NCBI GenBank assembly: GCA_035236585.1
Contig: CP141126.1
Coordinates: 66,875,414 to 66,939,413, forward strand
DNA: 64,000 nucleotides
From: Warburgia ugandensis
Taxonomy: Eukaryota; Streptophyta; Magnoliopsida; Canellales; Canellaceae
Reading direction: 5' to 3'
Shown here: one piece after another, positions 1-64,000 of the stretch
How positions within the stretch are numbered: the first letter of the stretch is position 1
How the letters are laid out: the number at the start of each line of letters is the position of its first letter
Position numbers and translations under genes: made by a program
Notes under the pieces: model-generated
What the model saw: only the letters and a program-made list of their open reading frames with translations
Databases searched by the model: none
What the model was told of the DNA's origin: nothing

Positions 1-3000
1 AGGTTCCTCTCCTATACCAATGAAATACACAATTCTTAAGTTCTTCCATCATAAACTATATACAAGCAATAGCATGAGGGCAAGGAATGCCACTCAAAGA
101 ATATTTCTACTCATGGACATTCATTGTGTGTTGGCCCCCCATGTACAAGTGAGTTGAAATCTCTCACTTGCCTTCATGCACATGTGGGGTCAAAGACATG
201 AGTCTTAATTTGTAAAGTGGGCTCTTTCTATATATTGGAAGCATAAATCATTCACCGACACCCTTCTTGATTGCATTTTTTCCCTTACTATATCATTAGC
301 AATCTTGCAAATATGCACATTTTCCCTCTTTGATTGAATATAGTTCGATCACATCTCTCAACATCAATTACTATTGTGTACTATCCCCAACTCAATAAAA
401 GTACCAATATTTTATTTAGTAGCATTATACTTACGATAAGTATTCCTACCCTCATCATCGAAATTACAGGAGTTGAATTTCTTATGAAATTTATTCTTTG
501 TGTTGCCTAATGGTCTCTTGTCCTTCCGTTCCTCACTTTTGTCTATCTTTTCCTTTTCCTTTTCCTACTATTACTCTTCCTTTGTCCAGCATACTCTACC
601 TCCTCTTCCACTACTTCATCATATGGTTTCTCATCATTAGTTATGTCATCCTCTTCACTGTGCTTGTCCTCTTCCCTTGTTTCATTGTCGAGCTTAACCT
701 CTTAAGTGCATACTTGCATTGCATTGTGTTGTCTTTTAGTATATACTTGCTCTTTGGCGTGTAGTTGCTCCTCACTATCTAATTGCCCTTTAGTGTGGCT
801 AGAATCTCCCAATAAAATTGCTACATATTAATGTGTTTAGCCCCTTTAGGTGTATCCAAACCATCTGTTTACTCTCAAACATTACATCTTCACCCACATT
901 GCTCCCACTATGTTGCATAATCATGTGTTGGACATCCTATTCACTAGTGTACTTAGACTGGTATACTTAAGGTGCTTGTGTAGGTAGGTATCCTTAGCTG
1001 CAACTTGGGAAACAAATCTCCAAACCTTGCATAGAATCCTCTACAACAACATTGTAATTAGTATCTAACTCCTCAATTACTTCATCCAGCCCACTAGTGA
1101 TGGGTCCTGGCTAAATACCGAGGACCTTAGTGAAGGAATCTAAGATCTACAAGTAATTTTTATTTTTCTCCTACCAAGATCACCATAGAACATAAACTCT
1201 TGTTTTAGAAGAGATTATAAGATCAAAGTACATACCTTCCAAAGCTATGGAATTACTCATTGATCCACACTTGCTGTGATTTCTAGCCTTTTTTTAAAAC
1301 TATGATTTTGTCTTTTACATAGAGATGGCTCCAATTGGAAGAGAAAGTGCTTCAACTATAAGGTTTTAAAATTTTCACAACTTGAAGAACTTTTAAGAGA
1401 GATAAGGATCCTTTTGTATCTTTCTTTGGGTCACACCACTTCCATCTCTATAGACAGGGCACCCCTTATATATAATAGTTTGTCTAAGTTTATAAGAAGG
1501 AAACTCCCAACTATGTTTTCCTAATTTGTGTCACATAAAATATAGGAAATTACTTGACACTCATCTCTTCCTTTGGCCTTTTAATTTCAACTACAAAAAG
1601 TTTAGGTGCGATCTCTAAAAATTTTCAAGTTTGGATGATATTTGTCTTACTAATTTAGTCTAAATGGGTCCCACCTAACTTAAGTATAGAAACTTTAATC
1701 AAACTTTAACTTTCCATGTTACACCCATTTTTGGTAGTAAATTAACAAAGGAGCAGCCTATATATGTGGGCCTCCCACTAATGATTAATACGAAAGAGAT
1801 TCCATAATATAACCAAGTCATCCACCACCAACTATATTTCATTATCCATCCAATTAAGAAAATTATAGTCTTGACCTTACATTATCGAGTTATCAACTTT
1901 TGAGTCATTGTACCAAATCAGCCTAGCATATTTCTATAATTACTTTTGTATCTTATATGGGGCATGTCAATTGCATTTAATTGGACACCTAGACAGATAA
2001 GCTCAAATGGAAGCCACCATTTACTAATGACTTTACTAAATGAATTTGACAAACTCCTTTATCATATACCATGCATTGGTATTTTAAGTCCAATATACAA
2101 TAGGCCCTACCTTAAAATCCTTTTCCATTATAATGTTGTTCTATTATTGAGCATCCAATACTCTCAGTGAGTCCATTATCCATTCTAAAGTATTTATGTA
2201 TCACTTGAAATTAGATTCTACCTCTTGATGCCCCAATAATAAATACAAGGTTCCACTTTAAGTTATAAATCTCTGATATCTAAGCTCATATATGGTTATG
2301 CTCTTTCTAAAACATTTCTTTAGTCATATCTATTAAATGTTCTAGTAAGTCAATATGATGTCCTATGTATAGATACACTTTTATATACTATGTATGCCTT
2401 AAGTATCTACCCAATTATTGAAAATGATCATCTCTATGCTTGTCGATAGCATCACATGTAACAATTGTTCTCAAATGTGGATTCCTAGTCTCATTCTCTC
2501 TATAGGATATTTTTAGGCTTGCAAGAATCTAAACTTTTTTTTCTCCTTGCATTGAGAATCTCCATCACCTTGATATGGAATTCCTACAATGATCTCTAAG
2601 GGTCAAATTGTCTCTCATGATGAACTAGCTAGTCTAACATTTTAAATAGTATTGACATACAAATGAATCTTACATTACATTAAATAGTATAAATTAATTA
2701 TTAGTTTATAAAGTCACATGTTCCTAACAACTAGAACCCACCTCACTTTGAAGATTGTCAATGATATTTGCAAATGATTGTGTCCTCATCAAGTGTGATT
2801 GACACCATGTAATACATTAACTACCCTATCTAGTGGTTCATAATTACATATACGCAGTGCATAATTACATATGCTCAGTGCATTCGATCAATTCACATCA
2901 TAATAAAGCCATCCTTAAGTGTCTTCTGACATTCTCTAATAAAAGTTTGCATATCCCTGATAGCTAAGATACTAGCCATATGACCTAGCTCCAACAATGA

Positions 3001-3598
3001 AAATTCATCAATATCCATGTAATGAATGTAGGACACAGTGTAAGGAGCATATAACTTTAGTAGAGAATATCTAGATTTTCCCACATATGCAACTTAGCTA
3101 TAAATACCCCAAGATGCTCATCTAATATGAAAAAAAAATAAAAAAATAAAAAAAAAGAAAGAAAAATTCATAACCAAGGAACACATTGTTATTGACACAT
3201 TCAACACAACAGAAAACACATTGTTACTAATGTAACCGAGAATGACAACATGTCAAGTTAGGGCTCCAAACTACCCCTATGTTTGCAAAGATGGAACCTA
3301 ACCATGCATGTCATGTGCACATGTGGTAATTGAAAGGGATTTGAATTTAATAGAAATACCAATTTATCCTCAAAAAAGAGTACGTTAATGTCACATGACA
3401 ATTTTCTATCAAAGAAGTTACTAATCTATTCATTTTTGGATTGCAATGATACCTGTTGATAACTTTGGGAACCCCATTGTTCACTTTTAAAACAAGCTTC
3501 CCATGGGAGAACATGACAACAATAAAGTACCAATGTGAAATTTTTCTAATTTTCTTGGACATGATTAGCAATGATGTCATCTAGGATTGTTGTTGTTG
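1..3598. other. Unassigned AT-rich intergenic DNA
   Basis: No gene, tRNA or clear transposon end was recognised here. Open frames are short and random-looking, and A/T runs are common (for example 3,128-3,160). The only coding-like signal is the minus-strand remnant at 543-1,110, listed separately. The stretch is probably old repeat sequence decayed past recognition, but that is inference. Confidence 0.5.
543..1110 (-). pseudogene. Coding-like remnant, unassigned acidic/basic protein
   Basis: On the minus strand two short open stretches read like protein. One at 994-1,110 contains GLDEVIEELDTNYNVVVED. The other at 543-701 is 52 codons long, strongly acidic in its first 35 residues (SEEDDITNDEKPYDEVVEEE) and ends in a basic run (RKRKRKR) just before a stop. 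An acidic stretch followed by a lysine/arginine tail resembles the end of a nuclear protein or of a transposon-encoded protein, but no family was recognised. Stops separate the pieces and no start codon or splice site is convincing, so this is at best a decayed fragment. Biased composition alone could also explain it. Confidence 0.2.
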
Positions 3599-6500
3599 TG
3601 TTTTACATAACTCATAAGAGCAAGAATCAATTTAGTAATTTGCATGCGAGAGAGGTTGATCTCATGAGGAATCTTGGTATAGCTTTAAAATTACTCACTA
3701 GTGCATGAATCAATGTAGCATTTTCATCAAAGTGAGGTTGATCATATGAGTAATCTCACGAGTTTGCAAGGGATTGAACTCTAATTAGATCAATTAACTT
3801 CGGCCAATGAAAAAGAGTTGTGATCAAAATAGGAATTTAAAGTAACATAAAATAGAAACATGCATGGAATTAGAAACTAGAATTAAAATAAACTTTCTAA
3901 AAACTAAAACTAAGAAATGAAATTAGAAAGTAACATAACTAAAATTCAAGTACTAAAGGAAACTAATGCTAAATTTCCATGCATCAAATTAATAAACTAA
4001 AGGAAACTACTAAAAATGACACTTTCCTAAACTAGAAATAAAAACTTTCTAAAAGTTGAACTTTCTAAAAACAACTTAGGAAACTTTGTAAAACTAAACT
4101 TACATGTAGAAACAAGTAACCAATGACATCTAACAAAATTTAACAAAAAATTAGAAACATGCATATGAATGGAAACTAAAATTAAGGAGACTTTCTGAAT
4201 TTAACACTTTCTAAATCCTAAATTTTTTTAAAGGTGGAACTTTCCTAAAAGAAATGAGGAAACTTTTAAACCTAAATTAGAATGTAGAAAATGAATTAAA
4301 TACTACCAAAACAATATTATGCAACTAAGCTACAAAAAAAACAAAAAGGAAAGTGACATAGTACTGTGTGTATGATCCATGAAATGTACACATGTTTCTA
4401 AGTGCAAAAGTGACTAGAACTGATGAATTTAAAGTGAACTGTCATGAAAAATAATTATTTGATATAATATACAACATAAAAATCTAAATGGGTTCTTAAG
4501 GATTCAAGCAAATAAGGTGTTTAGATTGCTAGAAACAAAACACAAATTTAAGAGGAGAAAATTCCAGATTTGAACTACTTAAGAACATCAAACAAATTAA
4601 GCATAAGGAGGCAATTGAAACCACATATTTTAATCAAGGAAACAACCCAAATCTAAAGTAATTTGATGAAATAAGCAATCCATAACAAGAATTCCCACAA
4701 AACGTTATTGAATCATCTCCAAATTACACTAAAAACTAGACACACTATACATGTTATATTGCTGGAGATTATATCTAATTATGAAGCATGAAATCCTATC
4801 TAAACAACACTAAAAATGCAATATAATTCTCAAAAACTTAAGTATGATTACAAAAAAATAAAATCCAAGGGGAACTTGAGAGAAAAGAAGGCTAAGAGGG
4901 CAAAATAAGGCAAGGAAATTAACCTAAAACTATGGTGAGAATAAGGCGAAAAACTTAAATTTCAAGAAGAAAAAACAAGGTTCCAAGCTATCTCTTCTCT
5001 TTTCTATCACTAGCAAAGATAATTTAACTTGAATCTTAAAGGAATAACAAAGAAAAACAAGTGAAATTGGGGTAAATAAAGGAGAAACTAGATGGAAAGG
5101 AAGGTGCAAAACTAGAAAGAAAAAGAATTGAAACTAAAGCAATGAAAATTAAACCTAAAATAGCAAACTACTAACTTGAATTGGAGAGAAAATAACCAAG
5201 ACAATAACTAAAAATCCAAAGAAAGAAAAGCATCTAAGAAATCTCAAAGTCCAATAGAAAATAACACTAAAGGAGAGCTTGATTCAAGGTGTCTCACCCA
5301 CCTCTACTAGGAAATTTTGTTTGGAACATGGGTCTTTATATAGATGAGTGGTTTCCTAACTTAATAATGGGTGAAAACATGAGGACAGTGGCCCTAGGGT
5401 TAGGGTATTGAATGAAGAAAGTTAGGAGGACATGATGTAAGCTAGATGAAATAAGAAAGAGAGGTGGGAAGATGACATAAGAAAGATAAGAGGGTCGTCT
5501 TCTAATTTTAAGTAGGGGCATCTTTTTCCATGAAAGTGCTTCCCTCCTTTAACTTGTAACCCTAGGTCAAATTCAATGGAAAAAGAGTGGGAGATGGAAT
5601 TGGAAAGTAGGATTTCTCTCTTGATGGGTCCATTAATGCATATTCATCTTACCTTTTACATAATAAACTCAAATCTTCTAAATAAAACTTAAAAATCCAA
5701 ATTTAAAAAGTAGATCATTGCTTTAGTTCTTCTCAATTGTATGACTCCAAGTGGCATTTGACTTAATTGGCTTGTGTGGCTCACTTTGAGGGCTCATTTG
5801 GCTTGGATTCATGGCTTACTCCCTTGCTTTTAATGACTCAATTTTCTTGGCTTTAATTCCTTAGCATGTAACCTTCTCTCATGGTTTATATGGCTAACTT
5901 AGCATGAATGGCTCCCATGCAAAGGGGGTGGAAACGCATGGCTTGCTTCATAGGCCTGTTTTAGTCACCTTTAGCTTTTACAATTGCTTTCATTGATCTG
6001 GCATCTTGCCTTGATATGATCTTGGACCTTGATCTACTTTGAAATGTTGGAATTTAGGCATTGACATGATCTTTTGATCTTGATCTTCAATTCTTATCCT
6101 AATAATCTTGGCCTTTGGATCATCTCTCTAAGACCTACCAAAGGTAAAAAAAATAAAGACTAATTAAAATCTAAAAATATGATCATTCATATACTTACCT
6201 CGGATTAGCCTCTAGACCTCCAAAATACAAAATATCACATTTTTGAATTATTAGGTAAAAAATGCATGTTTTATAAATCTTGGCCAAAAACTCCTAACAT
6301 AACACTATAAGTTATGTTACCATCTCTTGGCTGTCACTATCTTGATCCTAAGGTTACCATATCTTGGCTATCACTATAAGAAATTAATAGCCTTGGGATG
6401 CAAGGATCTAAAGCACAAAAATAAATCAAATAAAAAAAAAGAAGAAAACAAGTAAAGAACAAGAGCATGAAATTAGAAAGCAAGGTAAGCAACAAGGAAT

Positions 6501-7768
6501 GTAAAAGAGTAAGGAAAACCAACCTTAAACTTGAAGTAAATCATCTTGGAATGGCTAAAAGGGAGGAAGCAGGCATAGAGAACCATGGCAAGAGGTACAG
6601 AGGACCAGCCCTAGAGAAAGAGGTATGGAACTCCTATCTATGGTACATGGGATGCCTTTGGGTTTTTATAGAAGATTTCAGCTTTTTAGGTTTTCTAGAA
6701 CTCTAATCCTAAGAGATAAGATAGAAAGGATGAGGATAGAGATAAGGTAGGAGACTTAAGATGGGGATTACAAGTGGGGCTCTAGGAAAGTGTTGTGAAG
6801 GTGAGGTTTAAGAGCTTGATGTGGAGATTATAGGAGGTTTTGGATGAGAAATTCATATGGATGCTAGGAAGGTCAGTGGGAAGTGGTTTTAAGGTAAAAA
6901 AATATGTAATGTTAAGGAGTTTTTGTAAGGTGGGAGGTGCCACTTTTCAAGGAGGTGCCTCCTCATTGTTCTCATGTCAAGTTCCTTAAAATTATGGATG
7001 GAGATAGAGAGAGGTAGGGAAAGAGAAAGTTTGGAAGAAGATAAAGGATTACTCTTCTTTGATTGGTCCACCTAGCATGCTATCTTTCCATGTTTAATTT
7101 TCATCTAACGACCTTCTAATTATCTTGTTAAAATTTTTCCATTTGTTCATAGGATATTGCTTAGAATCTTCATCAAATAGTGTAATTCCATGTAGCATTG
7201 GCTAAGTTGTTTTGATGGAAAACTTTGATCTCTCATTGCTTGATGGCTTGAAGGCTTGAATGGATAACTCACTTTCCTTAGGTTTCCTTGTTAAACTTGG
7301 AAACCTCACTTATAGCTCCAATTCTCATGCAAAGGTGGTGGAATTTGCATGGCTTGTCCATGGCCCACTTTAGTCCCCTTTGACTTCTCCAATTCCATCA
7401 TTACTTGCCTTAAAGTGATATTGACCCTGGACTATACCTTGGATTTAGGTCTTGGTTTCGTTAGGCTTCCTAGTTAGACTAAGAAACCTCATGAATGGCT
7501 TTAATTCTTATCTCTATCCATTGGATTACCTTACCATTACCTACAAAAAGAAAAAAACTCTAATTAAGTCCTAAAAATTATGATTGTCCACATACTTACT
7601 CCGAATTACCCTTTGAACCTACAAAATATCACACTTTTGAAATATTAGGGAAATATTAGGTAAAAAAAATGTATGTATTACAATTTTCAACCAAAACCCT
7701 AATTTAACACTAAGTTATAATACATGGGAACCTAATTGGGTGATTTTTATATAAATTTTAACACATCA
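3599..7768 (-). repeat. 3' LTR of Tat-1 (family A), internally duplicated
   Basis: This copy is about twice as long as its partner at 15,321-17,373. The module 6,310-7,768 closely matches 15,950-17,373, including shared runs of A-rich sequence near 6,440-6,510 and 16,040-16,080. Another version of the same module lies just before it, ending near 6,300. The end facing the interior reads, on the minus strand, TGATGTGTTAAAATTTATAT, equivalent to the TGATAAGTGT start of the other family A copies. The outer end near 3,599 is approximate. Confidence 0.6.
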
Positions 7769-9764
7769 CATCCCCGAATTAGCATTTTCCTAGTCCCGAA
7801 CAAAATGTAAAAAATTATTTTTAAAAATTGATACAAATTGCCACTTTTGTAAATAATTATGATTACATTTAGCATATGTAATAAGCCCTTAAACCCCTAG
7901 GTTACCCCTAGTGGATGAGTTATGCCTCGTGAGAGTTTACAGTAAATATACCAACAAAAATCTCAAAATTTTATGAAAGTCCCTTATTGATTGGAGAAAT
8001 TTTTTTTCTTTTATTCAGCTTATATTAAGCTCCTAATTTTAACCTACTATTAAATATGAATCATAAGGTTCAAAAGCCAACCCTTATTCTAAAGATATCC
8101 CATTATTCTATTAAACTTTGAAAAGTGAGTGTGTGTTACAGCTAATATATGATTATAGTTTCCAAGTCAAATATAACATAAATTGCTAACCAAATGTATT
8201 CTTTGACTTCAAATCTCATAGGATATACTTGACACTCAAAAAGGTTTTAATCTCTCATTAATATGCTAGTAGAATGTTGTTCATCAGATCTAAAAATCTC
8301 GCATATTCCATACAAAAGAATGATGAGTTAAAAAAATGGCAACGTTCTCATGAAAGGATATCAACTACTAAGAATGTTATAGTACCAAATTCCCTATTTG
8401 TTTGTAGCCATATCCAAGTCATATTGCTCTTAAAATCAAGTTAGGACTTCTATTAGGACGAAATGTAGGCTTAGGTAAGGGTGATCAGAAGAATGGGTAT
8501 AAAGCTAAAAAAGGTTGTCTGAAAAATATGTAAAGGTCCTCTATCCTATTTACAACATTTTAATTTTTCCTCACAAGAGTAAACATTGTTCTTTTTCATT
8601 GGCTATTTCTTCTTTTTAATTTGACTCCATATATAACCTTTTTTTTTTTTTATCTTTTTCTTCTTTTTAACCTTTTTGGTCTTCATCTCTTGAATTGTAT
8701 TGTTCATACTTTTGCTCAAGATATTCTTCAATCCTCTTTGCAGATTTTTGAAACAAATGGGTAATGGATATATTATAGGGGTTTAATATAAGTAAAGGTT
8801 TTTGTGGCTAACAAAGAAAAAGATAATATTCTAAAAGCTGCATGGGCTAACTAGCAAAAAATAATATAGGAAAGTCTAAAGCTCTGGGTTAAATGAAAAT
8901 GACCTCTATCATTCCTTAGGTTTCATATGACTTAAGAATGATCATAAATTTAAGAGATATATGATATAGTCTTTTGTGATTTCTCAATAGTTGACCAAGA
9001 TGAAAAATAATGTGACAAACTAAGAACTAATGTCCACTAAAGAAAATTTTGAATTTGTATAACCCTCAGAAAAGGAAGAATGGCTCTAAACTCACTTAGG
9101 TTATAAGTCTCCATAGATCTTCTTTAGGATCTCTAAGTTATATTTGCTCTTTGACTTAAACTATACGTATAGTTATTTTGTGGAATTAATATTCTGAGTT
9201 TCAGTTTTCATGAAATACTTTAGAAAAAGGATAAAATAGTGAACTAATTGTAAGCAACTCTATTAATAACCTAAAGTTCAAAAAATAGTTGACTATTCAA
9301 AAAATCTAAATTCTCATTTTTATAAAGGAACTTATCAAACTTTTTCAAAAATTTTAAAAATGCAGGAAAAAATAGACATCTAATTTTTATATCCCCAGCA
9401 TGAATTAAACATATTCCTCAATGTTTTGAAATATAGGACACCTAAACAATGATTGGGTAGGGCAAAAAATTGAGACTTTCTAAAAGAATCCTAGGTTGCT
9501 GCCTAGTGGGTGCTAAGTTTAACATCTTAAGCTATACATATCCTATAACTAAACTAGCTTTCTAAACCTCATTCTAGACTAGTTTAACCAAAATTTTCCT
9601 AATCCTGACCCTAACTCTAACAATGAAATGGCTCGATTTTTCATGCACTTCGAAATCTCACAGTAGTCAATGTATTTTCTCCACCTTGAAATTTGAGTTG
9701 ATGGTAGCATTATGACACAATAAACCACCACGATTGTAAATTTAGGAGAACCACATTAATGATC
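7769..9764 (-). other. Tat-1 non-coding interior between gag and 3' LTR
   Basis: AT-rich sequence with no protein-like frame. It aligns by eye with 26,580-28,370 in Tat-2: the two share phrases around 8,110/26,770, 8,860/27,550 and 9,075/27,785. The polypurine tract facing the 3' LTR would lie at about 7,769-7,800 on the minus strand. Conservation of this non-coding stretch between two elements shows it belongs to the element family and is not random flanking DNA. No pol domain is visible in it. Confidence 0.55.
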
Positions 9765-10092
9765 TGTAATGACTCCAATTTTGTAATATTAAAATCCCAA
9801 GTTAGCAATGAAAAGTTCACTTTTTGGAAATAAAGGTATTTTGGTCATTTCACTATTCACCTTGACTGAACCCAGAAATTAGGTCTTGAAAATGGTACCA
9901 TTAGGTGTGTCTCAGAAAAAGGAATCCAACAAGACCAAAATCACCCAAAACGGAGTTAAAATGAGCAAGTTATGGCCCTTTGAAGTTCAGAGGCAAAATT
10001 ATAATTTTTACTAAAAAACGGATTTAGCCTGCAAAACACAGGGGCCTATTTTGATATGGGCACCCTTCATCTTCAACCCCCTAGGGGGTTCT

Positions 10093-10130
10093 AGAATGGC
10101 GGTGATTGGAGAAGAAATCACCGCCATTCT
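10093..10130 (+). repeat. Perfect 15-bp hairpin in the D1 LTR
   Basis: Arms AGAATGGCGGTGATT (10,093-10,107) and its exact reverse complement (10,116-10,130) flank an 8-base loop. The hairpin lies 63 bp before the TATA box of the same LTR. A related hairpin lies at the same distance in the other D copy (24,603-24,644). Confidence 0.85.
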
Positions 10131-10192
10131 GGAGGTTTCTCCATTGCCATTTGAGGGCGGTGAGAGCCCCCTCCAGAACCCTCTTATAGCTC

Positions 10193-10200
10193 TATAAATA
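10193..10200 (+). promoter_or_regulatory. TATA box of the D1 LTR promoter
   Basis: TATAAATA lies in a GC-rich setting, in the LTR sense orientation. The same motif occurs at the equivalent place in D2 (minus strand, 24,534-24,541), which supports a real U3 promoter and not a chance AT run. Transcription from this old solo LTR is not shown by the sequence. Confidence 0.6.
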
Positions 10201-12397
10201 GACCTCTTAGGCGCCTCTAATGGCAGCCCAAAAGCTTGAGGAAAACCCATTTTGGAGAAGTAACCAAGAGGGGAAACGAGGAGAAAAACCCAGCAACGAG
10301 CCAGGTATGCCCAAGATCCCTCAAAACTCATCTTCACAATAGTCCTAGGTTCAGTTTCCCTAAGTTTTTGTATGAAAAATCATGCAAAATATAGCCCTCG
10401 AGAGTCACCAAGGACCCAGGGACGTTCCCTGGGTCGTCAAACCAGGGTGTCCTGAGGATGCCTCGGTCCCCCAACGAACGAAATGTTCCAGCCGGAACGT
10501 AACGCGTCTATAGCGTTCGAAAAAACCAAACAAGTGCGTCCGAGGACGCGCCCACAAAAGGAACAGACGAGCAGGAAAATCTGGCATGTCTGCAAATGCG
10601 CCTGCTGAGGCGCATGCCGTTGATGCGTAGCCCACTAGCGTTCCAGGATTTTCTGTTTCTTAAGGTCACTGATGCGCAGTGCCCTAGCATTCCACCTTTT
10701 TCACTCTTAAGGTCCTTATGTACACCTGATACTAAAAAGCTTATAACTTGAGATCTAGAGCTCCGATTGAGGCACCGTAAAAGGTGTTGTGTCTGTGTCG
10801 ATGATGCAGACACACCCAAACTATAAAATCCCTGATCAAGGCCCAATCAAAGGTGGGGTTGACCCTTAGAATAGGATGGTGGCGCATGGCCGCTAGACCT
10901 TTAGAAAACTGAGGATACCAAGGCCCAATTAGGACCTTAGGACACCCATAGGCATAGGGATGGACCCCTAATGCCTAAGTAATAAGATCAACCACTCTAA
11001 AACCCATAAAAGATAGGCCAAACTAACCTTGATTCCCCAAACCATGTTCAGGAGCGTACGAGGACAAAGGTGTTAGCGCGACCTAGCCAGGTAGGTGCTC
11101 TATCGCTACTAGACTTGCTAAAAGAGCTATGATTGTTTTGAGAATGCATGTTTTAAGTATATGCATATGAGTTGTTTAGCATGACTTATTTTATGACTTG
11201 TTTAGTATGATTTAATTTAGCATGCATATGACAAATATATTACGCATAGACATGCTTTGCAAACAATTGCATATATTGCATGATTTGTGAGCATTAAGTC
11301 CTTGCAAAAATTGCATGTCCTTGAGGGTTACCAAAAGACATTGGAGTGCAGAGGGCCAGGTAGTTGTGAGGGACCCAAAGAGGACTGGTTTTGAAAAAAG
11401 AGAGGTTTTTTCTTGTTTGATCTAATTATGATTTGGGCTGATAAGCTCGAGGGCGCTATGCCAAGAGGTCTGGGGTGGCCTCCCAGCCTCTACCACTATT
11501 AGGTGGATGGGTACCACACCCAAAAAAGGGCATGTCCCTGCTTCGACTGCATATGGTACAGGGGGCTACCACTAGTGTTACGGCACTGGGTCGAAGTGGC
11601 ATATGCCCCGTGGAGGTACATGATCCTGTGTCCCTAGGTACCCGGGGACCACATGGCGGTGAGGTCGTGGGCATAGTTGGACCCTATGGTTTCATGGACT
11701 TATTTGCATTGCATATGGCATGATATGAGGTTGGTCGACCATACCATACCAGATATCCATGAGTTGGATTCAGTGGAGCATCGTATGCATATCATTATAT
11801 TTATGATATATGATACTTTCAACTTGGATTATGCTATTCTTTAAGTCGTCAGTATTTCAGTTTGACGGTGGTTTTTAATATCGATATTGAACATGATTGA
11901 TCGAACATGCACATATTTTTAAGAGCATATGATTGTAAATATAGCATGCATTGCAAAACTAGTAGTGATAGACTCCTGCTGAGTATAGTATATACTCACC
12001 CTATCCTTAACATTTTTCAGGATAGTTTCACTCACAAATAGAAGACGTCTCAGGAGATATTAGTGCTACGAGCAAGTGAATCAAATAGGAGACAATTATA
12101 CATGTAAGTAAACTCTCTACCCTTTGGACATGTATTTGTATTTATTTACAGTTGGACTGTGTGCTGTGATTGGATAGACCTGGGAAAACATTTATGGTTT
12201 CTAAAGTTTTTCAAAAACTACTTTGGTTGTTGTGAAAGCAAATGATACTCAGGGTTTTCAAAACGAGTTTAAAACTAAAGATTTTTCGCTGCATTGCATG
12301 GTTTTCTATAAATGGTTTTCAAATAGGGATGCATCCTGCCTTAGGAATTAGATATTATTTTAAAAATGCATGGGAAAACCCGGGTCATCACATGATC

Positions 12398-14080
12398 CTA
12401 CATCTTCAATATTTCATAGTAATCAATATAGTTCCTCCACTTCAAAATTTTAGGTGGTGGAAAATCAATGACATCCTAAACTACCTTGGATTTAAAGTTT
12501 GTTGGACCATATGGAGATGAATAGTCCTCATTTTCAACAAATTGAGGGATAATGAGGGGGGTACAGTTAGTACATGTTTTTCCTCCTTCCCCCTTTTATT
12601 TTCCTAAAACTGGGTTATAAGTGCACTTCCCTAAAGGTTATTCCTGATCTAATGGAGGCAAGGATATGGTGGGGCTTAAACCCTTAGTGTCTTCTAATGT
12701 GTACCCTAGAGTTGGTTAATGTAGGGCCAATATATCAATTGACTCTTATTTTTCCTATTATGCTAGCACAGGTTAGGTTTTAGATGGACCTATAGTACTA
12801 TATTGTGTTTGTTTAAATAAGATTTGTAGGTCCCAATCAGGTACGTCTTCTACATTGTAGGGCTCAATTTAAATTTTAGGATAAGTAGGGTGTCCTACTC
12901 TAGCTTGCCATTAAGAAGTGTCCATTAATGGTTTAGCATCTAATAAATCATTTACCTCATCAATGGATGTGCCTTTATCAAATTCACAAAAATGAGCAAG
13001 ACACAACTTGAGTGGATATGGAGTAGTGGAGGATGACAAGGATAGTTGGCGACTTTGTGGCTCATAATGCTCATAATATGTCCATCCTAATATTGTTAAC
13101 AATGGTTAAGGGTGGTGAAAAACTTTGGGGCTTAGGAGATTCATAAGAAATTTTCATCCTATCATCATTATCAATGGGTAGGGATGGTTGAAAAATCTAT
13201 AGATCAAAAGGATTATAAGATAAGCCAATCCTATTGTCAGTAATAAATGGCTCTTCATTATTCCCAATTGGATCAAATTCCTTAACCCTTTCTATAAATG
13301 CAATATGGAATTAACTCCTCACCCCATGACATTGTTTAGTTGATTCTATGTATAACTTAAAAGGTCTCTTCTAATAATTGTTCCCTCTATGCATAAGGCA
13401 ACAACTCCAAAAGCTCATACTATTGTGGCATGGCAATGCTAGGAAAGGATTGATTAGTTTAGAACCATGATGGTTGTTCCTGATATTCATAATAATCATG
13501 GCAAGGTTGATCAAGGTGGGACCATGTTGATTCTTCTTGATACTAGTAATCTTAAGACCATGATGGCTCTTCTTGATACTGGTAATCCTAAGACCATGGT
13601 TGTTCATGATGCCTAGCTCATCCATTAGAGCCTTGGTAACTTGTCTTGGGATAATAATTGCTAGCTTGTGTGAATGTTGTAGTTACATCCACTGACTCCT
13701 GATAATATTCATTATAGTTAGAGCTCAATGGTAATGAATAAGGGGATATTTTGGGTCAAAAGAGGTGTAGTCATTATTGTACTGAGGGTGGTGATATGAC
13801 TCGATATAGAAATTATCATACGGGGTTGTTGATATGCCTTAGTATTTTTCTTAAGAAACCTATCCATTTTGTCCATCCTAGCTATTATCTTATCCACTTA
13901 CCAATTATCTTATTCAATTGATAATTAATTTTATTAGATAGGTTAAGAGTATACCTTGCCTTGGTCTCATACCTATCCTCATGAGGTAATGGCTTAGGAG
14001 TAAAATAGTGGCACAATGGTTTTTTATCCCCTTCTTAATAGGCCATTGTACTCAACTTTATTTACAACAAATGAGTACCT
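12398..14080 (-). pseudogene. Tat-1 gag remains
   Basis: The minus strand carries decayed gag-like coding sequence, recognised by similarity to the clearer gag remains of Tat-2 at 28,380-30,190 and by its place between leader and 3' non-coding part. Part of it (about 13,460-13,610) is a short tandem repeat of roughly 42-45 nt encoding Trp/Tyr/Gln-rich repeats of the kind seen in the C-terminal half of Tat-lineage gag proteins. In an intact element gag would form the particle shell. This copy is broken several times and cannot be functional. The boundary at 12,398 is set by the D1 target duplication. Confidence 0.5.
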
Positions 14081-14149
14081 TTGGTTTTATGGAAAACCCT
14101 AAATATATGATGCAACCTAAATGCTAGGCCTAAGCTAAATGATGCACAA

Positions 14150-15320
14150 CCAATTCTAATAGCTTGCTACCAAGCTCATTTGATGTTCTTTGATAATGTG
14201 TAGGATTGTAGTGTTTAGACCTAAATCTAAATAACTCCTTCTATCCAAGCTAGACTACTACTTACTAGTTAGGTTTTGCTCTAAAGTGGTTAATACAATC
14301 CTCATCTGAAGAGGCATTTAGACCTCAACTAACATCAATGGAAGGCATGGGAAAATCACTTAGATTTTAAGATACCCACTATAACCATAATGCTCAGAAG
14401 CTATTGGAGAGACAATAGGCCTAACCTTTCAAAAAGGTTTCTACAAGCTCAACAACCATAAGTCTCTTTCTACTTGATTTTAAATTACATTTAAGGGATG
14501 GTATCATAAACATAAAAGGATCAATTTTAATTACCTAGGTGGGCTAAGGATCTACTGATGAAATCTAGTCCGTATCTTATGAGAGTTCCTATGGGGTCCT
14601 TACTATCAATGTGATACATTCCACCTTAAAGCAATTAAATGTGCAATACAATACAATATAGCAAACTAATGCCTGTCTATATGCTATCCAATGAAAGGTT
14701 AGGCATTTTAACAGAGATGACACTGTAACCATGTAGCCTATGCTTTGGTTATAGCTGAGCTTAGGCTAACCTTTGTTAAATAAGTGCATAACTAATGTAA
14801 TAGGCCTAAATAAATATGCCGTAAGTAAAATGAATGCCCTAATCTATATGAGTATCCTACCATCTATAATGTAAGATTACACAAAATGCAATTAAGCTAG
14901 AAAAATAAAATGAAGGTGAGGGATACTTATACTATCGTTTATGATGAAGACCAAGTGTGTACCACCACACCCCACACTTGCCTTGTATTATTACAACCCA
15001 TTTAAAATTGAATGATAAAGCACCAAATACAATGAGATCACTACAAGTTTCACTCAAGACCTTAATCTAAGAAAGCAATATAAACCTAATCTAATGTGAT
15101 GAAGCATTGGCCCACAGGATCACCGCCGCTCCTTTTCCTATTTTTCCTCACACAAATTCAAACAAGATTAGTCAATTTTTGAGGAATTTGTAAATAAATG
15201 CAAAAAATGAAGTAAAACCTAATCTAAGTAACCTAAACCTAGACTAGAGATAAATAATCTAAATTAAGATCCACTACACCATTCTGTTGCTATTTCCTAA
15301 CAGCAGTGTTAAAAACTTGT
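14150..15320 (-). other. Tat-1 leader and decayed primer-binding region
   Basis: Non-coding leader between the 5' LTR and gag. It aligns by eye with the Tat-2 leader: 14,270-14,400 matches 30,540-30,660, and 15,005-15,065 matches 31,060-31,097 continued at 43,880. It also aligns with a piece at 58,780-59,170. Just inside the LTR end, at about 15,285-15,318 on the minus strand, is a recognisable but decayed form of the primer-binding motif seen in many plant Tat/Athila elements. Confidence 0.55.
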
Positions 15321-17373
15321 TGTTCTAAATAAGCACACAAATTAATGTAGTAATTTGAAAGCAAGAGAGGTCAATCCCATAAGGAATCTCACACATTTGT
15401 TATGTTGATTGAATTTTACTAAGATCACTTATCCTTGGCCAAAGAGATATGGTATTGATTAAACTAGGAAATCTACTAACATCTAAAAGGAAACATGCAT
15501 GGACTAAAGAAACATGAATTAAGGAAAGTTGCTAAAAATAAAAGTTTCTACAAACAAAACAAGAAACTATCTAAATTTATTCTAAGATGCAAAACATTAA
15601 CCAATGAACTCTAAACTAAACTTGAACAAATACTAACCAACAAAAAATATAGCAAATACATAAGGAAAGTGCTCATGGAATATGAAAATTGTGGACAAAA
15701 CATGTTACTTTATTGAATTGAAATCCATGCAAGAATAGTGCACATATTACATAAATAAACAAAGAAAAGTGCACCCTCTTCAGAGACATAAAATTTACCC
15801 AAATTCTAATCCAACATTCACTATTTAATATGTAGCATGCATGTGACTAAAAACAGAACCCAAAAGAAAGAAAGTGGGAAAAGTGATGGAACAAACTCAA
15901 AGATGGGTAAGGGAAAAGAAACAACTAACTTGATCATAAAGTTACTATCCCTTAGCTATCACTACAAGATATTAATAACCTTAGGATGCAAGGACCCAAG
16001 GACAAAACTAAAGCAAATAAAAAAAAGAAAATAAGTAAAGAACAAGAGCATGAAAGTAGAAAGCAAGGCAAGCAACAAGGAATGTAAAAGAGCAAGGAAA
16101 ACCTACCTTAAACTTGAAGTAAATCAACTTAGAATGGGTAGAGAGGAGGAAGGAGGCATAGAGAACCATGGAGAGAGGTGAGAAGGACCATTCCCAAAGT
16201 GGGAGACATCGAACTCCTAGCTATGGTACATGGGATGCCTTGGGTTTTGTAGAAGATTTCGACATTTGAGTTTTTCTAGAACTATAATCTAAAGAGATAA
16301 GAGAGAGGATGATGATAGAGACAAGGTAGGAGACTTAAGATGGGGATTCAAAGTGGGAATCTAAGAAAGTGTTGGGAAGGTGAGGTTTAAGAGTTGGATG
16401 TTGAGATTTTAGGAGGTTTCGGATGAGAAATTTGTATGGATGCTAGGAAGGTGGGAGGTAAGTGGTTTTAAGGGGAAAAAATATGGAATGTTTAGGAGTT
16501 TTTATAAGGTGGGTGGTGCCACTTTTCAAAGAGGTGCCTCCCCATTGTTCTCAAGTCAAGTTCCTTAAAATTAGGGATGGAGATAAAGAGAGATATGGAA
16601 AGAATAAGTTGGGAAGAAGATAAAGGATGACTCCTCTTTGATTGGTTCACATAGCATGCTATCTTACCATGTTTGATTTTCATCCAACTATCTTCTAATT
16701 ATTCTCTTAAATTTTCACCATCTGTACACAAGATAATTGTCTGAGATCTTCATCAAATAGTGTAATTCCATGTGGCATTCTCTAAGTTGGCTTGATGACT
16801 CATTTTGATGGTTCATTGCTTGATAGCTTGAGTGACTAAGTCCCTTGTCTTGAAGGCTTGCATGGCTAACTTTGCTTTCCTTAAGTTTCCTTGTTAAACT
16901 AGGAAACCTCACATACAACTCCAATCTAATGCAAAGGTGGTGGACTTTGAATGGCTTTTGCATGGGCCCACTTTAAGCACCTTTGATTTCTCCAATTCAA
17001 TCATTTGCTTGCCTTAAAGTGATCCTGACCCTTGAACATACCATGGATTTAGGTCTTAGCTTTTGCAAGTTTCGTTATTAGACTAGGAAACCTCATGAAT
17101 GGCTTTAATTCCTATCTCGATCCATCTCATCCATTGGATTACCTTCCCATTACCTAAATAATAATAATAATAATAATTAAATCCTAAAAATTATGATGGT
17201 CCACATACTTCTTCAAATTAGCCTATGAACCTGCAAAATATCACACCTTTGAAATATTAGGTAAAAAATGCATGTCTTACAATTTTTCGGCCAAAAACTC
17301 TAATTTAATACTATAAGTTATAACATATGGTCAACTAATTGGATGATTTTTATACAAATTTGGACACTTATCA
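15321..17373 (-). repeat. 5' LTR of Tat-1 (family A)
   Basis: On the minus strand it starts TGATAAGTGTCCAAATTTG at 17,373 and ends near 15,321, shortly after the decayed phrase for GGGATCGACC. At 2,053 bp it resembles one module of the longer 3' LTR. The open frames at 15,837-16,034 and 16,492-16,963 are not protein-like. Confidence 0.65.
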
Positions 17374-19050
17374 TTTCGTAGTGTACATGATGACACTTGT
17401 CTTAGATTGTTGAGCAGGTAATGAATGTTCATGGGTTTTCATAGTAGAAGTGACAAGTATCATACTATAGCTCTCAATTGGATCCTCATCAAGAAGTTTT
17501 GCCTTTGAGACCTCAATCTCTACAGCTCTCACAGTGTAGATTTTAAAGTGTTAGAAGTAAGAGGATAAAAAGGGAAGTGTGGTTCTGCTTTTACCTTAAG
17601 GGACAATAGTAGTGAAGAATGAGCATGAGTACTCAATAAAATGGATGAAAAAGCATAGAAATTGATGGAAAAGCACATAAGTAGATGAAAAATCCTATTA
17701 TTGGATAAAAAACATTGAAATATATGAAAAATAATGGAAAAGATCGGAGACGGGTACAACTTGACCCATTAGGATCATCTTTTTTATTTAATAACATGTC
17801 TACATTAATAATGACCCCCTAGTCCTAATAATATTAAATTAGACAAGTTTTACTTCACATTTGAGTTCTTCTTGCTTGTAATGATCTAATGCCTTTGATT
17901 TGGCTCAGACTTTGCTAATGGACATAGTTACAAAATCAAACAAAAAAGAAAAAGGAATGATAAACAAACACAACTAAGAATTTTTGCATGACAGGCCCAC
18001 ATCTAGAGGACCTAGCCTATTGATCTAGTTTCTTGCCTTCAATATCTTGTACATTGAAAGTAATATTAGTTTGGGTGACTCTAGCATCCTAAAAACTATG
18101 TTTTTTGAAGTTGAATTTAGACCATAGTTTATACAATGCTTCTAACTTGCCTATTCTTATAATCATAAGACAATTTTCAGATGTTAGAATTGTCCAATCC
18201 GCATGGTTTTTCAACTATTAGATATCCAAAATAAGAGCAATTAGATGAATAGGTTGTATCACCCAAAGGTGAGGGACCTTCAAGCAAAAGTGGAGTACCT
18301 CATTCATGATAGTGAAAATCAGATTAAGGGGTACTTGAATCATGCTTTTTCTTTGATTTTCACCCTTTTTGTACAAAGGATTTTCTAGTTTTCTAAACAT
18401 TTCTTTTTCCTATTAGAAGTCCCAACTCAACTTTCTAACTCTCTCCATCTAGTCCTTGAATGTTAACTTAAAGGCCAGAAATTGGAGGGATAAGATTGTA
18501 GCTCTAGACTTGTCTACTAGATGAATCATTAGAATATTATCTATTTTTCAGCTTCAAGTGGTCAAAAAATTAAGGACGTATAGATATTTAATAGATATGA
18601 GCTTTGGTAGCCAAACACAAGATATGGGGAAAATCATAAGAATGTTTTGGATCATTGAAAAAATTAACAAAATTGGGCATATATTCCAATATTAGAACAC
18701 CTACAATACAATTGTGATATAATCTCTTGGATCATATAATTCCTCCTCTCTGTCTCTCTTCTTGTTCTCTGATGTCAACTATATAGCTATTGCAAAATTA
18801 AGATTGTACCTTCATACAAGTTGAATAGATGAATGACTCGATGGTGTGATGCAAAAAAACCCCAAAAGGATACCATCTCTAGTTTGTGGCTTCTGGCAAA
18901 AAATGTAGGACCTAGATATGCCCAATAAATGCATTGAGCTTTGCTTCATAATAAGGGGCAAATGAGATGAACAAATTGAAGCACTAAAAGAATTGAGAGA
19001 CATGAGCCCACCATCCACTTTTTAGAACACCTATGATACTAGCATGATAC
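17374..19050. other. Unassigned AT-rich DNA between elements
   Basis: No gene or element end was recognised. Together with 21,714 to about 21,900 it was one continuous stretch before the solo LTR A3 inserted. A phrase of about 45 bp near 18,465-18,510 recurs at 21,830-21,875 (both contain ACTTAAAGGCC), hinting at an internal old duplication. Open frames here are short and carry no motif. Confidence 0.45.
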
Positions 19051-21708
19051 TAGTGTAGCTTTAATATTACTTGCAACCGTACCAATCAAAGTAGTATTAC
19101 ATGCAAGAAAGGTCGATCCCACAAGGAATTTCACAAATTTGTATGTTGGATGGATCTTATTTAAAGTGCTTAACTTCATCCAAAGAGAGAGATTGAATTG
19201 GATTTGAATTTAAGTTAGGAAAGTAAGCAACATGAAGTTGGAAACATGCACTAAATTAGAAACTACACTAAAAAAAATTAAAAATTAAAAATAAAGATAG
19301 TCAATGAAATTAGAAACTTTCCTGAATAACATGCATTCAATAAAAGAAACTAATGCAAAACTAGAATGAACTGAACTAAGCAACTTAACTTAAGGAAACT
19401 TATTGAAAAGGAAACTTTCCCAATTTAACACTTTTCTAAACCTAAAACTTTCTAAAATTGGAACTTTCTAAAACTCAAAAAGGAAACTTTCTAAAACTAA
19501 ACTAACATTGTACTAACTTAAGCAATGCAAGAACATGAACTAAATCTAATATAAAACATGAAAAATTAAGAAATAACATGACATGGTGGCATGAAACTAT
19601 GATGAACATGAAACATAAAGGTGACAATAGGGGTATGCATGAATCTAAGTATGGAAGATCCATGGTTTGTGTGCATGCTTACTAAGGTAAAAATGCATGG
19701 AAATTAAGAAATAAGCATGGTGTAGCAATCAAGATTCAAAGACATTTATTGAATTGAGCTTTCTTACAAAAGATGCATGTTAACATTAGAAGCATGGAAG
19801 TAAAATGCACTTTGTAACTATCATGTAAATCTAAACTTGAAACTTCAATATATTGTGATCCAACATCTGAAGATGATAAGCATGTAAACTTAAAAGAGAA
19901 CTAATGAAAAAAGGGGGATAAAAGATGAGGAAGAGAGTAAAAGATATGCAATGAAGAATAAGCAAGGAATTCAAGGACGAACAACAACACTAACTTGATC
20001 CAAGGACTTCTATCTCTTGGCTGTCACTATAAGAGACTTGAAGCCCTTGAATAAAAGTCTCTAAAGCTCAAAAGTATAGGCAAATAAGCAAAGGAACAAG
20101 GAATCAAAACAAGCAAGAAAAAAAAAGAAAAAGGCAATGAAGACCAACTTGGAAATTAAAGTGCAAAATGCAATAGAAAGTGTGCTAAACTTGAAGGAGG
20201 CTAAAACTATTTTGAAGAAGGCTTGAAGGATAAAACCATGTGTGTAATTCCAGGTAGAGGACCAGCACAAAAGCGGGCGTGGAACTCCTTGGAGCATTAT
20301 ATGTTTAGTCCTTTTTTATTTATATGTTTTCTTCTTTTAAAGAGTCTTAGGTAAGAAAGGGAATGTGGGATAGAGTTTAGGAAGTTAGGTGAGGTAGGTA
20401 ATCTAAGAAGGTGGGTAGAAAGTAGAATGAAGTGATGTAGAATGATGGATTAGGAAAGTGGGGAGGGTGAAGCGGAAAACCTTAAGGAAGGTGTGAGGCT
20501 CCACCTTTTTAGGAGGGAGGCATCCTCCCCCTTTTGTTAATGTATTCATGTGGAATTCCTCCATCGGTAAGTGGAGATAGAGATGGGATATTGTAAGAGA
20601 AGAAAGATAAGAAAAGTGGGGTAGTTGGTTGAGGTAAACCCAAAGGGGAAACATTGTGGAAGGAAAGGTGGGATGAAGTGGAATGGATGGAATTAGAAGG
20701 GGGGGAGGCATCACCTTCTCAGGAAGGTGGCATGGTATCCCTCTCCTTTTAATTGCTTTATAAGTGGTGATTAGATAAAAGAGAGAAAGGGAGAAAATAA
20801 AAGGAAAAAAGTATGGAGAAAGATCTAGGGTTTTTTATGTACTTTGATTTGACCACCAAATATGACAACTAAGTAAGGGGGAGGCATCATCTTCTTAGGA
20901 AGGTGGCTCCCTCCTTAAGTCAAAATTATGGAGCCCAAGGATAAGGTGAAGAAAAAGAGTGGAAAATGGAAAATAAAAGTGGGTTTTCTCTTTTGATTAG
21001 TCCACCTATGCATGAGTATCTTACATTTTACAAATATCTCTCAAAACCATCCAATTACCCATTAAAAATCACACTTTTAGCATGAAATAATTGCTTGAAA
21101 AGTCTCTTCCAATAGTGTGACTCCAAGTGGCATGGCTCCATGTGGCTTGATGGCTTGAATGACATGAATAGCTTGGCTTCCCTAAGTTTCCTAGTTGGAT
21201 TAGGAAACCCCATGCATGACTTCAATTCTCATGCAAAGGTAGTGGAAATGCATGGCTTTTTTCATAGACCTTTTAGTCACCTTTGATGCTTTCTTGCTGC
21301 CCTCGGATAGCTTTTAGGACTAATATAACAAAATAGAACATGATTTTTATGGGCCTTTCAAGGACTCCACCCCCAAACCACTAAAAGAAGTGTGCCACCC
21401 CTACACCCCTGGAGAGATACCTGTGTTTTTAGACTCCTGAAAAACTCTATGAAGCACAATATAGGTCATTGGATCATCTTCTCACCTCCTACAAAAGAGT
21501 AACAACCCTAACTAAATCCTAAAAAATTATGATGACTCACATACTTACTCTGGATATGCTTCTAAACCTACAAAACATCAAACTTTCGAATTATTAGGTT
21601 AGAAATGCTTGTGTTATAAATTTTTAGAAAAAATCCTAAGATGATGGTATAATTCATAACACACAGACTACTAATTGGATACTTTTATACAAATTTGAAC
21701 ACTTATCA
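19051..21708 (-). mobile_element. A3: solo LTR, family A
   Basis: A single 2,658-bp LTR of the Tat-1 type lies on the minus strand, starting TGATAAGTGTTCAAATTTG at 21,708. It is flanked by a perfect 5-bp target duplication GATAC (19,046-19,050 and 21,709-21,713). The conserved phrase TTGTGGGATCGACC lies near its minus-strand end (about 19,108-19,122). No internal sequence follows, so it is a recombination-derived solo LTR. Its modules match those of both other family A copies, for example 20,010-20,080 with 6,350-6,420. Confidence 0.8.
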
Positions 21709-21731
21709 GATACAATCAAGGGGTGCCACAC

Positions 21732-21735
<4 letters not shown>

Positions 21736-21815
<80 letters not shown>
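21736..21815 (+). repeat. (CT)n microsatellite, about 40 units
   Basis: An uninterrupted CT dinucleotide tract of about 80 bp. The leucine/serine open frame running through it is an artefact. A second tract of nearly the same length lies at 30,226-30,305. Confidence 0.98.
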
Positions 21816-21819
<4 letters not shown>

Positions 21820-24533
21820 GCTCTGTAAATGTCTACTTAAAGGCCGCAAATTGGGAGGTAAAGATTGCAACTTCATAAATGCATGGAGATGGAGAAACTA
21901 TTAAGAAAGTCACTTTCTCAAAAGATGAAGAAGTACATTTTTGGAAACCCACATGTGCTATGTAGGAGTGATCCAATCTGCTCATCTTGCATACAATAAT
22001 AAGCCTAACTTTCTACACTAATTTATCTTGATTGGATATTGCCTTACTCCAATAAACCCTATTTGAGACCGTGGGAGTTTGTTGGTGATAAAGAGAAGGA
22101 GATAAAAACAGGGAGTTTTCGGTGCATGCACTACCAGTGACAATGGTGTTCGAAAATGAAGAGGGAGAACAAGGGAAGGGAGAAGGAATTGGTATGGGTG
22201 ACAAGTGTGACGACCCGGGTTTTCTCATGCATTTTTAAATGCAATGTCAAATTTCCTAAGGCGGGATGCATCCCTATTTGAAAACCATTTTATAAAAACC
22301 ATGCAATGCAGCGGAAATCCTTTTTCTTTTAAACTTATTTTTGAAAACCCCGAGTGTCATTTGCTTTCACAACAACTAAGGTAGTTTCTGAAAAACTTCA
22401 AAAATCACAAATGTTTTTCCCCAGGTCTTTCCAGTCACAACGCACCGCCCAACTGTAACTAAGTACAAACACATGTCCAAAGGGTTGAGAGTTTACTTAC
22501 ATGTATATTTGTTTCCTTTTGGATTCACTTGCTCATAGCACTAACATAGATGTCCTCTTTGGGAGTGGAGTTGTCCTGAACCATGATATATATATACGGA
22601 CGTATCCTGTCCTTGAGTGCTTACTGATATCTGAAAAATGTTAAGGATTGGGTGAGTATATAATATACTCAGTAGGGCCTATCACTACTAGTTTTATAAA
22701 TGCATGAGATGTTTCAAAATCATATGCTCATTCAAAACATGCGTATGTTTGAATACTCGAGTTCAATATTAGTATAAGAATCCATAATCAATTTCAAAAT
22801 ATGCGTATGTTTGAATACTCGAGTTCGATATCAGTATAAGAATCCATAATCAACTGAAATTCTCATAACTTAAAAGGTCACATAATTCCAAAAGTGAAAG
22901 TATCATATGACATCATGATATGCAATAGATGCCTCATGGAGTCCAACTCATGGACCTCTAGTATGGTATGGTCGACCAACCTCATATCATGCTACATGAA
23001 ATGCACATCAAACCATAGGGTCCACTATGCCCACGGCCTCCTCGCCGTGTGGTCCCCGGGTACCTGAGGACACTTGGTCATAGCCTCCACGGGGCCTATG
23101 ACACGCCGACCTAGTGCCGTGACACCAGTGATAGCCCCCTGTACCACATGCAGTCGACGTAGGGACTTGCCTCTTTTTGGGCGTGGTACCCATCCACCTA
23201 TTAGTGGTAGAGGCCGGGTGGCCAACCCTGACCCCTCGGCATAGCACCCACGGGCTTACTTGCCCAAATCACATAAGATAAGTCAAAACCTGTTAAAACT
23301 TGTCCTCTTTTGGGTCCCTCACAACTGCCTGGCCCTCGGCACTCCAGCGTCTTTTGGAAACCCTCAAGGACATGCAATCTTTGCAGTTCGTAAATCATGC
23401 AATGCATGCAGTCGTTTGCAACACATGTATGTGCATAATGTATATGCAGTCATTCCAAAACATGGCTATTTACAAAGCATTTATCATGCATGCTGAATTT
23501 ATTCATACAAATCACATGCAAATCAAGTCATATATCCAAAACATATGTTCTCAAATAACAATAGTTCTTTTAAAAGGATCTAATAGTGATAGAGCACCTA
23601 CCTGACTAGGTCGCGTTCACCCTCTTGTCCTCGTAAACTCCTGAACATGGTTTGGGGACTTAAGGTTAGTTTAACCTATCTTTGATAGGTTTAGAGCATT
23701 TGGGTCTCATTACTTAGGCATTAGGGGTCCATCCCTATGCCTATGGGTGTCCTAAGGTCCTAATTAGGCCTTGGTATTCTCAGTTTCCCAGAGTTCTAGC
23801 GGTCACGCGCCACCATCCTATTCTAAGGGTCATGCCCTAATTTTATTGGGCTTTGATTAGGGATTTTATGGTTTGGATATGTCCGCGTCGTTGATACGGA
23901 CACAACGCCTTTTGCGGCGCCTCAATCGGAGCTCTAGATCTCAAGTTATAAGCGTTTTAACATTGCATGTACATATAGTCTTAAAGACAAAAAAAAAGGA
24001 CGAATGCTAGGGCGCTGCGCGTCTGCGACGTGCGCCCAGCATTCTTAAGAACCAAAAACGATGCCTCGCTAATGCGCTGCACGTCTGCGGCGTGCGCCTC
24101 AGCGGGCACGTCTACAGACGAGCGAGACGACGCCGCTCGTCGTCCCTTTAGGGGGCGCGTCCAGGGACGCGCCCGTTTGGTTTTTTCCAAACGGCGTCGA
24201 CTTGTGTCGACGTGGGACGGTCCTGTTGGATCGTCCCGCCAGCAGTGACCTGGGTCGTCCTCAGGTCACCCTGGTTCGACCCTGTCGAACCACTGCGGCC
24301 TGGGGACGTCCCAGGGGTCTTTATGGCTCCCCTGGAGGCCTATTCTGCATGGTTTTTCATGGAAAAACCTAGGGAAATCGTTCCTGGAACTATGGTGGAG
24401 ATGGGTTTGGGGTTCTTTTGTGCGTACCTGCTTCGTGGGTGGTTTTCTCTCCACGTTTTCCCCCCTTGGTCATTGCTTCACGACTGGTTTTCTCCAAGGC
24501 TTTTGGGCTGCCATTAGAGGCACCCAAGAGCTC

Positions 24534-24541
24534 TATTTATA
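24534..24541 (-). promoter_or_regulatory. TATA box of the D2 LTR promoter
   Basis: Minus-strand TATAAATA sits at the position equivalent to the D1 box, in a setting of matching sequence (AGAGCTC upstream, a GGCAGCCCAAAAG-like phrase downstream). Confidence 0.6.
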
Positions 24542-24602
24542 GAGATTTTACAGAGGGTTCTGGAGGGTTTCTAACCGCCTTTGAATGGCGGTGGGGAACC
24601 CT

Positions 24603-24644
24603 CTGGAATGGCGGTGGTTTCTTCTTAAAACACTGCCGTTCCAG
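24603..24644 (-). repeat. Hairpin in the D2 LTR
   Basis: Arms 24,603-24,616 and 24,631-24,644 pair at 12 of 14 positions around a 14-base loop. Position and core (GGAATGGCGGTG) match the perfect hairpin of D1. The spacing to the TATA box is about 61 bp here and 63 bp in D1. Confidence 0.7.
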
Positions 24645-25379
24645 AAACCTCTAGGAGGTTGAAGACGACGGGGTGCCCGTATCAAAATGGGCACCTGTGT
24701 TTTTCAGGTTAAATCGTTTTTGAGAAATTTTCAGTTTTGCCCCTGAACTTCAAAGGGTCATATCTTGCTCATTTTAACTCCGTTTTGGGTGATTTTGGTC
24801 TCGTTGGATTCCGTTTTCCGAGACGGATCTAATAGAACCACTTTTGGGACCAAATTCCTGGGTTTAGTCAAGGTGACTAGTGAAATGACCAAAATTCCCT
24901 TATCTTTAAAACTAAACTTTTTATGGGCTTTTAATATTACAAAATTTGGGGTCATTACATTCTTACCCCCTTAAAAGAATTTCGTCCTCGAAATTCCATA
25001 ACTTATTATCTTCCAAGTATTTGTCTCTTAGATGATTTCTTGGTGGATGCATTCTCCCCTTCAGGATCAAATCTAGGTTCATCCTCAATTTATTATTTCG
25101 ATTGTTCCTCCTATAAGGCCTCACCTATAAGAGATGCTTTTGCTGCGTACTCTGATGCCCCGCCATACTCATTTTAACTCCGTTTTGGGTGATTTTGGTC
25201 TCGTTGGATTCCTTTTTCCGAGACGGATCTAATAAAACCACTTTTGGTACCAAATTCCTGGGTTTAGTCAAGGTGACTAGTGAAATGACCAAAATGCCCT
25301 TATCTTTAAAACTGAACTTTTTATGGGCTTTTAATATTACAAAATTTGGGGTCATTACAACAAGTGCAGGTAGTTTCGA

Positions 25380-26150
25380 TGGAAGGAGGCGATGCTGTGG
25401 TGATTGGAGTGGGCCAGTGAGCTGGGCAAAGTAGTGGAGGTTCTCTGACAGAGGGAGCATGAGAGAAAGATAAAGGTGAGGGAGAAACTGGGGGGTGCTA
25501 TAGTGAAGGTTGGGAGGTGCGACGGTGACGAGTCTGGTAAGGTGGCTTGTGATGCATGACTGGCTCAATTGGAGTTGGGGTGGTGATAGAGAGAAAGAGG
25601 TACAGGACGAGTTGAGAAGGTGTTATTAGTGAGTGGAGGGGTGATGAGGTGGAGTGGTGAATAGTGAAGCGTGAGCTGGAGAAAAGAATAGAGGTGGAGG
25701 TGGGAGATCGGTGAAGAACAGAGGGAGAGGATAGGAGCTGGGCCAAAGGTGGTGCTGGCTTGGTGTGGTGAAGTGGTAGCAGAGAGCATGATAGAGAAAA
25801 GGAGTGTGGTGCTAGGTTCCGACATCAGGCAGATGATGAGGGAACCAGTGATGGAGGGGAGAGGAAGAGGAAGAGGAGGAGCAGAGGGGAAGGTTGAGAA
25901 GCAGAGAAAGAGAGCTGGCTATGGTGGAGAAGAAGGTGCAAGTAATAGACTGGTCGATGTGAGTGACAGAGGAGCAGAGAGTAGAGGGAGGGGAAAGAGT
26001 GGCCTGCAACCCCTCTCTATGGTTGCCTACTATGGTCTAAGGGGGAGGGAGAGATGTGGAGAGGGAAGATGAGAAGGAGAGAAGAGGAGAAGAAAAAGGC
26101 AGTCAGCTACCCATTACGGTCAGGAGAGAGAGGGAATCTTTGGTTGCCTT
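25380..26150 (-). other. Purine-rich segment of the family C LTR
   Basis: The plus strand is strongly G/A-rich (GGAGG, GAGAGG and AGAGGAGA runs), giving long open frames on both strands through composition alone. The matching LTR at 44,650-44,940 carries the shorter equivalent. In LTRs such tracts often lie in U3, but no specific site was recognised. Confidence 0.5.
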
Positions 26151-26579
26151 CCACCTTATAACTATCTCCACCTTCTAAATTTGTGTGTTTCCTTCTCTCC
26201 TTGGTTTCCACTTTTTCTTCTTAGAATGGAAAAATTCATATCTACAAGATTTTATTTCTTATTCCTATAGGCAACTCCATCTTGTATCATGGGCCCCATG
26301 CAACCTTTTGTTCCTTGATCGTGCTCTAGTCCATTGATTCTATCCAAGTTATTCAATTTTCAATTTGGTTGATTTGCACCACACATAGCTCAATTAGATT
26401 CATCTTGACCATACTTTAATCCATAGCTTAGCTCTTAATGATTGTTTGACTATTAAATCTTGCAAATTAATGGTTAGATGGAATTAAAATTAAAATTAAG
26501 CTAAAAATTACAAATTTAATTGGTTAGATAATCTAATTAAATGCTAAATCAATGGTATTTTTACCAAAATTAAACATTT

Positions 26580-28370
26580 AACCACCCCCCAACCAGAATT
26601 TTGCAAGTCTCGAGCAAAACATGCTAAAAACCAAATTCCAAAAATTATTTTATAGTCAACTCCACTTTTTCTTTAGAGAATTATCTTTAATAAATCTATC
26701 AACTGTAGCATACTAATAAAAATGAATGACGAATTCAAAATCCTACCCATATGCTAAAAGTATTTCAATTAAGCTCAGATCTCAAAGTGAGTGTGTGTGT
26801 GTGTGTAGTCTACATATAGAATAATCTTTATCTTTAAGTAGACTTCTAACTTTTGAACTCCATCTGAAATATATTTTGACCTCAATCATCACTAATAACC
26901 ATACATTCAAAAAGAAAATCTCTCAAATATAGGTTTAAATCATATCTCTCTTTTAAATAAGCGAGCAGAGTCATTAAAAACAAATTTATCTCACATATAG
27001 TTATGAAGAATAGGAGTTACTAAGGAATTTAATTTTTTATCCCTTAAGAAAGGATTCCATTACCTTTCAATATTTAGAAATACTACTCTTTTAGATTCTA
27101 TATTTTCATGTCTTCATCAAGACTATATTCATTCAAGAATCAATAGGTCTTCAACTGAGACGAAGTATAGGCTGAGGATAGGGCACCAACGAAAGGGTAT
27201 AAAGGGTATTCAAAATTTCTTTAAAAAATAAGTAGAAGTCTTTTAAAGTTGTCAATTCTTCTTTAACTTTCTTACCTAAAGTGAATATTTCATTTTCCAC
27301 TTTTTTTTTTTTTTGCATTCTTGAAACTTTTTTTCAATGCTTTTTGTTTCTTTTCAACACTTTTGAATCACTTTGAAGAGAATTTCTTTTCTTGATATTC
27401 ACTTTTCCCTTTTTATTGAAACTAAAATGTATATCTTCATTGATCTCTAACTTACTTTTTAAATAAAATATGTAATGGATAATTTATACTAGGTTAATAT
27501 AGGTGAAAGTAATTTGGTTGAGAAAAGAAAATGCTTACATAAAAGGCTCAATTTGGCTAACTAGTGGTAAAAATAATCTTTCGGTAGGCTTTATGTCTCC
27601 AGGTAAATGAGGAGGATGGCCTAAATCATTTTCTAGATTTCCTACAATCTATCAAATCTAATGAGCATCTAGAATTTTAAAGATAATATTCTAATAATTT
27701 AGGTAATTAGCCAAATTTAAAATTGATAGGACCAAATATACCTTAATAATGCTGAAGAAAATTAGGAACATTTATAACCTTCAAAAGGATGAATGGCTCT
27801 AAAACTACTTACGTTATAGGTCTCCACTGAATTTGTTCAAGATCTCTGAGTTATAGCTACTTATCAATTTAGACTGTGTATATGCAACTGCGTGTACGAA
27901 TGTGGTATGAGACTTTGCTTTCATGGAATACTTTAGAAAATGAGTAAAATTATAAATTAATCATATTCAATTCCATTAATAAGCTAAACATATTTTGAAT
28001 ATACTTCAGGAAATCCAATTGTCATCATTGTGAAGGAATTGACCTATAAATTTTCATTCTTTTTAGCAAATTTTCAATCTTTTTTTTTAATTAAGAGAGA
28101 AAAGACTAACAAAAACTAGGATTTACTAGAATTCTACACCCCCAACCTAAAAGAAACATTGTCCTCAATGTTTAAAAAGTAGGACAATGATACTTTATTG
28201 AGAAATGAAGAAATGGGAGATGTAGAAATAAAAAGTTTTGGAAAACTATGGTACATTATTATTACAAATGAAAAAAAATTTAGAGGAAAAAAAAATTATT
28301 GAGTTCAAAACTTCCTTGGGTTGTCCCATACGAAATGAGCAGGATAGGCCTTTAAAAAGGAAAGGAAAGT
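26580..28370 (-). other. Tat-2 non-coding interior between gag and 3' LTR
   Basis: AT-rich, without protein-like frames, and matching 7,769-9,764 of Tat-1 in the same order. It contains a short GT tract at about 26,790-26,806. The plus-strand phrase around 28,137-28,175 (CACCCCCAACC followed by CATTGTCCTCAATG) is the reverse complement of a phrase commonly found just downstream of gag in plant Tat/Athila-like elements, as I recall it. Confidence 0.5.
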
Positions 28371-28379
28371 GCATTTATC

Positions 28380-30190
28380 TTGCAATTTCATAATTTTCAT
28401 TTTATCAAACGGCAAGATAAATATATCTCCAGACTACTTCTCATAATTAGAGATAATATTCATAGCTTGATGCAACCTTTGAGGAAATGGAATAAGGATG
28501 TCACATTTCTTAGTGGGTGGGACATTTTCCTTATCAACAAATTTATTAATTTTCCAATAGGTTTCAGTACTATCTTAGTCTTTTTAGGACCAAATTTCTC
28601 AATTATTGTACTATTATGAAGAATGATAATTGCCTTTGTTTGTTTCAAGTTTGTAACTAAAGAATGAATTTGGCCTACCACATCCAACTCATCAGAGTTT
28701 TCATTTGGTGGGATAGGACATTCTCCTTTGTCAATGATTTGCAATATTTGGGACATCATGTCCTTAATTCAATCATGGATTCTGTGTTCTCTTTTAATTG
28801 GGCTTTAATTTAAGCAATTTTCTTCTCTTGGTATTGCATGACCTGATGAAAGTTTTCCTCCACTTTCCTATTAGGTGGAGGAAGGTGAGGTCTAGGAGTA
28901 AGTGATCCATGTTTTTGGTGATAGGGTTGGTATTGGGCCTTATATTAGACATTAGCATTATATTTATTTCTTCAACTGAAATAGGATGATTACTCCAATT
29001 AGAATTATATGTCTCTAAAGATGAGAAAAAAATTTCCTCATAAGAATTTGTTTGTTCATGGATCACATCTTGAAATGTAGGAGCAATGGGACATTCTTGA
29101 GTGGGGTGTGTATTACTTTCGCAAATATCACACACTTGTTCAACTTTGTTAGAGGAAAATTTTCCCATTTCCATGGCCTACACCCTTCTAGCTAGGGATG
29201 TATCTTAGTATTCATATCATCCTTTTCAGTCATAGCATGTATTCCTCCCCTAACAGATGTGGTGGTGGAATTAGGCTTGTTTGGGTAAACTACCTTTTTT
29301 TTTTAATTAACCTAAGTTTGTGCACTCTCTACCAACCATTCCAAATACTCCTATGCCTCTTCAGGTTGCTTGTATAAGAAATTTCCATTGCACATCATTT
29401 CAATAAATTGGCCCATATCAGAATTAAGTCCTTCATAAAAGAAGCTAATGATACCACAAAGTTCGTATCCATGATGTAAACAAGTTAACAATAATTCCTT
29501 GAATCTTTCCTAGCATTGATATAAATTTTCTTTATCCTTCTAAGTAAAATTCACTATATTTCAGTAGAGAGCATTTGTCTTATATATAGGAAAGAACTTA
29601 TTCAAGAACTTCATAGTCATTTCTTGCCATGTTCATATGAAAGCTACTAGCAATGAATGAAACCACATCTTAGCCTTTTCCTTTAAAGAAAAAGAAAATA
29701 GTTTAAGTATTACCATATCTAATTCAACGTTTTATGTATGTTGGGTCATATACACTTCATCAAAAAATTTTAACTCTCACTATCAAACCCATAAAATTTA
29801 GGAAGTAATTGAATTCCTCCCTCCTTTAATTCAATCATACCAACATATGGAGGTAAAAGTTTACATGAAAGTGTGCTGGCATAATTAGGCTATAAATAGT
29901 CTCTTAGTGTTTACCCACGAGGATTTTGGTTATGCCAATTATCCTCATGTGTTCTAAGTTTGTCCCTTTACCTATTTCCATGTGGTTGAAAATGATTCCT
30001 CCATGGATGTATATTATCATTAAATAGAGGTGGAGGATCATTAGCATCACAGAGAGGATTACTTGTCTATGAGGAAACATTGTCATTATCCTAGATGAAA
30101 GGTGGTTCACCATCATTAAGGAGGGGATTATTTCTCCATGGTAAAATATCTTCTCTGTTAATGCTAGATTGTAAATTACCCTTTTGATTA
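28380..30190 (-). pseudogene. Tat-2 gag remains with CCHC zinc knuckle
   Basis: The minus strand carries retrotransposon gag sequence. The clearest part, at 28,794-29,174, contains the zinc knuckle CDICESNTHPTQECP at 29,091-29,132, spaced CX2CX4HX4C as in Tat/Athila gag. Further along the strand toward 29,440, a frame reads like the gag core of this lineage (FFYEGLNSDMGQFIEMMCNG), and repeats rich in Trp/His/Asn follow near 29,900-30,110. Gag proteins build the particle and bind the RNA. This copy is broken several times. No protease or reverse transcriptase of the same element follows it. Confidence 0.7.
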
Positions 30191-30222
30191 GTGTGTGGAT
30201 TTTTCATCAAATGCAACTGAGC

Positions 30223-30225
<3 letters not shown>

Positions 30226-30305
<80 letters not shown>
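30226..30305 (+). repeat. (CT)n microsatellite followed by short (GT)n
   Basis: About 40 CT units, then TTTTGTGTGTGTGTGT up to about 30,323. It lies near the gag/leader boundary of Tat-2. The open frame across it is an artefact. Confidence 0.97.
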
Positions 30306-30307
<2 letters not shown>

Positions 30308-30309
30308 TT

Positions 30310-31097
30310 TGTGTGTGTGTGTATTTATTTATTTTTTTGGAATAGGGAAAACTAACCTACATGTTGCAACCGAAATCCCTAGAATGATGCACAAACAAAG
30401 GGCACAATCAAATAATCCTTGAGGCTAACAAGCAATAATATTTTGATTTTTTTAAATTTGTGTGGGGACAATGCTTTTAGATTAGCCTAATCTAGTGCTC
30501 CTCATCTCTTTCAAATTTGACTACTGCTTACTAATTAAGTTTTGCTCTAAAATGATTAATACAATCCTCATGCTAGAGGCATTTAGACTTCAACTGACAT
30601 CAATAGAAAGCATGGGAAAATTACTTGGTTTTTAAGACACCCACCATAGCCATAGTGCTCAAAAGCCACTAAAGTGATAATAGATTACATCCTATTAAGA
30701 GGGCCCTATGAGCAATTGATGGCCTCTATAGGTCTCTTATAATTAATTTGAGAGGTAGGGTTGTGTGCTTGTAGTGATTATCCTAGGTGGGCCAAGAGGT
30801 GGGGAAGAAATGCACCCTTGATCTTGTGGGGTCATGTGCCCTTACTAATTAATTTCCACACTCCATGGCATATATAAATCACCTTAAAGTAATAACTGTG
30901 CATTAAGAATGCAATTGGAAACAATAAACTAATGCAAACCCTAAAGTGCAACAATTGTAAAATATGTTATCTATATGCAATTATACTACTAAATAATGCA
31001 AAATTATTCTAAATGCAAGCACCTTATCCCACACTTGATCTATTTTAATACAACCCTTTTAAAATTTGAATTAAAATTACAAGTTATAATGTGTCTC
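30310..31097 (-). other. Tat-2 leader, outer part cut off by element F
   Basis: Aligns with the Tat-1 leader (30,540-30,660 with 14,270-14,400; 30,790-30,900 with 14,540-14,640). The leader stops at 31,097, where F is inserted, and resumes at 43,875-43,880 with ACTACAAGATTCATTCAAG, matching 15,045-15,065 of Tat-1. This continuity proves that F is an insertion. Confidence 0.65.
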
Positions 31098-34000
31098 TGA
31101 AATATCCTCAAATTTTATATTTAATTTTTAATAATAAAGTAAATTCATAAAATTATAATTTTTTAAAATTAAATAGAGGATTAAAACATCAAGAATTGAA
31201 TTGTACTTGAAAAATGGAATCCAACGATAGTAAAAAAGCCCAAATAGGAATTTGGGCAAAAAATTTACCCAAGTATTTCACAAAGGCCAAAATTGTCATT
31301 TTTCAAGTGGACCCCATAGTATGCGGCTCCTAGCATCTAGAAAAATAAAAATTGGATTACAAGCATGCTAATTACGTGAGAAATCAGGCTTATCTCACCT
31401 TAATCATATTAGGGCAAAAACCCCTCTTTCCTAAACACTTCTCCTCTGATTTTTCCCTTTTTCCTTGATCAAACATGATCAAATCTAATTGAGCTCAATA
31501 TCATAGAAGGATCACACTTTCATCCATGGAGTTGCAGCAACGGATCGCCTAAAGAGCATCACAATCATGCCTTTCCCTCCATCTCTCATTCTCGGGTAAA
31601 ACCATCAAGATCGGGTTTTTCACCAATCTAAGAGGTATGATTTATTTTTTTTCTTCAGTTTCCCTTTCATTAGCTTTCCTTTACTTCCTTTTATTGTTCC
31701 CAATACTTAAATCAAAGATTTCATAAGGTTAGCATTTGAATCTATGAAAAATCTAGATATAGTAGAAAACCCATCTCAAAGATACCTCTTATGGATAATT
31801 TGAATCGTCCATTAGATTTAGGGACCCTCAAAACCTTAGGAATGGTGAAAATAGATAAAAAATTAGATCATCTGGGACTCTGATCGAACAAAAATAGTGT
31901 GCAATTGTCTCGATGATGTTGACATGAAATTAATATTAGAATCTTGATTTGATCACATCTAGTGAGATCAAATCTTAAAAAGTCATCCAATATTGATCAG
32001 GGGATGGTAAGGCCTTATAACTTGGACAATTAGATGATCCAAGGGATGAATTAATAGATCTAAAGACCAGTTCATGTGTATTCACCCTAAAAATTGATCT
32101 AAACCATTGATCAGGTGTAGGATTTTGGAAATTGACCATCAAAGAGAGATCAGACCATTAGATCAAGACATAAATTATAGATAGACATTGGAATGAGTAG
32201 ATGAACATGAAATTCAACTAAATTGTGATAATTAAAGTTAGAATTAATGATTTAATCATAGATAGAGGCTTTAAAGAATGATCCACCAGTTGTATTGTTA
32301 CGATTCCATTGAGATGGAATGAAATAAACCTTGTGTGAGTAGGAGACATTAAATTGGTAAATTACAACTTTGATCAATGATCTAATGAAGTAGATGAGTA
32401 TTGAATGTTATGAAAATTAATTCAATAAAGGTAAATTAGACAATCTAGACTGTTGATCTAGATTAAAAGCTAGATCAGGGGATCATTATACAAATTAATA
32501 TATAAATGAACACAACTTAAGAGAAAAACTTAATGGATTTCATTGAGGTAAATAAATGAATCAAAATAGTATCATGTTACTGACAGGTACATCAGAGCAT
32601 GCAAGCTAAGGGGATTACACACCTAATTTGGTTGTCCCTTGATTAAGGTAGGTGAAGACATTTAATGTTTAATATTGTTTTTCTAAAATCTCACACTATC
32701 ATAGCATTTTGATTAACTGGGGTTGTTTGCAATATGGTTTCTTATGTGTACTCATGATTCTTAATTTACTATGCTATGATTTGATATGAGTTTCTAATAA
32801 CACATTAAATGGATTTTTTTGATCAATCTATTTTATAGTATTGATACCTAAGGATCTTATATATGAATTTTAAACATCACTTCTTTATTGCATCACTTAG
32901 ATTGGATGATTTTCAATAAAATTGGTGGTGGAGGCTTGGTGGCTAGTCCTTGAGTGGCTAACCCTAAGATGAGGGGGTTGCCTTGGGATGGTGAGCCACA
33001 AGTGCTCTTGGTTTTATAAGATACGTGATTTTCATATTTTATGATTCGTGACAGGTGCTTTTTCCTATGGATGTCATGCTAAGAGGGATTAAGGCCAGCC
33101 ACCCATCCTCTGAATTTATGAGATTATAGACACCTTCCTATAGATGGCATGTAGTAGGGGTTGGTATCATGGGTAATCCTCACCGATAGTCTAGTCCCAC
33201 CCATGTGGAAGGACGAAGAGTCTCCCATTACAATGTCTACAGGGAGTGGCAGTTGGTAGACCTAGGAGCCTAGTTACCACTGCAGTATGACGATCCATAC
33301 TCATGTTCTATGTGTATGCATGATGAACATTAATATATTATTGTGGCCCTAGGTATGACAATACTCAGAGGAGTGGTATGAGTACTCATGCCTTGTTGTA
33401 CGAGTGTGTGTGACACTCGTGGGACCCACTTATCTTAGGTTCCCTACCTTTTAACATTGTGTTCATATGACATTTTACCAGATCATGCCTTACATCCATG
33501 AGATCCATGTCTTATTGCATATGATGTTTTGCTACTCATATTAACATGATTTATGACATTTTTATTTCATGGACATTATGATTTACACTTATATTAGCTC
33601 TTAATGTCCGATTATACTTTTCATGCCATAATTATGATTACATTAAATGTCTATGTACCTACACAAGCAATAGCTTGCTGAGGCATTGCTTTGTTTTGTA
33701 ATGTCTCAAATACTAAGTGAGGCAGCAGGAAAGGCAAAAGCATGGAAGGACAGTGATAGCATTGGGGACCATCCTTAGCTTTTCTTGGTAGATAATTTGA
33801 AGTGAGTGACTAAATAGACTTCATTTAGGTTCATCTTTATGGGATGTACATATACATGATTAAGTTCAATTATGATACTTATATATTGTGGACACACTAC
33901 TGAGTATGATGGAAACTTATGATGGATAGACCTTGGGGCCATGTTATTATGTTTTCTTGACACTAGTTGTTTATAATGAAGCCGCCTTTGGTTTTGAGTT

Positions 34001-34210
34001 TGGATTTGGTTTAAATTTCTTGCAACTATATATTATACTTAAATTTGTATTAGTGTTGTTTTTGGGAATGGTATAATGCTTGGGGTTTTTGAAAAGAATG
34101 TTTTGATATATTTAGTAAATAAAAGTTTTTTAGAACAAGCATCCCTACTATATTTATTATTACTACATTTATTAGTATACAAAAATATCAGAAAAACCCG
34201 ACGTGTTACA
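31098..34210 (+). repeat. 5' LTR of element F
   Basis: Starts TGAAATATCCTC and ends GTGTTACA. It matches 40,370-43,874 along its length and is about 390 bp shorter. It carries the LTR phrase around 33,085-33,125 (GCCACCCATCCTCTGAATTT) that is related to stretches in the other chromovirus LTRs here. No protein is encoded. Confidence 0.85.
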
Positions 34211-34212
34211 GT

Positions 34213-34225
34213 TGGTATCAAAGCC
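34213..34225 (+). other. Primer-binding site, initiator Met tRNA type
   Basis: TGGTATCAAAGCC begins two bases after the 5' LTR and is close to the standard TGGTATCAGAGC of plant Ty3/gypsy elements primed by initiator methionine tRNA. Confidence 0.85.
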
Positions 34226-34349
34226 CAGTCTATTCCATCATAATCATTACAATGGTCCACTTATATGTATATGACAATTCATGAATCATTGATGAAGGAG
34301 AACTAAGAGGGGAGAACTTACGCTTAGTGATACTTGAATTCCTGACAAA

Positions 34350-35470
34350 TGCCTCCTCATAGAAGGATAAGGTCCACACCTACTACACGAGTTGCCCCTC
34401 CTACTAAGTTCCCTGGGCAAGGGGATTGTGAGACTAATTTGGTGAATAGTGTGATGCAAGGTTTAATACCACTCATATAGTAGCAGATTAGGACTGTAGT
34501 GCAAATTGTGAACCCAACACCCATGATGACGCTTCCAGTGGCGCCAGTAGATTCATCTGTCTAGTCGATCCACCAGGTGCAAGCACCACCAGCACCTAAA
34601 ACTACTAAGGGTGATGCTTCATGGAAATCTAGCAAGACAAATAAATTGTTAGAGAGATTTTAGAAGATGGTACCACCCTTCTATAGAGACCGTGACACTG
34701 AGAAGGTAGAGGGATGGTTGTTCAAGGTAGAGAGAACATTTGACGCTATGAAGGTTCTAGGTGAGGATCAAGTTTGAGTAGCTACCTACCTACTAAAGGG
34801 CTAGGTAGGTTCTTAGTGTCAAACTTTTATGCATACACATTCATCCTCTATAAAGAGATCACTTGGGAGTCCTTTAAGCTGGCTTTCAATGACCAATATT
34901 TCTTGCCATATGCCTTGTGGTCATTGAAGAAAGAGTTTGCCACCCTGGAGCAAAAAGATATGATGGTTCAGTAGTACTTGAACTAATTCACTAGACTATG
35001 GAGATTTTCTCCTAACGCTCTTTTCTCGGAGGCCACGAATAGATTTGTGGATGGGTTGACACCCTGGCTAAGGACATGAGTGATTCCTTCACTACCTACG
35101 ACTATACAAGATGCTACTAACATGGCCTCCATGCTTGAGAAGGATTCTCTTTGAACTAGAGGAAGCTCATATTAGCATGGTAAGGGCAAGAGGCCTTTTG
35201 GTACTATACAGTCACAAAGAACTTTAGTTCATTAGTGGCAAGCTAGGGCCTAGGAGGGATGTAGATAAGAAATGTGACATGCAAGGGTTGGCACCCTAAG
35301 TGAACATGTAACAGGCCTAACAAAAACAACAACACCAGCGACAACCCCAGCAGTAGTGATAGTAGCAACCACCATTTCAGAGACAACCATTTAAGTGTTA
35401 TGGCTATGGGAGGGTAGCACATTTTATTAGAGAGTGTCCTAAGGGACAGAAGGAAAAGCAGGTTGAGACG
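34350..35470 (+). pseudogene. Element F gag remains
   Basis: The stretch at 34,774-34,974 has the gag core pattern ITWESFKLAFNDQYF followed by KEFATLEQKDMMVQ, as in Retrotrans_gag proteins of chromoviruses. A zinc-knuckle-like part, CYGYGRVAHFIRECP, lies near 35,395-35,445, after a Gln-rich linker. The frame is broken in several places. Placement directly after the primer-binding site fits gag. Confidence 0.75.
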
Positions 35471-35519
35471 AGTGCAAAGATGGGGACTGTGTCACATAAA
35501 TAGGGGCGAATCTTTGCTA

Positions 35520-38500
35520 TCACATTGGAGCAGGCACAGGCCTCAAATTGGGTTGTTGAAGGTACTCTTCTAGTCTCAAACAGACATGCTAGGGCCCTTT
35601 TGATACATGGTACACCCATTATTTTATTTCATATGTTTTTGCATCTTACCTTAATGCATGTGTGCATAAATTGGCATTTGGATTGGTTATTTTTACTCTG
35701 GCAGGAGAGACTATAGAGGCTACTAAGTATCTTCAAGGGATACCAGTAGAGATATCGAGTATGAGGATGGACTTAGACCTCATTCTATTAGATATGGTTA
35801 ACTATAATGTCATATTAGGGATGGATTGGTAAGCTACATATTAGGCTACCATAGACTGTTATAAGAAACGGATTATTTTTAATGTACTTAAGCAACTAGT
35901 GATTATATTTCAGGATAGAAAGAGCATGGCTAGTGCATTTATCATCTTTGCTATGAGGGTGGTAAGGGGTTAAGCACTAGAATGCATAGCATTCCTCACT
36001 TATGTGATTGTTGAGGACAGCAGGTAGCCTTAGATTGAAGATATTGATGTTGTGCAAGAGTTTGCAGATGTCAAGTTATCACGATTGCTGCAGAGTAGAG
36101 AGATTAACTTTACCATTGATTTAGTACTATGTACATCGCCCATCACTGAGGCACCATATAGGATGGCTCCAGCAGAGCTGAGAGAGCTTAAGGTGCAGTT
36201 GCAGGAGTTACTTGATAAGGGCTTCATCAAGCCAAGTGGGTCTCCTTAAGGAGTACTAGTCCTCTTCATGAAGAAAAAAAGATGGATCGTTGAGGCTATG
36301 CATTGACTATCGGTTGTTGAACAGTGTCACTATGAAGAACCGATACCCGTTGCCTTGCATTAATGATTTATTCGATCAGCTCCAATCAGCACAAATGTTC
36401 TCTAAGATAGACATGAGATCAGAATACCACCAATTAAGGATTAGAGAAGAAGATATCTCGAAGGCTGCATTTAGGAGTCGTTGTTGTAATGACCCTAATT
36501 TTTGTAAATTGATAGAGAAAATCAATTTAGCTTGAATTTTCAAAAATTTTGGGCTAGACTATTACGTTATTGGAAATTCTCTTTTTATAGAGATTAAAAC
36601 ATAATTTAAAACTTAGAAATTATGAATGTACTTGAAAAACTGATCGAAATGACACTAAGTACATTCAATTCTGAGTTAAAATGAAAAATTCCTAATTTTC
36701 TTCATTTTTATAAATAAAAGGATACAATGGTAATTTTACCCATAACAAGATCTAATACATCAATATTTATAAAGTACTCAAAAATACAAATCCAATGCCA
36801 CTAAGTATGCTCAATTCCGAGTTTAGGAGAATAAAATGGATTTTTCTCCATAAAAGTTCAAAATGGTCCTTTCACACCCCCGTGGGGCCCAAAAACGAAT
36901 CCAATAGCCAAAAAGCATGTAATCAGTGGTCAAACCACTACTAGCTGCTTGTGGAGAAGGAGGTGGTAGTAAAGGATCCATGTTAATTTAATATTTAAAA
37001 GAATTGAAACATGATTATTACAAGTAATTATGAAAATTTCAAAAACATCTTCAAATACACCTCCAAAAATGTTCCTTAAGATTTTCATGAAATCATCTTA
37101 CTTACTCTAAAAAACAAGATATAGATTCCTTCCCAAAATTCCAAAACTCCCAAAAATCTCCCTTCTTGCATTTTCTCTCTCCTCTCTCTAATTGGAACAA
37201 GAGACCTAAATTCAATTAAGCACTTTGTTCCAAATTGAATCTCACAAATCCCACCATCCATAAATCTACAAAACCCCCATATCAATTTTAGGATCCGACA
37301 ATGCAATCAACAAAAAATCACAAAACTAGCAACTATCGGGCTATCTTATCATCAAAGGGTATTTATTTCAAATTGGGCTTCAAATATAAGTTCTTTCTCC
37401 AATCAGATAGGTGGGAATACTTCTTATACTATTTTTCATGGTTTGCATGATTTATCAACTTAGCATAAGATGGATATGATTATGTTTTGAGACATTAACT
37501 ATTTTTCACAGTTTTGACCATAGGTATATATATACGCAATATACCATATAAATGTGTAAGGATGTACATATATCACAAAGTAAAGAAATTGATTCCTGAG
37601 TATGTTACGAACTATGGGATTATGAAGTATTAGGATTATATTGTCAAATTATTATGTTTCTTGAATCCCCTACCAAGCATAGCTTACTAAGATATTGTAA
37701 ATGTTTCAATGTTTACAAATGTTTCAAAAACAGAGAAGGAGAATTAGGAGCTCAAGACTTAAGAAATTTGGAAGAATAATCAATCAGGGCATATCCCTTG
37801 AAGACATATATTTTTATTTTTATTTTAGAGCATTGTATTGTATTGAGAGTTTTTAATGTATGGTGAGGTTTGAAATTTGGATTATGCAACTTGGACAAGT
37901 ATTGTACTGATACCCAGGGTGTACTGTGGACCATTGGATAGATTCTGGAATTTAATAAAAATATATTTCTTTAATATAATTTTATCTTGTACAAAATTCT
38001 ACTTATATTATGTATGAAGTGATGACTTGGGTTTTTGAAAACAAGTTTTAAAGAAAAAAATTCTGTTGCTTTGTTTTATGAAAATTTTTTACTACTAAGG
38101 GCACCTTGCATTTGAAAAGTATATTACAGAATGTGTTACAAAAACCTGAGGCGTTACAATTGTGGCCACTACGAGTTTTTGGTGATGCCTTTCAGATTGA
38201 CCAATGCATCAGTAGTGTTCATGGACCTAATGAACCTGGTCTTTTGAGCTTACTTAGATAAGTTCATGATCGTCTTTGTCAATAACATCCTAATCTACTC
38301 GTCTAGCCACGAGACACACAAGGAACACCTCTACATGGTGCTAGACACACTTTGCCAACATCACTTGGATGTAAAATTTAGTAAATTTGATTTTTGGTTG
38401 GAGAAAGTGTAGTTTTTATGCCACTCAATTTCAAAGGATGGAGTGGGGTTATAGACTCAACCACAGTGGAGGCTGTGTTACATTGGGAGAGACCCATGAC

Positions 38501-40320
38501 GGTGATTGAGATATGTAGTTTCCTTGGTTTGGCAGGGTATTATTGTCTACTCATCGAGGGATTCTCGAGGAGTGCATTGCCTTTTACTATCGTAACCAAG
38601 AAAGACACCAAGTTTGTTTGGACTGATGCCTATGACCAAAGCTTCTAGTAGCTCAAGAGGAGGCTTAGTACTGCACCAGTGTTGGCCTTACCCCCATGTT
38701 TGGGCGGTTATGTAGTTTATTGCATTGCTTTGGGTAAGGGCCTAGGAGTAGTGTTGATGTAGCATGGGAAGGTAATCACTTATGCATTGAGGCAGCTTAA
38801 GACACATGAGGTGAATTACCCAATGCATGATCTGGAGTTAGCAGCAGTGGTTTTTGCACTAAAGTCCTAGAGACACTATTTATATGGTGAGAGGTTTGAG
38901 GTATTCATTGATCATAAGAGCCTCAAGTACTTCTTTACTCAGAGTGATTTGAACATGAGGCAACGTAGATGGATGGAATATATCAAGGACTTCAACTTCA
39001 CCATACAATGCCACCTAGGGAAGGCTAACGTCATCACAGATGCCTTAAGCAGGAATTCAAGAGTGATGATTGCTAACCTGTTGACTCAGTTTAGATTTCT
39101 TGACAGGATTCTACAGGCATAGATCAAGGATATGGATACTCAGAACTTGGCAAACAAGGCCAATTTTACTAGAGGACTGAATGGTAGTGTAAGGTTTAAG
39201 GGCAGGTTGGTAGTAGTGGCAGATGATGATTTGAAGTGCGAGTTACTTTAGGAAGCACACCAATCCCAGCATATGATTCATCCCAAAGGCACAAAGATTT
39301 ATTAGGACCTCAGGCAACACTTTTGGTGGAATAGAATGAAGAAGGATGTCGGGGAGTGCATAGCACAATATCTGACCTATCAATAGGTCAAGGTAGAGTA
39401 TCAGTGACCATCTAGGTTGCTTCAGACATTGGATCTCCCTAGTGGAAGTGGGACCACCTTACTATGGATTTCATTGTGGGTCTTTTGAGGACTGCTAATG
39501 GACATGACATGATATAGGTTATTGCTAATAGATTGACCAAGTCCACTTATTTTCTCCCCATCAAATAGAACCAGACCATGGATAGCTTAGAAAAAATATA
39601 TATCAAGGAGATCATGAGTTTAAATGGGGTTCCCTTAACGATCATTTCAGATCGAGACACTCTGTTTACTTCGAAGTACTAGTGGAGAGTGTAGGAGGCC
39701 TTGGGATTGAGGCTGACATTTAGCACATTGTTCCACACCCAGACAGATGGCCAGACGGAGAGGACCATGCAGACGATCTAGGGGAGAGATGAATTGTGAA
39801 GTCCACGTTGGTGGAACAATGTGTTAACAAAGTCCAGCTTATTCGAAAATGACTGTTGATAGCCCACAACCACCAGAAGAGTTATGCTAATAAGAGGCAG
39901 AAGGGCTTAGAGTTCTCCGTGGGTGAACATGTATTCTTGAAGGTTTCCTCCATGAAGGGAGTGATGAGGTTTGGAAACAAGGGGAAACTTGGTCCCAGGT
40001 ACATTGGTCCTTTTGAGATCTTAATCAAAGTTGGATAGGTGGCGTACCAGCTAGTCTTACCAGTGCAGTTGGAAGGTGTACACCACTTCTTCCATGTGTC
40101 CATGCTGAAGAAGTACATACAAGACCCATCTCACGTACTTGAGTAGATTCTTGGAGAGATGCAGCTTGATTTGACAATTGAGGAGAGACCTATACGGATC
40201 TTAGATAGTAATGTCTAGGAGTTGAGGACTAAGACCATTCCATTGGTCAAGGCCCTCTGGTAACACCACTCCATGCAAGAAGCTACATGGGAGATGGAGG
40301 ATGAGATTAGGTATAGTGAT
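35520..40320 (+). pseudogene. Element F pol remains (PR, RT, RH, IN, chromodomain-like)
   Basis: The protease end is seen near 35,800-35,830 (NVILGMDW). Reverse transcriptase runs from about 36,050 to the E1 insertion at 36,485 and resumes at 38,159-38,660. Visible motifs are [19 protein letters not shown] and YHQLRI before E1, and a WTDAYDQSF-type end after it. RNase H lies at about 38,690-39,080 and integrase at about 39,250-40,130, with TMDFIV near 39,460 and the GPY/F-type module KLGPRYIGPFEIL near 39,985-40,020. A short chromodomain-like tail follows (ERPIRILD, TKTIPLVK, EATWEMEDEIR; 40,180-40,310). Many breaks make it non-functional. Together the domains place F in the chromovirus (Tekay/Del) group. 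Confidence 0.85.
36485..38158 (+). mobile_element. E1: solo LTR, family E, inside F's reverse transcriptase
   Basis: A 1,674-bp LTR, starting TGTAATGACCC and ending GCGTTACA, interrupts the reverse transcriptase of F between sequence for the AAFRSR and GHYEF motifs. Flanks GTTGT (36,480-36,484) and ATTGT (38,159-38,163) are a probable target duplication with one difference. It matches both ends of the E2 LTR: its first 950 bp match the minus strand at 60,660-61,635, and its last part matches 56,804-57,400. It has no interior, so it is a solo LTR. It is the innermost layer of the nest Tat-2, F, E1. Confidence 0.82.
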
Positions 40321-40349
40321 ATGTATGGACATAAATTTTGAAAACGAAA

Positions 40350-40369
40350 TTTTTATAAGGTGGAAAGGA
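40350..40369 (+). other. Polypurine tract of element F
   Basis: The purine-rich AAGGTGGAAAGGA directly precedes the 3' LTR start TGTAATATACTC. This is the usual layout in chromoviruses, where it primes second-strand synthesis. Confidence 0.7.
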
Positions 40370-43300
40370 TGTAATATACTCAAAACTTATATTTAATTTT
40401 TAATAATAAATTAAATTTATAAATTTATAAATTTTGTAAATTAAATCGAGGACTAAAACATCAAGAATTGAATTGTACTCAAAAAATGGAATCCAACGAC
40501 ACTAAGAATGCCCAAATAGAAGTTCAGATGAAAAATTTACCCAATTATTTCACAAAGAGAAAAATTGTCATTTGTCAAGTGGGCTCGATAGTATGCAGGT
40601 CCTAGAATCTAGACAAATCAAAATGGATTAGGAACCTACTAATTACGTGAGAAATTAGGATTATTTCGCCTCAATCGTATTTAAGGCAAAACCCCCTCTT
40701 TCCTAAACACTATTCCACTCCATCTTCTCCTCTGATTCTTTCCTTTTTCCTTGATCCAACATGATCAGATCTAACTAAGTTCGACACAATAGAAGGATCA
40801 CACTTTCATCCATGGATTTGTAGCAACGGATCGCTTGAAGAGCATCATGATTATACCTTTTCCTCTATCTCTCATTCTCGGGTAAAACCATCAAGATCGG
40901 GTCTTTCACCTATTGATTTAGTTTTCTTCTTCAGTTTCCCTTCCATTGGCTTTCCATCACTTCCTTTTATTGTTCCCATCACCTAAATCTAAAATTTTAT
41001 GAGGTTAGGGTTTGATTATATGAAAAACCATGATACAGTAGAAAACCCATCTTAAAGACACCTAAGATGGATATTCTAAATCGTCCATTAGATTTAGGGA
41101 CCCTCAAAACCTGAAGAGCAATGGAAACAAATAAAAAGTTGGATCATCTAGGATTCGATCGAACAAAAATAGTGTTGATGGTCTGGGTGCATCGTCCTCG
41201 ATGGACGTCGCACCCATGATGCAACCACAAGGAGCACGGAGCAAGACAGGCACTCACAGTGTGACAGCGTGTGTGTAGTGTGACCCCTCACGGGTGGGCA
41301 CCATGAGCGGCAGTCATGCTCAAATGGGAATGACGGTTGTCCTCGTGACTGAGATGCATCGTTCTTTTTGCATTCTGGTATGGAAATTGATCCTGACTAT
41401 TAACTGTTGATCTGAACAATAATTTAACAATTCTAAAGTCTTTATAACTCCAAATTTAGATCCGAGATGTCTGTTGGAATTTTCTTAATGATGCAGACAT
41501 GAAATTAATATTAGAATCTTGATTTGATCACATCTAGTGAGATCAAATCTTAAAAAGTCATCCAATAACTAGATCGAGCCTATCAGGCCCTAGAACTTGG
41601 ACAATTAGATGATCTAAAGGATGAATTAATAGATCTAAAGACTAGATTATGTGTATTCACCCTAAATATTGATTTGCACCATTGATCTAACCCAAGTTTA
41701 GGGAATTGACTATTAGAGAGAGATCAGACAGTCAAATCAAGACAAAAATTGTGGATATACACTAGCATGAGTAGATGAACATGAAATTCAATTGAATTGT
41801 GATACTTGAAGTTAGAATTAATGATTTCATCATAAATAGAGGCTTTAAAGAATGATCCAATGGATGGATTGCTACGATTCCATTGAGATGGAATGAAATA
41901 AACCTTTTGTGATCAGGTGACATTAAATTGGAAAATTACAACTCTGATCAATGATTAGAAGAAGTAGATGAGATTTGAATGTTATGGAAACTGATTTAAT
42001 AAAGATAAATCAGATGATCTAGACTATTGATCTATATCAAAAGTTAGATTAGGGGATCATTATACAAATTGATATATAAATGGACACAACTTAAGACAAA
42101 AACTAGTGATGGATTTCAGTGAGGGAAATAAATGACATGAAATAGTATCGTGGTATTGATAGGTACATCAGAACCTGTGAGCTAGGGGGACTACACACCT
42201 AATTTGGTTGTTCTTTCATTGAGGTAGGTGACGACAATTAATGTTGCATATTGTTTTTCTAAAATATCGCACTATCATAGCATTTTGGTTGACTGAGATT
42301 GTTTGCAACATGGTTTCTTATGTGTAGTAGTGATTCGTAATTTATTATGCTATGGTTTGATATGAGCTTCTGATAACGCATTGAATGGATTTTTATGGTC
42401 ATCTGTTTTATGGCATTGATATCTGAGGATCTTATATATGAATTTTAAACATCTATTCTTTATTGCACCATTGAGATTGGATGATTTTCAATAAAAATGG
42501 TGGTGGAGGCTTAGTGGCTAGTCCTTAAGAGGCTAAGCCTGAGATGAGGGTGGTGTCTTGGGATGGTAAGCCACAAGTGCTCTTAGTTTTATGAGAGGCT
42601 TTGGTGGTTAGTCCTTGATAGGCTAACCTTAAGATGAGGAGGGTGCCTTGGGATGGCGAGCCACAAGTGCCCCTAGTTTTACGAGATATGTGATTTTTGT
42701 ATTTTGTGATTTATGACGGGTTCTTTCTTCCATTGGATATCATGCTAGAAGGGATTAGGGCCGACCACTCACTCTCTAAATTTATGAGATGATAGACACC
42801 TACCACAGATGGCATTCGATAGGGGTTGGTATCATGGGTAATTCACACTACCTATCCTATCCCACCCATGTGGATGGATGAAGAGTCTCCTGTTATGGTG
42901 TCAATAGGGAATGACAGTTGGTAGACCCAGGAGCCTAGTTACCACTACAGCATGACGATCTAAACTCTTGTTCGGTGTGTATGCATGATGAGCATTGATA
43001 TATTATTGTGTGCTTGCGTGTAACAATGCTCAGAGGAGTGGTATGAGTACTCATGACCTCTAGTATGAGTGTGTGGGACACTTGAGGGACCCACTTATCT
43101 TGGGTGCCCTACATTTTGACATTGTGTTCATATGAGATTTTACCAAATCATGCCTTACATCCATGAGATTCATGTTTTATTGCATATGATTTTTTGCTGC
43201 TCATATTGACATGATTTATGACATTTGTATTTCATGGACATTATGATTTACACTTATATTAGCTCTTATTATCTGATTATACTTTTCATGCCATAATTAT

Positions 43301-43874
43301 CATTACATTAAATGTCTATATTCCTACACAAGCAATAGCTTGTTAAGGCATTGCTTTGTTTTGCAATGCCTTAGATACTGAGCATGATAATAGGAAAGGA
43401 AAAAATGTGGAAGGACAATGATAGCATTGGGGACCATCTTTAGCTTTTTTTGACAAATAGTTTGATGTGAGTGACTAAACAGACTTCATTCAGGTTCATC
43501 TTTATAGGTTGTACATATACATGATTAAGTTTGATTATGATACTTATATACTATGGACAAGTTGCTAAGTATGATGGAATGTTATGATTGGTAGACCTTT
43601 GGGCTATGTTATTATGTTTTCTTGACACTGGTTGTTTACCATGAACGCACCTTTGGTTTTGACTTCGAATTTGGTTTAAATTTCTTGCAACATATATATT
43701 GTTCTTGAAATTGTATTGGTTATGTTTTTGGGAATGGTATAACACCCGAGGTGTTCTAAAGAATGTTTGATATATTTAGTAAATAAAACTTTTTCAGAAT
43801 AGGGATCCCTACTATATTTATTATTACTACATTTATAAGTATAAAAAGAATGTTAGAAAAACTCTGGTATTACA
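40370..43874 (+). repeat. 3' LTR of element F
   Basis: 3,505 bp, starting TGTAATATACTC and ending GGTATTACA. It includes a CpG-rich block at about 41,175-41,400 with no counterpart in the 5' LTR, and a 90-bp tandem duplication at 42,508-42,687. It ends at the GTCCC target site. Confidence 0.85.
42508..42687 (+). repeat. 90-bp tandem duplication in F's 3' LTR
   Basis: Two adjacent copies start at 42,508 and 42,598 (GGCTTAGTGGCTAGTCC and GGCTTTGGTGGTTAGTCC). The 5' LTR has a single copy near 32,932-33,020, so the duplication arose after insertion or in the parent. Confidence 0.85.
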
Positions 43875-44200
43875 GTCCCACTACAAGATTCATTCAAGAA
43901 AAGGAAAAGTCTTATTTTAAAAAAGTAGGGATATGCTATTTATTTGATGAAGCTCCACTTGCTAATTTTCCCACTTTTTAATTTATAAAAAAAAACATAA
44001 AATCTACCTCCCTAGCTTGATCATAGCCAATTTCTTCAAATATGATATTATCAATGTCGATTGGCCTTTATCAATCTTTCCAACATGTCCTTGATTAAAG
44101 ATCCAATGGCTAGATTAGGCAGATTCCCCAAAATTTTAATGATTTGGACTAAAGAAGGATTTTTGGTTTTGGATGGGTTAGATTGATTTCTAGATTTCAA
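43875..44200 (-). other. Tat-2 leader, part next to the 5' LTR
   Basis: Continuation of the leader beyond the F insertion. It matches 15,045-15,130 of Tat-1 at first and then becomes less clear. The primer-binding region was not recognised. Confidence 0.5.
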
Positions 44201-45318
44201 ATTGAATATCAGAGACATTGAATAAGCAAAGAGTTGTCCAAAGAACAAAATCTAAAAACTAATTTAAATTCTGATGTGAAACAGATTAGGAAATAAAGAT
44301 GTCTTATTTGTTAAGGCTAACCATTGATTAGGTTAGGCTTTAATAAAATCGACTTGGATTGCAGAGTTCTTGGATAAGTAAAACAGAGATAAAGAAAAGG
44401 ACAAAACTAAGGATAGATTGGGAATTTAGGAAAAGTGACCAAGGGCAAAATTTAGATTAAAAAATGAGTTTTAATAGAAACAGGAAACTATCAAACGAAG
44501 ATGATGCAAGGGGAGAAGAAGGAGAGGAAGAAAGGGAGGAGGAGAAAATAGGGATTACGAAGAAAACCCAGATTGGATTTTTTCTATTTGAGATCATTGG
44601 AGTCTGCCAGTGATAGAGAGAAGAAGATACAAATAAGGAGTTTTTGGTGCGTGTGCTGTTGGTGATGATGGTGCCAGGAAACAGAGGGTGTGGTACAAGC
44701 TAAGAAGATGTCACCAGCAAGTGGAGGGGAGATGAGGTGGAGCAGTGAACAGTGAAGGGTGAGGTAGATAGAAGAATTGAGGTGGAGGTGGGAGGCAAGT
44801 GAAGAATAGAGGGAGAGGACTAGAGTTGGGCAAAGCAGTGGTGCTAGCTCGGTGCGGTGAAGTGGTAGCAGAAAGCATGAGAGAGAAAAGGACTGTGCTA
44901 CTAGGTTTTGACATTGGCCATGCGACGAGGTTTTCTCTGTTTCTTCTTAGAAAGGAAAAAGTCATATCTACAGGATTTTCTTTCTTATTCCTTTAAGCAT
45001 CTCCATCTTGTATCATGGGCCCCATGCGGCCTTGTCTTCCTTTGATGGTGCTCTAGTCCATTAATTCAATCGAAGTTATTCAATATTCAATTTGGTTGAT
45101 CTGCACCATGCAAAACTCAATTAGATTCATCTTGATCATACTTTAATTAATAGATTAGCTCTTAATGATCATCTAAACATAAAATTTGGAAAATTAATGG
45201 TTACATGATTAATTAGAACTAAAATTAAAATTAATCTAAGAATTACAAATTTGATTGGTTAGATGGTCTAATTAAATGCTAAATTAGGGGTATTTTGACC
45301 AACATTAAACACTTGACA
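44200..45318 (-). repeat. 5' LTR of Tat-2 (family C)
   Basis: Minus-strand start TGTCAAGTGTTTAATGTTGG at 45,318. It matches the split 3' LTR at 22,020-22,140 and 25,620-26,579. The inner edge near 44,200 is a guess. The open frames at 44,711-44,996 come from its purine-rich part. Confidence 0.55.
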
Positions 45319-45326
45319 TGAAGTTA

Positions 45327-47690
45327 TGATAACACACAAATGGATTCTTTATAAAGCAAAGCAACCTAAAGGGCAAGTCCGCCTATAGATATCTTCTCTC
45401 TTTCACACTTAATTAGATAGGAGAGGAACCCACATGGATTCCATGTGATTTACAAGGGAGAATAGAAAGTAAGTGAAGGTTATACGATATCTTTGGAAGG
45501 AAGTTTGCACATTACATAGAAGTGGCAACAAATATTGCTCATCATGTATTAAGGATGTCTTATGCAACATCTTTGGAGGATCACAATACGCCCTTTAGAA
45601 AGTTTGGTGTGTGTTGGACTCTTTGGGAGAAATAAAGAGAAAGTTCACGATCTAAGGAGGAAAAAAGAAAAAGAAAGGGAAATTTTGAGGCATGAAATAT
45701 TAAAAGAAAATTAGGGCTTGGCATCATCTACTAAGCAGGGAAAGAGAGAGAGGAGGGGGATTCATAAAAAGGGAAAGAGGCTGCATTGCATGATATTCCT
45801 TTGTAGAGTTTCTCATCCTATCATTTTTGAAGCTTTGGGAGATTTCTTTGAAGCTTACACAATCAAATCCTATAGGAATAAAAGTGCTTGAGTTGTGTGA
45901 GAAATCAAAAGAGGAGGAGAAGCAACACATCATAGGTGAATAGAAGATAGCTAATTGTTTTTCCTTTTTTAAGAACTTCACTCTCTTAAGGAAAGATTTC
46001 ATAAGGGATTGTTTGGAGAGGAAATAAAACACAGCAACTTATTTTGTCTTCATGAAGCTAATGTATAAGAGAAGAAAACAAGGAAAGACCTTTTCTAAGA
46101 ACTTCACTCTCTTAAGGTAGGATTTCATAAGGGATTGTTTGGAGAGGGAATAAAACACAACAACTTATTTTATCTTCATGAAACTAACGTATAAGAGAAG
46201 AAAGAAGAAAACAAGGAAAGACTTGGGTGGAGAATTTAAGAGAGCACCATCACTTTTTGGTGGATAATATATATGGTTTTAATCTCAGAAATCACTTACA
46301 TGTCACTATTTAGGGTTAAATCTAGTATTTTGCAAGTCTAGGATACAAATTAAAAAAAAAAAAAAAACTAATTTTACCCCTCATTGTATGTGACTATCAA
46401 AGTTAGAGCAATTAGAAATCCCATGCACAACTTTTACTCAAATGATGATGAACAGGTGACAAATTCTGAATTCATGCATAGACGCATGCATTTCACCACC
46501 TTAAGAAGCTTATGAGAGAAGTTTAATTCACATATAGTGGGATCATATATAATGAGATCTTCTTAGAAATAAAAGAAGACTAGGTCCCACATGAAGACTT
46601 TTTACTTATTTTCTCTCACCTACTCAACCAAAAGAAGAAGATCAACCAATGATTGAATGTCTTATTCATGCAAGTTATTTAAGTCTACTCGGTTGACAGA
46701 AACAAGAAGAAATATGTAAGGAATCAAGATCACTCATCTTAGGGCAATTCAATCTATGGTGAAGAGAAAATGAAGCTTAAAGAAGATCTACCCATCCATT
46801 CATGTAAGGGTAAGCATGATCCAAGGACTAGGAATGAAATATTAGAAAGGTCAAAACCCTAATCACCTTCTTATGTTGAAAAGTCAACCCAAAACCTTAA
46901 TGAAAAGAATATCTCAACCACCCATCTTGATCCCATGTTCATCTCATCGTAGGGTTTCTAAAAGCAAACCACATACATCAATTTGAATTTTAAGCATCCC
47001 ATCCTTTAGACTTTCTAATTTTGAATTCCCTTAGGTTTTTCCACCTACTTTCATTTCTTTCACTTTTCTTCCCATCTATTTTCATTTCTACCTATTCCTT
47101 ACCTACCTGTTAGGTTATTTCCTTTTCTTTTCAACTTACCACCTTACAATTTTCACCCCAAAACCCACATGGAAAAATACGCCTCCTCCCCCCCTCCCCC
47201 CCCTTTCTATTCCTTGTACTTTAACATCCCATCTTCTCTTCCATATCAACCATTCAACTATCCTTTCTCCCTTAGATCTTAGTCATCAATTGTTAGAGCT
47301 TCCACTTCTCTTGTTTTATTTTCTTTATTCTTTTCATTCCTTATAATTGTAATGAAGTTTATTAATGAAATTGTCTTTTCCATTCCTTAGTTAATTTTAA
47401 TTTAGTTTCCTTTGCTTTCTTTTTGTTATTTTAGTTTAAGTAGTTTTTTTTTTTTACTTTTATTTCATAGCTTAGGTTTACTTGATTTGATTTAGTTAGC
47501 TTAGATTATTTATTTAGTTTAGTGTTCTTTCACTTTCCTTCCTTGCTTGGCTAGGTTAGAGTGAAGCAACTTAATTTTAATTAACTCTTGTTTATGAAGG
47601 AGTCTTTGTGGGATCGACTTGTATTTACGATTGTATACTCTAATAAAACCATGCACTTGCTGTAATTAAGCAATTAAGTGTTAATTAAAT
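45327..47690 (+). repeat. Probable Tat-like LTR, plus orientation
   Basis: Starts TGATAACACACAAATGG, similar to other Tat LTR starts. Near its end it has TTTGTGGGATCGACTTG (about 47,603-47,620) followed by AATAAAACCATGCACTTGC, the arrangement seen at the 3' end of Tat-lineage LTRs. No target duplication and no second LTR were found, so ends and status (solo or partial) are uncertain. The body is AT-rich with a pyrimidine-rich part at about 47,030-47,470 and no protein-like frame. Confidence 0.4.
45971..46225 (+). repeat. 126-bp tandem duplication
   Basis: Two adjacent, nearly identical copies start at 45,971 and 46,097, each beginning AAGAACTTCACTCTCTTAAG. They lie within the probable Tat-like LTR. 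Confidence 0.88.
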
Positions 47691-48112
47691 TTAGGTTGTA
47701 ATGGTTTACCACTAGTTTTAGACTTAGGCTTACATATAGAATAGTTTCCATTTTAGCATGCTTTCCTTACTTTTCTTTTCATTTGTATAGGAAATTCATC
47801 AAGAAGAAAGACAATGAGGAAGACCTTAGGATAGTTTCCTTTAATTAATTTATTTATTTTACCTAAGCGGATTGTAGTGAGAACGTGCTTGTAAATTTTT
47901 TAAAATTTAAGTTTAAAATAAAGGGTTGTAATAATATAGATCCAGGATGGGCCATCGTAACCTAGAATGGGAGGTGGCATGTACATGGACCCACCCTTGT
48001 ACAAGAAGATTGATTCCAGGACCCCTTTGTGAGACTATTTTTCACTTCTTTCCATTTTCTAAATTAGTTGCATTTGGATGGTAGTGTAGAGCATATAGAA
48101 AGCATTTCCTTA
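47691..48112. other. Unassigned stretch before LTR E3
   Basis: About 420 bp without gene or repeat assignment. If the LTR at 45,327 is real, this would be the start of that element's leader, but no coding sequence follows. Confidence 0.35.
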
Positions 48113-50309
48113 TGTGACACGCTAGGTTTTTCATGAAAAATTTTCACGTTTATTTTCAAAAGGTGGCATGCCTCAAATTTTAAAATTCAAACAAGCGCAA
48201 GATAGTTTTCTTTGAAATTCATTTTTCCAAAAACCTGGATGTCACCTCAACTCCCATACTATACATAATATAGTTTTTATAAAAGATAGACATACATTTT
48301 ATGAAACAACAGGACCCATCTAGTGGTTCACATACACAACCTTTATAATCATTATATTAAATGTCCAAGTAGCATAATCCAAATAACTATCTACACCATA
48401 TAAAAACTTTAACAAAATATATACCTGAGTGTAGAAGTATGGCTATTGAACTCTTGCTTGTGTATGTCTTCTCCTATTTGTATATATCTGAGATATTGTA
48501 AACATAAAACATTTACAATATCTCAGCAAGCTATGCTTGGTAGGGGAGATTTAAGAAAACATGTTAATTACATATGAATTAAGAATTTTACATCCATTAA
48601 AATATTCAATTGTCTGCAAGCCATGGATAAAGTAACTATTTATAATTCTTCTTCATCATATGAATATAATAATCATTCTTTAGAGATTACCCTTTACATG
48701 ATATATGTAATTCACTAGTATTTTAAATATTTATCATTATCATTTTCCATATGATACCATACACTGCATAATATATCTACCCATTCACTTCTCCTACGAA
48801 AACTTTTATAAAACTACACCCTCCAAAAATATACATATAGGACTATATCATATATATTGAAATGGTTAAAGTCATACAAAATTATGAATATAGACTGTAG
48901 GTTTTCTAACCTACATTCTGAGATTATACTGAGTCTCTTACATATACCCCTTACCATACGGGGTTTATAAAACTCCAGCTACTATTGGTAACATCATAAA
49001 AGGCATCTCATCATGCCATCATATACGCATGTCATCATGCTATCATATACGCATTGTTCCGTGGGCAGAGTGCATAACGGATATAATATTGTCCTCTTTG
49101 GGTCCCTCACAACTGCCTAACCAGCATCTCTTGGGTACTCTAGCATCTTTTGGCAATCCTCGAGGATACACATCATAGTGCATCAAATACATGGACTACT
49201 ATGCTGCAGTATAAATCCATACAGTGTGCCCAGATAATTGCATAATAATCCACTGATACTAACTATAGAAATAACAAAACCCATGTCTACATGGGGGGGA
49301 CCATGGCTGTCACAGTGGTGGCTTTTTCATGAATGCCTCAGCCGACATTTAGCCTCTCATCGACATGGCATCCATCATATAATAAATTTCAGAGAGCAGG
49401 TGGCCAAACCCTACAACTATCCTAGCATAGCATCCCCATGCCTATGCTTGTCTAAATCAAAACTCTTAGGCCACCACACCTGGATGTAAAATAATATTAC
49501 ACAGACCTCTTGCCTAGCCATAATATATATATATGAATATCTTATCATAATCCTAACATCCTCACTTATTAGGTGATCGCCCACCAAGGATGTACTGTAA
49601 AATCCTAGACCATACATCACATATGATGTAATGGTACCCATGTACAATAAATCTCTTTTTATCATAATAACAGTTATGATATTTTGAAGAATAGATTGTG
49701 TATATCCAATAATGTCACTAGTAGGTATCAATTATAAGCATGTCATTCATATAGCATTCCAAGTTACTAATTTTTATCATCCATAAGTAATCAATCTCAT
49801 AATCACTTATGTATGAAATGCACAGTTTAAATGATATAATGTTTATCATAAGTAATAAGATCATGTTTAAAACATGCATCTTCATATTAAGACATGCTTT
49901 GTTAATTCTCCGCCTACCTCGTGTGGCAAGTTCATCCATTTTCCACTAGCTTTAATCGCTCTCTTTTCCATGATCGACCACGCGCTTCAATATTATTCAA
50001 GTATTTCAATTGAGTTAGAATACATACAACTGCTACTGCAATAAAAAGAACAAAACATCTTTTAAGATAAGTAACTTGCCTTATCCCCTCTATTTTAAGC
50101 CTTGTTGCAATACCAATGGCTTTTGTGCTGATAACTGTTAGTGAACCCATCAGAGAATCGATGTCTAAGTAAACTAATATGTGTCTAACCATAACAAGGT
50201 TCGAAGTACAGAACCATTGCTAAGACCATTGACAATGAAGCTACTCATAAAACATAATTTTTAGTAGAGTGGTCAGAGTCCATGTCAATTTCTCGTTCTA
50301 ATTCTAGAT

Positions 50310-50690
50310 TTTATACATACAATTCTGGAGACTGGAATTTCGTGGAACAAGAGAATTCCATATTTTACACCTACAGTTCTGGGAATTGGATTTCTGAGGA
50401 ACTCGCGAATTCCAACTTTTACACATACAGTTCTGGGGAATAGAATTTTGAGGAACTCACAAATTCCAACTTTTATACATATAGTTCTAGGGACTGGAAT
50501 TTCAAGGAACTTGCGAATTCCAACTTTTACACATATAGTTCTAGGGACTGGAATTACGAGGAACTTGCAAATTCTAACTTTTACACATATAGTTATGGGG
50601 ACTGGAATTCCGATGAACTCACAAATATCAACTTTTACACATATAGTTCTGGGGACTAGAATTCCGTGGAACTCGCGAATTCCGGTCATC
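50310..50690 (-). repeat. 60-bp minisatellite, about 6-7 units, in E3
   Basis: Units of about 60 bp share the core GGGGACTGGAATTCCG, then GAACTCGCGAATTCCAACTT, then ACACATATAGTTCT. Because 60 is divisible by three, the array stays open on both strands: a 148-codon frame at 50,285-50,731 (minus) and a 131-codon frame at 50,448-50,843 (plus), each a string of 20-residue repeats. Neither resembles a known protein, and both are treated as by-products of the repeat. Confidence 0.93.
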
Positions 50691-50870
50691 TTCTCCCTTA
50701 CCCACTCGACCAAAACCCTAAACCTAAACACCTATAAACAAATTGAGATCAAAATGAAGATGGGATGGTGGGAATGGTGGAGATCAGAGGAAGGGTTTAC
50801 CCAGAATAAAGGATATGCGCCAGTGGGTAGAGAAACGATCTAAGCACTGAGGATTCTGCAGCTGCAAAAA

Positions 50871-51014
50871 TCCAAGAGCACCTTCAGCTTTGCCAAACTT
50901 AGGTAGTCCATCAGACAATCCTCTAGCAAATCTAGGTTGAGTTTGGACGGGGACCTTCACTACTTCCATGGGGCACAGGGCAACATCAGCAATCACCTCA
51001 ACAGATGCAGATCT
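50871..51014 (-). pseudogene. Captured exon fragment of mitochondrial phosphate carrier (PHT3/MPT)
   Basis: Forty-eight codons on the minus strand match the plant mitochondrial phosphate carrier, an inner-membrane protein that imports phosphate for ATP synthesis. Visible stretches are SASVEVIADVALCPMEVVKV, QTQPRFARGLSDGLPKF and KAEGALG. PMEVVK fits the carrier signature PX[DE]XX[KR] at the end of an odd-numbered helix. The protein is normally about 300-375 residues, so this is about one seventh. Just upstream on the same strand, TTTTCCCTTCTCTTAG looks like a polypyrimidine tract and splice acceptor. If the exon starts after that AG, the first codon completes the Gly expected before SAS in the family (from memory). 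Downstream the match stops after GALG. Its strand equals the LTR sense strand. It is a gene fragment, not a gene. Confidence 0.85.
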
Positions 51015-51034
51015 AAGAGAAGGGAAAATGAGGG
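51015..51034 (-). other. Probable splice acceptor kept with the carrier exon
   Basis: Pyrimidine-rich sequence ending in TTAG on the minus strand directly abuts the carrier-like codons. This implies that genomic DNA, not a spliced transcript, was captured. A match by chance is possible because only one boundary is visible. Confidence 0.45.
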
Positions 51035-52377
51035 AATAGCATGGCCGATCACCCACATCGGCCTCTAGTCAATCAAGGTGGATGAAGAGGGAAGAGAGAT
51101 AGGATTGGGTGTGGTTGGCCTAGTTAGGCAAGTTGCTGAAGGGAAAATAGGAAAAGGTATCAGGTTGGCTGCGGCCACTAGGGAAAAGGTGTTTCTTGGC
51201 CTCTGCATGGCGACCAAAGAGGAGAAACTAGGCACCCAGCATTGATCGCTGATCCCGTGCTAGTGGAGGAGCAGAAGGGAAAGAAGAAGATAAAGGGGAA
51301 AAGATCAAGCACAGCTGGCGGGCGGCTAGATATGAGAAGAAACATAGAGGAAGGAGCAGGAAGGATGGTGGCTTGAAATCTGGGTAGAGGGGAAGCTGGT
51401 GCAGGTAAAAGATTGAACAGATGGGGTTTGGGATTGCCAGATTCTACATGTTTTAAGCGCCCCCTTGTTTTCTCTATTTGTAGATTTTAGACACGGGACA
51501 AAGCAACAACACATAGCATCTAGCCCACTGCACGTCGAGCTCGACTCCATGCGTGTCGGGTTTCATAGTTGTCTAGTTTCTTTGTTTGAGAATAGATCAT
51601 ATGATTTGTTTTTTGGAAAACCACTAAGGGGGGGGGGTACCATTATCAAATATGGCCCAACCTTTTATTATTTTCTTTTCTTTTCTTTTTATATATTAAA
51701 CATGGAATGATTGTGTTTTTTTTGCAACATTCCACTCAGCCTAAGTTTAGTCAATGTGTATGATTGTTACATCCCAATACCTCATCACTATCAGACTTGC
51801 ATTTTGCAAGTGGGGTCTACTAGTGAAATTACAAAAATACCCTTTTATAAGAAAATTATTGTTTATTCGTCCAAACTCTAATTTCAGTAAACTTAGGGTC
51901 ATTGATTCATATCGACTAGTAGAATCCAGATTTTATAATTTCAATTTCAGGTTCTTAGTTTTTTTATACTTTTAATTACCAAAATAGCCCTGAATTCGAA
52001 GTCCCATAACCTCTTCATCTAGACTTTGTTTTTACCGTTCTTTGGATCATTGGATTCTATTTTCTGACTACTATCTAATGATTTTAGCTTTAATTCCAAA
52101 TTATACTTATATAAAAAGATATACCCCTTGAAAACTCATAACCCAATCATGGAATAGTGAAATTTTGGGATGAAATTCATCCATAATCCAATTTTAGTGT
52201 TCTTGACATCTTTGAACTAAACTTTTCAAGTATATTCCAAACATTCATGTTTCCACTCCAAATTCCATTTCTATATAAAATTATTTTCTTTGGGTCAAAA
52301 TTCCAATTATATTCCAAAAATTTCAATTTCACATAATAAAGCCTAGAATAGTATTCACAAAATTTGGGGTTGTTACA

Positions 52378-55300
52378 TACAAGAATTAAAGAAGCAGAAG
52401 GTTAGGAACATATGTAGTAAAAAATGCATGGCAATGTTACCATTCAAATGCATATTCAAGGGGCAATTTACATACCTTCATGAATGAAACATCAAAATCT
52501 AAAACATGTGTGATCTCAAACTAAATATATTATATTTAATGTGGTCAATTTCAATAATTTACAAGCATTAAAGAAGCATGGTAATGTTGCTATTCAAGCA
52601 CATATTCAAGCTACAATTTGCATTCATTCTAGAATGAAACATTAAAATATAAAATGTGGGTCTTCTTAAACTCAATGTATTCTATATAGATTTATCAATT
52701 TCTAGCATTTACAAGCATTAAAGAAGAAAAAAGTCAGGAACATATAAAGTAAAAAAATGCATGGTGGTGTTACCATTGAAACACGTATTACAGCAAACAT
52801 ACATCAAGCACCCATTTGCATGGTTTTTCTAATGAAACTTCAAAATCTAAAACATGGGCCTTCTTAGACTCAATGTATTCTACCTAGAATGACTAATTTC
52901 AAGCATTTGCAAACATTAGATAAGCAGACAATCAGGAACATGTGTAGTAAAAAATGCATGGTACTGTTACCATTCAAACACATATTCAAGCAACAATTTG
53001 CATACCTTCTTGAATGAAATATCAAAATCTAAAATAAGGGTCTCCTTAAACTCAATATATTCTATTTAAAATGATTAATATCAGCATTTACAAGCATTAA
53101 AGAAGCAAAATTTTAAGAACATATATAGTACAAAATGCATGATTATGTTACCATTCAAACGTGTATTACAAGAAGTATACTTCAAGCACCCATTTGCATG
53201 CCTTTTTAAAAGAAACTTCCAAATCTAAAACATGGGCCTTCTTAGATTTAATGTATTCTATCTAGAATGATCAATTTCAAGCATTTACAAGCACTAAAGT
53301 AGTAGAAAATCAGGAATATATATAGTAAAAAACATATGGTTATGTTACCATTCAAACACATATTACAAGCATACTTCAAGCAACAACTTGCATGTCTTTT
53401 TGAATGAAACCTCAAAATCTAAAACATGAGTCTTCTTTGATTCAATGTATTCTATCTATAATGATCAAATTTAAGCATTAAAAGCATTAAAGAAGTAGAA
53501 AATCAGGAACATATATAGTAAAAACACATGATAATATTACCATTCAAATGCATATTCAAGCAACAATTTGCATCACTTCATGAATAAAACAATCAAATCT
53601 AAAACATGGGTCTTCTTTAACTCAATGTATTCTATCAGAAATGATCAATTTTAAGCATTTACAAGCATTAAATAAGCAAAAAATTAGGAGGATATATAGT
53701 AAAAAATGCTTGGTAATGATGCCATTCAGACGCTTATTCAAGTAATAATTTGCATGCCTTCTTGAATGAAACATCAAAATTAAAATCATTGGTCTCATTA
53801 AACTTAATGTATTCTATCTAAAATGATCAATTTCAAGCATTTACAAGCATTAAAGATGCAAAATATCAGGAACATATATAGTAAAAATTGCATGGCAATG
53901 TTACCATTCAAACACATATTCAAGCTACAACTTACATACCTTCATGAATAAAACATCAATATCTAAATTATTGGCCTTGTTAAACTCAATGTACTCCATC
54001 TAAAACAATAAATTTCAAGCATTAAAGAAGCAAAAAATTAGGAACATATATAGTAAAAAATGCATGGTAATGTTACCATTCAAACTCATATTCAAGCATC
54101 ACATTGCATCCCTTCTTAAATAAAACATCAAAATATGAAACATGGGACTTCTTAAACTCAATGTATTAAATCTAGAATGATCAATTTTAAGCACTTACTA
54201 GGTTTAAAAACTAAAAAAATCAGGAACATATATAATAAAAGATGCATGGTAATGTTACCATTCAAACGAGTATTATAACAAGTATACTTCAAGCACCCAT
54301 TTGCATGCCTTTTTGAATGAAACTTCAAAATCTAAAACATGTGCCTTTCTTAGACTCAATGTATTATATCAAGAATGATAAATTTCAAGAATTTACAAGA
54401 TTTAAAGAAGCTAAAAATCAGGAACATATGTAGTAAAAAATGTGTGGTAATGTTACCATTCAAACGCGTATTCAAGCAACAATTTACATACCTTCTTGAA
54501 TGAAACATAAAATCTAAAAACATAGGTGTTCCCAAACTCAATATATTATATTTAGAATGATCAATTTTAAGCATTTATAAGAATTAAAGAAGCATAAAAT
54601 CACAAACAAAAATAGTAAAAAATGCATGGTAATGTTATCGCTCAAACACATATTCAAGTTACAATTTGCATTCACTCTGGAATGGAACATCAAAATCGAA
54701 AACATGAATCTTCTTAAACTCAATGTATTCTATCAAGGTTGATCAATTTCAAGCATTTATAAATATTAAATGAGCAAAAAATCAGGAACATATAAAGTAA
54801 AAAATGCCTAGTAATGTTACAATTTAAACACGTATTATAACAAGTACACTTCAAGCACCCATTTGCATGGCTTTTGCAATGAAACTTAAAAATCTAAAAC
54901 ATGGGCCTTCCTAGACTCAATGCATTCTATCTAGAATGACTAATTTAAAATATTTGAAAGCATTAAATAAGAAGAAAATTAGGAACATGTATAGTAAAAA
55001 ATGCATGGTAATGTTACCATTCAAACACATTTAAGCAACAATTTACACACCTTTTGAATGAAATATCAAAATACAAAACAAGGGTGTTCTCAAGCTCAAT
55101 ATATTCTCTTTAGAATGATCAATTTCAAGCATTTATAAGCATTAAAGAAGCATAAAATCACGAACATAAATAGAAAAAAATGCAAGACAATGTTACCGTT
55201 CACACACATATTGAAGCTATAATTTGCATTAATTCTAGAATGAAACATCAAAATCTAAAACATAGGTCTACTTAAACTCAATGTATTCTATCTAAGTTGA

Positions 55301-56803
55301 TCAATTTCAAGCATTTACAATCATTAAACAAGTAGAAAATTAGGAACATATAAAGTAAAAATTGGCTGGTAATGTTACCATTCAAATGCTATTACATCAA
55401 GTATACTTCAAGCCCCATTTTCATGGCTTTTCCAATGAAATCTCAAAATCTAAAACATGGTCCTTATTAGAATCTGTATTCTACCCAGAAAGACCAATTT
55501 CAAGCATTTGCAAGCATTAAATAAGTGGACAATCAAGAACATGTAGAATAAAAAATGCATGGTAATGTTACCATTCAAACACATATTCAAGCAACAATTT
55601 GCATACCATCATGAATGAAACATCAAAATATAAAACAAGGGTCTTCTTTAAGTCAATATATTCTATTTATAATGATTAATTTCAGCATTTATAAACATTA
55701 AAGAAGGAAAAAATTAAGAACATATATAGTAAAAAATGTATGGTGACGTTATCATTAAAACATATATTACAACAAGTATACTTCCAACACCCATTTGCAT
55801 GGCTTTTTGAATGAAACTTCCAAATCTAAAACATGGGCCTTCTTAGACTCAATGTATTCTATCTATAATGATCATTTTCATGTATTTACAAGCATTAAAG
55901 AAGCAAAAAATCAGGAATATATATAGTAAAAAATATGGTTATGTTGCCATTCAAACACCTATTACAACAAGCATACTTGAAGCAACAATTTGCATGCCTT
56001 TTTGAACGAAACCTCAAAATCTAAAGCATGAGTCTTCTTTGATTCAATGTATTTATCTACTATGATCAATTTGAAGAATTTAAAAGCATTAAGGAAGAAG
56101 AAAATTAGGAATATGTGTAGTAAAAAATGCATGATAATGTTACCATTCAAATGTATATTACAACAAGCATACTTTAAGCAACAATTTTCATTTCTTTTAC
56201 AATGAAACATCAAAATCTAAAACATGGGCCTTCATTGACTCAATTTATTCTATCTATAATGATCAATTTCAAACATTTACAAACATTAGAGAAGTAGAAA
56301 ATCAGGACCATATACAGCAAAATATGCATGGTAATGTTGTCATTCAAATGCGTATTACAACAAGCATACTTCAAGCAATAATTTGTGTGCCATGTTGAAT
56401 GAAACATCAAAATATAAAACATGTGTCTTCTTAGATTCAATGTATTCTATCTAGAATGATCAATTTCAAGTAGCAAAAGATTAGGAACATATGTAGTAAA
56501 CAATGCATGGTAATGTTACCATTCAAATGCATATTGAAGCAACAATTTGCATGCCTTCTTGAATGAATTATAAAAATATAAAACATGGGTCTTCTTAGAC
56601 TCAATGTATTATATCTATAATGATCAATTTAAAGAATTTACAATCATTAAAGAATCAGAAAATTAGGAACATATATAATAAAAAATGCATGGAAATGCTA
56701 TCATTCAAATGTTTATTCAAGCAACAATTTGCATACCATTTTTAATGAAACATCAAAATCTAAAACATGGGAGTTCTTAAACTCAATATATTCTATCTAG
56801 AAT
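52378..56803 (+). repeat. Satellite array, about 24 units of about 182 or 196 bp
   Basis: Tandem AT-rich units recognisable by recurring phrases such as ATCAGGAACATATATAGT, AATGTTACCATTCAAAC, AAATCTAAAACATGGG and CTCAATGTATTCTATCT. Spacings of the AGGAACA landmark are mostly 180-183 or 192-198 bp. The long class has about 14-16 extra bases (ATTACAACAAGTATACTTC in place of ATTC) and linked differences further on (GGGCCTTCTTAGACTC instead of GGTCTTCTTAAACTC). One unit near 52,560 is short. The frames seen here (for example 54,356-54,723 and 55,962-56,440 on the minus strand) follow the repeat and are not genes. Length and AT content fit a plant centromeric or pericentromeric satellite, but function is inference. 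Confidence 0.95.
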
Positions 56804-59800
56804 TGTGATGACCCAAGTTTTTGTAATACATTTTCAAAGGTAGGGGCCTTAGTAGTAAAATAATTTCGCAAAACAAAGCAATGGAAATTCTTTTCTTTAG
56901 AACTTGTTTTGAAATACTTAAGTCACCACTTCATACATAACATAAGTAGAATTTTTGTACAAGATAAAATTCCATTGAAGGAATATATTTTTATTAAATT
57001 TTAGAATCCATCCAGTGGTTCACAGTACAACCAAATCCATTACAAAACTTGTTCAAATTACATAATCCAAAACTCAAAGCTCACCATAGAATGAAACTCT
57101 CATTAAAATACAATACTCCCAAACAAAACAAAATACATGTCTTCAAGGGGTATACCTTGATGATTATTCTCTTCAAGTCTTCTATAGTCTTATGCTCCTA
57201 ACTCTCCTTCTCTATATCTAAGATATTGTAAACATTGAAACATTTACAATATCTCAGCAAGCTATGCTTGGTAGGGGATTCAAGAAGCATAATAATTGAC
57301 AGTATAATTCTAATACTTCATAATCACATTATCCATAAACATACCCATGTATTTGACTCTTTACTTTGTAATATATGTACATGCTTATACATACACACTA
57401 TACATGGATAAATCCGTCCAATTTACAAAAGTAGTCAAATATCATTCCCAACTAAGCTGATCAATTCTTTCCACTGTGAGAAATTAGTATTTTAGCTAGT
57501 CCTATACTAAGAATTTCCATTATTGGGAAATATTGGTAATATACAATTACCTGGCATTTCATCATGCCAAAACATAAGGCATTTCACTATGCCTATCTCA
57601 TATGCATCATAGTGCAAAATAATCAAAGGACTACCATGGTGCAATTTGATCCATACTAGTGCGCTCGAATAACTGCCCTATTCACCACGATACCACGGTG
57701 GCAAATATTATGTCACTGCCCATATGGGGAGAAATGACTTTCATAGTGGTAGCCTTCCCATAAGTGCCCCACCCGACTTTTAGCCTCTCATAGGGGAAGG
57801 TATCATCAAATCATCAAATTTCAGGAAGCGGGTGGCCAAACCCTCATAACTCCCCTAGCATAGCATCCCCCAAGCTAATGCCTATTTAAAACAAAACCAC
57901 AAGCCTCCTTGCTTGTGTCTAAAATAGGTTTCATATGTATCAAACAATCTATTTGCTTACTTAGGGCTGGAATATCTTCTAGTTCCATATTCACTTAGAG
58001 TTTAATCCTCAATTCTAACTTAACTATTTCATATGTGTTTGGTTGGATCATAAGGGTTTTAGGGGATTCAACACAAGTATTAACATTACACTTGTCAATA
58101 AAAGTTCATAGGGCTCAACATATACATCCCATGTAAATGCATTAATCAAATCCTCCTACCTTTAAGTAGTAATCCATCTCTCCAGATCTTCCATGATCTT
58201 GATTGATGTATGTAATATGTACATCCATACATAATGTCAATATATATATATATATACAATTTGAATAATCCTATTGATCAATAGATCTGATGGTTAGAAT
58301 GATCTTCTAATCTTTCAAATCTAAGTATTTTTTATTCTATGTCTTTGCGTATCTATCTCTTTGATCTTGATCTTTCATAGATCCTTCGATCAACAATCTA
58401 TTCTTGTTGATAAAGATCAAGGGCCTAGATCTTCTATCATCTAGTTCTTCTTTGATTTAAGTTCAGTTATTTGATCATCCCTAAGGAGGATGATCCTGGT
58501 TCTTTTCCTTGAATCATATTTGATCAAGGGTTAGGATTATCTAATCTAATGATCTAGATTTGATCTATAGCATACATACTAATAAACATGCATACTAAGT
58601 ACAATACAATGTTATTATTTTTATTGTTCTTGATCATTCAAGATCCAATGGATCTTGTTTGATCATCCTTATCTTACTTACAATTTTTATTATGGTTAGA
58701 TAATTACTGACCTTTTATGCTCTTATTATTATTATTCAACTAGTTAATGTTTTATTGGTTGAAGATAACTTATGTCAACCTAAGTATAGACTGCTCCTCT
58801 TATTTTCAATTGGCAAAGGCTTACTAGCTGAATGGGTGAACACAAAGTGGTTACTTCAATCTTTATGTAAGGAGGTGTTTAGACCTCACAAATGTCAACA
58901 GAAGGTAGGGGAAGAGTGAGGCTCTATTAGAAAACCCCCTTAACCACCATGTTCAACATTCACAAGAGTGACCTTAGCTCAACCTTTCATAAGGTTCCTA
59001 TGAGCATGTTAACCCTAAGTACTCTTTCTAACTAATTTTAATTAAGTCCATGAACATTTAAAATGTTATTCATAGGGTTTATTATTCTCTTAGTTTGGGC
59101 CAAGGATTTGATAATCCTTATATTGTCTTACTAACTATAGCCCTTACTAATTAAGTCCAAGTCAAATAATTCACTCTTATTTGTGTCATGAAACTCTACT
59201 TTCTCATTAGATTTCATTTTTGGTGATTTATGAATATTAAGACATAACCACTAATTAAATAATTATATCTACTAATAAAATTTAAATCATAAACTTTAAA
59301 GTAGAAATCTATTATAATTTTAACAACATTTTACACTAACATGCTTCCTATGTAACTTAACTTAATGAAATGAAACTATACTTTAACTACCATGCTCCTA
59401 AGTTATAAAATACATAAAATTTTGCTCGTAATCTAATGGAATCATGCTTAAACTTCAAATGTAAACTAACATGGCCATAAGATAATTAAATCTATTAAGC
59501 TAATATAACAATCTAATAACATATAGAGCATAGTATGCTAAAATTTAAGAATTACACTATCATGCTTTATAACATAATTCACATTTACAATGCTATTATC
59601 AAATAAAAGACAATGAAACCAATTACATTAAGATTATTAGAAACCTTTACTTGTGATTCAACCATTAGATCTTAGATCTTTTCCTTTTAGTCAAGGGTTT
59701 TAATTAATTTTAATGCTTTTACTCCATTAAGGTCCAAAGATCATATCCCTTTGTTTTTGTCATATTCAATCCATGATATCAATGGATTCCATCATAATAT

Positions 59801-61635
59801 CCTTCATTCAATCCATCCCAAGGATCTAATCATACTTGATCTTATTGATCAAGTGGGTCCCTTTGTATTTTTACGGTTTCTCTACCATAAATAGTAGATC
59901 CCTCAATTTATCTTAGATCTGTCCAAATAAGTCATGGTTATCACTTTATTTCAACATTATATCATCAGTAAATCAAATCCCCAAGATATGATTATCTTAG
60001 ATCTTGAAGATCATGAAAATTAGAAGTTTAATTCTTAAATACAGAAAGTTTCATGAAGAATTTTCTAAATGTTACAATTTAAGAAGAAAATAAAAGTTAT
60101 AAGCTTTCTATAGCTTCTTTTCGATCTCAATTTGGAGTACAGATGTCTCCACAATTGAACTATAAAGTTCACAGTCATTCCTAGGGTCCATATTTGATCT
60201 AGGCCGAGTGGAACGGACAGCCTAGATTCGATCAAGTGGAGCAATCATCGTGCACCTGTCACTGAGACACACGCATAATGCGCTCCCCCAGTGACCGACA
60301 CTGTCATGCGGTCGTCCTATCAGGACGACATCACATGTGGCGTGCGCCCGTAGAATCTTTCCCACAAGGCGTATTTCCATGTCGTCTTTCACCAAACGTG
60401 CCGGGTTCTGACTTGATTTGGGGAGATCGGATAATCTGTTTAGACCGTTCAATCTCTTTACAATTAAGGGCTCAAAACATAATAAAATTTCTTAAAACTT
60501 CTACCCTAGGGATTTTGGACTCTTCTAGATCGATTGGGCTGCTCAAATTTTTTATCTAAGCCCTTCTTCACCCATAATTGAAGGGGTCTGATCCTTATTT
60601 TATTTTTATAAATTTTAACCTAAAACTAATTACAGATAAATAAAAATTACATAAAACAACTTGAAATAAGTATAAGAAGTGGTTCCACCCACCTGATTGG
60701 ATAAAAAAAGTAGATTTGAAGCCCAATTTGAAATAAATAACCTTTGATGATAAGATAGCTTGATAGTTCCTTGTTTTGTGATTTCCCGTTGATTGCACTA
60801 TTGGATCTTGAAATTGATTTGGGGGTTTTGTAGATAAGTTAGTCTAGGATGGTATGGATGGTGGGATTTGTGAGACTCAACATGGAACAAAGTGCCTAAT
60901 TGAATTTAAGTCCCTTGTTCCAATTAGCGAGAGGAGAGAGAAAGTTCAAGAAGGAAGATTTTTGGAAGTTTTAGAATTTTTGGAAGGAATCTAGATCTGG
61001 TTTTTTAGAGTAAGCAAGATGATTTTGTTAGAATTTTAGTGAATAGTTTTGGAAGATTTTTGGAGGGGTATTTATAGGTGTTTTTCATTTTTCATAATTA
61101 CATGTAATAATTATATTTTAATTCTTTTAAATATTAAATTAACATCGGATCCTCCACTACCACCTCCTTCTCCACTAGCAGTTGGTAGTGTTTTGACCAC
61201 TTGTTACATTTTTTTGGGCGTTGGATTTGTTTGTGGGCCCATGGGGTGTGAAAAGACCATTTTTCCTCTTTTGGAGAAAAATTTGTTTTATTCCCCCAAA
61301 CTCGGAATAGTGCATACTTAGTGGCATTGGAATCGTATTTTTGAGTACATTCTAAATATTGAGGTCTTGTTCTTGGATATTGGTAAAATTGTCATTTTAT
61401 CCTTTGACTCATAAAATGGAGAAAATTAGGAATTTTTCATTTTAACTCCAAATTGAACGTACTTAATGTTATGTCGATTGGTTTTCCGAGTACATTCATA
61501 ATTTATAAGTTTTAAATCATGTTTTAATCTCTATAAAAGGAGAATTTTCAATAACCTAATATTCCAGCCTAGAATTTCTAAAAACTCAAACTTTATTGAT
61601 TTTCTCAATCAATTTACAAAAATTGGGTTATTACA
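56804..61635 (-). repeat. 3' LTR of E2 (family E), about 4.8 kb
   Basis: Starts TGTAATAACCCAATTTTTG at 61,635 and ends at 56,804 (plus-strand TGTGATGACCC). Both ends match the short solo LTR E1. The middle (about 57,450-60,650) is absent from E1 and contains a GATC-rich part reminiscent of F's LTR, a CpG-rich block at 60,190-60,430, and a piece of Tat leader at 58,780-59,170. Open frames inside (60,222-60,559) are composition artefacts. Confidence 0.8.
58780..59170 (-). repeat. Tat leader fragment inside the E2 LTR
   Basis: Matches the Tat-1 leader (14,215-14,600) and the Tat-2 leader (30,500-30,860) in the same order, including AGGTGTTTAGACCTCA against AGGCATTTAGACCTCA. Edges are not clear and no Tat LTR was recognised beside it, so it is a fragment or part of a decayed nested copy. 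Confidence 0.5.
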
Positions 61636-61699
61636 ATCTTCCCCCCTTACAATAATTTCATCCTTGAAATTTGTAATACAATAACATAATCAAATAGAC

Positions 61700-61870
61700 T
61701 AGGGTGTGTCTTCCTCATTTCTACTTCTGTTTCCCATGTGGCTTCCTCAATAGAGTGATGTTGCTATAGGACTTTGACTAGCATAATAGTTTTGTTCCTT
61801 TAACTTCTGTTTCTTGCAGTCTAAGATCTGTATCGCCTTCTCTTCGAAGGTTAGGTTTGGATTTAGCTCT
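61700..61870 (-). pseudogene. E2 chromodomain-like tail
   Basis: The minus strand has the chromovirus end pattern: EEKAIQILD, then a Lys-rich stretch, then a truncated HSIEEATWE-like part. It lies between the integrase end and the polypurine tract, as in Tekay/Del elements, where the chromodomain is thought to guide integration to heterochromatin. It is broken. Confidence 0.6.
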
Positions 61871-61915
61871 TATGGCACCCTTTTGAAGTACATGTGTGTC
61901 ATCTTGTAGGTATTT

Positions 61916-62950
61916 TCATAGCATAGATATGTGAAAGACACTGTGTATTTCTAAGAGTTGGGGTGGTAAGGCTAATTTGTAAGCCACTAGACCAACTCTT
62001 TCTAGGATTTCAAATGGACAGATGAACCTAGGACTAAGTTTTTCTTTGCTTCCAAACCTCATTACTCCTTTGACTAGTGATACTTTCAAAAATACATGCT
62101 CCCCCACATCAAATTCCAGGTTTCTATTTCTTTTATCTATATAACTCTTCTGCTGACTGCATGCTGTTAACAACATCTTCTGTATCAATCTAACCTTGTT
62201 TGTACACTGTTTCACTAGTTCTGACTTTATTAGCTTTGTTTCTCCAACTTCACTCCAACAGGTTGGTGATCAACATGGCCATCCATACAATGCTTCATAT
62301 GGTTCCATAACAATACTGGCTTGAAAACTGTTGTTATATGTGAATTCTACTAATGGAAGATGTTCATCCCAATTCCCTTTCCAAGCTGATCCACATGCTC
62401 TCAAGATATCTTCTAAAGTCAAAATAGTCCTTTCTAATTGACCGTCTATTTGGGGGTGAAATGCTATACTGAATTTAAGTGAGGTTCCCAAGGCTTGTTG
62501 TACACTCTTCTAACATCTTGAAGTAAATCTTCCATCCCTATCAAAGATGTTGGATAGTGGAATCCCATGAAGACTTACTATTTCTTTGATGTATAACTTA
62601 GCTAGACTATCAACTGATTGGTTCTTCCTAATTGAAAGGAAATGTGTTGACTTTGTTAACCTATCCACAACCACCCAAATCATGTCATGACTTACCTAGG
62701 TCCTTGGCAATCCTACTACAAAATCCATAGTGATGTTATCCCATTTCAATTCTAAAAGTTCCAATGTTTGTAACATTCCAGCTGGTCTTTGGTGTTCAGC
62801 CTTTACTTGTTGACAATTTAGACATTTAGCCACAAATTCTCCTATTTCTCTTTTCATGCCTTCCCACCAAAAGTTTCTTTTCAAATCCTAATACATCTTT
62901 GTACCCTAAGGTGTATGGAAAATTTTGACTGATAAGCTTCTTGTAACAGT
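61916..62950 (-). pseudogene. E2 integrase remains
   Basis: The zinc-binding end and core start are visible at 62,696-62,884 (CLNCQQVKAEHQRP, WDNITMDFVVGLPRT). The core continues at 62,270-62,491 (HPQIDGQLER, LPLVEFTYNNSF, YEALYG). The C-terminal GPY/F-type module is at 61,916-62,215 (VGEHVFLKVS, KLSPRFICPFEIL, HSVFHISML). These are standard parts of a Ty3/gypsy integrase, which inserts the DNA copy. The frame is interrupted between the parts. Confidence 0.85.
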
Positions 62951-63149
62951 TCTTTTCTCAAGTCTGTATTTAAAGGATCCACCAATCTCTCCTAAAACCA
63001 TATACCCCCATCTATACCCTTACAAAATCTTTTCTTTTTACACAATTCCTGAGTTACTGTATCTTATTCTTGGGCTTCAAGGACTCTTTCTACAAAAGCT
63101 AATTTAATGGTGATGTTTGTGAGTATAGCTTTTGGCTGTCTACTTAATG

Positions 63150-63504
63150 CATAAGCTACTATGTTCGCTTTTCCAGGATGGTATTGGATGGTGAAATCAT
63201 AGTCTTTGATATACTCCATCCATCTTCTTTGTCTCATGTTCAAATCAGCTTGAGTGAAGGTGTATTTAAGACTTTTATAATCTGTGAATACACCAAATTT
63301 TTCTCCATACAGATAATGTCTCTAAATTTTTGATGCAAAAACTACAGCTATCAATTCTAGGTCATGTATTGGGTAATTTATTTCATGTTTCTTCAATTGT
63401 CTAGATGCATAAGCAATGACCTTCCCATTTTGTATCAACACACCCCTTAACCCTTTGTTTGGAGCATCACAGTATATTTCATATCCCCCACTTCCAGATG
63501 GCAA
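63150..63504 (-). pseudogene. E2 RNase H remains
   Basis: Open at 63,322-63,504 with the chromovirus RNase H pattern ([48 protein letters not shown]). The sequence toward 63,150 continues with the family's typical YTDHKSLKY-type region. It follows directly on reverse transcriptase. Confidence 0.8.
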
Positions 63505-63507
63505 AGT

Positions 63508-64000
63508 CTATACTGGTGCTGTAGTTAACCTCTTCTTTAGCTCTTGGAAACTATTTTCACATTCTTCTGTCCAAGTGAATTGTACCCCCTTTCTAGTCAA
63601 TGAAGTCAAAGGAAGAGCCATATAGGAAAATCCTTGAATGAATCTACGGTAGTATCCTACCAATCTAAGAAAACTATGTATTTCTGTTACTATTTTAAGT
63701 TTCTCCCAATTCATTATTTCTTCAACCATGGTGGGGTCCACCTCTACTCCATTCTTAGAAATTACATGACCCAAGAAATTGACCTTCTCTAACTAGAATT
63801 CACACTTACTTAATTTACCAAATAGTTTATGTGTTCTGAGCGTATTTAGTACAATTCGTAAGTATTCTTGATGTTCCTTGATACTAGTAGAGTAAATCAA
63901 TATATTATCAATAAATACAATCACAAATTTATTCAAAAATTCCTTGAAGATTCTGTTCATCAGATCCATAAACACTGCTAGCTCATTAGTCAACCCAAAA
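63508..64000 (-). pseudogene. E2 reverse transcriptase remains, cut by window edge
   Basis: 63,793-63,993 holds the palm region, with the catalytic box recognisable within [13 protein letters not shown] and the preceding FMDLMNRIF. 63,508-63,774 holds the end of the domain (GHVISKNGVEVDPTMVEEI, GYYRRFIQGFS, PLTSLTRKG). This is clearly Ty3/gypsy. The rest of the domain lies beyond the window. Confidence 0.87.

Follow-up and report, generated by a model that had tools for sequence, protein, structure and literature searches.

We identified, in a 64,000-nt stretch of Warburgia ugandensis DNA (hereafter, the window), a stop-free exon piece of a PHT3-type mitochondrial phosphate carrier that lies inside an LTR-like segment. 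The carrier homology, sense orientation, and acceptor-like edge of this fragment, as well as the LTR-type ends and the 3′ homology of the enclosing segment, were observed directly. We favor, with moderate confidence, the explanation that DNA-level copying brought one exon of a host gene for the PHT3 mitochondrial phosphate carrier, plus the end of the intron upstream of it, into the transcribed leader of a gypsy-type retrotransposon with large LTRs, where it would since have been carried as a decaying passenger; the recipient may have been the whole LTR family or this copy alone. As to the parts of this explanation, the fragment was probably taken as genomic DNA, and it is plausible that it belongs to the LTR proper and was not inserted into this copy at a later time. 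The features discussed below are collected in Table 1.

Table 1. Features in and around the carrier fragment, with positions counted from the first letter of the window.
Feature	Positions	Strand	Evidence
PHT3-type mitochondrial phosphate carrier exon piece, 47 codons, with P-x-E-x-x-K signature	50871–51011	minus	tblastn, BLASTP, Pfam
Acceptor-like pyrimidine tract and TTAG, then one base A (51012)	51012–51036	minus	tract statistics
Leader-like stretch, G+C-richer and pyrimidine-rich, from TATA-like site to fragment	51040–51480	minus	composition
TATA-like site TACAAATAGAG, ~470 nt upstream of fragment	51472–51482	minus	LTR offset 895
Tandem repeat, 6.9 copies of a 54-bp unit, immediately downstream (in sense) of fragment	50309–50683		Tandem Repeats Finder
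LTR-like segment, 4265 bp, TGTAACAACCCC...GTGTCACA, apparently solo or partial	48113–52377	minus	end motifs, 3′ homology
Related LTR without the carrier fragment, 3′ LTR of a Ty3/gypsy element	56804–61635	minus	motifs, interior domains

The carrier codons run on the minus strand from 51011 to 50871 (48 codons if the preceding AGA is included), and the minus-strand frame around them reads ...SLIFPSLR, followed by SASVEVIADVALCPMEVVKVPVQTQPRFARGLSDGLPKFGKAEGALG and then by FLQLQNP...; the carrier signature within the fragment is P-M-E-V-V-K. A tblastn search of the window with Arabidopsis PHT3;1 as the query returned this fragment, with identity at 33 of the 44 aligned residues (E = 4e-16) and a score of 70.5 bits, as compared to a maximum of 25.4 bits in 50 first-order Markov random windows, which bears out the claim of the original prediction that the codons match the PHT3/MPT carrier with its PXEXXK signature; no second PHT3;1 match was found in the window at E ≤ 10. 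BLASTP of the fragment yielded 72.4 bits with PHT3;1 and 45.1 bits with yeast Mir1; the PHT3 naming rests on these reference sequences. The Pfam family PF00153 (Mito_carr) matched the fragment frame with E = 2.6e-4 and 21.1 bits, just below the 22.3-bit cut-off, and a longer frame spanning the fragment with 17.2 bits (E = 0.0042). Judged by the tblastn and BLASTP comparisons, the match to the phosphate carrier subfamily is genuine and beyond chance.

Other collections yielded no confirmed relatives. In the viral collection, the 75-aa frame gave 41 pattern matches and a two-sequence carrier alignment gave 138, none of which was confirmed; in the genome collection, the same held for the 26 matches to PHT3;1 and the 35 matches to the carrier alignment. 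A distant DNA search of the plasmid collection with 50700–51500 found no match, and a literature search for two peptide motifs found no paper. The 10 matches of a PDB sequence search (up to E = 10) did not include a phosphate carrier; the best were designed repeat proteins (E = 0.0047, without any significant single stretch), and the tenth was a GTP/GDP carrier (E = 1.3).

The two relatives, PHT3;1 and Mir1, agree at 23 positions of the matched stretch, of which the fragment keeps 18 and replaces five; one replacement changes the arginine that follows K-V, just past the signature, to proline. The 47 codons contain no stop and 18 of the 23 common residues are kept, and sequence decay therefore appears modest. 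The fragment is likely decaying and, as a single exon piece, has likely lost its function; it is presumably functionless.

The carrier homology begins at TCT GCA TCT (SAS), directly preceded by a tract in which 21 of the 22 nucleotides ahead of AG are pyrimidines. An equally pyrimidine-rich tract stands before 3 of the 3197 YAG sites in the window and before one of the 28 within 50690–51560; the acceptor-like pyrimidine tract and TTAG that the original prediction noted at the upstream edge are present. The base A at 51012 would complete a GGA glycine codon in phase 2, and glycine is the residue that precedes SAS in PHT3;1. The Pfam Mito_carr match opens at the same edge (residue 21 of the frame). 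Upstream of the edge, a family alignment of 12 codons anchored at this position was equalled or beaten at 217 of 424 local positions, by 1860 of 3000 shuffles, and at 3608 of 6000 window positions, a test whose outcome depends on its gap cost. We considered whether SLIF, ahead of the tract, represents the gene continuing upstream, as in TLIY of PHT3;1, and rejected this reading because 217 of the 424 local positions score as well or better, a match no better than chance. Contrary to this rejection, SLIF does resemble TLIY, and in BLASTP with Mir1 the alignment continued upstream across the tract, although with few identical residues and a gap of 2 residues. The local stretch is also pyrimidine-rich, and chance acceptor-like tracts are therefore likelier there. 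At the far edge, the match fades after GALG, and BLASTP extends weakly to FLQLQNP. From the sequence, the upstream edge is likely a copied exon/intron border with a real acceptor. PHT3 genes in other plants have introns; passages of PMC5025438 give six exons for all six poplar members, and passages of PMC7084545 give four to six introns for the family in Brassica napus and Arabidopsis.

The enclosing segment begins, on the minus strand, with TGTAACAACCCCAAATTTTGTG and finishes with GCGTGTCACA, and it carries the TG...CA ends of the LTR type found in the window; its end at 52377, TGTAACAACCCCAAATTTTGTGAATA, is a near-match to TGTAATGACCCCAAATTTTGTAATAT at 25359. Its 3′ part (the last 1.6 kb) contains local stretches homologous to the LTRs at 56804–61635, 36485–38158, 22206–25359, and 9765–12392. 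Alignment scores for this part were 190 against the E3 LTR at 56804–61635 (maximum of 20 shuffles, 38.5), 143 against the solo LTR at 36485–38158 (41), and 65.5 and 77 against the E4a and E4b LTRs (33.5 and 31.5); the scores against the E2a and E2b LTRs (39.5 and 34) were barely over their shuffle maxima (33.5 and 33). The first 778 nt of the segment scored above 20 shuffles against four of the six other LTRs, but not against E3 (39, shuffle 40.5) or E2a (46.5, shuffle 46.5). The assignment of the 5′ part to an LTR rests on the terminal motif, this weak similarity, and the TATA-like site. BLAST at 1e-3 found no homologue of 50690–52370 elsewhere in the window; the continuity of the LTR through the fragment is therefore putative, and on this reading the whole stretch between the two LTR ends would be one LTR. 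No 5-bp TSD is present (flanks TTGTA versus TAAGG), and no PBS, PPT, or partner LTR was seen by eye; the segment can therefore be no more than a solo or partial LTR, which it probably is.

The original prediction had placed the fragment, in sense, inside a 4.3-kb LTR that it labeled E3, taken here as 48113–52377. The end motifs, the 3′ homology, and the sense orientation agree with this placement, whereas the lack of a TSD, PBS, and PPT and of any homologue for 50690–52370 does not. The further claim that the fragment could be copied into both LTRs of every descendant found no support: we saw no partner LTR, TSD, PBS, or PPT, and the fragment is missing from the homologous LTRs in the window.

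The TATA-like site was chosen for its likeness to TATAAATAGAG of E4b from the eight matches listed (of at least eight) to a loose pattern in 48113–52377; in the other LTRs, TATA-like TATAAATA is found at offsets of 559 (E3), 224 (solo), 428 (E4a), and 818 (E4b). The promoter role of this site and the position of the promoter are putative. The G+C content per 200 bp reaches 0.525 in the leader-like stretch, as compared to 0.25–0.44 in 47500–50000 and 0.25–0.33 in 51700–53000, and the minus strand of 50690–51560 is 60% pyrimidine. The fragment would thus lie in sense about 470 nt downstream of a putative promoter, inside a pyrimidine-rich leader. A plus-strand stop-to-stop frame of 191 codons (50268–50843) spans the 54-bp tandem repeat and adjoins the carrier fragment. 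A search for further captured gene pieces near the fragment found only Mito_carr (Pfam; three minus-strand frames of 447, 373, and 349 residues, running from 51800 down to approximately 50460, 50680, and 50750, and three plus-strand frames covering 50690–51765), and Rfam found nothing at gathering score in 44000–64000.

The LTR at 56804–61635 shows the terminal motifs, and a purine-rich tract borders it directly upstream of 61635. Matches to RT, RNase H, and an integrase zinc-binding domain lie upstream of this LTR on the minus strand; this Ty3/gypsy interior (62500–64000) contains stops, the scan having covered parts of two of the three frames. The gap between this LTR and the carrier-bearing segment (52378–56803) is filled by approximately 22 copies of a 182–197 bp tandem repeat. 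The solo LTR at 36485–38158 belongs to the same family as 56804–61635, does not contain approximately 3.2 kb that is present in the latter, and is apparently inserted into the RT region of another element; its 5-bp flanks are nearly identical by eye (GTTGT and ATTGT). At 24768–25359, the beginning of an E4-type LTR occurs twice, with 400 bp between the two occurrences (192 nt, 97% identical), which gives two LTR start motifs (24959 and 25359). Long CT microsatellites are located at 21735–21820 and 30224–30309.

The main rival explanation holds that the fragment was brought in by a small Helitron-like or Pack-MULE-like DNA element nested in this one LTR copy; we consider this unlikely. Helitrons are marked by a 3′ hairpin some nucleotides before CTRR, a 5′ TC, and insertion between A and T, and Pack-MULEs by long terminal inverted repeats and duplications of approximately 9 bp; both capture exon pieces at the DNA level, as would be the case here. 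A GC-rich hairpin with a perfect 7-bp stem (51043–51063, plus strand) starts some 30 nt away from the exon edge and is followed by T and then by CTAG-T (51065–51069). When the CTRRT sites of both strands are counted, 2 of 550 show a perfect stem of at least 7 bp with at least four G/C within 1–14 nt, a range that was fixed after the site at 51065–51069 had already been noticed. This hairpin is non-standard, however, with a gap of 1 nt to CTAG that is below the usual Helitron spacing, and no matching Helitron 5′ end was identified. The long terminal inverted repeats of Pack-MULEs were not found around the fragment either, the longest 25 of the 34 inverted pairs in 49400–52400 measuring 12–26 nt (71–100%). 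Exact direct repeats that bracket the fragment number, as raw counts, three of 10 nt, 19 of 9 nt, and 62 of 8 nt, with none of 11 or 12 nt. A nested arrival would also be consistent with the absence of the fragment from the other LTRs in the window and with the captures reported for maize, where, in passages of PMC2774510, Helitrons (1194) and other DNA transposons (462) stand against at least 189 for LTR elements.

We also regard it as unlikely that the segment is not one LTR but the 3′ part of an LTR (48113 to approximately 49500) joined by nested insertion or rearrangement to an unrelated segment that bears the fragment. Such a junction would fit the LTR-type motif that the opposite strand carries at 51765, the missing TSD, PBS, and PPT, and the lack of a window homologue for 50690–52370, but the end at 52377 closely resembles that at 25359, the first 778 nt exceed the shuffles against most of the other LTRs, and the TATA-like site lies roughly where the other LTRs carry theirs. 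It appears quite improbable that the fragment derives from a spliced carrier mRNA, picked up through a template switch while the element was being reverse transcribed. In that case the acceptor-like tract must be a chance feature of the pyrimidine-rich LTR leader, as could be suggested by the 60% pyrimidine of the sense strand and by the one such tract among the 28 local YAG sites, and template switching into the LTR did give rise to BARE-2, which took up foreign sequence in this way (passages of PMC13317346). However, the homology ends at the AG, an equally good tract precedes only 3 of the window's 3197 YAG sites, and an mRNA capture would more often be expected to bring more than one exon. 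Our preferred explanation remains the copying of one exon with its intron end, as DNA, into the leader of the retrotransposon.

Host gene fragments carried by LTR elements are familiar from maize, rice, and sorghum, and Bs1 of maize reportedly carries an H+-ATPase fragment. Compared with those captures, the fragment described here seems to sit within the LTR proper, retains an acceptor-like edge, and belongs to an element that is not intact; the surveys may also include LTR-borne fragments. The published passages count 425 intact LTR elements with gene fragments in maize, from at least 189 captures (PMC2774510), and LTR-element captures of 672 genes in rice and 1,343 in sorghum (PMC3726574). 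In a 2026 review (PMC13317346), captured fragments are presented as reservoirs of siRNAs. A gene scrap in mobile DNA such as the one reported here is genuine and ordinary in kind, because gene fragments within LTR elements are common (passages of PMC2774510); its placement in the LTR itself is mildly unusual. In the passages and listings of the literature on LTR-borne gene fragments, no clear case of a host exon within the LTR itself was found, which does not imply its absence from print. BARE-2 is similar in having foreign sequence inside the LTR, but its donor was another retrotransposon, whereas the donor here would be a host gene exon. With the PHT3 mitochondrial phosphate carrier (Mito_carr), the fragment shares 47 codons including P-x-E-x-x-K, but it is one exon piece with five of the 23 common residues replaced, and not a gene.

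If the fragment represents a one-off insertion, it is just another gene scrap in a nested repeat region. If it is fixed in the LTR, each copy would spread it through its two LTRs, in sense and beside a promoter, a more exposed position than the interior of an element for producing chimeric transcripts or for silencing a core mitochondrial transporter. It is very unlikely that a large-LTR gypsy family bears the carrier exon with its own acceptor, in sense and approximately 470 nt past the LTR promoter, in every LTR; if this were true, each insertion could give rise, across the genome, to spliced chimeric transcripts or to small RNAs directed at the PHT3 gene family.
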